A stretch of 64,000 nt of DNA from Flavivirga jejuensis. Lineage in GTDB: Bacteria > Bacteroidota > Bacteroidia > Flavobacteriales > Flavobacteriaceae. The position numbers and the translations under genes are program-made. Within the stretch, counting starts at the first letter, position 1; the number at the start of each line of letters is the position of its first letter. Below the pieces are notes generated by a model that was not told where the DNA came from, ran no database searches, and was given only the letters and a program-made list of their open reading frames with translations. Shown in pieces: positions 1-64,000 of the stretch. Where the stretch lies: NCBI RefSeq assembly GCF_030540765.1, contig NZ_JAUOEL010000004.1:310001-374000 (forward strand), written 5' to 3'.

Positions 1-310
1 TACCAAAGCTAGGATAGTCTGGTGCTATGAGATGAAATTCGTCTGACAATTGATTTAAAACTTTTCTATATTGATGAGAAGAAGCAGGAAAACCATGTAA
101 TAATACTATAGTTGGATTTTTAGGATTACCAGCTTCTCGATAGGCTATGTTGATTCCGTTAATGTCTATCGTTTTATATTTAAGTGTTATTGTTTTTTTC
201 TCTCTTATTTGCTCTATATCATTGGGGCGAGTACGTACTTTAGATTTAATTTTGTCTCCACAAGAGACAAAAAGGAAAACTGTGATTAATGTGATTAATA
301 AATTCTTCAT
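1..310 (-). CDS. alpha/beta-hydrolase lipoprotein (3' end outside window)
   Basis: Read on the minus strand from ATG at 310, the frame stays open to the window edge (about 103 codons). It starts with a lipoprotein signal (MKNLLITLITVFLFVSCGD, lipobox FVSC), so the mature protein should be lipid-anchored. The chain then shows the alpha/beta-hydrolase entry: INGINIAYREAG, then VLLHGFPASS, which carries the HGFP oxyanion-hole motif, then a PDYPSFG stretch. Haloalkane dehalogenase, epoxide hydrolase and esterase relatives share these features. The nucleophile elbow and the rest of the triad lie outside the window, so the substrate cannot be guessed. Confidence 0.8.
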   Translation of the reverse strand, partial: MKNLLITLITVFLFVSCGDKIKSKVRTRPNDIEQIREKKTITLKYKTIDINGINIAYREAGNPKNPTIVLLHGFPASSHQYRKVLNQLSDEFHLIAPDYPSFG

Positions 311-408
311 TGTGTTTTATTTTAAATAAGGGCACTTTTAATTTTTGTATTGATTTCGGGCAAGGGTATTTCAAAATATTTTGAGTGAGTAATATTGATA
401 ATAAACAT

Positions 409-446
409 AAAAAAAGCCATAAACAGAGCCTAAACTCTGTTATGGC
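409..446 (-). terminator. rho-independent terminator of the SDR gene
   Basis: On the minus strand a stem (GCCATAACAGAG paired with CTCTGTTTATGGC, one bulged base) is followed at once by a run of seven T. It lies about 20 bp after the SDR stop codon. Confidence 0.75.
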
Positions 447-466
447 TTGCATTGTTATGTGTCTGC

Positions 467-1213
467 TTAATTTCTTCCAGCCATGATACCACCATCGGTA
501 TCCCAGATGGCACCAGTAACCCAAGATGCCTTTTCTGAAAGTAAAAAGAGTATGCTATTTGCAATATCATTAGGTTCTCCAATCCTTCCAATAGGATGAA
601 ATCCATTAAAACCTGCTAATGCATTTTGAGCTTCTTCTTTTCCTCCAAAAACACCGTGATAAACAGGTGTGTTTACTACTGCTGGAGATACAGCATTTAC
701 TCGGATATTATCATCTGCTAGTTCCATTGCTAAATGTTTAGTCAAAGAATGTAAACCCGCTTTTTGCATAGAGTAAGCAGAAGATGGTGTTGCTTTTATA
801 GCTTGTTTAGCCCACATAGATCCTACATTTACGATGGCTCCTCCATTAGTGGCTTTCATCTTTTTAGCGGCACTTTGTGTAATGAAAAAGAAACCTCTGT
901 TTAAATCTAAGTAAGAATTATAATCTTCTAATGTGTGATCTAAAAATGGTTTTGGTCCAAAAATCCCTGATGCATTAACGAGATAATCTAAGTTATCCCA
1001 TGCTGTGATTTCTGAAATTAAAGTTTCTACTTCATCTGTTTTAGATATGTTTATTGCATGTTTAATCAAATTAGGATTATCAGCTACTTTATCAACATTT
1101 CTACCTACAATGTGTACCGTTGCACCGCCTTCTAATAAGGCATTTGTTGTTTCATTTCCAATGCCACTTGTACCTCCAATTACTAAGGCTACTTTTTTTT
1201 CGAATTCTTTCAT
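467..1213 (-). CDS. SDR-family NAD(P)-dependent oxidoreductase
   Basis: A 248-residue classical short-chain dehydrogenase/reductase, the usual family length. The Rossmann motif GGTSGIG spans residues 13-19, the NAS-type motif is N80-A81-S82, and the catalytic pair is Y147/K151 (SAYSMQKAG). The C-terminal part has the common SDR ending ([26 protein letters not shown] then DGG). It should be a soluble cytoplasmic enzyme that reduces or oxidises a carbonyl/alcohol; the substrate is not evident. The gene for a TetR regulator lies 63 bp upstream on the same strand, and an operator-like palindrome sits in that gap, so the SDR is probably the regulator's target. Confidence 0.93.
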
Positions 1214-1239
1214 TTTTTTTGTTTATTTAATTTATAAAT

Positions 1240-1257
1240 AGACAGGTAAGTCTGTCT
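1240..1257. promoter_or_regulatory. operator-like palindrome in front of the SDR gene
   Basis: AGACAG-N6-CTGTCT, a perfect inverted repeat 27 bp upstream of the SDR start codon. Its right half (AAGTCTGTCTTTA) recurs letter for letter in the palindrome before the TetR gene, which suggests that the same repressor binds both. Confidence 0.55.
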
Positions 1258-1276
1258 TTAAATGGATAAAATTTTT

Positions 1277-1840
1277 TTATCTTATGATTTGTGAACACAA
1301 ATTCTTTGTTTCTTTTATAGGCCAATTTTCTTGATGTAAATGACTTTCACTTACAGCACTTTCGTAGAGTAAGTAAATTTGTCGGGAAAGAGAATCGATT
1401 TGTTCTTCTTTAATATTTTCCAAATTGTTGGTAATAAGTTTTGAGATAAGATGAATAAAACTGTTTTTTTGGGCTTGTATTTCATTTCTGATTTTTTCAT
1501 TATCCTTTGGGATTTCTGAAACTGTTTTGATGCACCAGCAACCGTTAAAATCTTTATCCCGAAAAAAGACTTCAAGAAAATCAAAAATAGCAAGTATTTG
1601 AGTTTTCCCTTTTTGTTTGGAAGTGGTGAACGCTTCAATATCTGAAATAAAAGTCGCATTCTTGAATTGAAGATAGGCAAGGCATATATCTTCTTTTGAT
1701 TTAAAATGATTATAAAGTGTTGCTTTGGCTATACCAGTTTCTGAAATAATTTCATTTATTCCAGTGGAATTATACCCATTCTTATAAAATAAGAATGAAG
1801 CAGTTTCAATGATTCTATTTTTTACCTCAGAATGTTTCAT
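1277..1840 (-). CDS. TetR/AcrR-family transcriptional regulator
   Basis: A protein of 187 residues if translation begins at the ATG ending at 1840 (MKHSEVKNR); an in-frame ATG 18 bp upstream would add MFYICL but fits less well. The N-terminus is a textbook TetR helix-turn-helix: RIIETASFLFYKNGYNSTGINEIISETGIAKATLYNHFKSKEDI, broken here only by naming its parts: T-G-I-N-E-I, G-I-A-K-A-T-L-Y-N-H-F, K-E-D-I. The rest is the helical ligand and dimer domain, with cysteines in NGCWCIK. The family usually represses its own and a neighbouring gene and is released by a small molecule. The downstream neighbour is the SDR oxidoreductase, and palindromes lie before both genes. Confidence 0.92.
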   Translation of the reverse strand: MKHSEVKNRIIETASFLFYKNGYNSTGINEIISETGIAKATLYNHFKSKEDICLAYLQFKNATFISDIEAFTTSKQKGKTQILAIFDFLEVFFRDKDFNGCWCIKTVSEIPKDNEKIRNEIQAQKNSFIHLISKLITNNLENIKEEQIDSLSRQIYLLYESAVSESHLHQENWPIKETKNLCSQIIR

Positions 1841-1868
1841 GAGGCAAATATAAAACAAATATTCAAAA

Positions 1869-1890
1869 ATAAAGACAAGTCTGTCTTTAT
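1869..1890. promoter_or_regulatory. operator-like palindrome before the TetR gene
   Basis: Two perfect 9-bp arms (ATAAAGACA and TGTCTTTAT) flank AGTC, about 30 bp upstream of the TetR start codon. It shares AAGTCTGTCTTTA with the site at 1248-1260. The half-site spacing differs by 4 bp between the two sites. Autorepression is the simplest reading. Confidence 0.6.
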
Positions 1891-2052
1891 TTTTAAATTA
1901 ATGGTTTGTATAAGTTTCTGATTTTATTAGTTATGCTTTTAAGAGCGTGGATTTTCATAAGTAAGCTTGCATAGTATTTTTTAATATTTATCCTTAGATA
2001 ACAGTAATAGGCAGATAGGATTGCCTACCTTATCAAAAAAGGAAATTAAGCT

Positions 2053-3121
2053 ATGATTACTGATATAGAAGTAAACAAGCCAGAGCCTATTGCAATTGGT
2101 AAAAAGCTTAAATCGTTTAAACAAGGAACAGCCGTTAAGGCTACGATCGAGGCCTTAAAACGAGGTGAATCGATACTAATTAAGGAGTTCTATAATGATG
2201 GAATATCTCTGCTTCATGATTTACACACATATCTAAAACTAAAATTACCTAACAAGTCTTTTCTGGAGCAACAGGCGTATCGCACAGAGTATTATAGACT
2301 TTCAAATTTAATTTTATTAGAAATTGTCGATCAAAAACTATGTGTAAAGAAATCTCCTGGTATTGGCTGGTTAGAAAAATTTTATTCAGAAAATAATCAT
2401 TTCTTTTTAACTTTTCCTCAAATACAAGGCTTGAATAGTGCTTGGCAATGGTACCAAAATGGGATTTCTATACCTGTACTTCGGAACAAAATGCATCCTT
2501 ATTACGGAACCTACTTTCCTACGCGTTTTGAACATTTAGTCCTTTTTGATAATTGGTTAAAGCGTTATAAAGGGCCAAAAAAGACAGCTATAGAAATAGG
2601 TATTGGGTGTGGTGTTTTGTCTTTGCAAATGATACAACATCATTTTCAAAAGGTGTATGCTACGGATATAAACCCTAATGCCATTGTTGGATTGATAGAA
2701 TTTATGGGAACAACTAAGCTGTCTCGAAAAATTGAATTGGATTTTGGACACCTTTTTGGTAAGTGGGAAAAACAGACCGAATTGATTGTGTTTAATCCGC
2801 CTTGGCTACCAGAAGTTCATGACTTGAGCCATATTGATGCCGCTATTTATTACAATAAAACCTTGTTTGCAGATTTTTTTTGCTGCGGCAAAAAAAAGAC
2901 TGTTACCTGAAGGGAAACTGGTACTCATCTTCTCAAACTTAGCTCAAATAACTAATGTAACAACAGATCATCCTATACAAAAAGAATTAGATGAAGGTAA
3001 CAGGTTTCAATTGGAAAGATGTTTTAAAAAATCTGTAAGTGCTGCTTCCAGTAAAACAAAACGAGATCAGCATTGGCGTGCTTTGGAAGAAGTAGAACTT
3101 TGGGTACTCACGAATATTTGA
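2053..3121 (+). pseudogene. class I SAM-dependent methyltransferase, frameshifted
   Basis: Two overlapping reading frames make one protein. The first (from ATG 2053) has an N-terminal domain of about 170 residues, a SAM-binding motif I (AIEIGIGCGVLSLQM), an acidic loop (YATDINPNA) and the NPPW motif (VFNPPWLPE) seen in HemK/PrmC- and RlmG-like methyltransferases that modify glutamine or N6-adenine. It goes out of frame at a run of eight T (2874-2881) after YYNKTLFADFF and stops at 2910. The other frame continues exactly at that point with AAAKKRLLPEGKLVLIF and ends at 3121. One T fewer would join them into about 356 residues. Either a real inactivating indel, phase variation at the T-run, or a base-calling error. 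No neighbour indicates the substrate. Confidence 0.75.
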
Positions 3122-3191
3122 ATTTTGGGTAACTACTGCATAAACGTCATCATTATAAACAACAATCTCGTTCTTCTGTGTAGTTTTAGTT

Positions 3192-4001
3192 CTAATTTTT
3201 CTTTGGTTTCCTCCATCTTTTAAGAAATCTCCATAACAGAATAAAACCTATATTCATTGCGATAATATAAAGTAGAATTCCCAATGGATTGAACCCTGTT
3301 GGTTCCTCTTGTGCAGCCTTTTCTAGAAATAAAATAGATGTGGATAGTTTTTCTTCAGTAAACAGTTGGTTGTTTGCCACGTTACTTCCCCAATGAATTC
3401 CAATAGCAAAGAAAATGGTTCCAGCCTTTAAAAGAGCATTTGCAAAAACAAAGTGTCCTATAATTAGTGAAATAGAGTAGAAAATTGCTCCGAATATTCC
3501 AATGTTAAATACATTATGCATTGAAACAAAAACTATAACAGTGACTAGGTTTGCTATTCTCAAATTGTAGATTGAAATCAGTTTTTTGTATCCATAACTT
3601 CTACATATAAATTCTTGTACTGCCGCTGTTGGCAAAATCCAATAGAGTTCTTTTAATATTTCTCGATAATCTAAAGAGTTGTTTGTTATTATAATATCAC
3701 CTGTTAGCAAACATTTTAAATAATAACCAATTAGAACAGCTAAAATTCCTAATACAAGTCCAATGGGGAGATATTTTAAATTTTGTCCACTAAAATTGAA
3801 CCCTAACTCATCTAGATTTTTGTTTTCCGTTTTATATAAAGTCCAATTTGCTATTATAATCAATATCAGTCCAACAAATGGGAAAACTTGTTTAGTCCCT
3901 TTCGGCAAGGGTATGAAATCAGGTAAAAAAAGAGCAATGATAATCAGAACCACAAAAAGAAGCAGTCGGCTTAAATTAGGATAGGTTTTTAATAGGTTCA
4001 T
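3192..4001 (-). CDS. CPBP-family intramembrane metalloprotease-like protein
   Basis: A 269-residue integral membrane protein with about eight hydrophobic segments. Three motifs of the CPBP (CAAX protease and bacteriocin-processing) family are present: an E-x3-R element (VQEFICRSYGYKKL), FVSMHNVFN and IGIHWGSN. The first glutamate of the usual EExxxR is a glutamine here, which may weaken zinc-dependent activity. Members cleave or process peptides inside the membrane; some give immunity to bacteriocins. It is followed on the same strand by the GrpB gene's stop-to-start gap of 33 bp, so the two might be co-transcribed. The target is unknown. Confidence 0.8.
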   Translation of the reverse strand: MNLLKTYPNLSRLLLFVVLIIIALFLPDFIPLPKGTKQVFPFVGLILIIIANWTLYKTENKNLDELGFNFSGQNLKYLPIGLVLGILAVLIGYYLKCLLTGDIIITNNSLDYREILKELYWILPTAAVQEFICRSYGYKKLISIYNLRIANLVTVIVFVSMHNVFNIGIFGAIFYSISLIIGHFVFANALLKAGTIFFAIGIHWGSNVANNQLFTEEKLSTSILFLEKAAQEEPTGFNPLGILLYIIAMNIGFILLWRFLKRWRKPKKN

Positions 4002-4034
4002 TGTATTGTAATAACCAGGTAATTATTTTTCATG

Positions 4035-4622
4035 TTATTGTGCGCTGGTTTTTCCGCTGATGATTTCCAAAGTTTCATTCACAAAATCGGTCTTTCCAAG
4101 GACATAAGAACCTCTGTCATTTTTAAATTTAGTTGCTAATTCGAGCTTTAGATTTTCGTATTGTTTCGCTCTTTCAGAATTAGAATTTAAAAAGTTTCGA
4201 AAGTCAATTTGTTTCCACATTACGTTATCTTTCGGACACATATGAATATGGAAAATCTGTTCTTTTTTTCCGTCAATATTATAGCCTTTTCCGAATGTTG
4301 AATATGCCTCGATATCTTCTCTGGCTGGAACTACAAAATGAGAATAACCTAATTCTGTGAAATTTGCGATTAGATTTTCGTCAAATAGCGTTTCTTTAGG
4401 AATTTCTATCATCAAATCGATATATGGTTTTGATTTGATACTCGGAATTGAAGAACTTCCAAAGTGTTCTATTCGCAAGATTGTTTCATTTCCAATTTTT
4501 TCAATTATTCGTTTCTTTTCGCTTTCATAAATGTTTTTCCATTCGGGATTATGGTCAACTAATTCAATTGGAAAAAGTGTGTTCCAATCCTCTTTGGTTA
4601 AATCATATAAAGTTTTTTTCAT
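4035..4622 (-). CDS. GrpB family protein (UPF0157)
   Basis: A 195-residue soluble protein of typical GrpB length. It shows the family opening LVDHNPEWKNIYESEKKRI, the core IEHFGSSSIPSI followed by KPYIDLMI, and the HIHMCPKDN segment. The family has a nucleotidyltransferase-like fold; the GS and DL residues correspond to that fold's active-site region, but no reaction is firmly assigned to this group. It lies just upstream of the CPBP protease gene on the minus strand. Confidence 0.88.
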   Translation of the reverse strand: MKKTLYDLTKEDWNTLFPIELVDHNPEWKNIYESEKKRIIEKIGNETILRIEHFGSSSIPSIKSKPYIDLMIEIPKETLFDENLIANFTELGYSHFVVPAREDIEAYSTFGKGYNIDGKKEQIFHIHMCPKDNVMWKQIDFRNFLNSNSERAKQYENLKLELATKFKNDRGSYVLGKTDFVNETLEIISGKTSAQ

Positions 4623-4809
4623 TGTTTCTCGTTTTTTTTCGGTGAACAGCGTCTTGTATAAGAATAATTTCGGGTTACGTGCGAGGATTTTACTCAGGAA
4701 AATCAGATGTAATAAACTTGCAACAATCTTTTGTTAGACTCAAAATTAAGCAATTATTTTATACATCTATGTTGAAATAGTTTTTGTTTTATAAGAGGAA
4801 AATTGTAAC

Positions 4810-5373
4810 CTAAAAATTATATATTTCCCCATCTATTTTAATTTGTTTGTAACTAGTAGTATAAAAATTATAATTCCAACCTAATCCCCTTATATATGAA
4901 ACAAAGAGTTTTTCTTCTTCTGGGTTTTTGTAAAATCTTTGAAATGCATAAGTTCTTAAATTGTCATCTTTTTCAATTAGAGTGGCTTTAAAGTCATTCA
5001 CTGATTTGTTATTGAGAGTCCAAAATGTATCCTCAAGTGATGTATTAAATTTAGCATGTATGTGTTTAAAATCAGGATTGTCTGGATACCCTTGAATAAG
5101 GTTTTGATTAGTATCAATTCTTAAATACTGAAAAGTAACTGCATCTCCTCCAATTAGTGAATAAAATTTATAATATAAATCCCCTTCTATTCGAAGTGTA
5201 TCGGTGATTTCAGTGTAATTGTCTTCATCATACTTCCAATAATTCCCTATGTGCATAGGAAGAAATGAATCGCTCGTTGGCGTAGGGTTTGAAATATTAG
5301 TGTCATCAGATTCATTACAACTTAAAAGTAATATAAAAATCCCAAGAGATATTGTTTTCAGATACGTTTTCAT
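4810..5373 (-). CDS. small lipoprotein of unknown function
   Basis: 187 residues with a lipoprotein signal (MKTYLKTISLGIFILLLSCNE, lipobox LLSC), followed by an acidic linker (ESDDTN) typical of surface-exported flavobacterial lipoproteins. The mature part is rich in aromatic and polar beta-like stretches (IGNYWKYDEDNYTEITDTL, then FRF-type strands to the C-terminus). I recognise no family. Its leader shares a promoter-like block with the unrelated lipoprotein gene at 35095, which argues for common regulation. Confidence 0.75.
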   Translation of the reverse strand: MKTYLKTISLGIFILLLSCNESDDTNISNPTPTSDSFLPMHIGNYWKYDEDNYTEITDTLRIEGDLYYKFYSLIGGDAVTFQYLRIDTNQNLIQGYPDNPDFKHIHAKFNTSLEDTFWTLNNKSVNDFKATLIEKDDNLRTYAFQRFYKNPEEEKLFVSYIRGLGWNYNFYTTSYKQIKIDGEIYNF

Positions 5374-5396
5374 AAATAATCTATTTTATTTCATAG

Positions 5397-5430
5397 ATGT
5401 ATTTTACTCAATATGGTTGCGTCAAATTAC
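5397..5430 (-). promoter_or_regulatory. promoter-like block shared with the lipoprotein gene at 35095
   Basis: Read on the minus strand: TTTGACGCAACC, 14 bases, then ACATCTA, about 20-50 bp before the start codon at 5373. The same two blocks with the same 14-base spacer occur before the gene at 35095. Confidence 0.5.
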
Positions 5431-5540
5431 TTACAATAAAGTTATATTAACTATACGGTTTTTATTAATCTTTTATGTTACTAGCGTTAATTAGGTAGTG
5501 TAACAGTTTTATTGGTCTCAACTGTATTTAACAAGGATGT

Positions 5541-5690
5541 ATTTTAGTGCATGTCGCTTTCAGCTTCTAAAAATTTTGACAAGAATTTCACGAATTCACA
5601 GGAATTCAGTTTTACTATTATTTTACATTTTGGTATGTCACGAAACAGATTTTTAGTCTGCGAAAGCGAACTTACGGACTTCCTAGTTTT
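5541..5690 (+). repeat. dispersed intergenic repeat copy
   Basis: Counterpart of 40437-40562, with the same block order including GAATTCACAGGAATTC, a hairpin-forming palindrome. Confidence 0.65.
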
Positions 5691-5865
5691 CTTTCAAATT
5701 TATGTAGCGGTATAAACACCATCATTATCTTTAAAAAACATTACTTCGGATATAATATATTCGTGATTTGCCATATTTTATTAATTACCAATAACAATTT
5801 GATATAAACAATTGCTTATATCCACATTAATAAGACTAAAATAATAAATCTTTTAAGTTAAGGTC

Positions 5866-6040
5866 AATTACGTATGTTGAAGTTTTTCTATTTATTAATC
5901 CAATAAATATTTCTCTAATATATTCTCTTTTTTATCAAATCCTTAAAATTCACTTTCAATAATTATCAATCTGATATTTATTCCAAATTACGTATTTTAA
6001 TATTTTTAAATTACGTATAATTACTTAGTTTTGTACGTAT
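5866..6040 (+). promoter_or_regulatory. repeated TACGTAT sites upstream of the nitrate operon
   Basis: TACGTAT occurs at 5869, 5989, 6012 and 6034, the first three within AATTACGTAT. The last three are spaced 23 and 22 bp, about two helical turns, so they would face the same side of the DNA, and the last ends 15 bp before the narK start codon. TACGTA is its own reverse complement, as expected for a dimeric regulator. The protein that binds is unknown. Confidence 0.5.
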
Positions 6041-6054
6041 AAAAATACTTAATT

Positions 6055-7476
6055 ATGAACAGTTCAACACCAACTAAGTCTACAAACTTAAATTTATTGA
6101 ATTTTAAAAATGTGTCCATTCGTACTTTTTGGATCACATCTATATCTTTTTTTATGTGTTTCTTCGCATGGTTTGGTATTGTTCCATTTATGCCAGATGT
6201 TGTTAAAGAGTTAGGTTTAACACCAGACCAAAAATGGAACTCCATCATTTTAGCCGTTTCAGGAACGGTGTTTGCACGTTTACTTATTGGTAAATTATGC
6301 GATAAATATGGACCCCGTATATGTTATACCTGGTTACTGGTTTTAGGCGCTATTCCAGTTGTTTTATGTGGATTGGTGCAAACACCACTTCAATTTTTAA
6401 TATGTAGATTATTCATTGGTTTTATAGGTGCTTCATTTGTTATCACCCAAGTACATACCTCTTTAATGTTTGCTCCTAATATTGTTGGTACAGCAAATGC
6501 AACGTCTGCTGGTTGGGGTAATCTAGGAGGAGGCGCTAATCGTTTAGGAATGCCCTTAATTGCTGCTATGGTTGTAAGTTTTGGCATAGCAGAAGGAGAG
6601 GCTTGGAGGTATTCAATGGTTATTGCTGGTACTATTTGTTTTTTTATGGGGATTCTATATTATCTTTTTACTCAGGATACACCAGAAGGAAACATCAAAG
6701 AATTAAGAGAAGCAGGTAAAATGGTTACCACCAAAAAAGACCAAATTGGTTTTTTAAAAGTGCTTAAAGATTATAGAATTTGGATACTTTTTGTGGTTTA
6801 CGCAGCGAGTTTTGGTATTGAACTTACGGTTTATGGAACTATGGACGATTATCTTCAAAACACCTTTCAATTAGAGCGGATTACGGCAGGTAACATTGTT
6901 TTGTCGTTTGCCTTAATGAATATATTTGCGCGTACTTTGGGTGGTTTCTTTGGTGATAAATTCGGGAAACTAAAAGGATTGAGAGGTCGTGTATTATTCC
7001 TGTCATTCATATTAACATTACAAGGTATCATACTCGTTTCATTTTCGTTAACAACCAGCATTGTTATTGGTTTTGTCTTTTTAATTCTATTTAGCTTATC
7101 GGTTCAAATGGCAGAAGGCGCCACGTTTTCGGTAGTACCATTTATAAATAAAAAAGCGATTGGTTCTGTATCGGGTATCGTAGGAGCAGGCGGAAATGTA
7201 GGTGCTTTTTTAGCAGCAATATTACTTAAATCTAAATCTTCTGTAGCAGAAAAAGCCGCTATTGCAGCCAATGAAGGTTTAGGCGAAGATATTATAAATA
7301 GTGCACAGGCAGCAGCATCTTCTGCAGCCGTCTCTCAAGGGTATTTAATAATTGGTTTTATAGTAGTCGTAACGGGAATTGTGGCATTAGCCATTAAATT
7401 TTCTAACGAAGATGAAAAAATAGCTGATACAGAATTAAAACAATCTCTAGGAAAATTAGCAACTGCTAATAACTAA
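6055..7476 (+). CDS. narK: nitrate/nitrite transporter, NNP family (MFS)
   Basis: A 473-residue polytopic membrane protein with about twelve hydrophobic segments. The nitrate signature of the NNP family is clear (GWGNLGGGANRLGMPL, first half; GAGGNVGAFLAAIL, second half), as are the conserved arginines in FARLLIG and LICRLFIG and the MFS loop GKLCDKYGPR. It should bring nitrate (or export nitrite) across the inner membrane. It is the first gene of an operon with nitrate reductase 132 bp downstream, so uptake for assimilation is the likely role. Confidence 0.95.
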   Translation: MNSSTPTKSTNLNLLNFKNVSIRTFWITSISFFMCFFAWFGIVPFMPDVVKELGLTPDQKWNSIILAVSGTVFARLLIGKLCDKYGPRICYTWLLVLGAIPVVLCGLVQTPLQFLICRLFIGFIGASFVITQVHTSLMFAPNIVGTANATSAGWGNLGGGANRLGMPLIAAMVVSFGIAEGEAWRYSMVIAGTICFFMGILYYLFTQDTPEGNIKELREAGKMVTTKKDQIGFLKVLKDYRIWILFVVYAASFGIELTVYGTMDDYLQNTFQLERITAGNIVLSFALMNIFARTLGGFFGDKFGKLKGLRGRVLFLSFILTLQGIILVSFSLTTSIVIGFVFLILFSLSVQMAEGATFSVVPFINKKAIGSVSGIVGAGGNVGAFLAAILLKSKSSVAEKAAIAANEGLGEDIINSAQAAASSAAVSQGYLIIGFIVVVTGIVALAIKFSNEDEKIADTELKQSLGKLATANN

Positions 7477-7608
7477 TTGAAAAAAACGGGAACCAAAAAT
7501 TATCAATTTATGAATATCAGTATTGATTTTTATAGTATTCAGAATAATTGAAATAGAGGTTGCATCGTATTGTTTTATTTTCTTAATTAGTATAAAATGT
7601 TGTGGTAA

Positions 7609-10600
7609 ATGGTCAAAAATGAAGTAAAAACAACATGCTCTTATTGTGGTGTTGGATGTGGTATTATTGTAAAGAAAGACATCAATAATAAGGTTTTTGT
7701 TGAAGGGGATAAGGATCATCCAGTAAACAAAGGTATGCTTTGTTCTAAAGGCATGAATTTACACTATGTTGTAAATGATACTTCAGACAGAATTTTATAT
7801 CCAGAAATGCGATGGAGCAGATCACACCCACGTGAGCGTGTGAGTTGGGATGATGCTTTAGATAGAGCAAGTAGTGTTTTTAAATCGATTATAAAAAAGT
7901 ATGGTTCCGATAGCGTCGGGTTTTATGTGTCTGGACAAAGCCTTACCGAAGAATATTACATTGCCAATAAGCTTACAAAAGGGTTTTTAGGAACTAATAA
8001 TATAGATACAAACTCACGTTTGTGTATGAGTTCTGCTGTTGTTGGCTATAAAAAAACATTTGGAGAAGATAGTGTGCCAATTTCGTATGAAGATATAGAA
8101 TTAGCAGATTGTTTTCTTATTACTGGTGCTAACCCAGCATGGTGCCATCCTATTCTTTTTAGACGAATTGAAAAGCGTAAAGAGGAAAATCCAGAAGTTC
8201 AAATAATAGTTATTGATCCTCGTAAAACAGATTCCGCTAGTTTTGCAGACTTACATCTTCAATTACTACCAGGTACCGATATTATTCTTTACAATGCCAT
8301 TGGAAGGCGTTTGTTCGAACGTGGTTTGATTGATAAAAATTTTATAAAAAATTATACCGAAGGTTTTAAAGATTACAAAGACCTCATATTTAAAACTTCG
8401 ATAAGGCAAGCTTCAAAATTATGTGGCGTTCCTGAAAAAGATATTAAAAAGGCGGCCGATATTATTGGACAATCAAAAGGGTTTATTAGCATGTGGGCTA
8501 TGGGACTTAACCAAAGTGTTATAGGAACCAACAAAAATGTATCCCTTTTAAATTTGTCATTAATAACAGGTCAGGTTGGTAAGCCAGGATCAGGGCCTTT
8601 TTCACTTACAGGTCAACCCAATGCTATGGGAGGGCGCGAAGTAGGAGGTATGGCTAATCTATTAGCTGTTCATAAAGATTTAATGAATGAAGAGCATAGG
8701 CGAGAGGTGGCTCAGTTTTGGGGTGTTGATAAAATATCTCCGAAACCAGGGTTAACAGCTACCGAAATGTTTGATGCGTTGGAAAGTGGGAAATTAAAAG
8801 CGGTTTGGATTATTTGTACCAATCCGTTAGTGAGTATGCCAAATACACATCAAATAGAGCGTGCCATGAAGCAGGCTAAATTTGTTGTTGTTCAAGATAT
8901 TTCGCATAAAGCAGATACATTAGAGTATGCCGATTTAGTGCTTCCAGCTGCAGGATGGTTAGAGAAGGAGGGGACGATGACAAATTCTGAGCGTCGTATT
9001 TCATATTTACCAAAGGAAATAGACGCCCCAGGAGAAGCAAGACCAGATGTAGAAATTCTTTGTGATTTTGCACAAAAAATGGGTTTCCGTGGATTTAATT
9101 ACAACAGTGCCGAAGAGATTTATAGTGAATATACCGCTATGACTAAAGGTACCAATATAGATGTATCGTTTTTAAATTACGACAGGCTTAAAAACGAAGG
9201 CACTTTTCAATGGCCAGTACCAGAACATAGACATCCTGGAACGCCCAGACTTTTTGAAAATAAGGAGTTTTATACGCCTTCAAAAAAAGCCATATTCAAT
9301 ACGCCTACCAGGATAGAGAACACATCATCAAAACCAACTGAGGAATTTCCTTTGATTCTTACTACAGGACGTATTAGGGATCAATGGCATACCATGACTA
9401 AAACGAGTAAAGTATCTAGGTTAAAAACACATTATCCAACGCCTGTTTTAGAAATTAATCCTGTTGATGCCTACTTAAATAAAATTAAAGAGGGCGATAT
9501 TACCGAAATTAAGAGTAGTAATGGTGTGGTTAGAGTACGCGCAAAAGTTACGGAAGCTATTAAAAAAGGTGTCGTGTTTTTACCAATGCATTGGGGAAAA
9601 CAGTTGCAGAATGATTTAAATAGAGCCAATAATTTAACGAATACGGCTATAGATCCCATATCTAAAGAGCCAGATTTTAAATTTACCTGTGTTTCGGTTC
9701 AAAAATATAAGAAACCAGTAGAGAAAATTATAATTGTTGGAGCAGGAGCCGCAGCGTTTAGATTTATTCAAAATTATAGAGAGCATAATGAGGTAGACGA
9801 TATACATGTATTCTCAAAAGAACCTAATCTGTTTTATAATAGAGTGTTACTTCCAGAGTATGTTACCGAAGAGTTAACTTGGAAGCAGTTATTAAAAATT
9901 AAGGCTATTGAGCTGAATAAACTTCAAGTAAAACTTCATCCAGAAACGTTTATTTCTAGTATAGATAAAGAGAAGAAAGAAGTTACAGATAGTAATGGTG
10001 AGACACATACATTCGATAAACTCATTCTTGCTACGGGAAGTCGCGCTTTTATTCCTAAAGATGCCAAGATAGATTTACCAGGACGTTTTACCATGCGAAA
10101 TAAAATTGACGCCGATAGGTTTAAAGCGTATTTAGATGCTACTAATTTACCTCCAGAAGAACAACATGTTGTTATTGTTGGGGGCGGATTGCTTGGTTTA
10201 GAGTTAGCGGCAGCTTTAAAGCATAAAAATGTAAAAATCACGATTGTTCAACGAGCCTCTAGGCTTATGGAACGTCAGTTAGACAAAGTATCCAGTAAGT
10301 TATTAGCTTTAGATGTGCAAGAGCGAGGTATTCAAATATACTTTGATAATGAGGTTAGTACGGTATTTGATGATGATGAGACTGGGGAACTTAATATCAA
10401 TTTAAAAAGTGGTAAGTTAATTACAGCGAATGCTATTGTTTATGCTATTGGAACAATTCCTAACATAGAGATTGCCAGAGAAAATGGCATTCTTTGCAGT
10501 CGTGGTGTTAGAGTTAATCAGCATTTGCAATCGTCGCATCCAGATATATTTGCTATTGGTGAGATTGCAGAATTTAAAAATCAATTGTTCGGTATTACAT

Positions 10601-11130
10601 CGGCAGCAGAGGAACAAGCCACTATTTTGGCAAATTACATAGCAGGAGATATTAGTTGCTCTTACCATGGATCGGTGCTTATGAATATTTTAAAATTCAA
10701 CAATCTTAACTTATGCAGCATTGGAAATATAGAAGTACCAGAAAATGACGATACATACGAAGAAGTGATCTTTACAGATATTTCCAAGCGTTATTACAAA
10801 AAGTGTATTGTTAAAGATGATTTGCTAGTCGGTGCTGTTTTAATGGGCGATAAGAATGAATTTGCCGAATTTAAAACGATGATTGAGAGTAAGATTGAGA
10901 TGTCTGATAAGCGAAATACATTACTTCGCGGTTCATCCAATGATAAACCCGTTTTAGGAAAATTAATATGCTCTTGTAGTCAGGTAGGAGAAGGTAATAT
11001 AGAAGAAGCTATAGCAAGTGGATGTACTAATTTTACTGAGCTTTGCAGTAAAACAGGAGCAGGTTTAGGATGTGGGAGCTGTAAAACTGAAGTTAGAGAC
11101 ATACTTCATAATTCAAAAGTATTAGCATAA
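7609..11130 (+). CDS. nasA: assimilatory nitrate reductase fused to NirB-like FAD and BFD [2Fe-2S] domains
   Basis: 1173 residues in three modules. Residues 1-680 are a bis-MGD molybdoenzyme of the NasA/NapA type: [4Fe-4S] cysteines C10, C13, C17 and C45 (CSYCGVGCG then GMLCSKG), the probable Mo-ligand cysteine near 139 (NSRLCMSSAV), and QPNAMGGREVGGMANLL. Residues 700-1090 are a two-dinucleotide flavoprotein (IIIVGAGAAAFRFIQ, then VVIVGGGLLGLELAAALK, then AIGEIAEF), as in the N-terminal half of NirB. Residues 1118-1165 are a BFD-like [2Fe-2S] domain (LICSCSQVGEGNI, then GLGCGSCKTEV). The fusion suggests that NAD(P)H electrons reach molybdenum inside a single polypeptide in the cytoplasm. The stop codon overlaps the next start (TAATG). 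Confidence 0.93.
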   Translation: MVKNEVKTTCSYCGVGCGIIVKKDINNKVFVEGDKDHPVNKGMLCSKGMNLHYVVNDTSDRILYPEMRWSRSHPRERVSWDDALDRASSVFKSIIKKYGSDSVGFYVSGQSLTEEYYIANKLTKGFLGTNNIDTNSRLCMSSAVVGYKKTFGEDSVPISYEDIELADCFLITGANPAWCHPILFRRIEKRKEENPEVQIIVIDPRKTDSASFADLHLQLLPGTDIILYNAIGRRLFERGLIDKNFIKNYTEGFKDYKDLIFKTSIRQASKLCGVPEKDIKKAADIIGQSKGFISMWAMGLNQSVIGTNKNVSLLNLSLITGQVGKPGSGPFSLTGQPNAMGGREVGGMANLLAVHKDLMNEEHRREVAQFWGVDKISPKPGLTATEMFDALESGKLKAVWIICTNPLVSMPNTHQIERAMKQAKFVVVQDISHKADTLEYADLVLPAAGWLEKEGTMTNSERRISYLPKEIDAPGEARPDVEILCDFAQKMGFRGFNYNSAEEIYSEYTAMTKGTNIDVSFLNYDRLKNEGTFQWPVPEHRHPGTPRLFENKEFYTPSKKAIFNTPTRIENTSSKPTEEFPLILTTGRIRDQWHTMTKTSKVSRLKTHYPTPVLEINPVDAYLNKIKEGDITEIKSSNGVVRVRAKVTEAIKKGVVFLPMHWGKQLQNDLNRANNLTNTAIDPISKEPDFKFTCVSVQKYKKPVEKIIIVGAGAAAFRFIQNYREHNEVDDIHVFSKEPNLFYNRVLLPEYVTEELTWKQLLKIKAIELNKLQVKLHPETFISSIDKEKKEVTDSNGETHTFDKLILATGSRAFIPKDAKIDLPGRFTMRNKIDADRFKAYLDATNLPPEEQHVVIVGGGLLGLELAAALKHKNVKITIVQRASRLMERQLDKVSSKLLALDVQERGIQIYFDNEVSTVFDDDETGELNINLKSGKLITANAIVYAIGTIPNIEIARENGILCSRGVRVNQHLQSSHPDIFAIGEIAEFKNQLFGITSAAEEQATILANYIAGDISCSYHGSVLMNILKFNNLNLCSIGNIEVPENDDTYEEVIFTDISKRYYKKCIVKDDLLVGAVLMGDKNEFAEFKTMIESKIEMSDKRNTLLRGSSNDKPVLGKLICSCSQVGEGNIEEAIASGCTNFTELCSKTGAGLGCGSCKTEVRDILHNSKVLA

Positions 11131-12560
11131 TGGAAGAACGCTACAGATTAAGAATAAATGGAGGCGTATTATCTCCTGGAGAATTAAAATACATTTGTGA
11201 AGCTGCTGAAGGCTTAGGTTTAGATGCCATATCATTTGGTTCTAGGCAGGATATTATTTTCCCTGAGGAAATAGATGAAAGTAAGTTCGATCAGTTTGAT
11301 AAAGTGCAATTTGTAAAACCCAAACGAGATCGTGTTGAAAATATAACATCTTCTTATGTTTCGGCAGATATATTACCTAGTACCTCATGGCTTACCAGCG
11401 ATCGGTATTTATATATTATAGAACAGTTTAAGCATAAACTGAGTTTAAGAGTTAATGTTACAGACCCAAAACAACGTTTAGTCCCCTTATTTACAGGAAA
11501 TATTAATTTTATAGCTTCAGAGCATGAAGATTATTGGTATTTATATATTAGGCTTCCTGGTTGGAAAAAAACACAAATGTATCCAGCATTAATATATAGC
11601 TGGGATATGGATAAGATAGAACTGGCTATAGAAGATATTTTACAAGAAGAACCAGAAACTATCGAAACCGTTTTTGAATTGGTAAGTGATTCTGTCGATA
11701 CCAATAACAGAACGGTAGATAAGCCTTTAGAAGTTCCTTTTTACCCATTTCCGTATTATGAAGGTATGAATCGTATTGGAACTGATAGATATTGGTTGGG
11801 TTTATATTGGAGAAATAATCGTTATGATTTAGATTTCTTAAAAGCGATGTGCGACTTGTGCTTTGAGAATAAATTAGGTAAGATTTCAATCACACCCTGG
11901 AAATCTTTTATAGTAAAAGGGATTCCGTTAAAGGCGAAACTTCAGTGGGAAAAACTTTTGGGTAAATTTGGTATTAATGTGCGTCATTCTATGTTAGAGA
12001 TGAATTGGCATATTCCAGTAAACGATCCTGATGCCTTGAACTTAAAAAAATATCTGGTTACTAACTTTGATCAAAATGATATTAGTACTTACGGACTAAC
12101 TTTTGGAATTACGAGTTACAAGAGCGATACTTATAATTTTACTTCCATCGTTATCGAAAAAAATAAGCAACCTGAAGCTATTGGAGATTTTAAGATAAGA
12201 GATACCTATAATTTATTGTACGCTAAGGATTTCGATCCTAATACACGCAAATACATCATGCATGTACAGGATGTTGATAAAGTGGAATTACCAGGGTTGT
12301 TAATGGAATTAAGTCAGTTGTATTTTGAACAATTAGGAACAGAACGAGAAGAAGAAAAAGCAGCTGAAGTGGTCTCAGATAAAATTGAAGAAGAAGTATA
12401 TCAATGTCAGGATTGCTTAACCATTTACAACGAAGTTTATGGAGATATCACGCAACAAATTCCACCAAAAACATCTTTTGAAAACCTTTCTGATACTTAT
12501 GAATGTTCCCTATGTGAAGCTCCCAAAAGTAGTTTTAGGAAAAAGATATTAGTTAAATAA
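11130..12560 (+). CDS. nitrite/sulfite reductase-like protein with C-terminal rubredoxin domain
   Basis: 476 residues, translationally coupled to the nitrate reductase. The N-terminal part starts like the ferredoxin-like half of nitrite/sulfite reductases (YRLRINGGVLSPGEL, then DAISFGSRQDIIF), and a second such half seems to follow. The four-cysteine siroheme/[4Fe-4S] signature (C-x5-C ... C-x3-C) is absent: outside the tail the only close pair is CDLC near residue 240. The tail is a rubredoxin (C426, C429, C459, C462; YQCQDCLTIYNEVYGD then ECSLC). It therefore looks like an electron-transfer partner rather than a catalytic nitrite reductase. No siroheme nitrite reductase is in the window, so the nitrite step must be encoded elsewhere or done differently. 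Confidence 0.75.
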   Translation: MEERYRLRINGGVLSPGELKYICEAAEGLGLDAISFGSRQDIIFPEEIDESKFDQFDKVQFVKPKRDRVENITSSYVSADILPSTSWLTSDRYLYIIEQFKHKLSLRVNVTDPKQRLVPLFTGNINFIASEHEDYWYLYIRLPGWKKTQMYPALIYSWDMDKIELAIEDILQEEPETIETVFELVSDSVDTNNRTVDKPLEVPFYPFPYYEGMNRIGTDRYWLGLYWRNNRYDLDFLKAMCDLCFENKLGKISITPWKSFIVKGIPLKAKLQWEKLLGKFGINVRHSMLEMNWHIPVNDPDALNLKKYLVTNFDQNDISTYGLTFGITSYKSDTYNFTSIVIEKNKQPEAIGDFKIRDTYNLLYAKDFDPNTRKYIMHVQDVDKVELPGLLMELSQLYFEQLGTEREEEKAAEVVSDKIEEEVYQCQDCLTIYNEVYGDITQQIPPKTSFENLSDTYECSLCEAPKSSFRKKILVK

Positions 12561-12767
12561 TTAATATAGACGTGAGTTTGATTAAAACAGGGTTCGATTT
12601 AATGCAAGCATATTTATAACAATAAACTCACTAATAGTGTTACATGTCGCTTTGAGTCTTTCTACTCGGCTCAGGACAGGTTAAAATCGAAAGATCATTA
12701 CTTCCCATAATTATAAGATGACTTTCTGTCTATGGTATGGTTTAGTTAGCATTTATGCCATAAAAAG

Positions 12768-12796
12768 AACAGCTGCAGAAATTATCTACAGCTGTT
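12768..12796 (-). terminator. terminator of the susCD operon
   Basis: AACAGCTG and CAGCTGTT pair around a 13-base loop. On the minus strand the stem is followed by CTTTTTAT; on the plus strand it is followed by seven A. It lies 50 bp after the susD stop codon. Confidence 0.7.
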
Positions 12797-12846
12797 AAAA
12801 AAACTAAAGCAAAAATAACTAGAATAATTCTGTTATATCTATTTGT

Positions 12847-14622
12847 TTAATAGCCAGGGTTTTGTAGTAAGTTTTGATTTAAATTTAGTTCTACAATAGG
12901 TAACGGGTATAAATAATCTTCTCTAGTAAAATTGCGAACCTCCCCTTTCTCAAGTAATAAACATCTTCTATCGCCAACACCTGTTTTCGTGGTTTTTTCT
13001 CCAAAAGCATAAGAACTAGGTGTATAAAGAGCATCGTTATCTTGATAAGCAGTACCTTCTATAACAGCACCAAATATATCCGCACTTAATTCTTCTTCTG
13101 CAATACCCCAACGTCTTAAATCATTATACCTTGAAGTCTCTGCAAAAAGTTCAATAGTGCGCTCTCTTCTAATTTCTGTTTCAATGTTCATGTTATTAGT
13201 TGCCAAAAACGCATTACTAATAGCTGGTAATCCTGCTCTAGCTTTAACTAAGTTAATAGATTCATTCATTTGTGCATCAGTTAGACTACCATTTAGTTCG
13301 TATAAAGCTTCAGCATACATTAAATACACTTCTGCTAAACGTATATAGGGTAAATCTGGAGATTCTTCATGGGATGCTCTATATACAGGCCAATTCCATG
13401 AAACAAATTTTGAATTAAAGGATCCAAAATCATTTTCACCTTTTAAAAGTACCGTGCCATCTACAGGGATTTCATGGGTAGCATTATCAGTAAAATAAGC
13501 TCTCATTCTATAATCTCTATTTTGGAACTCATCAGACACGTTTACATAACCTTGAAATAATGGCGATTGATCAATAGGTAATCCATCTATGCATAAAAGC
13601 ATATCTAACATTTTTCTACTAGGTTTTAATCTACCTACCGCAGTGTGACTAAATAAAGCATCACCTGGTTTTAAAGTAGCATCATACTTACCATAAAAGA
13701 TATACTCTTTATTTGATGTTTTGTCTAATCCAGCTGGGTTTGATCCGCTATCCTCTAGCATAAATAAGAAATAAGAACTCATATTATCAAGAACATCATT
13801 ATAATTCCAAAGCTCAAAACCACCTTGATCCATAACCGTTTTTGTTAAGGTAATGACTTCTTGTAAATACAAATCAATATTAGAATCATTAAACCCTGCA
13901 CTTCCCGCTCCAGAAGAAACACCATCACCATCTGTACTTGTTCCTACATATTTCATCCATGTGGCTTCATGCAACAAAACTTCTGCTTTAAATGCCATAG
14001 CCGCCCATTTACTAATTTTACCTTTATCATTAGAAGCAATGTTTTGTTCTGTAGGTAAACCAGCTATAGCCACATCTAAGTCAGATAAAACCTGGGCAAC
14101 AACTTCATATCTACTATTACGAGGGGCATATCCTTCTTCAGAATCAACCAGTAATGATTTTGTTATTAAAGGAACACCGCCAAATCGTTGTACTAAAAAG
14201 AAATGTTGATAAGCTCTAAAAAAATAAGAGACTGCTACATACTCTGCGATATCATTTGGATCTCCAGCATAACTTTCTGCTCTTTCTATTAATAGGTTTA
14301 TATCTCTAATGGATGTGTAAGTATTATTATAAAAATCATCAGTTTCGGAGGCAACCAAATCTCCTCTACTATATTTTTGTTCATCAGAATTTTCTTTCAA
14401 ACCAGTTAAATCGGAACCATGATCCATAAGATATCCCATATTACCTTTCCATTGGATCAAACCAGTATAGAACGTGTTAGAGCCCGTTAAAAAGTGTTCT
14501 GGTTCGTTGTAGTAAACCTCATTCGTTATTTCTGCAGGTGGAGTTAAATCTATAAATTCGTCTGCACAAGATGCAAATAGCAATAGGATGCTAGGTAATA
14601 TTATATATATTATTTTTTTCAT
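12847..14622 (-). CDS. SusD/RagB-family nutrient-binding outer-membrane lipoprotein
   Basis: 591 residues with a lipoprotein signal (MKKIIYIILPSILLLFASCADEF). The SusD N-terminal pattern (FIDLTPPAEITNEVYYN) and the helical TPR-like core (AVSYFFRAYQHFFLVQRFGGVPLI, then LPYIRLAEVYLMYAEALYELNG) are clear, as is the C-terminal RRERTIELFAE...YNDLRRWG region. SusD proteins cap the SusC channel and bind oligosaccharides at the cell surface. The susC gene lies immediately upstream (38 bp), and a GH88 hydrolase gene is divergent from it. The GH88 suggests an unsaturated uronic-acid-containing ligand. Confidence 0.95.
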   Translation of the reverse strand: MKKIIYIILPSILLLFASCADEFIDLTPPAEITNEVYYNEPEHFLTGSNTFYTGLIQWKGNMGYLMDHGSDLTGLKENSDEQKYSRGDLVASETDDFYNNTYTSIRDINLLIERAESYAGDPNDIAEYVAVSYFFRAYQHFFLVQRFGGVPLITKSLLVDSEEGYAPRNSRYEVVAQVLSDLDVAIAGLPTEQNIASNDKGKISKWAAMAFKAEVLLHEATWMKYVGTSTDGDGVSSGAGSAGFNDSNIDLYLQEVITLTKTVMDQGGFELWNYNDVLDNMSSYFLFMLEDSGSNPAGLDKTSNKEYIFYGKYDATLKPGDALFSHTAVGRLKPSRKMLDMLLCIDGLPIDQSPLFQGYVNVSDEFQNRDYRMRAYFTDNATHEIPVDGTVLLKGENDFGSFNSKFVSWNWPVYRASHEESPDLPYIRLAEVYLMYAEALYELNGSLTDAQMNESINLVKARAGLPAISNAFLATNNMNIETEIRRERTIELFAETSRYNDLRRWGIAEEELSADIFGAVIEGTAYQDNDALYTPSSYAFGEKTTKTGVGDRRCLLLEKGEVRNFTREDYLYPLPIVELNLNQNLLQNPGY

Positions 14623-14660
14623 TTCTATATTTTTTAATTATTAAAGAACTATAATGTTAG

Positions 14661-17600
14661 TTATAGGGATACTTTTACACCTAGTGCCCAAGTACGCATA
14701 AATGGATATGCACTCGCATTGGTGTCTGCCCTTGATTCTGGATCCCATCCGTCTTTTACTTGACTCCACTCGAATAAATCATTTCCTGAGAAATAAATAC
14801 GTAGTGTATTTATTAGCGTATTCCCCATTTTGAGGTCTTTTATATTATAACCAAGAATAAGAGATTTTAATCTAATATATCTGTTGTTTTGTAACATGAA
14901 ATCTTTATTTGTATAGTTCCAAGCAGCTAAAGGACTAATAGTAGTCAACCTAGGGAATTCTGCATTGGGATTATCTTCGGTCCAAGTTCTACCTAACCAT
15001 GTATTAGACTGGTTTTGCCATACTTGTTGAAAGGGTGATGCAAAAAAACCTGTTCTTAATATTTTATGATTTAAAGCCCCTTGAAAAAATGCACTAAAAT
15101 CAAAACTCTTATATTTTATATCAAAATTGAACCCATAAACATGATGAGGTAAAGCATCTCCTTGGTAAGTTAAATCTTCACTATCAATTGTACCATCCTT
15201 ATTAGTGTCTACAACACGAGTGTCTCCTGGGCGTAATGCACCTGTTGAAGTTTGCGAAGGTAATTCGCCTCCTGGTTTAAGACTACTATAATAGGTATCA
15301 ACTTCTGCTTGGTTTGCGAAAAAACCATCAGTTTCCCACATATAAAACGAGTTAATAGGTTTGCCTTCAATTATTTCAGAATCATCTGCAGCATTAAGCC
15401 CCGCTACTGGTACCCCGCCAAAATTATCTTCAGAGAAAAATGAAGTTACTTTGTTTCTGCTATCACTCATATTAGCACTAACGCTAACATTGAAATCACC
15501 AAATGTATTCGCATATCCTAAAACAACTTCCCATCCTTTAGATTCTAATGTACCTGAATTTGTATATGGAGCTAAAGGTGCAATGGTAGCAGGGATTTGC
15601 CTTTGTATAAGCATGCCGATATTCTTCTTATTAAAAAAATCGATTGCACCAAATACTTTATTGTTGAATAATTTAAAGTCGACACCAATTTCTTTAGAAA
15701 CAATACGTTCCCATGTCGTTGTAGTGCTAAATAAATTGCTTCCTGAAGAATTTCCTTGTTGCGCTGCAGTAGCACCAAAAACAGTAATTCTGGATTTTAT
15801 AGAGTCAATGTTAGGGATCGTATTAAGGGCAACGGTCGATAAATATCCAAATTCATCAATACCAGCCGTACTTCCTAATTCACCATAACCACCACGTATT
15901 TTTAAAAACGACACGACATTGCTATTTTTTAAGAAATTTTCGGAGCTTAAAACCCAACCAGTAGACACATTACCGTAATTAGACCATTTTTGTCCTTTAG
16001 CAAATCTAGAAGAACCATCTCGTCTCCCTTGTAATTCTAATAAATATTTACCCTTGTAGTCGTAATTTATACGTCCTATATAGCCAAAAAAGCCCCATGT
16101 GTTACCTCCTCCGAAGGTTGTAACTGCTAAATCTTCAGATCCTATGGCTAGATCGTAAACCCCATAATCAACAAAACCATTTCTTCTAGCTCTGAGTCTT
16201 TTATTTGTATTTCTATCGGCTTCTATTGCTAATAAACCAGAGAGGTTATGATTGCCAATATTATTACTATAATTTAAAGATGCTTTATAGTTTTTATAAG
16301 TAATTCTATCTGTTGTTTCTTGAATATATGATGTGCCATTTATCTGGGCTGGAGCTACATCTCCAAACCAATTATATGTTGGAACAGTTAAATGGTATAT
16401 CTGATCTTCTGAATCTTGATCGCTATAAGAGTAAGACCCTGTAATATTTAAATTATCGGTTAATTTATATTCTATTGATGTTGTTAATCTTAACTGTTTG
16501 TCTATATTATTCTCTCGACCCCCATCTATAACTCTTGCAACAGCATTTCTACCTCCAGCAATATTACCCCCGAAATTTGCATACCATTGACCGAATTGAT
16601 TTTTCGAGGCAAATATTGGTGGATCAATGGTTGTAGCTTCTCTATCTAAACCACCTGATGGCCCAGAAAAAGACGTATGAAAGTAAGATATGTTTGTGCT
16701 TAATTTTAACCTCTCGCTTACATTAACACCATAATTTAATGAGAAATTATATCTATCTCTACTATCATCTGCAACCTTTAAACCACCAACATTTTCGTCG
16801 TAACCTGCAGCCATACGGAAATTACTTTTTTCACTACCTCCCGATACACTTATATTATGTTGGTTAGAATAAGAATTTCCAAACATTTCATCAAATCTAT
16901 TGGAATCACTTACATATACATCTCCTAAAAAATTAGTAAAATGATAGATTCCCTCTTCTCCTGCAGCGAATCTTTCTAAATTTTCAGTTCCTAGCCAAAA
17001 ACCAAAATTAGGAGTTTCATCCTGAGAAGTAGCTGCTAACCAAAGGGCTCCCCATTCTTGCATTGTTGGTGTTGGTGGACGAATCCCTATGGTACCTACA
17101 CGTAAAATACTACTTATTTCAATCTTAACATCTCCTTTCCCTTTTTTGGTTGTAACTAAAATAACACCACCAGCAGCACGAGAACCATATACAGATGCAG
17201 CCCCGCCTTTTAAAACACTAATACTTTCAATGTCATTTGGATTCATATCATTGAAAGAGGCATCATTTATTGTTGGAACGCCATCTATAACAATAAGAGG
17301 AGATATTCCATTTATAGAACTAACCCCACGAACAAGAAAGTTAATGTCTTCATCACCTGGACGAGATGAATTACGAGTAATTACCAAACCAGGGGTTCTA
17401 CCTTGAAGTGCTAAAGCAGTGCTACCAACTGCTAAATCTTCGAAAGCTTCAGCTTTTACTTGCTCAATAGATCCTGTAAGTGTTTCCTTTTTTGCTATTC
17501 CGTATGCGACTACTACAACTTCGTCTAAAGCAGCAAGATCGGTTTGCAATGTTACATGAATAGTATTGTTTTTTCCTACTGTTATTTCTTGAGTTACATA

Positions 17601-17924
17601 TCCTAAATAAGAAAAAATGATTACGCTTTCATTTGATGGTACATTAATAGAAAAATTCCCATCAAAATCTGTTACTGTTCCTTTGGAGGTTCCTTTTACA
17701 ATGACGTTTACTCCAGGGACACTCATGTTGTCTTCGGCACTTATAACCTTACCCGAAATGGTTCTATTTTGCTCAATGTCTAAATTTGAAATTGGTTTTT
17801 CGAGATAAGAAATTTCTGTGGTTGCATGTACTTGTGTAAATGTACCACAAAATAGAAAACCTATTATCCAAAATAGACTTGCGAAAAAATTAAGTATTAA
17901 CTTACTGGGACTTAGTTTAATCAT
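14661..17924 (-). CDS. SusC/RagA-family TonB-dependent outer-membrane transporter
   Basis: 1087 residues. After a signal sequence comes a carboxypeptidase-D-like regulatory domain (GKVISAEDNMSVPGVNVIVKG, then GTVTDFDGNFSINVP, residues about 57-130), the linker LDEVVVVAYG, a plug domain (LQGRTPGLVITRNSSRPGDE, IDGVPTINDASFNDMNPNDI, SVYGSRAAGGVILVTTKKGKG) and a large beta-barrel ending in aromatic-rich strands with the C-terminal WALGVKVSL. It imports oligosaccharides with TonB energy. The susD gene follows. The 600-bp divergent space to the GH88 gene is expected to hold promoters for both. Confidence 0.96.
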   Translation of the reverse strand: MIKLSPSKLILNFFASLFWIIGFLFCGTFTQVHATTEISYLEKPISNLDIEQNRTISGKVISAEDNMSVPGVNVIVKGTSKGTVTDFDGNFSINVPSNESVIIFSYLGYVTQEITVGKNNTIHVTLQTDLAALDEVVVVAYGIAKKETLTGSIEQVKAEAFEDLAVGSTALALQGRTPGLVITRNSSRPGDEDINFLVRGVSSINGISPLIVIDGVPTINDASFNDMNPNDIESISVLKGGAASVYGSRAAGGVILVTTKKGKGDVKIEISSILRVGTIGIRPPTPTMQEWGALWLAATSQDETPNFGFWLGTENLERFAAGEEGIYHFTNFLGDVYVSDSNRFDEMFGNSYSNQHNISVSGGSEKSNFRMAAGYDENVGGLKVADDSRDRYNFSLNYGVNVSERLKLSTNISYFHTSFSGPSGGLDREATTIDPPIFASKNQFGQWYANFGGNIAGGRNAVARVIDGGRENNIDKQLRLTTSIEYKLTDNLNITGSYSYSDQDSEDQIYHLTVPTYNWFGDVAPAQINGTSYIQETTDRITYKNYKASLNYSNNIGNHNLSGLLAIEADRNTNKRLRARRNGFVDYGVYDLAIGSEDLAVTTFGGGNTWGFFGYIGRINYDYKGKYLLELQGRRDGSSRFAKGQKWSNYGNVSTGWVLSSENFLKNSNVVSFLKIRGGYGELGSTAGIDEFGYLSTVALNTIPNIDSIKSRITVFGATAAQQGNSSGSNLFSTTTTWERIVSKEIGVDFKLFNNKVFGAIDFFNKKNIGMLIQRQIPATIAPLAPYTNSGTLESKGWEVVLGYANTFGDFNVSVSANMSDSRNKVTSFFSEDNFGGVPVAGLNAADDSEIIEGKPINSFYMWETDGFFANQAEVDTYYSSLKPGGELPSQTSTGALRPGDTRVVDTNKDGTIDSEDLTYQGDALPHHVYGFNFDIKYKSFDFSAFFQGALNHKILRTGFFASPFQQVWQNQSNTWLGRTWTEDNPNAEFPRLTTISPLAAWNYTNKDFMLQNNRYIRLKSLILGYNIKDLKMGNTLINTLRIYFSGNDLFEWSQVKDGWDPESRADTNASAYPFMRTWALGVKVSL

Positions 17925-18529
17925 AAATTTTAATTTAAAAAGATTAGTTTTAATTTGTTAATACAATGTAATTATTAAGAATATAAGTAATAATAAACCT
18001 TCATTCAATAGCTGTAAATTATGGTTCTTTTTGTAAGAAAAAATAAGTTTTAATTGAATGATTTCTATTAAAATGTTATTTAGAGAGTGTTTTTTGGCTC
18101 AATATTATTTTGAAAACCAAAATTTAATGTACATCTATTTAATAGTTTTTGGATAAGATTATATGAGGCTATTAAAAAGATGAAAATACATGTAATGTGT
18201 TTATTTTTAATATATTAGTATGAATATATTATAAAGAATGTGCATTTTTTTTTACCATCTATGAAGGCTTAATATTTTTTTGTATAATTATTCTTATAAA
18301 AATATCTTAATTATTAAGATTCATAAATAAATATTATATTCCATGGAGTTAAAAGATGTGTAATTAGTGAGAATACAATGAAAAAGGATGATAATTTATA
18401 ATTATTGAACGATAATTTATCCTTTATATTCATCATTCTTTATTATACTTGCGATATAATTCACAGGAATTTTCAGAAAGATTTAAAAGGAATAAAGTCC
18501 TTTTTAACCAAAAACATATAACCATAGAC
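17925..18529. other. divergent AT-rich control region between susC and the GH88 gene
   Basis: No gene seen. The stretch is markedly AT-rich, with several T/A runs but no clear palindromic operator that I could pick out. It must contain the susC promoter and the GH88 promoter. Confidence 0.4.
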
Positions 18530-19744
18530 ATGACTAGATCATTATCATTATTAATATCGACCGTTTTTTTAATAGTTGCATGTGCTTCACCCAAAAAGCA
18601 GGAACCAGTATTTAGCCCAACAGAAATGTTGGATTTAAGTGTTTTAAAAACCAAAGAGAACCTTAAAGGAATATCCGATTCAAATAGCTTTCTAAGAAAT
18701 ATTCCGAAAGGGAAATCAGATTGGAAAGTTGTAGGAGTTAAAAATTGGTGTAGTGGTTTTTGGCCAGGTATTTTGTGGTATGCTTATGAGAATTCTGGGG
18801 ATGAAACAATAAAGAAACGTGCCGAAAATTTTACAGCTTCTATAAAAACAATAGCCTACTCGCCAGCAGAGGATCATGATATAGGTTTTATGGTATACTG
18901 TAGTTATGGAAATGGTTATAGATTGACAGGTAACGAAGCATATAAAAAAGTATTACTATCTGCGGCAGATACTTTGGCAACACTTTACAATCCAAAGGTT
19001 GGGTCTATTCTTTCCTGGCCAGTAAAGGTAGAGGAGTATGGTCATAATACGATAATAGATAATATGATGAATTTGGAGTTGCTTTTTTGGGCAGCTAAAA
19101 ATGGAGGTAATAAGCGTTTGTATGATATTGCAGTAAGCCATGCAGAAGTTACTATGAAGAATCTAGTTAGACCAGATGATGCTGTTTTTCATGTAGGAGA
19201 ATTTGACGGTAATACAGGAGCATTTGTTAAAGGGCATACACACCAAGGGTATGCAGATGAATCTATGTGGGCTAGAGGTCAGGCATGGGGCATTTATGGT
19301 TTCGCAATTGCTTATAGAGAAACAAGAAAGCAAGAATTTTTAGATACCTCTATAAAGCTAGCGAATCATTTTTTAAACCGTTTGCCTGAAGATGGTATAC
19401 CGTATTGGGATTTTGATGATCCAAAAATACCAAATGCCCCAAAAGATGCATCAGCTGCAGCTATAACATCTTGTGGGTTGCTAGAATTGACAGGTTTAGT
19501 TAAAGATGAAAAATTGAAAGAAAAATATATAAAAGCAGCAAATAATTTTGTAGAAAAACTATCATCTAAAGATTACTTTAGTGGAGATACAAGTAAGGCT
19601 CTCTTATTACACTCTACAGGAAATCATCCTAAGAATTCAGAAATTGACGTACCAATAATTTATGCAGATTATTACTATATGGAAGCTTTAACGCGATTAA
19701 AAAAGATGGAGGCAGCAAATAATGCCGCACAAACCCAAAAATAA
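18530..19744 (+). CDS. GH88 unsaturated glucuronyl hydrolase (lipoprotein)
   Basis: The start at ATG 18530 gives a 404-residue protein with a clean lipoprotein signal (MTRSLSLLISTVFLIVACAS). The frame is open further upstream (from 18449), but that start would bury the signal. GH88 features are present: NWCSGFWPGILWYAYE, the segment EDHDIGFMVYCSYGNGYRLTG and IIDNMMNLELLFWAAK, holding the two aspartates equivalent to the catalytic/binding pair of the family, plus HTHQGYADESMWARGQAWGIYG and IPYWDFDDP. The family removes the unsaturated uronic acid left by polysaccharide lyases, by hydrating its double bond. No lyase gene is in the window, so the lyase must act elsewhere. Likely periplasmic, part of the divergent SusCD locus. 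Confidence 0.93.
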   Translation: MTRSLSLLISTVFLIVACASPKKQEPVFSPTEMLDLSVLKTKENLKGISDSNSFLRNIPKGKSDWKVVGVKNWCSGFWPGILWYAYENSGDETIKKRAENFTASIKTIAYSPAEDHDIGFMVYCSYGNGYRLTGNEAYKKVLLSAADTLATLYNPKVGSILSWPVKVEEYGHNTIIDNMMNLELLFWAAKNGGNKRLYDIAVSHAEVTMKNLVRPDDAVFHVGEFDGNTGAFVKGHTHQGYADESMWARGQAWGIYGFAIAYRETRKQEFLDTSIKLANHFLNRLPEDGIPYWDFDDPKIPNAPKDASAAAITSCGLLELTGLVKDEKLKEKYIKAANNFVEKLSSKDYFSGDTSKALLLHSTGNHPKNSEIDVPIIYADYYYMEALTRLKKMEAANNAAQTQK

Positions 19745-19752
19745 ATAGTGTT

Positions 19753-19890
19753 ACTAAGGCTTGAAGATCAAACAATAATTAAGACACGAACCAGCCTGCC
19801 GAATGGCAGGTTGCACGAATTTACACGAATAGAATCTCAATGTATTTGAGATCTCTATGTCTACCGTAAACACGAATCAGACTTTCAGTC
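19753..19890 (+). repeat. 138-bp intergenic repeat, first copy
   Basis: Matches 29416-29553 along its whole length. It lies between the GH88 gene and the NO-sensing operon. Confidence 0.75.
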
Positions 19891-20068
19891 AGTTATAACA
19901 CCTATACAGGTTTGTTACTTTTCTTTGGATGAGCAAAGAAATTGAAGATTCATGAATTCCTAATTTATCAAATAAGATTTGTGAACTAAAAGTAATTAAT
20001 AAATATATAAAAGATGCCGGTACACCGTAGCAGATACAGGTAGGATTTCTTAATAGCCTCTCCTTTGC

Positions 20069-20106
20069 CTCACCCAGAACTGCCTTTTTTCACAGTTATG
20101 GGTGAG
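20069..20106. terminator. strong intergenic hairpin (terminator-like)
   Basis: CTCACCCAGAACTG pairs with CAGTTATGGGTGAG with one mismatch around a T-rich loop. It is about 325 bp after the GH88 stop and 310 bp before the next start. A related hairpin (CAGAACT ... AGTTCTG with the same CTGCCTTTTTTT loop) occurs at 34858-34883 after the PagL gene. Confidence 0.5.
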
Positions 20107-20309
20107 ACAAAATAAAAAAATTAGGTTTTTGCCTCTAAAGTCAAAATAAAACTGACGAAATACTACTATAGCTTGTCTAGAATCTGCAAAGGCAAGGATA
20201 ATCAGTTTCAAGATTTTTTTATTTTATGCTGTAAATCTAATACTAAATTTAATAAAGGATAAACTTGTCCTTTTATTAAGAACAGGTTAAAATCTATACA
20301 AAAAAACCA

Positions 20310-20343
20310 TTCGTCGACACTTAACCGTTATTCATCTACACTT
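20310..20343 (+). promoter_or_regulatory. TTCGTCKACACTT motif, two copies, before the NO-sensing operon
   Basis: TTCGTCGACACTT (20310) and TTCATCTACACTT (20331) form a direct repeat with a 21-bp period. The second copy begins 88 bp before the ATG of the first gene. The same motif occurs 87 and 86 bp before the two downstream secreted-protein genes. LytTR regulators commonly bind direct repeats spaced by about two helical turns, so the operon's own LytTR protein is a plausible ligand (inference). Confidence 0.6.
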
Positions 20344-20418
20344 AATTTCAATCTAGCTAAGGGTGGTCATTCATTTTATCTTACTACATTATTTTTACAT
20401 TATAATTAAAGTTTGGAA

Positions 20419-20835
20419 ATGATGAAAAATAATTTAAAAGTACTTCTTATAGAAGATGATATGATTGAAATCATGAAATTTAATAGGGTTGTGGCGTCTT
20501 TAAAACTTCAGCATACTATCATTGAAGCGAACAATGGAGAAGATGCTTTAAAAATTTTACAAAAAAAAGACGAATTACCTGACATAATTTTATTAGATTT
20601 AAACATGCCAAAAATTAATGGCATAGAATTTTTAAATATTCTTAAAAAAGATAACACTTTAAAATATATACCAACTATTATTTTAACAACCTCTAATAAC
20701 CAGAATGATTTATTAGAATGTTATAAAATAGGGATTGCAGGATATGTTTTAAAACCTTTGAAATACGATGATTATGTTTCTAAAATGGAAAAGATATTAG
20801 CGTATTGGAGTATTAACGAGTTAAAACAAATATAA
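20419..20835 (+). CDS. single-domain response regulator (receiver only)
   Basis: About 138 residues comprising only a receiver domain. Numbering from a possible upstream TTG at 20413, the acidic pocket is E14-D15-D16, the phospho-acceptor is D62 (IILLDLNMP), and the switch lysine is K114 (GYVLKPL), as in Rcp1-type regulators that pair with phytochrome-like kinases. I chose ATG 20419 over the TTG because it follows an A/G-rich stretch. It heads the H-NOX/NosP operon, 8 bp before the H-NOX gene. It has no output domain, so it may act by protein contact or as a phosphate sink for the two kinases. Confidence 0.93.
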   Translation: MMKNNLKVLLIEDDMIEIMKFNRVVASLKLQHTIIEANNGEDALKILQKKDELPDIILLDLNMPKINGIEFLNILKKDNTLKYIPTIILTTSNNQNDLLECYKIGIAGYVLKPLKYDDYVSKMEKILAYWSINELKQI

Positions 20836-20843
20836 AATATAAT

Positions 20844-21383
20844 ATGAAAGGTATTGTTTTTACCGAATTTTTAGATTTAGTAGAAGATAAGTTTGGATTA
20901 GAAATGGTTGATGAAATAATAAACAAGTCTAATCTAGAATCTGGTGGTGTTTACACTTCTGTAGGTACCTACAAGTTTTCAGAAATGTTACAATTGCTTA
21001 ATCATTTAAGTACCAATACAGGAATATCTATCGATGATTTACTATTGGTATATGCAGAACATTTTTTTAGTGTTTTAAAAACTAGCTATCCTGAAATCCT
21101 AGAGACCTACAAAGACCCTATAGAAATGATTTCATCTATTGAAAACCATATACATATAGAAGTTAGAAAAATATATCCAGATGCAGAACTACCAACATTT
21201 GAAGTTCTTGAGAAAACAGGCCATTCGATTATAATGATATACAAATCAAGTAGAGCGATGCATCATTTTGGTTTGGGATTAATGAATAAAACATTTGAAC
21301 ATTTTAACACAGCTGCTACGATTGAGTTAGAAAAAATAAAAGAAGACGGTACCGAAGTTAAGTTTATAATTAATAAAAATTAA
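20844..21383 (+). CDS. H-NOX heme-based nitric oxide sensor
   Basis: A 179-residue stand-alone H-NOX (HNOB) domain, the usual size. The proximal heme ligand is H104 in HIEVRKIYPDAELP, and the heme-propionate motif YxSxR is Y133-S135-R137, both offset by exactly +2 from Thermoanaerobacter H-NOX (H102, Y131, S133, R135). By eye the distal tyrosine of oxygen-binding members is replaced by F142, which predicts NO selectivity over O2. The stop codon overlaps the start of a histidine kinase gene (TAATG), the arrangement known for H-NOX/kinase pairs in which NO-bound H-NOX inhibits the kinase. Cytoplasmic, soluble. Confidence 0.93.
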   Translation: MKGIVFTEFLDLVEDKFGLEMVDEIINKSNLESGGVYTSVGTYKFSEMLQLLNHLSTNTGISIDDLLLVYAEHFFSVLKTSYPEILETYKDPIEMISSIENHIHIEVRKIYPDAELPTFEVLEKTGHSIIMIYKSSRAMHHFGLGLMNKTFEHFNTAATIELEKIKEDGTEVKFIINKN

Positions 21384-22972
21384 TGAGTCAAGATAAAATT
21401 GACGTACTACAGCGTGCACTTGCCCGCGAAAAAGCTGCCAGAAAACAGGCGGAAAAAATCCTTGAAGATAAATCTTTAGAGTTATACGATGCTAAAGAAA
21501 AGTTAGAACAATCATATTTAGAGTTGGAAGCATCGTTGAATAAAAAAGACTCGCAATTACAGGGTGTTTTTGAAAACATTGTAGATGCCTATGTTATTAT
21601 GGATCTTTTGGGCAATATTCTTAAAATGAATGAAGCTGCTGTATCTTTGTTAGGTTTTAATCACGCTAAAGAAAATTTCAACCTTATAAAAATGGCAGCC
21701 CCTGAAGAGGTACAGCGTGTTTTAGAATCGTTTAATATTCTTTTTAAAAAGGGGTCACTTACAGATTTTCATTTAAATATTATTACAAGGAAAAACGAAC
21801 CGAAATTAGTACATATTAATGCCAGTATTATTTACGATAATGGAACACCTGTAGCAGCCCAAGGTATTGTTAGAGATATAACATTAGATAATAAATATAA
21901 AAATCGGTTAGAAACAGAGCGCCAAAAGTATAGTAACATTATCGCTAATATGAATTTAGGTTTGGTTGAAACTGGTATTGACGATAAAATATTAATGGTT
22001 AATCAAAGTTTTTCCAAAATGTCTGGATATTCAGAAGAAGAGATAATAGGAAAAACAGGAAAAGAACTATTTATAACAGAAGAAAATGCGGAAATTATTG
22101 AAACTAAAGATTCGAAACGCCATAGAGGTGAAGCGCATTCTTATGAAATAAAGGTTAGAAACAAATTAGGAGAAGACAGGTATTGGTTAGTAAGTGGTGC
22201 TGCAAATTATAATTTAGAAGGAAAGGTTGTAGGTTCTATAGGGGTTCATTTAGATATAACTGGTATAAGAAAATTAGAACATCAAAAAGAAAAATTACTG
22301 AATGATTTATCTAAAAGTAATGAAGAATTAAAAGAATATGCACATGTTGTATCGCACGATTTAAAATCACCTTTACGTAGTATAGATGCTTTAGTTAGTT
22401 GGATTAAAGAAGATAATAAAGGTAAATTAGATCCTACCAGTATTCAGAATTTTGAGTTAATTGAGACGACATTAGAGAAAATGGAACAACTTATATCTGA
22501 TGTGCTAAGTTATTCGAGTATAGGTTCCGAAAAAAATGAGAAAACAGACGTCGATCTGGATAAAGTTGTTAAAGATCTAATTAAGATTCTTTATGTGCCA
22601 GATCATATTTCTATCAATATTGAAAATACGTTACCAACCATTAAAGGAGAACGTATGAAACTACAACAAGTATTTCAAAATTTAATTGGGAATGCTATTA
22701 AATTTATTGATAAAGAAAAAGGCTTCATTACTATCCAGGTTAAATCACTTCGTACACATTATAAGTTCTCTATAGCAGATAATGGCATGGGGATAGAGAA
22801 GCAATTTCATAATAGGATTTTTAAAATATTTCATGCTTTAAATAAAAGTAAAGACTCTACTGGCATTGGATTATCCATAGTAAAAAAGATAATTGATTTG
22901 CATGAAGGAGAAATTTGGTTGGAAAGTAACCCTGGTGAAGGAACTACATTCTTCTTCACTCTTAAAAAATAA
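21383..22972 (+). CDS. H-NOX-associated PAS-PAS sensor histidine kinase
   Basis: 529 residues, no membrane segment. Residues 5-58 form a charged coiled coil (RALAREKAARKQAEKI), then PAS domains at about 57-175 (VFENIVDAYVIMDLLGNIL) and 180-300 (IIANMNLGLVETGI). The HisKA phospho-acceptor is H325 (VVSHDLKSPLR); the ATPase has N437 in the N-box, DNGMG (466-470) and STGIGLSIV (G2). It overlaps the H-NOX stop codon, so the H-NOX is its expected input. There is no attached receiver, so phosphate must go to separate proteins: the receiver at 20419, the Hpt at 25171 or the LytTR regulator at 25501. Its core is closely related to the second kinase at 24109. Confidence 0.95.
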   Translation: MSQDKIDVLQRALAREKAARKQAEKILEDKSLELYDAKEKLEQSYLELEASLNKKDSQLQGVFENIVDAYVIMDLLGNILKMNEAAVSLLGFNHAKENFNLIKMAAPEEVQRVLESFNILFKKGSLTDFHLNIITRKNEPKLVHINASIIYDNGTPVAAQGIVRDITLDNKYKNRLETERQKYSNIIANMNLGLVETGIDDKILMVNQSFSKMSGYSEEEIIGKTGKELFITEENAEIIETKDSKRHRGEAHSYEIKVRNKLGEDRYWLVSGAANYNLEGKVVGSIGVHLDITGIRKLEHQKEKLLNDLSKSNEELKEYAHVVSHDLKSPLRSIDALVSWIKEDNKGKLDPTSIQNFELIETTLEKMEQLISDVLSYSSIGSEKNEKTDVDLDKVVKDLIKILYVPDHISINIENTLPTIKGERMKLQQVFQNLIGNAIKFIDKEKGFITIQVKSLRTHYKFSIADNGMGIEKQFHNRIFKIFHALNKSKDSTGIGLSIVKKIIDLHEGEIWLESNPGEGTTFFFTLKK

Positions 22973-22975
22973 AAG

Positions 22976-24109
22976 ATGAAAACGGTACAATTAAAAAAAC
23001 ACAAAACTGCTGATTGGAACTATTTAACAGAAAATATAACACTAAAAAAACCATTAGTTTTAGTTTTTGGTAATAGGTATATGCTAGAAGACGACACTAT
23101 TTTTGAAGATGTGAAAGCGCTTTATCCAGACGGACATTTAGTGTTTGGTTCTACCAGTGGCGATATAACGTCCAATAGTGTTGATGATGATAGCATTACA
23201 GTTACAGCCATTGAATTTGAAAAAAGTCAGTTTTTAATTAAAACCAGTAATATTTTAAATTCAGATTTAGATAGTTATAAAACAGGAGTCGATTTAGTAA
23301 ATCAGTTTCCAGAAAAAGGATTAAAATACATTTTTGTATTGTCTGAAGGTAGTTTTATTAATGGTAGTGAGTTAACCAAAGGTATGAATGCCTCAATCCA
23401 AAACAATATTTTAATTACAGGCGGACTTTGTGGTGATGCCGCCAGATTTGAAAAAACGGTAGCATCCTATAACGAAAACCCTAAACCAGGAGAAATTGTT
23501 GCCATAGGATTTTATGGTGAGACGTTGGAAGCTTCTTTTTCTATTCATGGTGGTTGGACACCCTTTGGTCCAGAGCGTGTGGTAACAAAATCAGAGTCGA
23601 ATGTCCTTTATGAATTAGACAATCAACCAGCGCTCGATTTATATAAAAAATATTTAGGAGATAAATCTAACGAATTACCAGCCGCCGCCTTATTGTATCC
23701 TCTTAACGTAAAATCCTTAAAAGAAAAACAATCTTTTGTTAGAACTATTTTAAATATTAATGAAAAAGATAATGCCATGATTCTCGCTGGAGATATTCCA
23801 GAAAACTCTAAGGTACAACTCATGATGACCAATGTGGATAATATTGCCAATGCCTCAGAGCGTGCAGCTAAACAAGCATTAGAACTAAGAACCAATACCT
23901 CTCAATTGGCATTATTAGTAAGTTGTATTGGGAGAAAATTGGTTTTAGACCAACGTGTTGAAGAAGAAATTGAAGAAGTTGTTGCGGTTGTTGGACAAGA
24001 CACCACTATTTGTGGCTTTTATTCTTACGGAGAAATTGCACCTTTTCATGGTGAGAATAATTGTCAACTTCATAATCAAACCATGACTATAACGTTAATT
24101 AGCGAATAA
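22976..24109 (+). CDS. FIST-domain protein, NosP-like heme nitric oxide sensor
   Basis: 377 residues comprising the FIST N and C domains from end to end: LVLVFGNRYMLED, YPDGHLVFGSTSGDI, ILITGGLCGDAARF, PGEIVAIGFYG, HGGWTPFGPERVVTKSE in the N half; AAALLYPLN, LAGDIPENSKVQLM, ALLVSCIGRKLVL and ICGFYSYGEIAPF in the C half. Stand-alone FIST proteins next to histidine kinases include NosP, a heme protein that binds NO and controls its partner kinase (NahK). Its stop codon overlaps the start of such a kinase. I cannot name the heme ligand from sequence, so heme binding is an inference from family and context. Confidence 0.88.
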   Translation: MKTVQLKKHKTADWNYLTENITLKKPLVLVFGNRYMLEDDTIFEDVKALYPDGHLVFGSTSGDITSNSVDDDSITVTAIEFEKSQFLIKTSNILNSDLDSYKTGVDLVNQFPEKGLKYIFVLSEGSFINGSELTKGMNASIQNNILITGGLCGDAARFEKTVASYNENPKPGEIVAIGFYGETLEASFSIHGGWTPFGPERVVTKSESNVLYELDNQPALDLYKKYLGDKSNELPAAALLYPLNVKSLKEKQSFVRTILNINEKDNAMILAGDIPENSKVQLMMTNVDNIANASERAAKQALELRTNTSQLALLVSCIGRKLVLDQRVEEEIEEVVAVVGQDTTICGFYSYGEIAPFHGENNCQLHNQTMTITLISE

Positions 24110-25158
24110 TGAATTCATTACTAAAACGTCAATTACGTAAATGTTTTCCAGAAGGATTGACAGGCTCTAAAGATTTGGAGCGATTTATAGATGCTGTAGA
24201 TAGATCGTATCATAATTTTGACGAACAATATGTTATGCAGCAACGGGCTATGGCTATTAGTTCTGATGAGTTGTCTGTTGCAAACGAACAATTAAAACAA
24301 GAAACGAATACGCAACAAGAAGTTATAAATAAATTAAAGCGGGTTATAGAAACACTTAAATTTTATGAACTTCCAAATAATAACAGTCTGGAAAATGTAG
24401 ATTTAGATGGTATAAAATTGATAGATTTTATAGACAATCAAACTAAAGAGATCGTAGAGATGAACAAGCAACGTGAAAAGCTCTTAAATGAGTTAGCGCA
24501 TCAAAATCAGGAGTTAAGTGATTATGCACATATGGTATCTCACGATTTAAAATCCCCGTTAAGAAGCATTGATGCATTAACGTCTTGGTTAAATAGTGAT
24601 TATCACGATAAGCTTGACGATAGTGGTAAGGATAATATAAAACTTATTAGAGATAATGTAGAAAAAATGGATACCCTTATTACGGGTATTTTAGAATATT
24701 CTACCATTGGTAAAAATCAATTAGAAAGCTATGATGTAGATCTCAATAAAATTATAGATAACATTCTGAATGTTATTGAGATACCTAAACATATTTCTAT
24801 AGTGAAAAAAGGAAGCTTACCTGTTTTAATAGGGAATAAGTATAGGTTACAACAACTCTTTCAAAACCTAATCGATAATGCCATAAATAATAATGATAAA
24901 ACATCAGGGCTTATTGAGATTGGTGTAAAAAGCCAGGAAAACTTTTGGGAGTTTTATATAAAGGATAATGGTAAGGGGATTGATGCTCCCTATTTCGATA
25001 AAATTTTTAAAACCTTTCATAAATTAGAGAATAACACCCAATCAACAGGTATTGGACTATCTATAGTTAAGAAAATTATCGACCTGTACGATGGTAAGAT
25101 TTGGTTAACCTCTCAATTAGGTAAAGGAACAACTTTCTATTTCACCATAAAAAAGTAA
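24109..25158 (+). CDS. NosP-associated sensor histidine kinase
   Basis: 349 residues, soluble. The first 60 residues (LLKRQLRKCFPEG, RFIDAVDRSYHNFDEQ) resemble the segment often found in kinases encoded next to FIST proteins, followed by a coiled coil to about 135. The kinase core has H145 (MVSHDLKSPLR), an N-box (FQNLIDNAI), DNGKGID and STGIGLSIVKKI. No PAS or other sensor domain is present, so sensing must be supplied by the overlapping FIST/NosP gene. The region around the histidine (YAHMVSHDLKSPLRSIDAL) is nearly identical to that of the kinase at 21383, which suggests that both feed the same partner. Confidence 0.94.
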   Translation: MNSLLKRQLRKCFPEGLTGSKDLERFIDAVDRSYHNFDEQYVMQQRAMAISSDELSVANEQLKQETNTQQEVINKLKRVIETLKFYELPNNNSLENVDLDGIKLIDFIDNQTKEIVEMNKQREKLLNELAHQNQELSDYAHMVSHDLKSPLRSIDALTSWLNSDYHDKLDDSGKDNIKLIRDNVEKMDTLITGILEYSTIGKNQLESYDVDLNKIIDNILNVIEIPKHISIVKKGSLPVLIGNKYRLQQLFQNLIDNAINNNDKTSGLIEIGVKSQENFWEFYIKDNGKGIDAPYFDKIFKTFHKLENNTQSTGIGLSIVKKIIDLYDGKIWLTSQLGKGTTFYFTIKK

Positions 25159-25170
25159 CTTACACAGCTT

Positions 25171-25491
25171 ATGGAGCAACCTAATTTATCATACATTGAT
25201 ACGCTTTCTGGAGATGATAAAGCCTTTAAAGAAAAGATGATTTCTATTATTAAAGCTGAATTTCCAGAAGAAAAAGCGGTATACTTTAAAAACATTGAAG
25301 CTAAAAACTTTAACGAAGCTTCGGAAAATGTACACAAACTTAAACATAAAATTAGTATTTTAGGGCTTGAAAAGAGTTATGAGGTCGCTACAGATTATGA
25401 AAACAATTTAAAAAACAATCATGATGATGCGGAAAAAGAAACGTTTAAAATCATTCTTGAAAACATGACCAACTTTTTAGATACTTTATAA
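25171..25491 (+). CDS. histidine phosphotransfer (Hpt) protein
   Basis: A 106-residue all-helical protein with the Hpt active site VHKLKHKISILGL, phospho-histidine H55 (H-x-L-K). Stand-alone Hpt proteins shuttle phosphate between receivers and so integrate several kinases. It is 12 bp after the second kinase and 9 bp before the LytTR regulator. This fits a relay in which the two NO-controlled kinases converge, and it parallels the NosP-kinase/Hpt circuits known in proteobacteria. Confidence 0.9.
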   Translation: MEQPNLSYIDTLSGDDKAFKEKMISIIKAEFPEEKAVYFKNIEAKNFNEASENVHKLKHKISILGLEKSYEVATDYENNLKNNHDDAEKETFKIILENMTNFLDTL

Positions 25492-25500
25492 TTTTATTTT

Positions 25501-26220
25501 ATGAATTGTATTATAATTGATGATGAATCCACTGCCAGAGCTATTATAGCACAACTATGTACTAATATTCCAAGTTTAAATGTTTTAGAAGAATTCCAAA
25601 ATGCACTACAAGCTATCAAATATTTAAATCAGAATGATGTAGATCTTATCTTTTTAGATATTCATATGCCAGATTTTACAGGCTTTGATTTTATTCAAAC
25701 ACTAAAAAGTCTGCCTAAAATAATTTTAACGACCTCCGATTCTCAATTTGCTATTGAAGCTTTTGAGTATGATTGTATTGTCGATTATTTAGTAAAACCC
25801 ATTACATTGCCGCGTTTTGAAAAGGCGATTCAAAAAGCAGAATCAACTAAAATAAAAACAGAAGTACCAACAACGGCAATGGCAACAGATGATGTTGAAA
25901 CGTTATCTGGTAATGATTTATATATAAATATAGACAGGCGTTTAATAAAACTAGATATTCCTAGTATTTATCTTATAGAAGCTAAAGGAGATTATATCAA
26001 TGTAAAAACCGAAGACAAAAACTATACAGTACATTCTACATTAAAGAAAATAGAAGATAAATTGCCTAACGATTTATTCTTAAAAGTACATCGCTCATAT
26101 ATTATCAACATTAAAAAAATCATAGATATTGAAGATAATAGTGTATTGATTAAAAAAGATGTAATTCCAGTAAGTCGCTCAAACCGTCCAGAGTTAATGA
26201 AACGATTGAATTTGTTGTAA
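25501..26220 (+). CDS. LytTR-family response regulator
   Basis: 239 residues: receiver 1-120 with D7-D8, phospho-acceptor D53 (LIFLDIHMP) and K99 (DYLVKPI), then a LytTR DNA-binding domain at about 140-239 (LYINIDRRLIKLDIPSIYLIEA, GDYINVKT, LFLKVHRSYIIN, PVSRSNRPEL). This is the only DNA-binding protein of the operon and therefore the likely transcriptional output. A TTCGTCKACACTT motif lies at a fixed distance before this operon and before the next two genes. The receiver lacks any extra sensor, and the Hpt gene lies 9 bp upstream. Confidence 0.95.
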   Translation: MNCIIIDDESTARAIIAQLCTNIPSLNVLEEFQNALQAIKYLNQNDVDLIFLDIHMPDFTGFDFIQTLKSLPKIILTTSDSQFAIEAFEYDCIVDYLVKPITLPRFEKAIQKAESTKIKTEVPTTAMATDDVETLSGNDLYINIDRRLIKLDIPSIYLIEAKGDYINVKTEDKNYTVHSTLKKIEDKLPNDLFLKVHRSYIINIKKIIDIEDNSVLIKKDVIPVSRSNRPELMKRLNLL

Positions 26221-26467
26221 ACTTTAAAACAACAGGGCGTTATTTTTGACTGAACAAAGTATGAGTGACGAGATATCATATAAGAGTTCATTTTATAATG
26301 CGATGTCTCAAAATCGTACCTTATTTCGACATGATTCCTAAATTATAATTCCATGTTCCTAATCCGTTTGTTACAGAGCGAAATATAAGTGATGAGGTGA
26401 CTTGAAACAATACTATAGTGATCCTTTTATAATTGAGTGATTATGCAATTAATATAATGTGTCATTT

Positions 26468-26498
26468 AAAGGCAAATACTTAGGTTTTTGCCTTTTTA
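26468..26498 (+). terminator. terminator of the NO-sensing operon
   Basis: AAAGGCAAA ... TTTTTGCCTTTTT hairpin with a T tail, 250 bp after the LytTR stop codon. The same GGCAAA/TTTGCC design ends the next two genes. Confidence 0.75.
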
Positions 26499-26537
26499 TT
26501 GGTCTCATAATTACCGTTTAACGATTAAAACAATCAA

Positions 26538-26571
26538 TTCGTCGACACTTTTTCTTGCATTCACCGAAAAT
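26538..26571 (+). promoter_or_regulatory. TTCGTCKACACTT motif plus ACCGAAAAT before secreted-protein gene 1
   Basis: TTCGTCGACACTT at 26538, 87 bp before the start codon, then ACCGAAAAT at 26563. Both elements recur before gene 2 with nearly the same spacing (25 and 24 bp from motif start). They lie just upstream of a -7-like box, where an activator would bind. Confidence 0.6.
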
Positions 26572-26624
26572 TAAAGTTTCAAAACATATAATAACTTATA
26601 CTTGTAGTATAAAACAACAAAACC

Positions 26625-29198
26625 ATGAATAAAAACCTACTTTTTGTTTTCGTTTTTGCATTTATTACCCATAGTAATGCACAAGACGAGCCATTTAACT
26701 GCGATTACAATGCTTATTTATTCCAGTATAACGATGTTTATGCTATAGATTTAGCATCTGGAAGTTCATACAATGTGGCAACCGATATTACCGAAGGGAC
26801 AATTAATGCAGCAGCATACAATCCTGCAGACGGATTTATTTGGGGATCGTTAAGTTATCCGTCAAAATCCATAGTGAGAATAGGTAAAGATTTTTCAACA
26901 TTAATTTTTTATGTGGATGAATTATCTACAAGTGGACGTTACATTGGTGATATAAATACCCAAGGTGTTTACTATTTAAAAGGTGGGGGAACAACCTACT
27001 ATACCATAGATGTAAATCCGAATTCTGAAAACTATGGAAATCATATAGCTACAAACGATTTTTCCCAAAGTTTAAGCATCCATGACTGGGCGTTTAATGC
27101 TGTAGATGATAAATTGTATACGGTAGAAAAGAACACGAACAAATTATACCGTATAGACCCAGATACTAATATTATAGAGGACTTAGGAGAAGTGCCTATT
27201 TTATCTGGTTTAAATTATACTTATGGTGCTGTATATTTTGACGCATCTGGTCGTTTTTATGTATCAGCGAATCAAACAGGAACCGTTTATGTGATTCAAA
27301 ATGTACAGGATATAGATGGTACTAATGCTATAGATTCTAATTTATTTGCTTTTGGACCTTCGAGTTCTCAAAATGACGGAGCACGTTGTCCAACGGCACC
27401 AGTACCTCAAGAAGATTGTATTAATGGCATTGATGATGATGGAGATGGCCTTGTAGATTGTGAAGATCCTTCATGCTCTGGGTATGCTTCTTGTCCAGTT
27501 ATAGTAGCACCTATATCTAGTGGTAATGAAGGTGGTTTAGAGAGTAACAACAGACTTTCAGAACTTATTAATAAACGAAACTTTAACAGAGCAAAAAATA
27601 ATTACAAGTTTGATAAAGCATCAGCAAAACGATTAGTAAAATCTGCAAAGTATGGTAAAAAAGCAGGTAAAACAGGATTACAATTATCCGATTTTGTGCC
27701 CATAGAAACGATAAGCGAAGATTATATTATAGAATCGTCTCCAACCGATCTGTTAAACATTACCAATGCTACAGATATATATTCTGTAGACTATATGAAA
27801 GAAGATAAAGCTATAGCAACCATACTGGTTCTTAAAACAGATAGTGGTGTCTATGAACATACTAAATACATTTGTGATAGATTATTAGGAGCAGAATTAC
27901 TTTCGGTATCAACTATTGAAATAAGAGACCACAGTTTTATAAAAGCTTTAATTAGAAATGTTGATGGTTCTTTGGAGTTTGTACTCAGTTTATCGGCAAA
28001 ACCATCTAATGGTGATAATAACTTTGAGGTAGAAAGCCATTGGAATCTAGATAAATATGAAAGTAATGTGCCATTCTATAATTTTCAAATATGGTCTAAT
28101 TCATTAGATGATCTATTACACTTAAGTGAAGAGGTGGTACGATTATTAGACATTCAAAAACCAGTAACAAGTTATAATAGTTCGGCTCCTCCAACAGTAT
28201 TTGTTAAAAAAGGAAAATACCACCATGGTAAGTTGGAATTACAAATTGTAAATAGCAATAAGAGTGAATCTATTAATTTTAATGCAGGCTTAAGAGCTAC
28301 AGAAACTAATGTTTTAGAGAATATAACATCAACATTGAATTTAGATGGTAATTACATTACTAATATAGAAGTAGATACAGGGAGTCTATTTGATATTGGT
28401 TTTAGAATAGGAGACGGAATACAAACACCAGATGACTTGTTTATGTCTGATGGTCCCTGGGGGTATGATGATGCTTCTTCAGGAACAGAGCTTATTACCT
28501 ACGACATAGTACCAAATAAAGAAGCATTTGATGCTGCTGATTTCCCTATAGAGCGTAATATAGAGCTAATAGCGAATACTAATGACTATATAGCGGCTTA
28601 TCGTGCGTTAACACCTAAATATAATCCTGTAGATGTATCCAATTATAATAGCTTACAATTTAAAGCCAAAGGAACAGGAACAATGACTGTAAGATTAATT
28701 AAGGAAAGTATAAGTAATTGGGATGCACAATATAAAACAGACGTTGTGTTAACAGATAAATTACAAGACTATAGTATGCCGTTTTCTGAGTTTACATCTA
28801 CTAACGGTAATAATTTTACGACTCATGACATAACATCTATGATATTTACTATGACATCTGAAACGGGCGAGGAAGAAACTAAAGAAATGACCTTAGAACA
28901 ATTACGTTTTTCAACAAGTAAAGCCGTTTTAGTGGAATCATTAAATGATAAAATAGTTATATCTCCAAATCCTATGATATCTAATGCAACGTTACATTTT
29001 ACAAGTGAAGACTCAGAAAGCGTTGAATTATTGGTTTATAATCAATTAGGAAGCTTGGTGAAAAGGACGACACATGAAACTGTTGAAGGTAAAAATGAAA
29101 TAAAATTGGGCAGAATAGGATTAAACTTAGGAATGTATTTCTGCAGTATAAAGAGTAATACTAAAACTTATGACCCGATAAAATTGCTCATTGAGTAA
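26625..29198 (+). CDS. T9SS-exported multidomain surface protein, copy 1
   Basis: 857 residues. Signal peptide 1-20 (ends SNAQ). Residues 22-260 look like a repeat/propeller domain of the DUF6923 type (YNAYLFQYNDVYAIDLASG, NAAAYNPADGFIWGS). A cysteine-rich acidic module follows (DCINGIDDDGDGLVDCEDPSC), a calcium-binding-like motif found in many secreted proteins. A middle region of unknown type comes next, then a beta-sandwich resembling a carbohydrate-binding module (about 640-770; LQFKAKGTGTMTVRL). It ends with a type A T9SS sorting domain (VISPNPMISNATLHF to IKLLIE). A tandem paralogue lies 500 bp downstream. Shared upstream motif with the NO operon suggests control by the LytTR regulator. 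Function unknown; a matrix or adhesion role is a guess. Confidence 0.88.
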   Translation: MNKNLLFVFVFAFITHSNAQDEPFNCDYNAYLFQYNDVYAIDLASGSSYNVATDITEGTINAAAYNPADGFIWGSLSYPSKSIVRIGKDFSTLIFYVDELSTSGRYIGDINTQGVYYLKGGGTTYYTIDVNPNSENYGNHIATNDFSQSLSIHDWAFNAVDDKLYTVEKNTNKLYRIDPDTNIIEDLGEVPILSGLNYTYGAVYFDASGRFYVSANQTGTVYVIQNVQDIDGTNAIDSNLFAFGPSSSQNDGARCPTAPVPQEDCINGIDDDGDGLVDCEDPSCSGYASCPVIVAPISSGNEGGLESNNRLSELINKRNFNRAKNNYKFDKASAKRLVKSAKYGKKAGKTGLQLSDFVPIETISEDYIIESSPTDLLNITNATDIYSVDYMKEDKAIATILVLKTDSGVYEHTKYICDRLLGAELLSVSTIEIRDHSFIKALIRNVDGSLEFVLSLSAKPSNGDNNFEVESHWNLDKYESNVPFYNFQIWSNSLDDLLHLSEEVVRLLDIQKPVTSYNSSAPPTVFVKKGKYHHGKLELQIVNSNKSESINFNAGLRATETNVLENITSTLNLDGNYITNIEVDTGSLFDIGFRIGDGIQTPDDLFMSDGPWGYDDASSGTELITYDIVPNKEAFDAADFPIERNIELIANTNDYIAAYRALTPKYNPVDVSNYNSLQFKAKGTGTMTVRLIKESISNWDAQYKTDVVLTDKLQDYSMPFSEFTSTNGNNFTTHDITSMIFTMTSETGEEETKEMTLEQLRFSTSKAVLVESLNDKIVISPNPMISNATLHFTSEDSESVELLVYNQLGSLVKRTTHETVEGKNEIKLGRIGLNLGMYFCSIKSNTKTYDPIKLLIE

Positions 29199-29221
29199 CA
29201 TTGACAATTATTTTTAGACCT

Positions 29222-29254
29222 AAAAGGCAAAAGCATTATGTTTTTGCCTTTTTT
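29222..29254 (+). terminator. terminator of secreted-protein gene 1
   Basis: AAAAGGCAAAAGC pairs with GTTTTTGCCTTTT, followed by T residues, 24 bp after the stop codon. Confidence 0.8.
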
Positions 29255-29415
29255 ATTGATCTCGAATGACGTTAAAAAGATGTTTTAGTGTACTTCTTTT
29301 TCAATCTTTAAAAATTTTTTGATACGAGCCAGCCTGCTAGTTGCTAAGGTGTACCCACATCTTTTTTAAATTATTTTCCCTATAGAACTTTAATCTATAT
29401 AAACTACGACTGCAA

Positions 29416-29553
29416 ACTAAGGCTTGAGTATCAAACGATAATTAAGACACGAACCAGCCTGCCGAATGGCAGGTTGCACAAATTTATACGAATAGAAACT
29501 CAATGTATTTGAGATTTCTATGTCTACCATAAACACGAAGCAGACTTTCAGTC
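29416..29553 (+). repeat. 138-bp intergenic repeat, second copy
   Basis: Nearly identical to 19753-19890 from ACTAAGGCTTGA to CAGACTTTCAGTC, with no net length change. Internal hairpins: CCTGCC-GAAT-GGCAGG and the CTCAATGTATTTGAG palindrome. No coding frame. Diverged relatives sit near 5.6, 32.4 and 40.5 kb. Confidence 0.75.
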
Positions 29554-29624
29554 TAACAAAGCAAACCTGTAGACTTCCTGTCCATTCTTTAGGTGAAAAA
29601 TAACTAATCTAGGTAATACCTCCA

Positions 29625-29657
29625 TTCGTCTACACTTAATTTTCATCTACCGAAAAT
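29625..29657 (+). promoter_or_regulatory. TTCGTCKACACTT motif plus ACCGAAAAT before secreted-protein gene 2
   Basis: TTCGTCTACACTT at 29625 is 86 bp before the start codon; ACCGAAAAT follows at 29649. The 28 bases from ATTCGTC align without gaps to the second repeat before the NO operon (20330 onward). Confidence 0.6.
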
Positions 29658-29710
29658 AAAAATATAACCCCTTATAGTCATATAACTTTAGAGTATTAAA
29701 TACAACTATT

Positions 29711-32290
29711 ATGAAAAAAATACTACTATTACTCGTACTTATCTACACGAATGCCTATACACAAGATATTCCATTCAATTGTGATTATAATGCTTACTTA
29801 TTTCAATATAACGACGTGTATGCTATAGATTTAGCTTCGGGGAGTTCATATGCCGTAGCCACCGATGTAACCGAAGGAACTATTAACGCTGCTGCCTATA
29901 ATCCAGCAGATGGATTTATCTGGGGCTCATTAAGTTTTCCATCAAAATCTATAGTTAGAATAGGTAAAAACTTTTCAACGCTTATTTTTTATGTTGATGA
30001 GTTACCTACTAGCGGACGTTATGTAGGTGATGTAAGTGCCGAAGGTGTTTATTACTTAAAAGGAGGAGGAACGCCATATTATGCCATAGATTTAAATCCA
30101 GAATCTGATAATTATGGAAATTATATAGCAACTAAGAATTTATCACAAAATATAAGCATTCACGACTGGGCATTTAATTCAGTAGATGGTAAATTATATA
30201 CCGTAGAAAAGAAAACAAATATTTTATACCGTATAGATGCAGAAACAGGTAGTATAGAAAATATGGGTGAAGTCCCTATCCTTTCTGGTTTAAACTATAC
30301 CTATGGTGCCGTTTATTTTGATGCTTCTGGTCGTTTTTATGTGTCAGCTAATCAAACGGGGACCATATATGTGATTCAAAATGTTCAAGATTTAAATGGT
30401 ACAAATGCTATGGACTCAAATCTTTTTGCGTTCGGACCATCAAGTTCACAAAATGATGGAGCACGTTGTCCAACAGCTCCAGTACCACAAGAAGATTGTA
30501 CCAATGGTATTGATGATGATGGCGACGGATTGATAGATTGTGAAGATCCTTCATGTTCTGGTTATGCAGCGTGTCCTGTTATAGCAGCACCAACATCTAG
30601 TGCTAATGCAGGAGGATTAGAAAGTAACAACAGACTATCCGAGCAAATTAGTAAACGAAACTTTAATAGAGCAAAAGCAAGTTATAAGTTTGATAAAAAC
30701 ACGGCGAAACGTTTTTCGAAATCTGCCAAATATGGAAAGAAAACAGCAAAAGGAAGTTTACAATTAAGCGATTTTATTCCTTTTGAAACCATAGGAGAAG
30801 ATGGGGTTATAGAATCATCACCAACAGATCTGTTAAGCATAACCAATGCTACAAATGTATATTCGGTAGATTATATGAAACAAGGTGAAGCAGTCGCTTC
30901 CATACTATTGTTAAAAACAGAAAAAGGGGTTTACGAGCATACAAAATACATCTGTGATCGTTTATTAGGTGCAGAATTAATATCCGTGTCAACGATAGAA
31001 ATACGAGAACAACAATTCATAAAAGCACTTATAAAAAATGTTGATGGCTCCTTAGAGTTTGTATTAAGCTTGTCGGCAAAATCAGTAAATAATGATACAG
31101 ATTTTTCAATAGAAAGCCACTGGAATTTAGATAAGTATGAAACTAATGTGCCTTTTTATAACTTTCAAATATGGTCTAATTCTTTAGATGATTTATTAAG
31201 GCTAGGGGAAGAGGTTGTTAGACTGTTAGAAGTTCAAAAACCAATTTCAGAGTATAACAATTCAGCACCACCATCAGTATTTGTTAGAAAAGGAAAATAC
31301 ATTAATGGAAAACTTGATTTAGAAATTGTAAATACTAATAGAACAGCAACTGTAAATTTTGATGGTGGTTTAAGAGTCACAGAAACAAACACCGTTGAAT
31401 ATGTAGCCTCTTCTTTAGATTTAGATGGAAACTACATTACTAATATAGAACTTGATGCAGGAAATCTGTTTGATATTGGTTTTAGAATAGGGGATGGTGT
31501 AGCAACTCCAGACGATTTGTTTATGTCTGATGGTCCTTGGGGTTATGATGATGCAGCGCCTAGTACCACCGTTAATAATTATGAAGTTGAAGTTAATAAA
31601 GAACAGTTTAATGATGATGAATTCCCTATTGAGAGAAACATCACATTAAAAGCGAACACCAGCGAGTATGTTGCAGCATACAGAGCTTTAACACCAAAAT
31701 TTAACCCTATAGACCTATCTGGTTATAATAGCTTTCAATTAAAAGCCAAAGGAACAGGTACGATGATTATAAGATTAGTTAAACAAAGTGTGAGTAATTG
31801 GGAATCTCAATACAAGGCTGTGATAACATTAACAGATAATTTACAAGATTACAGTATCCCATTTTCAGAATTTAAATCGATTACAGATGAAGCTATGGCA
31901 GTAAATGATGTAACATCTGTCGTGTTTACGATGCTATCTGAAAGTGGCGAAGAGGAAACTAAAGAAATGACCTTAGAGCAATTACGCTTCTCGGTAAGTA
32001 ATACATTGTCAGTTGCAACTTTAAACGCAGACGATTCATTACAAATTACAGCCATACCAAACCCGATGAAATCTAATACTGAAATTCATTTTACAGCAGA
32101 AGCTTCAGAAGCAGTAGAACTGTTAATGTATAATCAAATAGGGCATTTGGTAAAGCAAATTGACTTTCAAACTGTAAAAGGTCAAAACAACATTAGAATA
32201 AAGAGAGACCATCTAAGTTCTGGAATGTATTTCTGTAAAGTGAAAAGCAAGTATAGAAACTATAAAACCATTAAATTACTACTAGAATAA
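29711..32290 (+). CDS. T9SS-exported multidomain surface protein, copy 2
   Basis: 859 residues, colinear with the protein at 26625 and by eye about three quarters identical, with the same order: signal peptide (ends NAYTQ), DUF6923-like repeat domain, CTNGIDDDGDGLIDC acidic cysteine module, middle region, carbohydrate-binding-like sandwich, and a T9SS type A sorting domain (ITAIPNPMKSNTEIHF to IKLLLE). The most divergent stretch is around residues 560-600 and the C-terminus. The pair arose by tandem duplication that included the upstream control region and the terminator. Function unknown; regulation as for copy 1. Confidence 0.88.
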   Translation: MKKILLLLVLIYTNAYTQDIPFNCDYNAYLFQYNDVYAIDLASGSSYAVATDVTEGTINAAAYNPADGFIWGSLSFPSKSIVRIGKNFSTLIFYVDELPTSGRYVGDVSAEGVYYLKGGGTPYYAIDLNPESDNYGNYIATKNLSQNISIHDWAFNSVDGKLYTVEKKTNILYRIDAETGSIENMGEVPILSGLNYTYGAVYFDASGRFYVSANQTGTIYVIQNVQDLNGTNAMDSNLFAFGPSSSQNDGARCPTAPVPQEDCTNGIDDDGDGLIDCEDPSCSGYAACPVIAAPTSSANAGGLESNNRLSEQISKRNFNRAKASYKFDKNTAKRFSKSAKYGKKTAKGSLQLSDFIPFETIGEDGVIESSPTDLLSITNATNVYSVDYMKQGEAVASILLLKTEKGVYEHTKYICDRLLGAELISVSTIEIREQQFIKALIKNVDGSLEFVLSLSAKSVNNDTDFSIESHWNLDKYETNVPFYNFQIWSNSLDDLLRLGEEVVRLLEVQKPISEYNNSAPPSVFVRKGKYINGKLDLEIVNTNRTATVNFDGGLRVTETNTVEYVASSLDLDGNYITNIELDAGNLFDIGFRIGDGVATPDDLFMSDGPWGYDDAAPSTTVNNYEVEVNKEQFNDDEFPIERNITLKANTSEYVAAYRALTPKFNPIDLSGYNSFQLKAKGTGTMIIRLVKQSVSNWESQYKAVITLTDNLQDYSIPFSEFKSITDEAMAVNDVTSVVFTMLSESGEEETKEMTLEQLRFSVSNTLSVATLNADDSLQITAIPNPMKSNTEIHFTAEASEAVELLMYNQIGHLVKQIDFQTVKGQNNIRIKRDHLSSGMYFCKVKSKYRNYKTIKLLLE

Positions 32291-32316
32291 CTAGTGGCTA
32301 CTCTAATTTGTTTTTG

Positions 32317-32350
32317 AAAAGGCAAAAGACGTAAGTTTTTTTGCCTTTTT
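32317..32350 (+). terminator. terminator of secreted-protein gene 2
   Basis: AAAAGGCAAAA pairs with TTTTTTTGCCTTTTT, 26 bp after the stop codon. Third member of the same terminator family. Confidence 0.8.
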
Positions 32351-32365
32351 ATATTTTAAAATGTT

Positions 32366-32440
32366 TAGACAGACAGAAAGTCTATTTCGTGAAACCAGCC
32401 AGGAGGCTGGTTCGTGTCAAAAGTTTTAGAAGCTGGAAAC
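32366..32440 (-). repeat. dispersed intergenic repeat, inverted diverged copy
   Basis: Read on the minus strand it gives CCAGCTTCTAAAACTTTTGACACGAACCAGCC in parts (CTTCTAAAA, ACACGAACCAGCC, AGACTTTCTGTCTG), the same order of blocks as the copies near 40.45 and 29.4 kb. Confidence 0.5.
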
Positions 32441-32524
32441 GTAATGTGTTAAATCATATAGTTTTATTTACATTTTGCACTAATAAATCAAAGGAGAAAT
32501 TTTATTACTTTAGTGGCATACAGG

Positions 32525-32706
32525 ACAATGTCATTAAGTTAAGGTGATTTATGTCTGTTCGAGCATTACTGAACAACAAAATATATTTTGTTGTGAAAGC
32601 AGCAAGCATAGCTTGTCGAGAACTCATCATTCTAACAAATAAAGAGGTTTCGATTGCGCTCAACCAGACAGTTGAGGTTGAAAAATCCTTAACTTAATGA
32701 CATTGT
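32525..32706. mobile_element. MITE-like element with 20-bp inverted ends and 9-bp target duplication
   Basis: A 182-bp non-coding element. Its ends are perfect 20-bp inverted repeats (ACAATGTCATTAAG... and ...CTTAATGACATTGT). Both flanks carry GCATACAGG (32516-32524 and 32707-32715), a perfect 9-bp target-site duplication. The inside holds an AACAAAATATATTTTGTT-type palindrome shared with the element at 41410. It lacks a transposase and must have been moved by one encoded elsewhere. Confidence 0.85.
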
Positions 32707-32788
32707 GCATACAGGAAATATAGCACGAACTTGATGTTTTTTTACAAATCATTAATCACAAATAAAAAAAACAACATTAGATTTTAAA

Positions 32789-33265
32789 ATGGCACTTAGA
32801 GAGGTAAAAAAAGAATTGAATAAAATGGACAAAACTGAAATCATTAAACTGATTTCAGACATGTACAAAAAAATACCGTCCGTAAAAACCTTTTTAGATA
32901 TTTTTTCAACTGGAGAAATAAAACTACTGGTAGAAAAATATAAAAAAGAAGTCGAAAAATATATTTACCCTAGCGGTAGAAATATGAATTTACGTGAAGC
33001 TGAAGCACGAAAATTAATCAGAACCCTCCGAAAAATGAAAATTACGGAACTTAATGTTGAATTGGAATTACACTATGTAAGTTGCTGTTTGGAAATTATT
33101 GAAGATTTTGGATATTGGGATGAGCGTTATTATATAGCATTAGAAAAAATGTTTGACAGTGCAACAAGCGGAATTTCAGAATTAGGATTAGAGGAAGAAT
33201 ACCAAGAAAAAATTAACTTAATTTCGGATAAAGCAAGTGAATTTGGAATAGAACTTATTTATTAG
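32789..33265 (+). CDS. DUF6155-like helical protein
   Basis: 158 residues, mostly charged helices, no signal peptide or membrane segment. The N-terminus (LNKMDKTEIIKLISDMYKKIPSVKTFLDIF) and the segment AEARKLIRTLRKMKITELN match my recollection of the DUF6155 family. No function is assigned to that family. It stands alone between a MITE-like element and the PagL gene, in DNA that looks accessory. Confidence 0.65.
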   Translation: MALREVKKELNKMDKTEIIKLISDMYKKIPSVKTFLDIFSTGEIKLLVEKYKKEVEKYIYPSGRNMNLREAEARKLIRTLRKMKITELNVELELHYVSCCLEIIEDFGYWDERYYIALEKMFDSATSGISELGLEEEYQEKINLISDKASEFGIELIY

Positions 33266-33533
33266 TTTTAATAAAACCTTACATTTATGCCATGGATATA
33301 AAACTGACCGAAGTAGAAAAAAATAAAAACCAGTGCATAAACCGCCACCGTCATATAAAAAATAATCAGATAGTTAGCTTAATCAAATGTTAGTATACAT
33401 TTGCTATGTCTTATTTTCCTCCTCGATAAAAAAGTGTAACAGGATGGGAAATACTCGCACACAAAACCGCACTATTATACATAAACGCTGTTCACATATT
33501 TATTCCTAAAAAAATCCCTATATAATTTTATTT
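33266..33533. other. intergenic stretch before the PagL gene
   Basis: No gene seen. A short block near 33379-33420 (TCAAATGTTAGTATACATTTGC, in parts; CTATGTCTTATTTT) is similar to 36217-36255 before the Ig-repeat gene. Confidence 0.35.
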
Positions 33534-34793
33534 ATGATAAACAGACTAACCTTTCTATTGTTCTTGAGTGTTTTAATTTCGACAGGACAAGGAAATGATT
33601 CTAATTTATTTAGTATTACTCCAGAAATTCTTATTGGTATTACAGGAGAACCAAATACTAACTTTCCAGATAGAGGTCTTCAAAAACAAGTCTTTATGAG
33701 TTTAGGCTGGCATCACACAAAATATACAAAAGAATGGGCTTCATACCTGAAAGTTCAGAAAACAGGTATAAATATAGGATACGCTAATCTAGGGAACAAA
33801 GCGCAACTAGGAGATATTTTTACACTACAACCTTTTTTAGAATTCAATGCTTTTAAATGTAAAGATATAAACCTGTATTTAGGCACAGGAATTTCTTATC
33901 TTACTAAAAAACACCACCCAATTACAAACGAATTTAATAAAGCAGTATCTACAGATTTTACTTGGTCATTTAGACTATTTATGTATTATAACATGATAAA
34001 ATCTAAACAAGTTAATTGGCGAATTGGATTGGGATATGCCCATAATTCTAACGGACATACAAAATTGCCAAACCAAGGTTACAACGCTTTTTTATTTAGT
34101 GTTGGAGCAGAAATAAAAACCTCTAAAAATTTGTCAAAAAATGCAACACCTATAAAAATATCTGAAAGGACTATTTCTGATTATTTTTCAATACGTTATG
34201 GTTATGGTCTAAATGTACTTTCTGAAGTTTTTGATGATAAAGAAAGTGTATATACTATCTCTGGCGATTACGGTAAGGTATACAACAATGTATTAAAACT
34301 TGGTCTGGGGGCATATTTCAGGTTTTATGAAGCGTATTACAATTATATTACAAATAATGAATCTCTAGTTCAAGATGGCAGAGAATTTTCAGGCTTAAAG
34401 TCTAATGCATTTACCAATGCTTTAAACGTTGGCATAACAGCCAATAGCGAATTATTATTAAATCATTTTGGAATAGACTTACAGGTGGGTATAAACATTT
34501 ATAAACCAGCATATAAAATTGATTGGCGTATTAATCAAGGTTGGGGAGATGTACCAAGAGTTATTACCGAAAGCGGTGGTTATTATAAACTCGGTAATTT
34601 AGATGAGTCTTACTACAAAGTTAAGCGTACAATATCTGCTCGATTAGGACTAAAATATTACCTGATAGGAACTGCTAAAAGACCTGTTAACAATCTTTAC
34701 ACGGGTGTTTTTATAAATTCAAATCTTGGACAAGCAGATTTTACAGAATTAGCCGTAGGTTATGTGAAAACCTTTAAATCCAGAAGTAGATGA
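33534..34793 (+). CDS. acyloxyacyl hydrolase / lipid A 3-O-deacylase (PagL-like)
   Basis: 419 residues with a signal peptide (MINRLTFLLFLSVLISTGQG). Residues about 40-195 form an outer-membrane barrel with the PagL signature AHNSNGH, giving the catalytic H170 and S172 next to N173. PagL removes the 3-O acyl chain from lipid A in the outer membrane. Typical PagL is about 170-190 residues. The second half (200-419), also strand-rich (RYGYGLNVLSEVF, ISARLGLKYYLIG), could be a second barrel repeat or extension: GYGLNVLSE echoes the start of the first half. Transcribed alone. Confidence 0.78.
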   Translation: MINRLTFLLFLSVLISTGQGNDSNLFSITPEILIGITGEPNTNFPDRGLQKQVFMSLGWHHTKYTKEWASYLKVQKTGINIGYANLGNKAQLGDIFTLQPFLEFNAFKCKDINLYLGTGISYLTKKHHPITNEFNKAVSTDFTWSFRLFMYYNMIKSKQVNWRIGLGYAHNSNGHTKLPNQGYNAFLFSVGAEIKTSKNLSKNATPIKISERTISDYFSIRYGYGLNVLSEVFDDKESVYTISGDYGKVYNNVLKLGLGAYFRFYEAYYNYITNNESLVQDGREFSGLKSNAFTNALNVGITANSELLLNHFGIDLQVGINIYKPAYKIDWRINQGWGDVPRVITESGGYYKLGNLDESYYKVKRTISARLGLKYYLIGTAKRPVNNLYTGVFINSNLGQADFTELAVGYVKTFKSRSR

Positions 34794-35094
34794 TTGAATG
34801 TAAAAATTCTCCGATCCTTGGATTGGGATTTCCAATTTATGACTCTTTTGGAACCATCAGAACTGCCTTTTTTTGAAGTTCTGGGTGAGACAAAAATCGA
34901 ATTTTGTTATTTGAGGAATAAAACGCTGACTATTAATAACTCAAAAACTAAATTCATAAATAGAATTTAAAAGAATATTTCAAACTTTAATTTATACAAG
35001 TAAGTTGTGTCAAATATTGGTAATAATTTGACGCAACCTAATAATTTGACGCAACCTATAAGTGAATTTCACATCTACTTGATAAAGTATAAAT
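34794..35094. other. intergenic region with hairpin and repeated TTTGACGCAACC
   Basis: A hairpin at 34858-34883 (CAGAACT ... AGTTCTG) is related to that at 20069. TAATTTGACGCAACCTA occurs twice in tandem at about 35021-35060, the second copy forming part of the lipoprotein promoter block. Confidence 0.55.
35043..35077 (+). promoter_or_regulatory. promoter-like block shared with the lipoprotein gene at 4810
   Basis: TTTGACGCAACC, 14 bases, then ACATCTA, before the start at 35095. Identical block order and spacing to the minus-strand leader at 5397-5430. Here TTTGACGCAACC is duplicated 19-20 bp further upstream. Confidence 0.5.
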
Positions 35095-35628
35095 ATGAAA
35101 AATAAAATTTATTTTATTACAATATTATTAGTTAGTTTCTTAATAGCTTCTTGCGAGTCTGATGACGATTTGAACTATCAAACTGATTTCGAAAATAGCC
35201 AAGAAGCTTGGTTGGATTTTAAAGAATCTTCAAATAATTCATATAAATATGTGGTATCTGGGGGCTCTGTTTTTACAAGTTATGGTTGGGAAACGACTAT
35301 AACCGTATCAAATGGGGTTATAATTGAACGGGATTTTAAATACACATCTGGGGCAGAAAACTTTATTCCTGTAGACCAATTGGAATGGACAGAGAATGAA
35401 AATGACATTAATAATTCAGAACACGAACATACAAGTGCTTTTTCTGCTTTAACTTTAGATGAAATATATGATAAAGCTAAAGAGGTATGGTTAATAAAAA
35501 GAGACAATGCAACGACATACTTCGAAATAGAAAACAATGGGCTAATCTCAACTTGCGGTTATTTTGAAAACGGATGTATGGATGATTGCTTTATCGGAAT
35601 TACAATTAAAAGTATAACAGCTTTATAA
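35095..35628 (+). CDS. small lipoprotein of unknown function
   Basis: 177 residues with a lipoprotein signal (MKNKIYFITILLVSFLIASCESDDD; lipobox IASC then the acidic stretch linked to surface export). The mature protein has DFENSQEAWLDFKES near the start, alternating strands, and a C-terminal cysteine group (STCGYFENGCMDDCF) that could form disulfides or bind metal. This layout resembles calcium-dependent or DUF6174-type lipoproteins, but I do not recognise a family with confidence. Possibly co-regulated with the lipoprotein at 4810. Confidence 0.75.
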   Translation: MKNKIYFITILLVSFLIASCESDDDLNYQTDFENSQEAWLDFKESSNNSYKYVVSGGSVFTSYGWETTITVSNGVIIERDFKYTSGAENFIPVDQLEWTENENDINNSEHEHTSAFSALTLDEIYDKAKEVWLIKRDNATTYFEIENNGLISTCGYFENGCMDDCFIGITIKSITAL

Positions 35629-36290
35629 AAATGTACTTGATTATAAAATTTTAAACTATAAAATCAGAATATAAAAGTATTGTTGCCAACAACGGTAATC
35701 GTTGCACAAGTCTCTAAAAACATACAGAATTTAACTCAAAAGCTCCTTAATTTAGGGGCTTTTTTTAGTCTAAAAACAATTTGTTAAATGGCATGATATT
35801 CTCTTGTAGACAAACATAATAGGCATCATTTTGTTATAGATAAAGCCAGCTAGTTTACCTTATACTGTCAAACACCATTTAAACGTAAGCTAAAATAAAA
35901 ACTTATTAATAGCCTATACACATCCAACCAAACAGAGTTTAAAAACATAATAAGCCGCGTGCCTTTTTGTCCACTTTCTTCATAATACGCTTGCCTAAGT
36001 ACATACAAATATTCTAAAACCAAAATGGATTTTAAGTGTCCATAAGAAAAGTGTTTTGGACTGCGATCACTCATTTTAAAAGTGAGAAAATAATTTTTCT
36101 TAATACCCTTTTTTAGTGTATTGAAGATAATGTGTGAAATTACAACTAATTTTGAAGCTATTTTTGTACATTGCACAACAGGTATACCATATAATAAAAA
36201 TACGTAAATGCTTCTTAGTCAAAGATTAGTATGCTGTTTCTATGTCTAATTTTAAGTAAGAAAACACTTGTAGGAAAATGAGATGTTATT
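35629..36290. other. non-coding region before the Ig-repeat gene
   Basis: Contains the terminator above and TTGCCAACAACGGTAATCGTTGC at 35682 onward (in parts GCCAACAACG, CGTTGC), which resembles the cassette-boundary-like spacers further right. An open frame on the minus strand (35868-36176, 102 codons) has no recognisable features and I do not call it a gene. Confidence 0.4.
35738..35767 (+). terminator. rho-independent terminator
   Basis: AAAGCTCC and GGGGCTTT pair around TTAATTTA, followed by a run of T. It lies about 110 bp after the lipoprotein stop codon. Confidence 0.75.
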
Positions 36291-39200
36291 ATGCATAAAC
36301 GTTTAAAAATATTAACAATAACATTAAAAAAGATGACCAAGACAAAAATATTACTACTCCTTGTATTTACCGTAATCATTGATAATGTTGCAAATTCTCA
36401 AATTACATTTAGAGGGTGTACATCAAATATTTTGGGAGCCCAAGATTACACGTTAACAGCAACCGTAACAACCAATGATAGTGGAACAATCCGTAATACT
36501 TACGAAAGTACACCATCCGATTTTGCGCAAAGTTGTCCCGCTGGTGTTTGTGAGATACAAATAGAGTGGAACATTAGTAATTCAAGATGGGAAGTCTCAT
36601 TCGATAATGATGGGCCTTTAAATGCTCCAGATTATTCTACGGCCGTTCTCTACTTCAATACATCTGCTTCCTTTCCAAACCCACCAGATTTAACCTTAGG
36701 CACATGGGTGGATAATTTGGGAGGGGCATGCCCGATCGGAGAATTTGTTACAATGACTGGAGATGTCCAAAATACAATCAGTTCTTGTACAAACTCAAGC
36801 ATCACCTCAGCTACCGCCAGTACAAATAATATTTGTGCTTCTACTTCGGTAGACCTAACCGCCAATGGCGTATCCGCAGGAAGTGGTGCGACATTAACCT
36901 GGTTTGATGGGGCAGGAGGCACAGGAAATAATCTGGGAACAGCAAATCCATTATCCGTTTCACCAGCAATCACTACAACGTATTATGCCAGACTAGATGG
37001 TACTTGTAATGCTGTAGAAGCTTCAGTAACCGTAACAGTAGATCAAACGGCATCAAGTATCACCTCGGCTACCGCCAGTACGAATAATGTTTGTGCTTCC
37101 ACTTCGGTAGACCTAACCGCCAATGGTGTATCCGCAGGAAGTGGTGCGACATTAACCTGGTTTGATGGGGCAGGAGGCACAGGAAATAATCTGGGAACAG
37201 CAAATCCATTATCCGTTTCACCAGCAACCACTACAACGTATTATGCCAGACTAGATGGTACTTGTAATGCTGTAGAAGCTTCAGTAACCGTAACAGTAGA
37301 TCAAACGGCATCAAGTATCACCTCGGCCACCGCCAGTACAAATAATGTTTGTGCTTCTACTTCGGTAGATCTAACCGCCAATGGCGTATCCGCAGGAAGT
37401 GGCGCGACATTAACCTGGTTCGATGGCGCAGGAGGTACAGGAAATAATCTGGGAACTTCAAATCCATTATCCGTTTCACCAGCAACCACTACAACATATT
37501 ATGCGAGACTGGATGGTACTTGTAATGCGGTGGAAGCTTCAGTAACCGTAACAGTAGATCAAACAGCATCAAGCATCACCTCAGCTACCGCCAGTACGAA
37601 TAATGTTTGTGCTTCGACTTCGGTAGACCTAACAGCCAATGGTGTATCCGCAGGAAGTGGCGCGACATTAACCTGGTTCGATGGCGCAGGAGGCACAGGA
37701 AATAATCTGGGAACTTCAAATCCATTATCCGTTTCACCAGCAACCACCACAACGTATTATGCGAGATTAGATGGTACTTGTAATGCGGTGGAAGCTTCAG
37801 TAACCGTAACAGTAGATCAAACGGCATCAAGCATCACCTCAGCTACCGCCAGTACGAATAATGTTTGTGCTTCTACTTCGGTAGACCTAACAGCCAATGG
37901 TGTATCCGCAGGAAGTGGTGCAACATTAACCTGGTACGATGGGGCAGGAGGCACAGGAAATAATCTGGGAACTGCAAACCCATTATCCGTTTCACCAGCA
38001 ACCACTACAACGTATTATGCCAGACTAGATGGTACTTGTAATGCTGTAGAAGCTTCAGTAACCGTAACAGTGGATCAAACAGCATCAAGCATCACCTCAG
38101 CCACCGCCAGTACGAATAATGTTTGTGCTTCGACTTCGGTAGATCTAACAGCCAATGGCGTATCCGCAGGAAGTGGCGCGACATTAACCTGGTTCGATGG
38201 GGCAGGAGGTACTGGAAATAACCTAGGAACTTCAAATCCATTATCCGTTTCACCAGCAACCACCACAACGTATTATGCGAGACTGGATGGTACTTGTAAT
38301 GCGGTGGAAGCTTCAGTAACCGTAACAGTTGATCAAACGGCATCAAGCATCACTTCAGCCACCGCCAGTACGAATAATGTTTGTGCTTCGACTTCGGTAG
38401 ACCTAACAGCCAATGGTGTATCCGCAGGAAGTGGCGCGACATTAACCTGGTTTGATGGCGCAGGAGGCACAGGAAACAATCTGGGAACTTCAAATCCGTT
38501 ATCCGTTTCACCAGCAACCACTACAACATATTATGCGAGATTAGATGGTACTTGTAATGCAGTAGAGGCTTCAGTAACCGTAACAGTGGATCAAACAGCA
38601 TCAAGCATCACCTCAGCCACTGCCAGTACAAATAATGTTTGTGCTTCGACTTCGGTAGATCTAACAGCCAATGGCGTATCTGCAGGAAGTGGCGCGACAT
38701 TAACTTGGTTCGATGGCGCAGGAGGCACAGGAAATAATCTGGGAACAGCAAATCCATTATCTGTTTCACCAGCAACCACTACAACGTATTATGCCAGATT
38801 AGATGGTACTTGTAATGCGGTGGAAGCTTCAGTAACCGTAACAGTGGATCAAACGGCATCAAGCATCACCTCAGCTACAGCCAGCACGAATAATGTTTGT
38901 GCTTCCACTTCGGTAGACCTAACAGCCAATGGCGTATCTGCAGGAAGTGGTGCGACATTAACCTGGTTCGATGGTGCAGGAGGCACAGGAAATAACCTTG
39001 GAACTTCAAATCCATTATCCGTTTCACCAGCAACCACCACAACGTATTATGCGAGACTGGATGGTACTTGTAATGCGGTGGAAGCTTCAGTAACCGTAAC
39101 AGTAGATCAAACGGCATCAAGCATCACCTCAGCCACTGCCAGTACGAATAATGTTTGTGCTTCGACTTCGGTAGATCTAACCGCTAATGGCGTATCCGCA

Positions 39201-40088
39201 GGAAGTGGCGCAACATTAACCTGGTACGATGGAGCAGGAGGCACAGGAAACAATCTGGGAACTGCAAATCCATTATCCGTTTCACCAGCAACCACTACAA
39301 CGTATTATGCGAGACTAGATGGTACTTGTAATGCGGTGGAAGCTTCAGTAACCGTAACAGTAGATCAAACAGCATCAAGCATCACCTCGGCCACTGCCAG
39401 TACGAATAATGTTTGTGCTTCCACTTCGGTAGATTTAACAGCCAATGGTGTATCCGCAGGAAGTGGCGCGACATTAACCTGGTACGATGGGGCAGGAGGC
39501 ACAGGAAACAATCTGGGAAATTCAAATCCATTATCTGTTTCACCAGCAACCACCACAACGTACTATGCTAGACTGGATGGTACTTGTAATGCGGTGGAAG
39601 CTTCAATAACCGTAACAGTTGTTACTATAGACACATCAGTTGCGGTCAATCTTTCAACAGTAACGTCAAATGAAATTGGGGCATCTTATCAATGGATAAA
39701 TTGCGATACCACATTACCAATCCCTGGAGAAAATAATGTATCATTTACCGCGACAAATTCTGGTAATTATGCTGTAGAAGTAACAAAAAATGGCTGTACA
39801 GATACTTCTATATGTGTTCCTGTTTCGGTATTAGGAATAGAGAAAAACACAATATTTAGTGATGTATCTATTTTTCCTAATCCAAATGAAGGCATTGTTA
39901 ATATTAGTTTAGGTGAGTTAAAAAATGTAGGTATAAAAGTATTTAATACGAATGGCCAATTAATCTATCACAAAGAAAATATCAACGAAACGACTTATCA
40001 ATTTAAATTAGAGAAAGCTATGGGGGTTTATTTCATAGAATTAAATTCTCAACAGGCAAAGGAAACCTATAGACTTATAGTGAAGTAA
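36291..40088 (+). CDS. T9SS-exported Ig-like repeat protein (adhesin-like)
   Basis: 1265 residues from ATG 36291; ATG 36333 (MTKTKILLLLVF) would give a more ordinary signal peptide ending NVANSQ. Residues about 38-165 are a unique N-terminal domain with paired cysteines. Then come eleven tandem 86-residue repeats of the CHU_C-associated Ig-like type (SSITSATASTNNVCAST, GATLTWFDGAGGTGNNLG, TTTTYYARLDGTCNAVEA), each with two conserved cysteines. A short linker domain (ASYQWINCDTTLPIPG) and a T9SS type A sorting domain (VSIFPNPNEG to YRLIVK) follow. Probably a stalk-like cell-surface protein for attachment. Repeats are nearly identical in DNA and more GC-rich than the neighbourhood. Confidence 0.92.
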   Translation: MHKRLKILTITLKKMTKTKILLLLVFTVIIDNVANSQITFRGCTSNILGAQDYTLTATVTTNDSGTIRNTYESTPSDFAQSCPAGVCEIQIEWNISNSRWEVSFDNDGPLNAPDYSTAVLYFNTSASFPNPPDLTLGTWVDNLGGACPIGEFVTMTGDVQNTISSCTNSSITSATASTNNICASTSVDLTANGVSAGSGATLTWFDGAGGTGNNLGTANPLSVSPAITTTYYARLDGTCNAVEASVTVTVDQTASSITSATASTNNVCASTSVDLTANGVSAGSGATLTWFDGAGGTGNNLGTANPLSVSPATTTTYYARLDGTCNAVEASVTVTVDQTASSITSATASTNNVCASTSVDLTANGVSAGSGATLTWFDGAGGTGNNLGTSNPLSVSPATTTTYYARLDGTCNAVEASVTVTVDQTASSITSATASTNNVCASTSVDLTANGVSAGSGATLTWFDGAGGTGNNLGTSNPLSVSPATTTTYYARLDGTCNAVEASVTVTVDQTASSITSATASTNNVCASTSVDLTANGVSAGSGATLTWYDGAGGTGNNLGTANPLSVSPATTTTYYARLDGTCNAVEASVTVTVDQTASSITSATASTNNVCASTSVDLTANGVSAGSGATLTWFDGAGGTGNNLGTSNPLSVSPATTTTYYARLDGTCNAVEASVTVTVDQTASSITSATASTNNVCASTSVDLTANGVSAGSGATLTWFDGAGGTGNNLGTSNPLSVSPATTTTYYARLDGTCNAVEASVTVTVDQTASSITSATASTNNVCASTSVDLTANGVSAGSGATLTWFDGAGGTGNNLGTANPLSVSPATTTTYYARLDGTCNAVEASVTVTVDQTASSITSATASTNNVCASTSVDLTANGVSAGSGATLTWFDGAGGTGNNLGTSNPLSVSPATTTTYYARLDGTCNAVEASVTVTVDQTASSITSATASTNNVCASTSVDLTANGVSAGSGATLTWYDGAGGTGNNLGTANPLSVSPATTTTYYARLDGTCNAVEASVTVTVDQTASSITSATASTNNVCASTSVDLTANGVSAGSGATLTWYDGAGGTGNNLGNSNPLSVSPATTTTYYARLDGTCNAVEASITVTVVTIDTSVAVNLSTVTSNEIGASYQWINCDTTLPIPGENNVSFTATNSGNYAVEVTKNGCTDTSICVPVSVLGIEKNTIFSDVSIFPNPNEGIVNISLGELKNVGIKVFNTNGQLIYHKENINETTYQFKLEKAMGVYFIELNSQQAKETYRLIVK
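36798..39635 (+). repeat. eleven tandem 258-bp repeats inside the Ig-like gene
   Basis: Exact 258-bp period from 36798 (AGC ATC ACC TCA GC) with eleven units and no length variation. Units differ mainly at a few codons: WFDG or WYDG, and GTANPL or GTSNPL (NSNPL in the last). The variants are mixed along the array rather than in a gradient. Confidence 0.95.
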
Positions 40089-40103
40089 CGATTTACTAAT
40101 ACT

Positions 40104-40133
40104 GTATAAGCCTCATTTAAATGAGGCTTATAC
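40104..40133 (+). terminator. terminator of the Ig-repeat gene
   Basis: A perfect 30-base palindrome (arms GTATAAGCCTCATTT and its complement) followed by a T-rich stretch, 16 bp after the stop codon. Confidence 0.8.
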
Positions 40134-40209
40134 TATATTTCAACAATGTCATCTCGACTTTAACCTGCCTTGAACGGAGTCGAAAGGCTACTATTGATGT
40201 GTTTTGTAA

Positions 40210-40404
40210 GTAATTAATTTTAAAGTCGTTCATAGGATAACTCCAGAAGGTCTTGAAATTGTACCGCCTAAAAATATGGGAAAAAGTTCACATGCTTGGG
40301 TATTCAAAATTACGACCGATAGTAACCAATATGCTCCCAATGCGATTCAAAAAGATGTAGATAAATCACTTGATGGAACTAAAAAAGTGAATTTAGAGGG
40401 ATAA
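40210..40404 (+). pseudogene. remnant of a protein-coding gene
   Basis: An open stretch of 64 codons without a start codon, ending at TAA 40402: VVHRITPEGLEIVPPKNMG, KSSHAWVFKITTDSNQYAP, KDVDKSLDGTKKVNLEG. It reads like real protein and ends properly, but the 5' part is missing. I do not recognise the family. It lies in a 1.7-kb zone of decayed sequence. Confidence 0.5.
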
Positions 40405-40436
40405 TAGAAATAAAAGGTATTTATAGCCAAAGTAAG

Positions 40437-40562
40437 GCAGTTAAAACTATGTACTTTAGTGCTTTTAGCTTCTAAAAATTTTAGACACGAATTCACAGGA
40501 ATTCAGTTTTATCATATTTCACAAAACAGACTTTCAGTCTGTCAAAACGAACCTATGGACTT
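40437..40562 (+). repeat. dispersed intergenic repeat copy
   Basis: Shares with 5541-5690 the ordered blocks TTTAGTGC, AGCTTCTAAAAATTTT, CACGAATTCACAGGAATTCAG (in parts), ACAGACTTTCAGTCTG and GGACTTCC. It contains a CAGACTTTCAGTCTG hairpin. Confidence 0.65.
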
Positions 40563-41061
40563 CCAATCATAATGGTTTAGTTAAAAATGTAACCTATTTA
40601 TTTTGAGCTGAATAAATGCGTTGTTTTCATGATATCTAAAAAGTTTATAAAACTACAGATTACTATTCTTATCGGTTCCTAGAAGTTGTTGGTCGAAATT
40701 TTTATTTTTTTAGTAAGAGAAATAGCTAGTTTCGCTTATATATTACTTGACATAGTGAACAAAAAATAAGAAGGGTATTACAAAAATAAAGTTATAAAGA
40801 TTGAGAGTTAGTTTGTTTTTTATGGGTTGCTCAAAAAATAGGTTATCTAATATGTTTTACATATTGTGATATTAGTTTAGTACCTGCCTTTTACTCGAGC
40901 AGCCCTTAAACCTTTCGCATGAAGAAATAAGAGACTTAAAATTCATTGGAAAGAATAATCCAACCCTTCTATAAAAGAAATTTCAGAATTTAAGGAAGCA
41001 TATAATCCAGAATGATTTGTATGCTATTAATTGCACCGAAACGTATTTACACTAAACTGTT

Positions 41062-41155
41062 AAAGCTTATAAAACAGGCTTCCCAAACAAAAACCACTTA
41101 AAACGTATCCTAATTTCAGTAAATGTAAAATCAGCTGAAGTTGAAGAAACGACAA
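41062..41155 (-). pseudogene. fragment of the 3' end of a YaiO-like gene
   Basis: On the minus strand it reads STSADFTFTEIRIRFKWFL then FGKPV, matching the C-terminus of the protein at 51976 (AGFTFTEIGMRFKWYLFNAPVF). The DNA match to 51981-52075 is also visible (ACCACTTAAAACG, ATTTCAGTAAA). Nothing of the rest of the gene is present. Confidence 0.7.
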
Positions 41156-41409
41156 CGTTTAAAGCTGACTTTTTTTGATGGATATGATAATCATCCGAGT
41201 TCAAACAACATTCTAAAAGTGATACTGAATCATTAAACTTTGTAAATACAACAGAATTAAATTATAGTTCACCAAATGTAAATACAGGAATGAATAAATG
41301 GTTGTGGTATTGACCTGCTCTAATTTTTATTTTTAATCTTTTTGCTACATATTTATAATCTTACATATAAATAAGGAAAAATCTTACTATATTAGTGATT
41401 CATATTATG

Positions 41410-41592
41410 GATGAGGCTGTCTAAAAAGTGTCATTCTGAATATTACCGAGAAACAAAATATATTTTGTTTCGAAGGTAGCAGCAAAGCTGTGAAGAATCT
41501 CTAAAGACTTTAATCTTTTTGATTTTTAGATAAATAAGATTCTTCGCTTTACTCTGGATGATAAAGTTCATCATTTTTTAGACAGCTTCTTC
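41410..41592. mobile_element. MITE-like element, second type
   Basis: 183 bp bounded by inverted repeats GATGAGGCTGTCTAAAAA and (reverse) GAAGAAGCTGTCTAAAAA, two mismatches in 18. Inside is an ACAAAATATATTTTGT palindrome followed by GCAGCAA, also found inside the element at 32525. No target duplication is evident and no coding frame exists. Confidence 0.65.
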
Positions 41593-41812
41593 TACGTTGT
41601 CCACAATTCCTCTTTTTGTGGGAAAATAAATAATTACTTAAAGCTAATGTTTAATTAGCCCAAAAAAGGAATATACGATTGAAAACCAGAAACACTAACG
41701 ACTGCTTTTATGAAACACTAACGTTAGTTCGAATTAAAAAAAAAGCTAATTATTAAGGCGGAATACTGAAAAGCCTATTTATAAATAGAGTAAGTAATTT
41801 AATTAAAAAAAA

Positions 41813-42466
41813 ATGATTATTAACATTAATGGAATGTCAAATTTAGATGAAAATACTGAGGCTGAATACCCGTCAGGATTAAATGGCCAAACATTTAGTA
41901 TTAATGGAGGATTTTGTTTCACTCTTACCTTTACTTCAGAAAATGATGCTGATAATGGGCAATATTGTTTAATACAACTTGTGACTGCTTCAGAAAGAAT
42001 TTTGGAAAATGATAGTTATATACAAACAAGTAATTTTAATCATTTACCAGTTTTAGATGGAGATGTGATGGAAGATGAAAACCTTTGGTACTCTAATGGA
42101 ACAATAATAGAAGTTAATGCCCCTGGTGATTTTGAAATTATTCTCTCTGATGATCCACAAACTTCTCCTGCTGAAGGATTCTACGGACCTCCTAATTCTC
42201 TAACTGTAAATGAACAATTCATAATTATTTTTGCAAAAAAATTAGAAGGCGACAATTATGAACAACTACAAAAATGGACTTGGGGATACAACGATAATTC
42301 AAATAAAGTAGATGGGATATGGAATAATGACAATTTCAATTATAATTTTGGAGAGATTGTTGAGGAAATTGATTTAAGTGATTTCAATGGTAGTGTTAGA
42401 GCCAACAATGAATCACAAACTAATGTAGAACCTAAAGTAATAATTGAAACTGTAGACAAAAAATAA
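41813..42466 (+). CDS. hypothetical acidic protein
   Basis: 217 residues, no signal peptide or membrane segment, strongly acidic. It reads as a strand-rich domain (FSINGGFCFTLTFTSENDADNGQYCLIQLV, named in parts FSINGGFCF and GQYCLIQLV) with a C-terminal polar tail. I recognise no family. The next gene (phosphoesterase, also without signal peptide) follows after a 140-bp spacer holding an inverted repeat (ATAGCGGTTTC and GGAAACCCGCTA), similar in style to the spacers between the other small genes here. Confidence 0.65.
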   Translation: MIININGMSNLDENTEAEYPSGLNGQTFSINGGFCFTLTFTSENDADNGQYCLIQLVTASERILENDSYIQTSNFNHLPVLDGDVMEDENLWYSNGTIIEVNAPGDFEIILSDDPQTSPAEGFYGPPNSLTVNEQFIIIFAKKLEGDNYEQLQKWTWGYNDNSNKVDGIWNNDNFNYNFGEIVEEIDLSDFNGSVRANNESQTNVEPKVIIETVDKK

Positions 42467-42472
42467 AAACAA

Positions 42473-42569
42473 TAGCGGTTTCAGCGAAGAATTAATGGTA
42501 AGTGTTTTTAATAAAAGTTATTGCTTTATCGAAAACAAAAGCGTGGAAACCCGCTACTATTCATGAATT
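42473..42569. repeat. palindromic spacer after the gene at 41813
   Basis: AATAGCGGTTTC near 42473 pairs with GGAAACCCGCTA near 42545 across about 60 bases. Spacers of this kind separate several orphan genes between 41.8 and 49.5 kb. Confidence 0.45.
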
Positions 42570-42607
42570 GTGTTAAAAATCAATAAACCTTTCAAACTTA
42601 TTATTTT

Positions 42608-44635
42608 ATGAAAAAACCATTCGATCGCATTATTACCATAATGTTTGAGAATCAGTACAGGAGCTACGCTATTCAAAATCCATTTTTAAAAAAACTAGCT
42701 TCTGCTGGGGCAGATATGACTAATTACTTTGGTGCCTTTCATCCTTCCCAAACAAACTATTTAGCTTCCTTATCTGGAGAGATATGTGGTGTTACCACAG
42801 ACACACCTCCTGCTTCTCCACTAATGCAAGAAACGTTAGTTGATCTATTAGAAGAAAAAAATGTGAGTTGGAAAGCTTATATGGAAGCGTATCCGAATGA
42901 ACCGTGGAATCCAGCTTGGAAAAACCCAAAATATTCAGAACAGCAACAACCTATTAATCAATTCCCTGCTGCTGGTGCCAAAGAACTTTCTAGGTATTAT
43001 CGTAAACACAATTCATTTGCGTCGTTTCACAATGTTCAAAAAGAGGAAGCGCGATGGAATAAAATTGTGAGTGACACGGAATTCTGGAATGATGTTGCTA
43101 ATGATTCTTTGCCAGAATATAGCTGGTTTACGCCTGATATATGGAACGATGGTCATTACCTTTACAATACACATATTGATACAAACCCTCGCACGCAGCT
43201 TATTCCGCAATTATCTGCTTGGTTGGAGTATGTTTTTCTCGGAGATATCGACACTACTAATATTCAAGGCGGTTCAGAAACAGGTTTAAAAAAATTAGGA
43301 CTCAATTTAGATGTTGATTTGTTGTTAAGCGATCCGAAAAAAGCTTGGGAAAATTCTAATGTCCCTAAAGGCACATTAATTGTTGTCACATTTGATGAAG
43401 CCGATTTTAATGCGGAAGTATTTGATACCAATTACGATGGTCCTAATCAAATATACACGGTTCTTTTGGGGGATATGATTGAACCAGGAACCGTTGTCTC
43501 GACTCCATATAATCACTATAATCTGATTAGAACTGTTGAACAGAATTATCAATTGGGTTCTTTAAAGAAGAACGACCACAATGCAAATTGGTTCCGTTTC
43601 CTTTGGAATGAATCCTTTGCTTGGAATACCCCAGTAAACACTGGTTTCGCTGTCGGAAATACACTTGCAATTGCGAATGAAACTGCAGGCGAACATATGG
43701 TGTTTTCTAATGCCAATGGACAATTATTTGATAGTATTCTCAGTGCTTCTAGCTGGAGTCAACCTAATAAATTAGATATAGTTACCCAAGGAGCAATTGC
43801 AATGGCATCCATCAATAACAAAATAACTTTGATAACTGTTGGAGCAGATGGAGTGTTGATGAGTACCGCATACGACACTGTAAAAAAACAATGGTCTGAA
43901 ACAAGCTCCTTAAAACAAAAAACAGCTGGAAGCATTGCTTTAACAACGTATTTAGACATGGCAACTTATACAAATAAATTGATGTTATGTTGGGTATCTG
44001 CCGATGGGTTTATTCAATCAATGGATGGAGATGTTAATGGTTTTTCTGGGACAGTTACTCCAGTAAATCAATTAACTGACGGAGCGATGACTTTAGGACA
44101 AGTGGGTGCTTCTTTGTTTTTAGTATACAAAGAAAGAAATACGCGTAAGATGCGTATTACTTCATATAATACGGCTCCATTTAATGCTTTTGATGCTATT
44201 AATTTCAACGGTAATCCAGCTCCTGAAAGTAACACCACTTTTGGGAAGTGGTCTGTAACAGATTTTACGGTGGGTCATTTTTCAAAGAAAATGGCAGCTT
44301 TGGCAGATGAATACGAAAACTTAGGGCATATGGCTATGGCAACATTATCGGGAGAGATGCACTTAGTGCACAGAGGTAGTTCTATATATTTATCTAATGC
44401 TTACACTGAAATATTTGGGCTAACAGGTATTTACTCTGCAGCTAATGAATTATCTAATGGGTATGGCACACTAGATCAGGCAGGATGGACAAGAGAAGAA
44501 GAAATGACTGATGTAGTTATTAATCCAAATAGTCCTGTTGCAATGTGTTCTAATGAAGAAACATTTACCTTGATTTGGGCTGATGCTAACAGCAAGACTA
44601 TTAAATACAAGCAAGGAGAATATGCGACTATTTAA
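42608..44635 (+). CDS. phosphoesterase-family protein (acid phosphatase/phospholipase C fold) with C-terminal propeller-like domain
   Basis: 675 residues. Residues 1-350 match the PF04185 phosphoesterase family: RIITIMFENQYRSY (metal-site E/N), FGAFHPSQTNYLASLSGE (nucleophile region), YSWFTPDIWNDGH, LIVVTFDEADFN and YNHYNLIRTVEQNYQLG. Such enzymes hydrolyse phosphate esters, using metals. The C-terminal 300 residues are a strand-rich repeat (ANGQLFDSI, GADGVLMSTAYD, DGFIQSMDG) resembling a lectin-type propeller. Odd point: family members are normally secreted, but this one starts directly at the domain with no signal peptide. Transcribed alone. Confidence 0.82.
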   Translation: MKKPFDRIITIMFENQYRSYAIQNPFLKKLASAGADMTNYFGAFHPSQTNYLASLSGEICGVTTDTPPASPLMQETLVDLLEEKNVSWKAYMEAYPNEPWNPAWKNPKYSEQQQPINQFPAAGAKELSRYYRKHNSFASFHNVQKEEARWNKIVSDTEFWNDVANDSLPEYSWFTPDIWNDGHYLYNTHIDTNPRTQLIPQLSAWLEYVFLGDIDTTNIQGGSETGLKKLGLNLDVDLLLSDPKKAWENSNVPKGTLIVVTFDEADFNAEVFDTNYDGPNQIYTVLLGDMIEPGTVVSTPYNHYNLIRTVEQNYQLGSLKKNDHNANWFRFLWNESFAWNTPVNTGFAVGNTLAIANETAGEHMVFSNANGQLFDSILSASSWSQPNKLDIVTQGAIAMASINNKITLITVGADGVLMSTAYDTVKKQWSETSSLKQKTAGSIALTTYLDMATYTNKLMLCWVSADGFIQSMDGDVNGFSGTVTPVNQLTDGAMTLGQVGASLFLVYKERNTRKMRITSYNTAPFNAFDAINFNGNPAPESNTTFGKWSVTDFTVGHFSKKMAALADEYENLGHMAMATLSGEMHLVHRGSSIYLSNAYTEIFGLTGIYSAANELSNGYGTLDQAGWTREEEMTDVVINPNSPVAMCSNEETFTLIWADANSKTIKYKQGEYATI

Positions 44636-44672
44636 AAAACAGACTTCTCAAACAAGTATCATTTAAAAACAA
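44634..44672 (-). pseudogene. very short fragment resembling the YaiO-like gene end
   Basis: On the minus strand it reads FK-stop-YLFEKSVF, similar to the FKWYLFNAPVF terminus of the protein at 51976, with the tryptophan codon changed to a stop. It abuts the phosphoesterase stop codon. Short, so chance resemblance is possible. Confidence 0.35.
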
Positions 44673-44789
44673 TTTATTAATTAATTTTTAATAGTTATAA
44701 AACTTACAAATGAGTTGTCAAGGATTTCTTGACAGTTGAAAAATAGAAAATAGTAATTGTCATAAAATATGCGACAGTTTAAATAGTAT

Positions 44790-45242
44790 ATGGAAATAAA
44801 AAAGCAAATAGAGATTTATCAAGCCAATGATAGTTCTCCCCAAATTAATGTGCAATTTGAACATGATACGGTTTGGTTAACACAAGCTCAAATGGCTGAA
44901 CTTTTTAATAAAGGGAGAACGACTATTACCGAACACATTAAAAATATTTTTACTGAAGGTGAATTGATAGAAGAAGCGGTATGTCGGGATTTCCGATACA
45001 CCACACAATATGGTGCTATTAAAGGAAAAACACAATCTAAAAGTATCAAATACTATAATTTAGATGTTATCATCTCAGTAGGCTACAGAGTAAAATCCAA
45101 ACAAGGTACTCAATTCAGAATTTGGGCAAATAAAGTATTAAAAGACCATTTAGTAAAAGGTTATGCAGTCAACGTAAAGCTAGCAATAGTTGTAGAAACT
45201 AGTGCAGCTGGAGTTGATTTTTTTGACAGATATATATGGTAA
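44790..45242 (+). pseudogene. truncated RhuM-family protein
   Basis: 150 residues matching the N-terminal part of the RhuM (virulence protein) family: IEIYQANDSSPQINVQFEHDTVWLTQAQMAELF, named in parts, then the DNA-binding-like TTITEHIKNIF, FRYTTQYG, YYNLDVIISVGYRVKSKQGTQFRIWA and KVLKDHLVKGYAVN. Full members run to about 330 residues; here the match ends after KGYAVN and an unrelated tail leads to a stop. Probably a dead remnant of an accessory-island gene. Confidence 0.75.
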
Positions 45243-45556
45243 AGTAAGATCTTCGAATGGTAATGAAGTTGGTGTTTTTAATATAAATAGAGGGAGGCCA
45301 TTTAAGTTCTAGACGTTTTTCTGTAAAATAATTAGTAAATATAGTACTATACCATTAAACTATTGTTAATTAATAGCTTATCTAATTTTACCTTTTATAT
45401 ATTAAATACATCTTTATTCTTATATAGAAAAGAGGAAAATCTTACTAAATTAGCGATTTATATAATGAAAATATAGTTACCATGGTAATTATATACAATT
45501 GCTGTGCTTAATGCAAAAAGACGTGGTAATGTCTGATATTAGGAAACGATATACAA
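45243..45556. other. non-coding region between two truncated genes
   Basis: Holds a promoter-like block at 45431-45467 (AGGAAAATCTTACTAAATTAG) that is similar to 41371-41411 (GGAAAAATCTTACTATATTAG), each ending in an ATG about 15 bases later. No gene seen. Confidence 0.45.
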
Positions 45557-45781
45557 ATGCTTAAAGAAGTTATTTGGTCTCCTCCAGCTGAAAAGGATTT
45601 TGAATCAATTTTAGATTATTTACAGTTAAAATGGAATGACAGAATAATTAATAAATTCATTAGCAAAGTAGATGATAATATTAGCTTGATACTTGAAGAC
45701 CATAGGATATTCCCTGTAATCAATGAGGAACTTCAAATAAGAAAAAGTGTGATTTCAAAACAGAATATATTGTATTTATAG
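45557..45781 (+). pseudogene. truncated ParE/RelE-type toxin
   Basis: 74 residues that follow the ParE toxin pattern (VIWSPPAEKDFESILDYLQLKW, KFISKVDDNISLI, FPVINEELQIRKSVISKQNILYL) but stop where the family continues with a strand and the I-x-FDTRQ-type ending. The intact relative at 61337 shows what is missing (YYRIS ... IFDTRQNP). No antitoxin gene is visible upstream, so it is likely inactive. Confidence 0.7.
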
Positions 45782-45807
45782 AGAGAAATCTGAAAAACTC
45801 GAAAAGC

Positions 45808-46149
45808 ATGAATTTATTTTGGAAAGATATTGAAATTGGAGCATTGACGGAAACAAACTGGGACATGAGAAGCTCAGGTAGTATCCGATTCAAATTCAAT
45901 TATGAAGGAGAAACAACTGGTAATACACACCTCTCAAATTTTATTAAACATTCAATTGAATCAAGTAATTATCTAGAAAATGGTGATGAGGAAAACTATA
46001 ATAAAATGATTAAAGAAGAATCCAAATTCCTTGATTTGATTAATAGTTCGAAATGGCTAGTAAAAAGCGAAAACGACGGAATATTTAAGATTTTATGTCC
46101 AATATTTCATGATAATAATGAAATAACTTGGCAAAGAGATTATAAGTAA
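45808..46149 (+). CDS. hypothetical protein
   Basis: 113 residues, soluble, no signal peptide. It opens MNLFWKDIEIGALTETNWD and reads as a mixed alpha/beta protein with several tryptophans. I recognise no family. It begins 27 bp after the broken ParE gene and is followed by a palindromic spacer starting CTAACAATTTGTAT. Confidence 0.55.
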   Translation: MNLFWKDIEIGALTETNWDMRSSGSIRFKFNYEGETTGNTHLSNFIKHSIESSNYLENGDEENYNKMIKEESKFLDLINSSKWLVKSENDGIFKILCPIFHDNNEITWQRDYK

Positions 46150-46152
46150 TAA

Positions 46153-46240
46153 TAAAAACTACCTCTAACAATTTGTATATTGTATATGCTCCCTTCGGTA
46201 AGCAAACGCAACATACAAGAGACGTTACCGACAATAAACC
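46153..46240. repeat. attC-like palindromic spacer, first copy
   Basis: Starts CTAACAATTTGTATATTG and ends CATACAAGAGACGTTACCGACA; the two halves pair imperfectly (TAAC, TTGTAT-TTG against its complement) around a CCCTTCGG turn. A similar spacer starts CTAACAATTTGTATTTG at 46959 and ends ACGTTGGCAATAATA. Both sit between a stop codon and the next start. Confidence 0.45.
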
Positions 46241-46250
46241 ATGACAATCA

Positions 46251-46961
46251 ATGGGGAGCTTAAATGAAGTATATCAATTAAAACCTATTACATTATCTGC
46301 TTCTGCGGTTTTAAAAGTTAAGAAGAATTGCGAAGAATCCTTTTTGAAACGATTTGATTTGGAAGAAATAGGCTCAGAAGTAAAGGGATTTTTTTCTGAT
46401 ACATTTGTTTACAAATCTGATGATGGCAAGGTCGAAAGAATGGCAATTTATTCGGCTGAAAGACTTCTTGATCTACAAGAGCCAGGTATATACCTTTCAA
46501 TTCAATCTGATGGCAAGTGGGGTTTTAATGATGCATTCATTAAAGGTATTGAAAGAACTTCACCTTATCTAGAAGACACTCTCTTTTTCGTAATTTACGA
46601 TACACGAATTAGTCGCTTCAATATTACAAATGGCAAACTGCACATTAAAGAGACGACTGACTTTGACCAATGGGATCATGCGTTTGATAAATACGTTCTC
46701 TATCATTATAAGGAATCACCTCAATTGATTGCCGATTATTACAAGGATGAAGTAATTGAAATGAGATTGTTTCTGGAAGAATTAGTCGATAATGATGACG
46801 ACCCGAGAAGTTACTATGAATTGGAAGAATATGAGGAATTATTAAACAAAATAATACGTTTTGGTAAATACATCCCAATGGAAGAATTGAAAATAATGAA
46901 AGATTGGCTGCAAGAACAAATAGTATTGCAAAAAAAATGGGAAGAAAATTACTATCGCTAA
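46251..46961 (+). CDS. hypothetical protein
   Basis: 236 residues, soluble and acidic. The sequence alternates helices and strands (DTFVYKSDDGKVERMAIYSAERLL, LEDTLFFVIYDTRISRF) with a long helical, acidic C-terminus (YYELEEYEELLNKIIRFGKY). It has the look of a small stand-alone accessory protein but matches no family that I know. Flanked on both sides by CTAACAATTTGTAT spacers. Confidence 0.6.
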   Translation: MGSLNEVYQLKPITLSASAVLKVKKNCEESFLKRFDLEEIGSEVKGFFSDTFVYKSDDGKVERMAIYSAERLLDLQEPGIYLSIQSDGKWGFNDAFIKGIERTSPYLEDTLFFVIYDTRISRFNITNGKLHIKETTDFDQWDHAFDKYVLYHYKESPQLIADYYKDEVIEMRLFLEELVDNDDDPRSYYELEEYEELLNKIIRFGKYIPMEELKIMKDWLQEQIVLQKKWEENYYR

Positions 46962-47033
46962 CAATTTGTATTTGCTAAATTATTTGTTCAAACTGTACAA
47001 CTAATCTTGTACAATAACGTTGGCAATAATATA
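46957..47033. repeat. attC-like palindromic spacer, second copy
   Basis: CTAACAATTTGTATTTG at the gene end and TTGTACAATAACGTTGGCAATAATA before the next gene pair imperfectly around an AT-rich middle. It shares its first 14 bases with the spacer at 46153. Confidence 0.45.
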
Positions 47034-47047
47034 AAAACATACTAACA

Positions 47048-48061
47048 ATGAAAAACATACTTAATTTTCTAATAATTATACTATTAATCGTCAGTTGTGC
47101 TGAAAAAAAACCGAAATCAAAAGAACTTACAAAAAACAATTCAAAAGCAATAAAATATAATGGAACAGCAAGTATTACGCAAGGCATAGCAGCTACAATA
47201 ACTGAAAATATTTACTCTTGTGAACGTGGAAGAAAAACAGATGTTGGAGAGATTGCTTCTACTGATGGTAAAAAATGGATTGTACCTGCTGAAACAAATT
47301 ATAAAAATGACAATTTCCCATTTGCCAGCGACCTAAATAATTCTTGCGAAGGAAAAAATTATGCAACACAGCAAGAAGCCTTATCTAATTTTGATGATTC
47401 TAGAATAATAGAGATTGATCAAGATGGCGAAATATTCACTGCGTATATATTTGCCGATAATTATTTCGAAATGTATGTTAACGGCGTAGCTGTTGGCAAA
47501 GATAAAGTTCCGTTTACACAATTTAATTCAAGTATAGTGAAATTTAAAGCTCAAAAACCATTTACGATAGCAATGAAACTGGTAGATTGGGAGGAGCATC
47601 TTGGTATAGGTTGCGAGGCTAATAGAGGTAAATCTTTCCACAATGGAGATGGAGGAATGGTTGCTGTTATTAAAGATGAACAAAACAATATAATTGCCAC
47701 AACCAATGAAGATTGGAAGGCTCAAACTTTTTATATAGCACCAATAAAAGACTTGAAATGTGTTTCAGAAGAAGGAAGTTACAGATACTCCAATAACTGC
47801 GATACAGATGGCGGTCAAAATGGAGCTTCTTTCTATGCTTTACATTGGGAATTACCTAACGATTGGATGAAGGAAAATTTCAACGATTCAAATTGGCCAA
47901 AAGCAACTACTTATACCAACAAAACCATTGGCGTAGATAATAAACCTGCATATACAAATTTCACATCTATTTTTGATGCTGCAGATGAGAATGCAAAATT
48001 TATATGGTCAACTAATGTTGTTTTAGATAATGAGGTTTTGGTACGTTATACTGTAAAATAA
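47048..48061 (+). CDS. lipoprotein with galactose-binding-like domain
   Basis: 337 residues with a lipoprotein signal (MKNILNFLIIILLIVSCAEKK). The mature part holds a beta-sandwich of the kind seen in galactose-binding and glycoside-hydrolase accessory domains (AYIFADNYFEMYVNGVAVG, KPFTIAMKLVDWEEHLGIG, HWELPNDWMKENFNDSNWP). The pattern FNDSNWPKAT is characteristic of such sandwiches. It lies 5 bp before the YHYH gene, so the two are almost surely co-transcribed. Role unknown; a surface binding function is the best guess. Confidence 0.75.
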   Translation: MKNILNFLIIILLIVSCAEKKPKSKELTKNNSKAIKYNGTASITQGIAATITENIYSCERGRKTDVGEIASTDGKKWIVPAETNYKNDNFPFASDLNNSCEGKNYATQQEALSNFDDSRIIEIDQDGEIFTAYIFADNYFEMYVNGVAVGKDKVPFTQFNSSIVKFKAQKPFTIAMKLVDWEEHLGIGCEANRGKSFHNGDGGMVAVIKDEQNNIIATTNEDWKAQTFYIAPIKDLKCVSEEGSYRYSNNCDTDGGQNGASFYALHWELPNDWMKENFNDSNWPKATTYTNKTIGVDNKPAYTNFTSIFDAADENAKFIWSTNVVLDNEVLVRYTVK

Positions 48062-48066
48062 ACACC

Positions 48067-49371
48067 ATGAAAAAGATACTATTTATACTAGTAATACTGT
48101 GTATATCCTTTAAAATTTCTGCTCACGATGGCGGACACGGTTTGCCAACAAAAGTTTGGCATTTTACAAATAGTGAAATGAATTTAAAAGCTGAATTTAT
48201 TGAAAAAATTGACAACAAAGTGTATCTAATGAATGATAAACACAAAGTTGTTGTCTTCAATATTTCAGAATTCACAAGTGAAGAGCAACACTATATTTTA
48301 AACAAAACAAATTGGGTTAACAACAAAAATGTTTCGCGAACAGAACATCAATTATTTTCAATTAACTATTCTAAAATTCTAATTTATTTTGGTGTTGGCT
48401 TATTACTATTTTCATTCTTCAAGTTCAGTAGAAAAAGCAAACCTAAGATGGTATTCTTTAGTGTACTGAGTTTTTCTATTGTTGTTATGGGGTGTAAAAC
48501 CAATATTTCATCAAAAGGAATTAAAATGGCGAAAAATGATATTTCATATTTAGAATCTATCTTTGGCGTTTTTGACAAAGTAAATACACGCTACGATAGC
48601 AAATATTTCTACATAGAATCAGATGGAATACCAGAACACGAAATGATGACAGGTATAACCAATTGGCAACAACAAGTTCCTATTAATCACGATTATTCGG
48701 GTAATAATGCTTGGGCAATTCCCTTACAACCTGTATTGGCTGAAGATTCCTTATCTACAAAAGACAATTTTATGAAAGGTGCAATTGCTATTGCAGCTAA
48801 TGGAATACCTATTTTTAATCCCTTAAACAACCGAGGTGAAGATGCAAACGCCATTGGAGAATTAGACAAATGGGGTGGACATTGTGGAAGAGCTGACGAT
48901 TATCATTATCATCTACCTCCTACACACTTGCAATCTAAAGTAGGAGATGATAAACCAATAGCCTATGCTTTAGATGGTTTTCCTGTGTACGGAGAAACTG
49001 AAGAGCAGTTAGATGAAAATCTTGGACGCTTTACCTCAGACAGCATATATCAATATCACACAATTAAAGAATATCCATATCTAATTGCAATGATGAAAGG
49101 GAAAGTGGAAATAAATCCAAGAACTAAAGCTCCAGAAAATGAGATCATGCCACAAGCGAAAACCAGAGGAGTTCGACCAGATTTAAAACCATTACGTGAT
49201 GCTAAAATTATTGATTTTAAAAACCCGAAACCAAACGAGTACATTTTAAAATATGAAGTAGAATCACTAATATATAGTATAAATTATGGTTGGGACGACA
49301 ACGGAAATTATCACTACGAATTTATAAACCCAGATGGAACAATTACAAATTCCAATTATAGCAGGAAATAA
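48067..49371 (+). CDS. YHYH-domain protein with N-terminal SHD1-like domain
   Basis: 434 residues. A signal peptide (ends KISAHDGGHG) is followed by an SLA1-homology-like domain (VWHFTNSEMNLKAEFIEKID, KVVVFNISEFTSEEQHYI), a membrane helix around 103-118, a lipobox-like VVMGCKT near 140 and then the YHYH domain: GGHCGRADDYHYHLPP, with DGFPVYGE and YQYHTIKEYPYLI. YHYH proteins are secreted and often encoded by marine Bacteroidetes and Planctomycetes; the histidines suggest metal binding, but the activity is not established. Couples with the lipoprotein gene 5 bp upstream. Confidence 0.85.
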   Translation: MKKILFILVILCISFKISAHDGGHGLPTKVWHFTNSEMNLKAEFIEKIDNKVYLMNDKHKVVVFNISEFTSEEQHYILNKTNWVNNKNVSRTEHQLFSINYSKILIYFGVGLLLFSFFKFSRKSKPKMVFFSVLSFSIVVMGCKTNISSKGIKMAKNDISYLESIFGVFDKVNTRYDSKYFYIESDGIPEHEMMTGITNWQQQVPINHDYSGNNAWAIPLQPVLAEDSLSTKDNFMKGAIAIAANGIPIFNPLNNRGEDANAIGELDKWGGHCGRADDYHYHLPPTHLQSKVGDDKPIAYALDGFPVYGETEEQLDENLGRFTSDSIYQYHTIKEYPYLIAMMKGKVEINPRTKAPENEIMPQAKTRGVRPDLKPLRDAKIIDFKNPKPNEYILKYEVESLIYSINYGWDDNGNYHYEFINPDGTITNSNYSRK

Positions 49372-50066
49372 ATACTACTCCAGCAACTGATTTAACAGAA
49401 TTGAATGCAAAATCTTGGTATCTAAAAAATAAAAAAACTTACCACAACAATAATAGCCGTTGCACAGCTCATGATTTTGAATAAATCTATGGTTTTTTCA
49501 ATAATCATCAATAAAATAGAACTAAAAATAAGTCGATAATGTTTATTTAAATACAAAAAAACAAGTGTTTTTGTAATATTTTTTGACTTGTACAACAGCC
49601 ATATGGTTTATAAAACATATTTAGTTAAGAGCTAAGTAGGTACTTTGTTTCTCATTGTTTTCAATAAACTGAAAGCCAGTAACAGCAGTTAACTTATAAA
49701 ACCATTCTTTGGCAATGGTAATGACTTCATCTTTAATCAGGTTTCTAAAAACCTTAATGGCATTAAATTTCGACGTAAATATTTGCTGCTTGATTTTTGA
49801 AGGTGATGTATCGATAGCATAAATCTCCAAGTTAATATGCAAAATAACCAAGACTCAATAATTGAGAATCCAAACACTTCAACAAAACAATATTAAAACA
49901 GGGGGTAAGCATATAGTTTAAAAAGTGAAAAAATTCCTAATGTTTCTCTGAAGAAAAAGATGTTAGTTTTTTTGTTTTTCTTATTTGTTCTGTAGTATAT
50001 TTCATATTTTTAGGTAGTTACAAAAAACATAGTGAACAATACAGGAATAATTTAAATTAAATTGAC
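49372..50066. other. non-coding region with a YaiO-like fragment
   Basis: Starts with a spacer holding ACAACAATAATAGCCGTTGCACAG at 49443 (in parts ACAACAATAATAG, CGTTGCAC), similar to 35682. A pseudogene fragment on the minus strand lies at 49621-49851. The rest is AT-rich with nothing else that I can name. Confidence 0.45.
49621..49851 (-). pseudogene. fragment of the YaiO-like gene
   Basis: 76 codons on the minus strand. The middle reads KFNAIKVFRNLIKDEVIT, KEWFYKLTAVTGFQFIENNE, KQSTY, matching KFNATEVFINLIKNEAIT, KEWFYELTAATGFQFIENNE, KQSTY of the protein at 51976. Both sides of the match are unrelated. A piece of a former duplicate, not a functional gene. Confidence 0.8.
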
Positions 50067-51365
50067 ATGAGTTACATCAAAGAATTATTTGCAGCGACCA
50101 ATGAAGCTATTATTTATAAGACTAAACCTAGAGTAAGATATAAGGGTAGCAAGGTAAATAAAATCCTTTTAGGTACTTGGGTGGGTGTTACAGAAATAAA
50201 AGGAGATTATTACAAAGTAGTTACTGCAGGGCCAGATGGATGGATTCACAAAGATGATGTAAATGAGAAAAGTGGATTAAAAGTATATTATGTTGATGTA
50301 AAACAAGGTGATGGCTCTTTTATTGAAGCTGGAAACAAAAAAATAATTATTGATGGAGGACCAAATTCCAATCTCAAAAGATTCCTTGGATGGAAGTATA
50401 AGTTTCTTTTTAAAGCAGGACATAAGGTTCATATAGACTATTTGATTATAAGCCATTTTGATGACGATCATTTTAAGGGTTTAGTGTCTTTAATAAATGA
50501 TCCTAATTATACATTTGGTAAAATATATCATAATGGAATAGCAAGATTCTATACCGCAGATGACATAAGGAAAGGTAAAATACGGCCAGAAATATATAAT
50601 GAAGATTTGGGTACGGTAAAAGAAGTAGATGGAATAGAAATGCTTACCACGACATTTAGTTCAATTGCAGATATTAAAAAGTTACAGGAAATAGGAGGGC
50701 TTAAGTATCGGTTTTCAAAATTCTGTGATGCAGTAATAAAAGCGAAAGAAAACCATAAGCTAAATTCAGTAAAATGGTTATTAGAAGGAGATGAAATAAA
50801 TTTAGGAAATCTGGAAGGTGTACAAGTAAAATTAGAATGTCTGGGACCAGTGCCAACTATTAAAGGAAATAAAAAATATTTTAAATGGTTTGAAGATTCT
50901 TCTCATACACGTAATGGGCATAGTGTGGTTATTAAATTACATTTTGGTGATAGAACTATGTTATTTGGAGGAGACTTAAATAGTGCATCTGAAAATCATT
51001 TGATGGATTATTTTGGAAGTAACAACCCATTTTTGGTAGACGTAGCAAAACAATGTCATCATGGTTCTGGAGATTTCGAAGTCAATTTTATGAAAAAAAT
51101 GAAACCTTATGCTACTGTTATATCTTCTGGGGATAATGAAAATTATGCACATCCAAGGGCAGATGCAGTAGGATGTGCAGGAAGATATTCTAGAGGCATT
51201 AGACCAAAGGTGTTTTCTACAGAATTGGCACGTTCACAAAATAGTAAAAATGAGATTTTATATGGTTTAATTAATCTTAGAAGTGATGGAAATAAAATAT
51301 TTATGTCTCAAATGAAAGAAGCAAAAAAAGGAGCTGATATATGGGATTCATATGAAATATTATAA
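50067..51365 (+). CDS. SH3-like plus ComEC-type metallo-beta-lactamase protein
   Basis: 432 residues, no signal peptide. Residues 1-68 look like a bacterial SH3 domain (TWVGVTEIKGDYYKVVTAGPDGWIHKDDV). Residues 72-400 form a metallo-beta-lactamase fold of the ComEC/Rec2 branch: VDVKQGDGSFIEAGNKKIIIDGG, the metal motif SHFDDDHFKG (H130, D132, D134, H135), LFGGDLNSASENHL and CHHGSGDF. This branch includes nucleases; stand-alone forms occur in accessory and defence islands. A cytoplasmic hydrolase of unknown target. The next gene is a small zinc-motif protein 64 bp downstream. Confidence 0.85.
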   Translation: MSYIKELFAATNEAIIYKTKPRVRYKGSKVNKILLGTWVGVTEIKGDYYKVVTAGPDGWIHKDDVNEKSGLKVYYVDVKQGDGSFIEAGNKKIIIDGGPNSNLKRFLGWKYKFLFKAGHKVHIDYLIISHFDDDHFKGLVSLINDPNYTFGKIYHNGIARFYTADDIRKGKIRPEIYNEDLGTVKEVDGIEMLTTTFSSIADIKKLQEIGGLKYRFSKFCDAVIKAKENHKLNSVKWLLEGDEINLGNLEGVQVKLECLGPVPTIKGNKKYFKWFEDSSHTRNGHSVVIKLHFGDRTMLFGGDLNSASENHLMDYFGSNNPFLVDVAKQCHHGSGDFEVNFMKKMKPYATVISSGDNENYAHPRADAVGCAGRYSRGIRPKVFSTELARSQNSKNEILYGLINLRSDGNKIFMSQMKEAKKGADIWDSYEIL

Positions 51366-51429
51366 TCAAAAATTATCCATTAATTATCGGTGACTTGATA
51401 TAATAAACTCCTAAAAAAGAAAAAAACTT

Positions 51430-51915
51430 ATGAAATACGTTTTTATATCTCTTTTAGTAGTAATAAGTATTAGTCTAAATGCACAAAATGTTTATAAAAC
51501 TCCATCGGGCAAAAAATATCATTTGTCTTCTTGTAGAATGGTTGAAAATGTATCAGAAAAATTAGTTGGAAATGATGCTATTAATAAATACTCATTAACA
51601 CCTTGTAAAATATGCAAGCCACCTGATAAAAATAGATTAGTAAATGGCAATAGTTTCACGAATAAGGCAGTAGTAGGAGAGTCTACGTCGGTTAGATGCA
51701 AGGGGGGTACTCAAAAAGGGGCAAGATGTAAACATAAGACTAAGCTAGCAAATGGTTATTGTTATCAACACACCAGTCAAAATAATTTTTCAAACTCACA
51801 TCAATCAAATGCTTCAAAAAGTGGTACCGTTTCAACTTGTGGAGCAAGAACTAAATCTGGAGGATATTGTAAGAGAAAAGTAAAAGGTGGCGGAAGGTGT
51901 TATCAACACAAATGA
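51430..51915 (+). CDS. secreted cysteine/histidine-motif protein (DUF5763-like)
   Basis: 161 residues with a signal peptide (MKYVFISLLVVISISLNAQN). Residues 22-66 have an Ada-like pattern (SGKKYHLSSCRMVEN ... LTPCKICKPP). Then two copies of a C-x3-T-x2-G-x2-C-x7-G-x-C-x2-H motif follow (RCKGGTQKGARCKHKTKLANGYCYQH without the last residues, and TCGARTKSGGYCKRKVKGGGRCYQH), which should each bind one zinc ion. The family is small, basic and of unknown function. Confidence 0.75.
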   Translation: MKYVFISLLVVISISLNAQNVYKTPSGKKYHLSSCRMVENVSEKLVGNDAINKYSLTPCKICKPPDKNRLVNGNSFTNKAVVGESTSVRCKGGTQKGARCKHKTKLANGYCYQHTSQNNFSNSHQSNASKSGTVSTCGARTKSGGYCKRKVKGGGRCYQHK

Positions 51916-51975
51916 ATTAAAAATTATTGAGAGTACTATTTATATTCTATGAGATACTAGGTATTCATAGCATCG

Positions 51976-54036
51976 TTAAGGTTTAAAAACAGGGGCATTA
52001 AACAAATACCACTTAAAACGCATCCCAATTTCAGTAAACGTAAAACCAGCAGCAGTTGCAGAAGCAATATTACTTCGAGTTCCATAGATATTTAATAAAG
52101 ATCGTTTAGAAAATCTATAACCTAACTTACCTTGTACACGGTAGGTACTTTGTTTCTCATTGTTTTCAATAAACTGAAAACCAGTAGCAGCAGTTAACTC
52201 ATAAAACCACTCTTTAGGTTTGGTAATGGCTTCATTTTTAATCAGGTTTATAAAAACTTCGGTGGCATTAAATTTCGACGGACTAAAATAAATAGTCGGT
52301 ACCTGATTTTTAAACGTGATATATTGATAGTTAAACCCAGCCTTTAAAGATGGTTTGCTAAGTATGTTGTAATACAGGGAAGTAAACAATAAATTTCTGG
52401 AATTATCGTCACTTTGCGAGGTATAATAATACTGCGTAAACCAGCCCAAATTAAAGTTGGTACTTATATTATAATTCGCGTAAAAATTATTCATTGCGAT
52501 TTCTAAATCCAACAGATCCGCATTAAAGCTCTGAATCTCCCGTTTATAACCAATGTCTAATACCTGTAATTTAAAAGGCTTGATATTAAAAACGATATCG
52601 GTTAGTAATTGGGTGTAATCATCAGATTCAGCTTTGGCTACCGTTATACCTGCACTACCTTTAAAGGTGATATTTGGTAACAGCTGGTAAGCCAATCCAA
52701 ATAAGATATTGTTTGAGGTCGCTTTGTTATTGGTAACCGAGTTACTTGTGGTTCTATAACTATAATTAGCGAGCCATTTAAACTTCGTGGATGTTGGAAA
52801 TTCTAACTGTGTTTGAACAGAAAATGCTTCATTATCACCATTATCAAAGGTATAAGACGCTTTCGTTTTTAAAAAAGGGGTGAAGCTTGTATTCAAGTCC
52901 TTTATAAAATTAATAGCATCTTTTTGATTATCATAGAATTTTAAAGTGTTTTCTGCAGATGTATAAGCGTTATTATAGCGTCCTAAAGCTTTTAAAATAT
53001 TAGCTTTTCCTAAATTCCCATCAAAAGAAGTACTATCGTTTTCTAAAATTTTATTGTAATCCACTAAACTCTTTTTAAAATCACTTTTGTAAATATTTAA
53101 GGTCGCGCGTAAGGCTAAAACCCAGTTTTTATTGGGCTGCTCTTCAATAAGAGTATCAATTAAAATTTTAGCGTTTTTATATTTTTTATTCCAAATTAAA
53201 GCCTGTATGTAACGTTCTTTGGTTTGTTGTGCAAGTGTAGTATCTGTATGGGTATTAAGCAGATTATAAGCTTGTTCACTTATGTTTAAAGCCTCTTTTT
53301 CTTTGCTGTTTAAATGTGATACTAAAGCCAAACCATTTAAAGCTATGATTTTGTTTTCTGGATTTTTAGCTATTTTGTTATAAGTTTCCTGGGCTTTTTC
53401 TAAGTCATTCGAAATTAAATACAAATTAGCAAGATTAAGCAGGGTATCTTTATCATTATCAAAGAGGGTTAAATTTTCTTTTAAAAGTCTTTCGGCTTCT
53501 GCATAATTTTTTTGTTGTTGGTTTTGGTAGGCATGGCCTAAATAGATATATTTTTTTGAAGTTAAAGCATTTGGATTTCCAGAAGACACTTCCAGGGCTT
53601 TATTTACATAAATTAATGCTTTATCATATATTTTAAGATTCGATAGGGTATTGGCATATCCTAAAAGCGCTGGAAAACTTTGGTCATTTTCTTTAATTAA
53701 TCCTTCATAAAATGTTTTGGCTGTATTGTAATTCTTATTCCAAAGTAAAGATTCGGCATAATTTAACTTGACTTCAAAATCTTTAGGATATGTACGCAGT
53801 AGTTCGGTGAAAATAACAACCGCTTTTTCAGCACTCCCATTTAAACCTATAGCACGCCCATAGCACAATTTGGCTGTTTTATTATCTGAATATTTCTTTA
53901 AAACGGTTTCAAAAAAAGACTCGGCGGCAGCATACTTTCCAGTTTCTAAATAGGTAAAGCCTTCTTGCATATTTTGTGAATACACAAAACCTGTTATAAA
54001 AAGCAGAAGTAATCTTATTTGAATTTTATAGGGCAT
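51976..54036 (-). CDS. TPR / YaiO-like outer-membrane protein of an exopolysaccharide locus
   Basis: 686 residues from the ATG at 54036 (MPYKIQIRLLLLFITGFVYSQN is a good signal peptide; an ATG 24 bp upstream is less likely). Residues 25-390 are about ten tetratricopeptide repeats (AESFFETVLKKYSDN, AKTFYEGLIKENDQSFPALLG). Residues 395-686 form an outer-membrane beta-barrel of the YaiO kind, ending MRFKWYLF. The layout resembles the BcsC/PgaA type of polysaccharide exporters. It sits divergently from STAS and glycosyltransferase genes, so export or organisation of the polymer is likely. Three degenerate pieces of its 3' end lie 2-13 kb to the left. Confidence 0.85.
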   Translation of the reverse strand: MPYKIQIRLLLLFITGFVYSQNMQEGFTYLETGKYAAAESFFETVLKKYSDNKTAKLCYGRAIGLNGSAEKAVVIFTELLRTYPKDFEVKLNYAESLLWNKNYNTAKTFYEGLIKENDQSFPALLGYANTLSNLKIYDKALIYVNKALEVSSGNPNALTSKKYIYLGHAYQNQQQKNYAEAERLLKENLTLFDNDKDTLLNLANLYLISNDLEKAQETYNKIAKNPENKIIALNGLALVSHLNSKEKEALNISEQAYNLLNTHTDTTLAQQTKERYIQALIWNKKYKNAKILIDTLIEEQPNKNWVLALRATLNIYKSDFKKSLVDYNKILENDSTSFDGNLGKANILKALGRYNNAYTSAENTLKFYDNQKDAINFIKDLNTSFTPFLKTKASYTFDNGDNEAFSVQTQLEFPTSTKFKWLANYSYRTTSNSVTNNKATSNNILFGLAYQLLPNITFKGSAGITVAKAESDDYTQLLTDIVFNIKPFKLQVLDIGYKREIQSFNADLLDLEIAMNNFYANYNISTNFNLGWFTQYYYTSQSDDNSRNLLFTSLYYNILSKPSLKAGFNYQYITFKNQVPTIYFSPSKFNATEVFINLIKNEAITKPKEWFYELTAATGFQFIENNEKQSTYRVQGKLGYRFSKRSLLNIYGTRSNIASATAAGFTFTEIGMRFKWYLFNAPVFKP

Positions 54037-54191
54037 ATCGTACGTTTTTAATAATTGCACAAGTTAAGCATAAGAATTGAATCATTCACCTACATTAATC
54101 TGTATTTGAACGAAATTTAATGCATATTTATTGATTCTTAGAAGATATTTGTATCAGAAACAAACCGCATTAACATTTAAAACTTAGAATT

Positions 54192-54470
54192 ATGGCACTT
54201 AAAATTACATACAAGAAAGGAATATTTGTAACCGAGGGAACTATTAATGCGATGACAGCTTTAAACTTTAAAAATCATATAGAAGCTGCTATACGAGATC
54301 TTGAGGATTTAGTTATTAATATTGAAAATGTCACTGAAATTGATACTAGCGGTATGGAAGCATTACGATCTATATATGCAAGTGCCATAGCTTGTGACAA
54401 AAAATTTTATGTTGTAGGAACAGGATGCAAAGAAGTTTACGACGATTTGTATTTAAGTAGCGTTGCCTAA
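54192..54470 (+). CDS. STAS-domain protein (anti-sigma-factor-antagonist type)
   Basis: 92 residues comprising one STAS domain: KGIFVTEGTINAMTALNFKNHIE, LVINIENVTEIDTSGMEALRSIY. The serine in DTSGM is the position phosphorylated in SpoIIAA-type proteins. Closely related to the STAS protein at 56193, down to the C-terminal GTGCKEVYDDL. It lies 110 bp before a GT4 gene, which suggests a partner-switch control of polymer synthesis. Confidence 0.92.
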   Translation: MALKITYKKGIFVTEGTINAMTALNFKNHIEAAIRDLEDLVINIENVTEIDTSGMEALRSIYASAIACDKKFYVVGTGCKEVYDDLYLSSVA

Positions 54471-54579
54471 TCTAAAACAAATTACCAGTCGTCTATAGCA
54501 AATGTTATCCCGCCCATAACCAACCAGTTTTAGGATTTTAAATCCTGAAATTTACACTATAACTAAAAAATAAGTCATT

Positions 54580-55797
54580 ATGAAACTAGCAATCGTAACA
54601 GCATACCCACCAAGTAAAGTCACATTAAATGAATATGCATACCATTTAGTAAAACACTTTAGACAACGGGAAGATCTTACCGAAATTGTTTTATTAACCG
54701 ATAAAACAGCGGGTGAAAAAGATATAGAATTTGTAGAAGCAGGTTGTAAAGTTACCGTTAAAGAATGCTGGTCATTTAATAGTTATACAAATATTATAAA
54801 AGTAACTCAGGCTATTAACCAAACACAACCTGATGCTGTATTATTCAATTTACAGTTTATGAAGTTTGGAGATAAAAAAGTAGCTGCAGCTTTAGGTTTA
54901 ATGTTACCATTGGTTTGTAAACTAAAAAAGATTCCGACAATAGCTTTATTACACAATATACTAGAGGAAGTCGATTTAGAAAGTGCTGGTTTTACATCAA
55001 ATAAAATTAAGCAAAAGATATATGGATTTATAGGATCTACTTTAACCAGATTAGTTCTTCAGGCCGATGTGGTAGCGGTCACCATGCAAAAGTATGTGGC
55101 TATTTTAGAAGAAAAATATAAGGCTAAAAATGTAAAATTAATACCGCATGGTACGTTTGAAATTTTTGAAGAACCAAGTTTTGATATCCCGTTACAACCT
55201 TTTAAAGTAATGACTTTTGGAAAGTTTGGAACTTACAAAAAAGTAGAATGTATGATTGAAGCTGTAGAGAAGATTAGAGAATTTTCAAATTTAAATATAG
55301 AAGTAGTCATAGCAGGAACCGATAACCCAAATACACCAGGCTATTTAGAGTCTGTAAAAAAGGCTTATAGCCATGTAGAAGAGGTAACCTTTACAGGTTA
55401 TGTAGAAGAAAAGGATGTCCCCAAATTGTTCAAAGAGAGTGCGCTTGTGGTATTTCCTTATACATCTACAACAGGAAGCTCTGGTGTTTTACATCAAGCG
55501 GGGAGCTATGGTAAAGCGGTGGTGATGCCTAACTTAGGAGATTTAGCACTTTTGGTACAAGAAGAAGGGTATAGGGGTGAGTTTTTCGAGCCAACGAGTG
55601 TGTGCAGTTTAGCCTTAGCCATTCAAAAAATACTTGAGAACAATGCCTATAGAATAGAATTAGAACGAGCGAATTATAAAGCGGCTTCAGCGTATCCTAT
55701 GTCTAGAATAAGTAATATGTACTTAAACACATTTCAAAGTATCATTTTAAAAAAGAAAAAAGAAACCTTACAAGAGGAACAAATTATATCAATTTGA
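54580..55797 (+). CDS. GT4-like glycosyltransferase, copy 1
   Basis: 405 residues with a GT-B fold: N-terminal half from MKLAIVTAYPPSKVTLNEYA, C-terminal half with VMTFGKFGTYKKVECMIEAV, ITYTGYVEEKDVPKLFKES and VVFPYTSTTGSSGVLHQAGSYGKAVV, the donor-binding region. No signal or membrane helix. The protein at 59528 is nearly the same; the two may act at successive steps or be redundant. It is placed among STAS proteins and a REC-GT2 fusion. Probably transfers a sugar during assembly of the polymer repeat unit in the cytoplasm. Confidence 0.9.
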   Translation: MKLAIVTAYPPSKVTLNEYAYHLVKHFRQREDLTEIVLLTDKTAGEKDIEFVEAGCKVTVKECWSFNSYTNIIKVTQAINQTQPDAVLFNLQFMKFGDKKVAAALGLMLPLVCKLKKIPTIALLHNILEEVDLESAGFTSNKIKQKIYGFIGSTLTRLVLQADVVAVTMQKYVAILEEKYKAKNVKLIPHGTFEIFEEPSFDIPLQPFKVMTFGKFGTYKKVECMIEAVEKIREFSNLNIEVVIAGTDNPNTPGYLESVKKAYSHVEEVTFTGYVEEKDVPKLFKESALVVFPYTSTTGSSGVLHQAGSYGKAVVMPNLGDLALLVQEEGYRGEFFEPTSVCSLALAIQKILENNAYRIELERANYKAASAYPMSRISNMYLNTFQSIILKKKKETLQEEQIISI

Positions 55798-55827
55798 GTG
55801 CAAAATGTCATATTACAGGCGTTTAAG

Positions 55828-56136
55828 CTATTTGAAATCGTAATCATTTCTAAAAACAGAAATTAGGTTCGCCTTATTAAATTGATCGTGAATTCTTTTA
55901 TTTTCATTACCAAGAACAAAAAGTGTTTTACCTCTTCTTTTGGCTTTGCTGGCAATAAATCTCATAACGTTTATAGCAGTTTCATCAACCTGTTTTACAT
56001 GTTCAAGGCATATTACTATTTCGTAATATCTATCTAATAATCTATTAAAATAAGTGGCTACCCGATTGGTATGTTCGTTAACGAAATCGCCATGTATTTC
56101 AAAAACACCTTTGTTATTTATTATTTCAAGATTCAT
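55828..56136 (-). CDS. STAS-domain protein
   Basis: 102 residues from the ATG at 56136 (MNLEIINNKGVFEIHGDFVN); a longer frame begins at 56196 but its first 20 residues overlap the upstream gene's end and add nothing to the domain. STAS features: IVICLEHVKQVDETAINVMRFI, with DETA replacing the usual D-x-S-G, so the phosphorylatable serine is missing. It may therefore act as a constitutive partner. Same strand as the STAS gene at 56193, with their ends adjacent. Confidence 0.85.
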   Translation of the reverse strand: MNLEIINNKGVFEIHGDFVNEHTNRVATYFNRLLDRYYEIVICLEHVKQVDETAINVMRFIASKAKRRGKTLFVLGNENKRIHDQFNKANLISVFRNDYDFK

Positions 56137-56192
56137 AATAGTAGGTTTTGGGGTATTAATAATTATACTGTACTGTATTTGTAAGTCTAATT

Positions 56193-56468
56193 TCAATGCA
56201 GAAATGATATAAGATCATCATAGACCTCTTTACAACCCGTACCAAGAATATGAAATGGTTTATTATTAGATAATGCGTTGTTGTAAAGTGTTCTTAAAGC
56301 TTGCATGCCACTAGCATCAATTTCTGTGACGTTTTCAATATCAATAGTTAATGCTTTCTGGAGATTTAATATAGATTCTAAATGATCTTGAAAATATAAA
56401 GCAGTAGAAGCGTTTATAGTTCCTTCTATTAAAGATGTTCCGTTTTGATTTGTAATTTTAAATGCCAT
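56193..56468 (-). CDS. STAS-domain protein
   Basis: 91 residues, one STAS domain (GTSLIEGTINASTALYFQDHLE, LTIDIENVTEIDASGMQALR). The switch serine is in DASGM. A paralogue of the protein at 54192. It is followed by the serine-less STAS gene, so a pair of switchable and non-switchable STAS proteins is encoded together. Confidence 0.92.
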   Translation of the reverse strand: MAFKITNQNGTSLIEGTINASTALYFQDHLESILNLQKALTIDIENVTEIDASGMQALRTLYNNALSNNKPFHILGTGCKEVYDDLISFLH

Positions 56469-56770
56469 AATTTCTGTTTTTTAAGTATTAGTATTTAAAA
56501 AGATCCTTTTTTTGTTCCATTATTTATTGATCCCAAAATGGTTTTGAGTGTTTTATACCAGAGAAGCCCTTCTATGACTTCCTTTTGGTATTTAGAAACT
56601 GTTTAAATTTTATCCTTTAGTTTATTTTGTAGTTTTAAGCCTTCATTCTGAAGCAAAATTTCTTTAAAAAGCGATGCTATTCGCTTTTATTTAGCCTTGA
56701 TCGAGAACGTAATCCACCCAAACCAATTCCAAAAACAAAACTTAAACTGTTTTTTATACTTATTGTGGAA
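56469..56770. other. intergenic stretch between STAS and REC-GT2 genes
   Basis: No gene seen. AT-rich; it contains the promoter of the STAS pair and the end of the REC-GT2 gene. No clear hairpin with a T tail found. Confidence 0.35.
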
Positions 56771-57904
56771 TTACCTATAATACACAGCTATTTGTCCAAG
56801 TTGGCCAACAATTTTTATAGAGTCCTTCATAGACAATTTAGAGCCATCGGCATGAATCCATCTTTTAAGGGGTTGTTCGCAGATATAAGAAATGGCTTTT
56901 TTCTTTCCGTAATGTTTTCGCATTCTTATAAAGATTTCAACATCAAAGAGCCAACGCGTAATAAACTTATCTTTAAACATATGTTTTGTAATGTCTTTAT
57001 CCATAATTTTTGCACCACATTGGGTATCATTAAAAGGCATTCCTAAAATAGTTCTTATAATAAGGTTTATAGTTTTACTAATTATTTTACGAGCAGATTC
57101 TTTGGTAATATCAGCGCCCATTCTACTCATCCTGGAACCGCTAATAATTTTAAAATCGGAAGTTTCTATGGTTTTAACCAGATCATCAAAATCTCTGAAA
57201 TCAGTAGATAAATCGGCATCTAAATAACCTATATAATCCAATTGTTCATCTTTTGCCAAGTGTAAAATACCTTGTCTTACAGCTTCACCTTTTCCGCCAT
57301 TTTTTTCGCAGTTAAACACGCTAATATTAGCTTCTCTGTTCTTACATAAGTCATTTAAAACCTCTAAGGTATTATCTGTACTACCATCGTTTACAAAACA
57401 TAAATGATAGCCTAAGTTACTATCAACAAAATCGAAAAACTCCTTGCTTAATAGTCTTTTCTCTTCATTATAACACGGTATAACAACACCAACACAGCGT
57501 TTTTGAAGCATCTTGGCTTTTTTGTTTTCAGATTTATCAGTTTTTATTCCGAATATTCTGGAGATTCTAACCGTTACTTCGCTAAGAGATACAGGTTTTT
57601 TCATGTAATCATCAATCCCTAAATCAAATCCATCAATGATGGTATCTTCATCTGTATTTCCAGAAAGCACCAAAATTTTGGTCTTGGACTTTTTTTCTAT
57701 TCTAATCGTTTTTACCACATCTAATCCAGACATACCTTCCATATTTATATCTACTATAACGATGTCTGGTTTATAGGTGTCAAAAAGTTCCAAACCTTCT
57801 TTACCATTTTTGGCACATTTTATATCATAGCCTAAATCGGTTAAATGTTTTTCCAGTGATAATAGTATTAATTGTTGGTCATCTATTGCTAAAATTTTTA
57901 TCAT
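56771..57904 (-). CDS. response-regulator receiver fused to GT2 glycosyltransferase
   Basis: 377 residues. Residues 1-120 form a receiver domain with D8-D9, phospho-acceptor D52 (IVIVDINMEGMSG) and switch lysine K103 (YMKKPVS). Residues 137-365 are a GT2 glycosyltransferase of the dolichyl-phosphate-mannose/glucose type: VGVVIPCYNEEKRL, FVNDGSTDNT, YLDADLSTDF, SGSRMSRMGAD, FNDTQCGAKI and FDVEIFIRM. No membrane helices. Phosphorylation would thus regulate sugar transfer onto a lipid carrier or polymer directly. No kinase is encoded next to it. It faces away from the flippase gene at 58242. Confidence 0.93.
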   Translation of the reverse strand: MIKILAIDDQQLILLSLEKHLTDLGYDIKCAKNGKEGLELFDTYKPDIVIVDINMEGMSGLDVVKTIRIEKKSKTKILVLSGNTDEDTIIDGFDLGIDDYMKKPVSLSEVTVRISRIFGIKTDKSENKKAKMLQKRCVGVVIPCYNEEKRLLSKEFFDFVDSNLGYHLCFVNDGSTDNTLEVLNDLCKNREANISVFNCEKNGGKGEAVRQGILHLAKDEQLDYIGYLDADLSTDFRDFDDLVKTIETSDFKIISGSRMSRMGADITKESARKIISKTINLIIRTILGMPFNDTQCGAKIMDKDITKHMFKDKFITRWLFDVEIFIRMRKHYGKKKAISYICEQPLKRWIHADGSKLSMKDSIKIVGQLGQIAVYYR

Positions 57905-58241
57905 AACATGAGTGTTTTTTGGGCTGATTTTTACTTATTTATTTTTTTAAAAACAAGCTAATAATACAAGTTGGTTAGGTTTAATTTGTAGTAAATATAT
58001 TATTTTTTTTGAAAGAAATATAATAATTTTAATAAAAAAAACAAGATAAAGTGTTATATTTATCCGATGTAATGCTTGTTTTTGTGAGATAATACAGCTT
58101 GTAAGTGTGTTTTTGAAATCGTAGTTAAAGCCTTACTGTTATTAGATTGAATAGTATAAAAAATGTCATTTTTTAACAAAATATTCTGGTCAGATTTAAT
58201 CTGAAAATTATATAGACAATAATTTTATTAATTAGTAACCA
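57905..58241. other. divergent control region of REC-GT2 and flippase genes
   Basis: No gene seen. Very AT-rich. Both promoters must lie here; a palindromic operator was not identified. Confidence 0.35.
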
Positions 58242-59486
58242 ATGCAAATAAAATCGTTTATTTTATCAAAAAAAGTTAACCCAGAGCAACTATTTATGCT
58301 AAGCGTATTAATAGTTAATGGCGGGAATTATTTATATAATTTAATTCTTGGACGACTTTTAGGTCCAACAGAGTTTGCAGATGCAGCTGTATTGGTTACA
58401 TTTTTACTTGTATTATCATTTATAGCCATGACGTTTCAATTAGCAACAGCAAAATTTTCTGTGCTTTTTGAATCGAACTTGTTTACAAGCTTTATTCTTA
58501 GGGTTTATAAAAATGCTGTTTTAATTGGTATACTTTTAGGTCTTACTATTATAATATGTGCACCTCAGTTACAAACCTTATTTAATACATCAACGTCTCT
58601 AATGTTCGTCATATTTGGTGTTGGGGTTCCTTTTTATTTTTTGATGAGTGTTAATAGAGGGATCTTTCAAGGAAAAAAAGAGTTAAAATCGCTTTCTGTT
58701 ACGTACCAAGCAGAAATGCTTAGTAGACTTATAATAACCTTAATTTTAATTTTCACATTATCTAGTATAGCATATTCTACACTCATAGCATTAGGTATTT
58801 CAATATCCTTTCTATTTGGTTTAATACCCTTTAGGTATAAAAGTATTTCATTTGAAACAAAAGCCGTTATTGATAAAGCAGCACTTAAATCAATAAGAAG
58901 CTTTTTTTTACTAACCGCATTTTATGAGCTCACCCAAATTATCATTAATAACAGTGATATCTTATTGGTTAAGCACTATTTTGAACCTTATGAAGCTGGG
59001 TTGTATGCTTCGTTAGCGCTCATTGGTCGTATTGTGTATTTTGTTGCCTGGATGTTTGTGATGCTTTTATTACCAAAGGTTGTACAACTAAAAAAGGAGA
59101 ATAAAAACACATCAAAAGTGCTGTTTAATTATGTACTATATATAAGTATTATTTCTTTGACCATAGTGCTAGGTTGTTTTTTATTTCCAGAAACAATTAT
59201 TACCATTCTTTTTGGAGATAGCTATATATCGATGGCTCATTTACTTTGGAAGTATGCATTAGCAACCTCCATGTTTGCAATATCAAACATATTTGCCTAC
59301 TACTATTTGTCTTTAGATAGATATTTACCAGTCATTATATCTGGAGTATTTGGAATGTTACAAATGGGATTAGTCATATTTTTTCATGAAAGCTTAGAAC
59401 AAGTCGTTTATATGCAAATTATAGCGATGGTTTTATTGCTATTAATACAGCTTGCGTTTTACAAGTTTGATTATAAAAACAAGTAA
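58242..59486 (+). CDS. polysaccharide flippase / export protein (MOP superfamily)
   Basis: 414 residues with about twelve membrane segments. The N-terminal signature NGGNYLYNLILGRLLGPTEFADAA is that of Wzx-type flippases and polysaccharide-biosynthesis proteins; IIINNSDILLVKHYFEPYEAGLYASLALIGRIVYF is the typical mid-protein segment. It should flip lipid-linked repeat units across the inner membrane. Followed 41 bp later by the second GT4 gene. Confidence 0.9.
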   Translation: MQIKSFILSKKVNPEQLFMLSVLIVNGGNYLYNLILGRLLGPTEFADAAVLVTFLLVLSFIAMTFQLATAKFSVLFESNLFTSFILRVYKNAVLIGILLGLTIIICAPQLQTLFNTSTSLMFVIFGVGVPFYFLMSVNRGIFQGKKELKSLSVTYQAEMLSRLIITLILIFTLSSIAYSTLIALGISISFLFGLIPFRYKSISFETKAVIDKAALKSIRSFFLLTAFYELTQIIINNSDILLVKHYFEPYEAGLYASLALIGRIVYFVAWMFVMLLLPKVVQLKKENKNTSKVLFNYVLYISIISLTIVLGCFLFPETIITILFGDSYISMAHLLWKYALATSMFAISNIFAYYYLSLDRYLPVIISGVFGMLQMGLVIFFHESLEQVVYMQIIAMVLLLLIQLAFYKFDYKNK

Positions 59487-59527
59487 CCCTTAATTTAATA
59501 AGTATAATAATTTAACCAACCAATATT

Positions 59528-60733
59528 ATGAAATTAGCAATTGTTACAGCATACCCACCAAGTAAAGTTACATTAAATGAATATGCATATCATTTAGTAA
59601 AACACTTTAGACAGAGAGACTCATTAACAGAAATTGTTTTATTAACAGACAAAACCGAAGGTGAAAAAGATTTACAATTTGTAGAAGCAGGTTGTAAAAT
59701 AACCGTTGAAGAATGTTGGTCATTTAATAGTTATATGAATATTATAAGTGTGACCAAAGCCATTAATAAAACACAACCTGATGCTATATTATTTAATTTA
59801 CAGTTTATGAAGTTTGGAGATAAAAAGATTGCTGCCGCTTTGGGACTAATGTTACCTTGGGTTTGTAAACTAAAAAAGATCCCGACAATAGCTTTATTAC
59901 ACAATATATTAGAAGAAGTCGATTTAGAAAGTGCAGGTTTTACATCGAATAAAATTATGCAAAAGATATATGGATTTATAGGATCGACTTTAACAAGATT
60001 AATTCTTCAGGCAGATGTCGTTGCTGTTACCATGCAAAAATATGTAGATATTTTAGAAACAAAATATAAAACTAATAATGTTAAGTTGATACCGCATGGG
60101 ACGTTTGAAATTCCCGAAAAACCAGATTCTAAAATAGCAACAGATCCTATGCAAATTATGACCTTTGGAAAATTTGGTACCTATAAAAAAGTAGAGGGCA
60201 TGATTGAAGCGGTCGAAAAAGTAAGACAATTTACAGGATTAGATTTAGAGGCTGTGATTGCAGGAAACGATAACCCCAATGTACCAGGATATTTAGAAAA
60301 AGTTCAAGCCGATTATAAACATATAAAACAAGTACGTTTTACAGGTTATGTTGAAGAAAGTGACGTTCCCGTGTTATTTAATGAAAGTGCCGTTGTTGTA
60401 TTTCCATATACATCTACAACAGGTAGTTCTGGTGTATTACATCAAGCAGGTAGTTACGGTAAGGCAGTTATTATGCCCGATTTAGGAGATTTAGCTTTAC
60501 TTGTTAAAGATGAAGGCTATCAAGGTGAATTTTTTGAACCTACCTCTGTGGATAGTTTAGCAAAAGCGATTGAAAAAATTGTGACAGACGACGATTATAG
60601 AAAAGAATTAGGACATGCCAATTATAAAGCTGCAACGGCATACCCCATGTCTAAAATCACAGAAATTTATTTAGATACGTTTAAAGAGATAAATAATAGA
60701 CATACTAAAAAAGTCATACTGTCTAAAAGTTGA
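59528..60733 (+). CDS. GT4-like glycosyltransferase, copy 2
   Basis: 401 residues. Colinear with the protein at 54580 and identical over its first 27 residues; differences gather in the middle (HGTFEIPEKPDSKIATDPMQ) and the C-terminus. It has the same GT-B features (IMTFGKFGTYKKVEGMIEAV, FPYTSTTGSSGVLHQAGSYGKAV). The leader sequences (TTATGAAA, then the first codons) are also conserved. In an operon with the flippase. Two similar transferases might add two consecutive identical sugars. Confidence 0.9.
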   Translation: MKLAIVTAYPPSKVTLNEYAYHLVKHFRQRDSLTEIVLLTDKTEGEKDLQFVEAGCKITVEECWSFNSYMNIISVTKAINKTQPDAILFNLQFMKFGDKKIAAALGLMLPWVCKLKKIPTIALLHNILEEVDLESAGFTSNKIMQKIYGFIGSTLTRLILQADVVAVTMQKYVDILETKYKTNNVKLIPHGTFEIPEKPDSKIATDPMQIMTFGKFGTYKKVEGMIEAVEKVRQFTGLDLEAVIAGNDNPNVPGYLEKVQADYKHIKQVRFTGYVEESDVPVLFNESAVVVFPYTSTTGSSGVLHQAGSYGKAVIMPDLGDLALLVKDEGYQGEFFEPTSVDSLAKAIEKIVTDDDYRKELGHANYKAATAYPMSKITEIYLDTFKEINNRHTKKVILSKS

Positions 60734-61118
60734 TATGGATTGCATGAATTTTTAAAAGGTGTTTAAAATAACTAAAACTAAAAACCCTTGTTATTAATAG
60801 TAGTTTCGAGTCTATTAAAAGCGATCTAGATTTGTAAGTATTATTGTATGTTTTGGAGGGTATATAATATGAGTGTATACGTTAGTGTGTGTATCTGTAC
60901 GTTGTAGGTTATTATGCCCCGTCCTGAATAAAGGCTACATAATTTCAAACATTATGTACAAAAATGACAAAATAATCAGACAGACGGTATTCAGACCCTT
61001 TTAAACTGAAAATTTTAGACGAACTTATTACAGTTCTGTACATCAGTTTCTTTCGAAATAATCACTCAAGCGACTGAATGAAACTCTTTTCGTATATTTG
61101 TTTTATTAAAAAAAGATT
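60734..61118. other. intergenic region with IS3 remnant
   Basis: No intact gene. The left part is AT-rich. From about 60915 an IS-end-like sequence (GCCCCGTCCTGAATAAAGG) leads into a broken transposase start at 60964. Confidence 0.5.
60964..61033 (+). pseudogene. remnant of an IS3-family transposase (OrfA start)
   Basis: From ATG 60964 the frame reads MTK-stop-SDRRYSDPFKLKILDEL, the conserved opening of IS3-type OrfA proteins in Bacteroidetes (K/SDRRYSDPFKLKILDEL-type), with the fourth codon now TAA. Homology fades after about 61033 and the rest of the transposase is gone. Confidence 0.65.
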
Positions 61119-61337
61119 ATGGATATTCAATCAACAAAAATAGAATTAATAAAGACTATTCTAGCTATAGAAAACAATGATTTTATTCAAAAAGTTGCTG
61201 AATTCATTAAGAAAGAAAAAGTTGATTTTTGGACAGAATTAAGTATTTCTGAGCAAAATGAAATCAGAGAAGGAATTAATGAACTTGATAAAGGAAAAAG
61301 AGTCTCTTATGATTCATTTTTGAAGAAAATTTCTTAA
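61119..61337 (+). CDS. antitoxin of a ParDE/RelBE-like pair
   Basis: 72 residues, acidic and helical (IELIKTILAIENNDFIQKVAEFI, LSISEQNEIREGINELDKG, VSYDSFLKKIS). This is the form of flavobacterial addiction-module antitoxins encoded just before ParE-type toxins: EINELDKG-type helix followed by SY-x-FL. Its stop overlaps the toxin start (TAATG). Confidence 0.85.
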   Translation: MDIQSTKIELIKTILAIENNDFIQKVAEFIKKEKVDFWTELSISEQNEIREGINELDKGKRVSYDSFLKKIS

Positions 61338-61639
61338 TGAAAGTGTTTTTATCAGAACTGACTGAAAACAAACTTCTAAAATTGTCAGACTATATTTTAG
61401 AAAATTGGAATATAAAAGCACGTGATAAGTTTATTGAAAAACTGACAGAAAAAATCAAACAGATTTCAAAACAACCTGAAAGCTGTCCTCAATCTTCTGA
61501 ATTTAAAGGTCTTTATAAATGTGTCGTAACAAAACAAACTACTTTTTACTATCGAATATCAACAGAATTAAACGAAATTGAAATAATTACAATTTTTGAC
61601 ACAAGACAAAATCCTAATAGGTTGAAAAAAGACATTTAG
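61337..61639 (+). CDS. ParE/RelE-family toxin
   Basis: 100 residues, basic. The ParE pattern is complete: VFLSELTENKLLKLSDYILENW, FIEKLTEKIKQI, FKGLYKCVVTKQTTFYYRIS, IEIITIFDTRQNP. Translationally coupled to the antitoxin. Such toxins attack gyrase or mRNA; the subfamily cannot be told from sequence alone. It sits in the EPS locus beside an IS3 remnant, so it probably came in with a mobile element. A truncated relative lies at 45557. Confidence 0.9.
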   Translation: MKVFLSELTENKLLKLSDYILENWNIKARDKFIEKLTEKIKQISKQPESCPQSSEFKGLYKCVVTKQTTFYYRISTELNEIEIITIFDTRQNPNRLKKDI

Positions 61640-61708
61640 CCTAAAAAAATGTACGAAAGCACAAGCCATTAAAATAATTTTAACTGATTCCTCAGTTTAC
61701 GAATAATA

Positions 61709-63226
61709 TCAAGGGTTATAAATATATCTAAAAGCTTCTTTTTTAACGCCTTGAGCATTTATAAAACCATAGTATTTTTGTGGCGTTTTGCGCCAGGGAA
61801 GCATACCAGTAACTTCATTTGGTATTTCAGTAAAATCATAAAGCGTCCAAGACATATAGTGCATATTATTTTTACTAAAAATGTCTTGAGCCTGTTTGTA
61901 GTAATCTGCCTGATCTTGTTCTGTTTTGCCAAAAGGATTCCATAAACCTTTATAAGAAGACACCCCAAACTCTGTAATAGCTATTGGCTTATTAGGGATA
62001 TCTTGCTTTAAGTCTAAATACTTTTTTTCTAAATTGTTTAAATCTTCATAATAATGAAACGTAATAATATCAACCTTGTCTTTTAATAGGGGAGCACTCT
62101 CTATGTCAGACCAGCCAATGGTTACAGGATGAGTGGGGTCAATGGATTTTACAAGGTCGATTGTATTTCTTAACCAAGCAAGAACAAGGTCTTTTCCGCG
62201 GGATTCAAAATCTAGATTAGGTTCGTTTTTAATATCCCAGGCTAATAATGCATTATGGTCTTTTAGTTTAGACACGATAGTTTCCGCGTGGCGTTGGTTT
62301 AAGGTCCAGTTTAAAATCGAATAATCACCATAAAAATCAAAAAGAGTTAAGACCACTTTTAAGTTTTCTGCCTCGGCTGCATCCATTACTTGGGTTAGTT
62401 TATTCAGTTTGTCTTTATCTACATTAGCTTTGCCAAAACTTTCATAAGGAACAAAAATTCTAATACTGCTAAGTCCTGTTTCTTTAATAAGTTTAAAGTC
62501 TTTGGTAATAGTATCTATATCGAATTTTTTTCCGAAAACTTCCCAGGGAGAAGCTTGCGGATAATAGTTAATGCCTTTAATATCTATATGCTCCTTAGAA
62601 ATAAATTTATAATTGGGTTTAAAATCATGATTAGATGTTTTTACGATGTGACGAATGCGCCAAAAACCATCTTCTAATAGCATAATTATTTTGTAAGTGG
62701 ACAGGTCTTTTGTTTCAAGAAGCAGCGTTTTATCTTTATAAACACGTTTGTATTCCATAACATCCTTATCGGTAATCACCACCATATGACCATCTTCGCT
62801 AAAAAACTCTAATTTAGGATGATGTTGTAACGTTGTACTTCTTATAGTAGTACCCGTTTCAATATTCTTATTGATAATATTATAAAGATTTTTACGTGCA
62901 TTTTTCGTGTAGTAATCTTCAATTCCGGTTGTGGTATTGGTTTGGTAGGCGCAATGCTTAACGTACCAGGCATCTAAATAATCATTTTCAATACTTGAAA
63001 GTGTTTGTTCATCCATAGGTCGGCCTTCATTTTCATTAGCATTCCATAGGATTTTAGGAAGAAACTGTTCTACTTTTTTTATTTCTGTATGTAGCATGGT
63101 ACTTCTATCTGCTCCAGTATTTAGGTAACCAAACAAGGCACTAAGTCCGTATGTTACAAAACTTATAATTATGATATAAGATAGAAATAAAATACCGCGA
63201 ATTATTTTTCTATTGATAGATTTCAT
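61709..63226 (-). CDS. membrane-anchored GH5-like glycoside hydrolase
   Basis: 505 residues. A single membrane helix (11-33) anchors the protein facing the periplasm. Residues about 78-200 look like an NTF2-like or IMS-type domain (LDAWYVKHCAYQTNTT, YKIIMLLEDGFWRIRHIVK). Residues 214-505 form a (beta/alpha)8 barrel of clan A: GINYYPQASPWEVFG, RIFVPYESFG, catalytic acid E335 in DIKNEPNLD and nucleophile E419 in IAITEFG. Resembles GH5/GH2-like endo-hydrolases. Probably trims or edits the polymer made by this locus. Its start overlaps the stop of the upstream gene (ATGA). Confidence 0.85.
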   Translation of the reverse strand: MKSINRKIIRGILFLSYIIIISFVTYGLSALFGYLNTGADRSTMLHTEIKKVEQFLPKILWNANENEGRPMDEQTLSSIENDYLDAWYVKHCAYQTNTTTGIEDYYTKNARKNLYNIINKNIETGTTIRSTTLQHHPKLEFFSEDGHMVVITDKDVMEYKRVYKDKTLLLETKDLSTYKIIMLLEDGFWRIRHIVKTSNHDFKPNYKFISKEHIDIKGINYYPQASPWEVFGKKFDIDTITKDFKLIKETGLSSIRIFVPYESFGKANVDKDKLNKLTQVMDAAEAENLKVVLTLFDFYGDYSILNWTLNQRHAETIVSKLKDHNALLAWDIKNEPNLDFESRGKDLVLAWLRNTIDLVKSIDPTHPVTIGWSDIESAPLLKDKVDIITFHYYEDLNNLEKKYLDLKQDIPNKPIAITEFGVSSYKGLWNPFGKTEQDQADYYKQAQDIFSKNNMHYMSWTLYDFTEIPNEVTGMLPWRKTPQKYYGFINAQGVKKEAFRYIYNP

Positions 63227-64000
63227 AGCTTAACATGTTTAAATGTTTTTTCAATTTTAGCGACTTCTATCATCATATTATAAGAATCACTGGGAATCTC
63301 ATTAGGGTTTAGTTTGAAGGTAGTAAAACCTTCAAAAGACTCTTTTAAAATCATATCAATTTTAGTATCGTCTTTGTAAATATGTAGTTTTATTTGTAGA
63401 CCATCTGGAATCATTTGATCCATAAAACTTTGTAAGGGACCTACGGTGATGGTTCTGTTATTATTAGAGAAAACCACATCGTAGCCTTTAATAATTTGTC
63501 TAAAATTAATAGTAATAATATCACTCTCTGCCATACCTTCTATATAAGCCTTAATCTTCCAGATATCCTCGTAATCCGGATGGACTGTTTTAGCCATTGC
63601 AATGCCATTAATAGTAGGTGCCGAAGTTCTAAGAATGTTTTTATCCCTGTTGGTAATAAAGAAATCTACAAGCGTACCATCGCTAACAATATTGCCGTTT
63701 TTATCACGAATAATAGAGCTTAGAAGTGTTGTGATTTGATTACCATCAGCATAATTGTGATTTTGTTTAAAGGATATATTAAAATTAGTGGGAATGGCCG
63801 GTTGTACATCTATAACAAATTCTTTAGAGTTTTTTCCTAAAGTTTCAGAACTTACAAGCATCCGTCCGGTTTTAGTTTCAGAATATAAGTTTTTATAGGC
63901 AATTAAATTATGCATACGCACCATGTTACGATATTCTGAACTCAAAAACTGATGTTTAACTTCTACCTCGGTACTGTCTTTTAGAGCATTTCCATAAATA
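63223..64000 (-). CDS. protein of unknown function (5' end outside window)
   Basis: The frame is open from the window edge to the stop at 63223; reading starts IYGNALKDSTEVEVKHQFLSSEY, so about 259 residues are visible and no true start is in the window (a TTG at 63945 is just internal). The visible part is strand-rich, with Ig-like motifs: DVQPAIPTNFNISFKQNHNYADGNQITTL, VSDGTLVDFFITNRD, the latter typical of bacterial Ig-like (invasin/filler) domains. ATGA overlap with the GH5-like gene implies co-translation. Probably periplasmic, part of the polysaccharide locus. Confidence 0.7.
   Translation of the reverse strand, partial: IYGNALKDSTEVEVKHQFLSSEYRNMVRMHNLIAYKNLYSETKTGRMLVSSETLGKNSKEFVIDVQPAIPTNFNISFKQNHNYADGNQITTLLSSIIRDKNGNIVSDGTLVDFFITNRDKNILRTSAPTINGIAMAKTVHPDYEDIWKIKAYIEGMAESDIITINFRQIIKGYDVVFSNNNRTITVGPLQSFMDQMIPDGLQIKLHIYKDDTKIDMILKESFEGFTTFKLNPNEIPSDSYNMMIEVAKIEKTFKHVKL

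Follow-up and report, generated by a model that had tools for sequence, protein, structure and literature searches.

A flavobacterial operon in which an H-NOX and a FIST protein, each beside its own kinase, appear to share one LytTR-ended phosphorelay

The window, a stretch of 64,000 nucleotides from Flavivirga jejuensis, carries at positions 20419–26220 seven genes encoding a receiver (RR1), an H-NOX protein, a PAS-PAS kinase (HK1), a FIST protein, a second kinase (HK2), an Hpt protein and a LytTR regulator (Table 1). The genes are tightly spaced and partly overlapping, as originally predicted, all lying on the plus strand, and the spacing between neighbours runs from −1 to +12 nt. A second ATG of RR1 is found at 20422. 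Pfam searches detected no GGDEF, EAL or HD-GYP domain in the operon, a tRNA scan found none, Rfam gave no match over 19700–33000, and a promoter and terminator scan returned 40 promoter-like sites against 38.9 in shuffled sequences.

Table 1. Genes, candidate coupling modules, putative operators and predicted targets (window coordinates).
Feature	Position	Strand	Basis or remark
RR1, lone receiver domain	20419..20835	+	Pfam Response_reg, 78 bits
H-NOX heme sensor	20844..21383	+	Pfam HNOB, 137.5 bits; PDB 6bdd, E=6e-94
HK1, PAS-PAS-HisKA-HATPase kinase	21383..22972	+	Pfam; 1-nt overlap with H-NOX gene
First 62 aa of HK1, a coil; candidate module for H-NOX coupling	21383..21568	+	Kept in close loci, follows H-NOX
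FIST_N + FIST_C protein	22976..24109	+	Pfam, 145.1 and 127.1 bits
HK2, HisKA-HATPase kinase without recognised sensor domain	24109..25158	+	Pfam
First 112 aa of HK2; candidate module for FIST coupling	24109..24444	+	Matches adjoin FIST genes
Hpt phosphotransfer protein	25171..25491	+	Pfam Hpt, 20.6 bits (cut-off of 24.6 not reached)
LytTR response regulator	25501..26220	+	Pfam Response_reg + LytTR
Operator 1, tandem direct repeat, 21-nt period	20307..20345	+	112 nt before operon
Operator 2	26535..26573	+	90 nt before D1; half-site seen 3 times, in the window as in the genome
D1, predicted secreted protein, predicted target	26625..29198	+	Pfam: DUF6923 + type IX sorting tail
Operator 3	29622..29660	+	89 nt before D2; one of 3 half-sites
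D2, D1 paralogue (73%), predicted target	29711..32290	+	Pfam

The assignment of the H-NOX protein is supported by its sequence: the HNOB domain scores far above the cut-off of 25.5 bits, and the protein possesses the proximal heme histidine and the Y-x-S-x-R motif (H104, Y133, S135, R137). These residues and F142, at a position where O2 binders would have tyrosine, had been named beforehand and are all present; across 110 aligned H-NOX proteins H104 and Y133 never vary, S135 is conserved in 108 and R137 in 107. The H-NOX of Kordia algicida, whose structure is PDB 6bdd, is 82% identical to the window protein (tblastn), and its gene sits in an operon of the same type with FIST, HK2, Hpt and LytTR; the single paper found on it deals, in its accessible text, with H-NOX alone (PMC7356049). 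We infer that NO is the ligand of the window H-NOX.

The original prediction that both known bacterial NO-sensor families meet in this operon does not hold for the FIST protein as a matter of family membership. It scores 64.5 bits on the NCBIfam NosP model against a cut-off of 450, and seven further FIST relatives, including the second FIST protein of the genome, reach 34.6–95.3 bits; none of the FIST proteins scored attained the cut-off, so these comparisons lack a positive control. With scores so far under the threshold, the protein is best described as a FIST-family relative beside a NosK-like kinase. Its layout does resemble that of NosP, FIST_N and FIST_C being joined in one protein adjoining a kinase without a sensor domain: HK2 (349 aa) has no Pfam domain ahead of HisKA, which begins at residue 137. 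In the available text on NosP/NosK systems, a FIST protein likewise adjoins a kinase whose DHp is preceded by some 130 residues lacking a sensor domain (PMC12570481). The operon contains no c-di-GMP-type partner regulator of the kind associated with NosP; such a partner is common and not universal, as V. cholerae NosP is described, in the portion of the source at hand, as acting on VpsS/LuxU (PMC6769237). Residues C317 and H366 are invariant in 19/19 FIST proteins, and the accessible parts of the NosP literature searched gave no heme ligand of NosP with which to compare them. A search of PDB by sequence gave E values of 0.32 or worse, and the predicted FIST model finds its best fold matches in structures of FBXO22, a eukaryotic F-box protein.

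Conservation was followed in the 80 closest loci and, separately, in 394 genomes from across the phylum, which contain 30 H-NOX genes. RR1 and H-NOX are present in all 80 loci, and Hpt and LytTR in 79, the remaining one being cut by a contig end; the operon type is shared with relatives, and we rejected the idea that it is unique to this genome. Co-location of H-NOX and FIST had been called unusual, a description contradicted by both samples: FIST belongs to the operon in 56/80 closest relatives (51 complete, one at a contig end and four whose FIST is divergent), and 11 of the 30 H-NOX genes have FIST downstream. A 2022 review, in its accessible part, also names FIST as a neighbour of the genes in one H-NOX group (PMC8738867). 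FIST and HK2 occur together in 51 loci and are both missing from 24, with one locus at a contig end; in the other four, the divergent FIST accompanies an HK2 with a different N-terminus and a 64–71% identical core. Judging from this gene content, FIST and HK2 are gained and lost together. The 24 operons without FIST count against the multi-input model.

The N-termini of the kinases follow the sensors. The original prediction made no mention of them, of the repeat ahead of the operon or of D1 and D2. The HK1 coil occurs in 80/80 closest loci and in none of six operons with another H-NOX class, and across the 394 genomes 13 of 15 matches to the coil model lie directly after an H-NOX gene. Matches to the HK2 N-terminus in the same genomes fall just downstream of a FIST gene in 42 of 46 cases (32/36 when only matches outside the training contigs are counted). 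HK2 N-termini score with the coil model as well (E 2.6e-10 to 3e-4), so part of the coil may be a general signalling coil. In six relatives the place of H-NOX is occupied by the other class, distinct from that of the window, and HK1 begins with an HNOBA domain in 6/6. HNOBA is paired with H-NOX as in soluble guanylyl cyclase. Among the 30 H-NOX genes of the phylum sample, 13 precede a coil kinase and 10 an HNOBA kinase, none precedes both, and seven precede neither, the latter being a point against the coupling model. In a comparison that left out L137 and L138, 435 pairs across the two H-NOX classes show relay identities of 0.49–0.70 and H-NOX identities of 0.19–0.31, whereas 825 same-class pairs within that relay range have H-NOX identities of at least 0.44. 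As read from these alignments, the sensor is swapped together with the kinase N-terminus, a natural domain swap that is new here.

The two kinases had been described as almost identical around the phospho-histidine; they are much alike there, and overall they are not almost identical (58% identity in the dimerisation domain, DHp, and 51% in the catalytic domain). Neither has a receiver of its own according to Pfam, as was proposed, and two related receiver-less kinases beside one Hpt/receiver set support the suggestion that both may feed that set. DHp identity between HK1 and 20 other kinases of the same genome is only 14–24%. DHp is more alike than the catalytic domain in the HK1–HK2 pair, and the reverse is true for HK1 against each of these 20. 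Among HK1 and the other kinase matches in the genome (26 in all), HK1 is closest to the HK2 core with 252.8 bits, the next match reaching 75.7. A tree of 64 kinase cores places the operon kinases apart from eight other kinases of the genome with support of 100/98; grouped with the operon kinases are a third kinase each from L113 and L115 and a flanking kinase from L083. The same tree does not resolve the core of the HNOBA-type HK1 as HK1 or HK2, which counts against the model. Recent gene conversion between HK1 and HK2 was considered and rejected, as the tree does not pair the HK1 and HK2 of one genome.

All the parts of a His-Asp-His-Asp phosphorelay are present (kinase, receiver, Hpt, output receiver), and their phospho-sites are intact; in the aligned proteins these are kept in 97/97 (RR1 Asp), 94/94 (Hpt His) and 95/95 (LytTR Asp). 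The sequence also bears out the LytTR output. One relay common to HK1 and HK2 appears well supported by these comparisons, and phosphate would presumably pass from RR1 through Hpt to LytTR.

LytTR-regulated promoters carry direct repeats in tandem, spaced by about two turns of the helix. The tandem repeats at the operon promoter have this layout, and their 21-nt period is what we take to be of the LytTR-like type. The first repeat upstream of RR1 matches at least 13 of 18 positions in 78/81 loci, shuffled sequences never exceeding 12; three loci match no better than shuffles, which counts against the model, and the repeat is weak in more distant loci (9/18 in L128, for example). In the 6.0-Mb genome, the Operator 1 repeat has one match at up to three mismatches (control, 0), and the half-site, with one mismatch allowed, occurs three times: before the operon, D1 and D2. 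The second half of the repeat is more degenerate before D1 and D2, and Operator 2 agrees with only 24/39 positions of the longer site. A looser pattern gave nine matches against two for a reversed control, two of the nine being Operators 1 and 3. One of the other seven lies at window position 54084. A wide regulon was rejected at the operator stringency used, the half-site being found at three places only.

No other full-length copies of D1 and D2, both DUF6923 proteins with predicted type IX secretion, turned up in the genome. A downstream D gene is absent in 11/78 loci and only 31–34% identical in five of the other 67; among 35 further loci of the phylum, D was found in three, once in part. 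This patchy occurrence of D counts against the model. The predicted model of D2 has a pTM of 0.34. The output is probably local, covering the operon itself and two neighbouring surface-protein genes.

We consider it fairly probable that the locus encodes a local multi-input phosphorelay, in which H-NOX/HK1 and FIST/HK2 feed RR1, Hpt and LytTR, which acts on three promoters. H-NOX, binding heme and NO, would control HK1 through its N-terminal coil, and FIST would control HK2 through its N-terminal 112 residues. Both kinases, having the same kind of DHp, would pass phosphate into one set (RR1, Hpt, then LytTR), and LytTR would bind the repeats ahead of the operon, D1 and D2. Acting on these promoters, LytTR would govern how much of the relay is made, together with two surface proteins exported by the type IX route. 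What the sequences themselves show is the order of the genes, the intact phospho-sites, the kinship of the kinases, the pairing of sensor class with kinase N-terminus and the conserved repeats; the direction of the response and the signal seen by FIST are presumed.

Quite unlikely, in our estimation, are two separate two-component systems in one operon, with one kinase serving RR1 or unlinked partners and the other LytTR. Genomes G088 and G312 do have the units apart, RR1-H-NOX-HK1 and, elsewhere, FIST-HK2, with no Hpt or LytTR beside either unit within the stretches examined; however, close DHp likeness is confined to HK1 and HK2, and the separate position of the operon group in the tree, with the kinases of L113, L115 and L083, speaks against this reading. 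Somewhat less improbable, and still unlikely judging from the DNA, is that another regulator binds the tandem repeats while the LytTR of the operon acts elsewhere. The LytTR-like nature of the repeats is presumed from the usual layout of such promoters, which leaves room for this reading; yet nearly all loci (78/81) retain the repeat at the operon promoter, the genome yielded no further sites at the stringency applied, and if these are its only sites, the regulator is most simply the protein whose gene lies between them. LytTR is thus the presumed binding protein.

A stronger contender, which we rate as a serious possibility slightly short of even, retains the common relay and makes FIST a sensor of something other than NO (another ligand or free heme), in which case the switch would integrate NO and a second signal. 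The NosP scores of the window protein and its seven relatives, the breadth of the FIST family, illustrated by the FBXO22 fold matches, and the operons lacking FIST are all consistent with this; on the other side stand the likeness to NosP systems, with HK2 HisKA starting at residue 137 against the approximately 130 residues given in the available text of PMC12570481, and the presence of an NO sensor in the same operon and relay, suggesting related signals.

Beyond the multi-input relay of this locus, we tentatively propose, at close to an even chance, a flavobacterial plug-in hub with a fixed relay (receiver, Hpt, LytTR and one DHp type) and exchangeable cassettes of sensor plus kinase N-terminus, operating without c-di-GMP and commanding almost only itself and adjacent type IX-secreted surface proteins. 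The cassettes would be H-NOX with the coil, the other H-NOX class with HNOBA, FIST with its own N-terminus, divergent FIST with another N-terminus, and a GAF kinase. In a marine family with H-NOX and FIST in one operon, the predicted transcriptional output comprises three promoters open to simultaneous testing; the joint exchange of sensor and kinase N-terminus points to the parts by which H-NOX and FIST may act on kinases, and for the H-NOX of one such operon a structure has been solved (PDB 6bdd).

H-NOX and NosP signalling, in the accessible parts of the published accounts, concerns Proteobacteria with c-di-GMP or quorum-sensing outputs (PMC12570481, PMC11237717, PMC6769237, PMC8846402); a dual-sensor LytTR relay was not found in print in a search covering mainly openly available papers. 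In Shewanella oneidensis HnoX-HnoK-HnoB/D, according to the available text, H-NOX controls a kinase feeding regulators (PMC8846402), and NosP also enters the network, as stated by the title of a paper on its modulation cited in PMC12570481. The likeness to the window lies in this arrangement; the Shewanella output is c-di-GMP, whereas the window operon has no c-di-GMP gene and unites H-NOX and FIST with a lone receiver, Hpt and LytTR. The Vibrio circuits HqsK/H-NOX and VpsS/NosP, both leading to LuxU, share a sensor protein, a sensor-less kinase and Hpt (PMC6769237), but differ, as far as the accessible account goes, in hybrid kinases, one sensor per described circuit and a quorum-sensing output. 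Closest to the FIST branch are the NosP-NosK/NahK-NosR/NarR systems of Burkholderia and Legionella, in which the portions of the sources at hand place FIST next to a kinase whose N-terminal fold is unknown (PMC12570481, PMC11237717); the window departs from them in a FIST protein far under the NosP cut-off and in its LytTR output.

The seven genes of the operon lie head to tail, with intergenic gaps of −1 to +12 nt, and Pfam assigns them, in order, to a lone receiver (RR1), HNOB (H-NOX), PAS-PAS-HisKA-HATPase (kinase HK1), FIST_N+FIST_C (FIST), HisKA-HATPase (kinase HK2), Hpt and receiver-LytTR. The Hpt call alone falls below its cut-off (20.6 of 24.6); its phospho-histidine is conserved in 94 of 94 aligned Hpt proteins. 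The genome (6.02 Mb, 33 contigs) contains one H-NOX match and two FIST matches. By alignment, the H-NOX protein is a normal family member with the heme histidine and Y-x-S-x-R motif intact and no cysteines. Its closest solved structures, 6bdd and 6bde, are labelled in the PDB with the molecule name of an aldolase and are therefore missed by a name search. According to PMC7356049, 6BDD is Ka H-NOX, Ka standing for Kordia algicida. The Kordia H-NOX of locus L081 is identical to 6bdd over its first 60 residues, and its gene sits in the same operon type.

Coordinates of the operon and of other features discussed in the text
Sequence	Feature	Position	Strand	Remark
window	Operon, RR1 to LytTR	20419-26220		seven genes
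window	D1	26625-29198		DUF6923 gene, first copy
window	D2	29711-32290		DUF6923 gene, second copy
window	Upstream enzyme set	6055-12560		MFS transporter, molybdopterin oxidoreductase joined to NADH-oxidoreductase parts, rubredoxin/nitrite-reductase-like gene (Pfam)
window	Set just upstream of operon	12847-19744		SusD gene, SusC-like TonB-receptor gene, GH88 gene
window	Looser operator-like match	54084-54117		3 mismatches, between two genes
L142 (same genome, contig C1)	Second FIST gene with hybrid PAS kinase	5699-8568		first residues of the kinase resemble the HK2 N-terminus
L113	Third kinase, between HK2 and Hpt	2712-4070	-	same core type; GAF domain
L115	Third kinase, between HK2 and Hpt	7920-9212	+	same core type

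The two kinases are close kin. A genome search with the HK2 core returned 27 matches. Besides HK2 itself they include HK1, with 252.8 bits; the remaining 25 score no more than 75.7 bits. HK1 and HK2 are 58% alike in the DHp domain and 51% in the catalytic domain, versus 14–24% and 22–34% between HK1 and the 20 of the 25 other matches that were compared. A tree of 64 kinase cores places the operon kinases, along with one flanking kinase of locus L083, apart from eight other kinases of the genome (100/98). The original prediction had drawn H-NOX and FIST onto a common phosphorelay, an outline that is likely right; judging from the parts, phosphate would pass from kinase to RR1, Hpt and LytTR.

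Among 194 H-NOX relatives found in GTDB genomes, the best 80 were kept; all 80 loci have RR1 and H-NOX, and 79 have Hpt and LytTR, the sequence of L062 stopping before them. In these best 80, FIST and HK2 form a cassette, present in some loci only, that sits between HK1 and Hpt. Their co-location with H-NOX, originally thought unusual, is not rare: 51 loci carry both genes, 24 lack them, four (L005, L032, L033 and L038) have a divergent FIST, 22–25% identical to that of the window, and one has FIST at a contig end. A wider sample of 394 genomes from one phylum (Bacteroidota, judging by named relatives) contains H-NOX in 27 and FIST in 89; they occur together in 18 genomes versus 6.1 expected (hypergeometric P 4e-7, ignoring genome kinship), and FIST lies 1.7–2.8 kb downstream of 11 of the 30 H-NOX genes. 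Genomes G088 (L122, L152) and G312 (L123, L153) carry FIST-HK2 as a two-gene unit apart from RR1-H-NOX-HK1, and no Hpt or LytTR gene was found in the stretches examined around either unit.

The assignment of FIST to a known NO sensor family is not supported. This two-domain protein reaches 64.5 bits against the NosP equivalog model (cut-off 450) and seven other FIST proteins score 34.6–95.3 bits, none of the proteins scored exceeding the cut-off and thus none serving as its positive control. The predicted FIST structure (mean pLDDT 77) best matches FBXO22-containing structures, with TM-scores of 0.44–0.52 over the model, a match informing on the predicted fold, not the ligand.

Six loci (L113–L116, L133 and L137) carry an H-NOX of another class, 26–28% identical to that of the window in five of them; the sixth, from L133, was detected by way of the L114 protein and gave no BLAST match to the window H-NOX at the threshold. 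RR1 of all six is 69–73% identical to the window RR1, and LytTR, in line in five, is 65–72% identical. In a comparison that left out L137 and L138, cross-class pairs (n = 435) have relay identities of 0.49–0.70 and H-NOX identities of 0.19–0.31; same-class pairs within that relay range (n = 825) have H-NOX identities of at least 0.44. The HK1 coil, the N-terminal 62 residues proposed as a sensor-coupling module, is missing in all six loci, and in all six the kinase just 3′ of H-NOX contains HNOBA above the family cut-off (55.9 bits in L114). The tree does not resolve whether their kinase cores belong with HK1 or HK2, so it is from gene order that they are read as the same kinase with a new head.

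The 30 H-NOX genes of the 394-genome sample divide into 13 followed by a match to the coil, 10 by one to HNOBA, none by both and seven by neither. The coil model has 15 matches there, 13 adjoining H-NOX (all E below 1e-13) and two away from it (E 2e-4 and 8e-4); since 11 of the 13 were training rows, the informative part is the absence of strong matches elsewhere. The start of the HNOBA profile is matched at 15 places, five of them with no H-NOX match adjacent. In L148 (G324), L149 (G202) and L150 (G154), an HNOBA-type operon runs from RR1 to an HNOBA kinase, and an H-NOX gene was not found. In genome G343 an operon start made of RR1 and the other-class H-NOX occurs twice (L137 and L138), 57 kb apart, each time next to a receiver–kinase–Hpt–LytTR set in inverted orientation; the L137 kinase carries a GAF domain.

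The first 112 residues of HK2 are the second proposed coupling module. In the four loci with divergent FIST, the HK2 core is 64–71% identical and nests in the 64-core tree in a set with the HK2 of close relatives (95/92), and no match to these 112 residues was found. A model of this N-terminus has 46 matches in the 394 genomes, 42 of them in the gene next after FIST and starting 482–539 nt past the end of the FIST_N match; on contigs outside the training set it stands just after FIST in 32 of 36 cases. One of the four matches not after FIST has an E value of 1e-16. Tested separately, the model matched the kinase adjoining the second FIST gene of the genome (E 3e-10) and an Azospirillum kinase linked to FIST (E 5e-10); it did not match the kinase next to a Nostoc FIST.

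A tandem repeat with a 21-nt period (consensus CCATTCGTCGACACTTAA then ATTCATCGACACTTAA) lies 89–127 nt upstream of RR1. Of the 18 positions in its first half, at least 13 agree in 78 of 81 loci and 12 in the other three, the best shuffled matches reaching 9–12. A related site precedes D, a gene encoding DUF6923 with a type IX sorting tail, which lies downstream of the operon, in some cases with other genes in between, in 67 of the 78 loci with at least 1300 nt of downstream sequence, the window included; five of these 67 are only 31–34% identical. Scored on a 39-position reference built after the site that precedes D2 in the window itself, 54 of 68 D genes have a site agreeing at 24 positions or more within 160 nt upstream, versus 1 of 68 shuffled upstream regions, and 40 of the 54 sites begin 86–95 nt before D. 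The half-site occurs three times in the window (0.03 expected), and these are the only occurrences genome-wide with at most one mismatch (reversed control 0); as the pattern was written to cover all three, the finding is that the genome has no others. Both full D copies of the genome are in the window; the only other match to D is weak and partial. D is mostly absent beyond close relatives (3 of 35 further loci), though several of the more distant loci still have a discernible repeat at the operon promoter. The looser operator-like match in the window is near the pattern background.

The upstream enzyme set is read here as serving nitrate assimilation; among the stretches examined around the 80 related loci, 24 contain a relative of its large enzyme. 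No GH88 relative was found in the related loci searched.

In a review, FIST is reported among the gene neighbours of 'group 1' H-NOX (PMC8738867), a group that, in what is apparently the review's source, includes Cellulophaga and Runella (PMC7108781); adjacency as such is therefore already in print. A description of this operon was not found in the literature searched, most subscription papers being outside its reach. The new elements are the modular exchange together with the coupling modules proposed and the local regulon predicted here.
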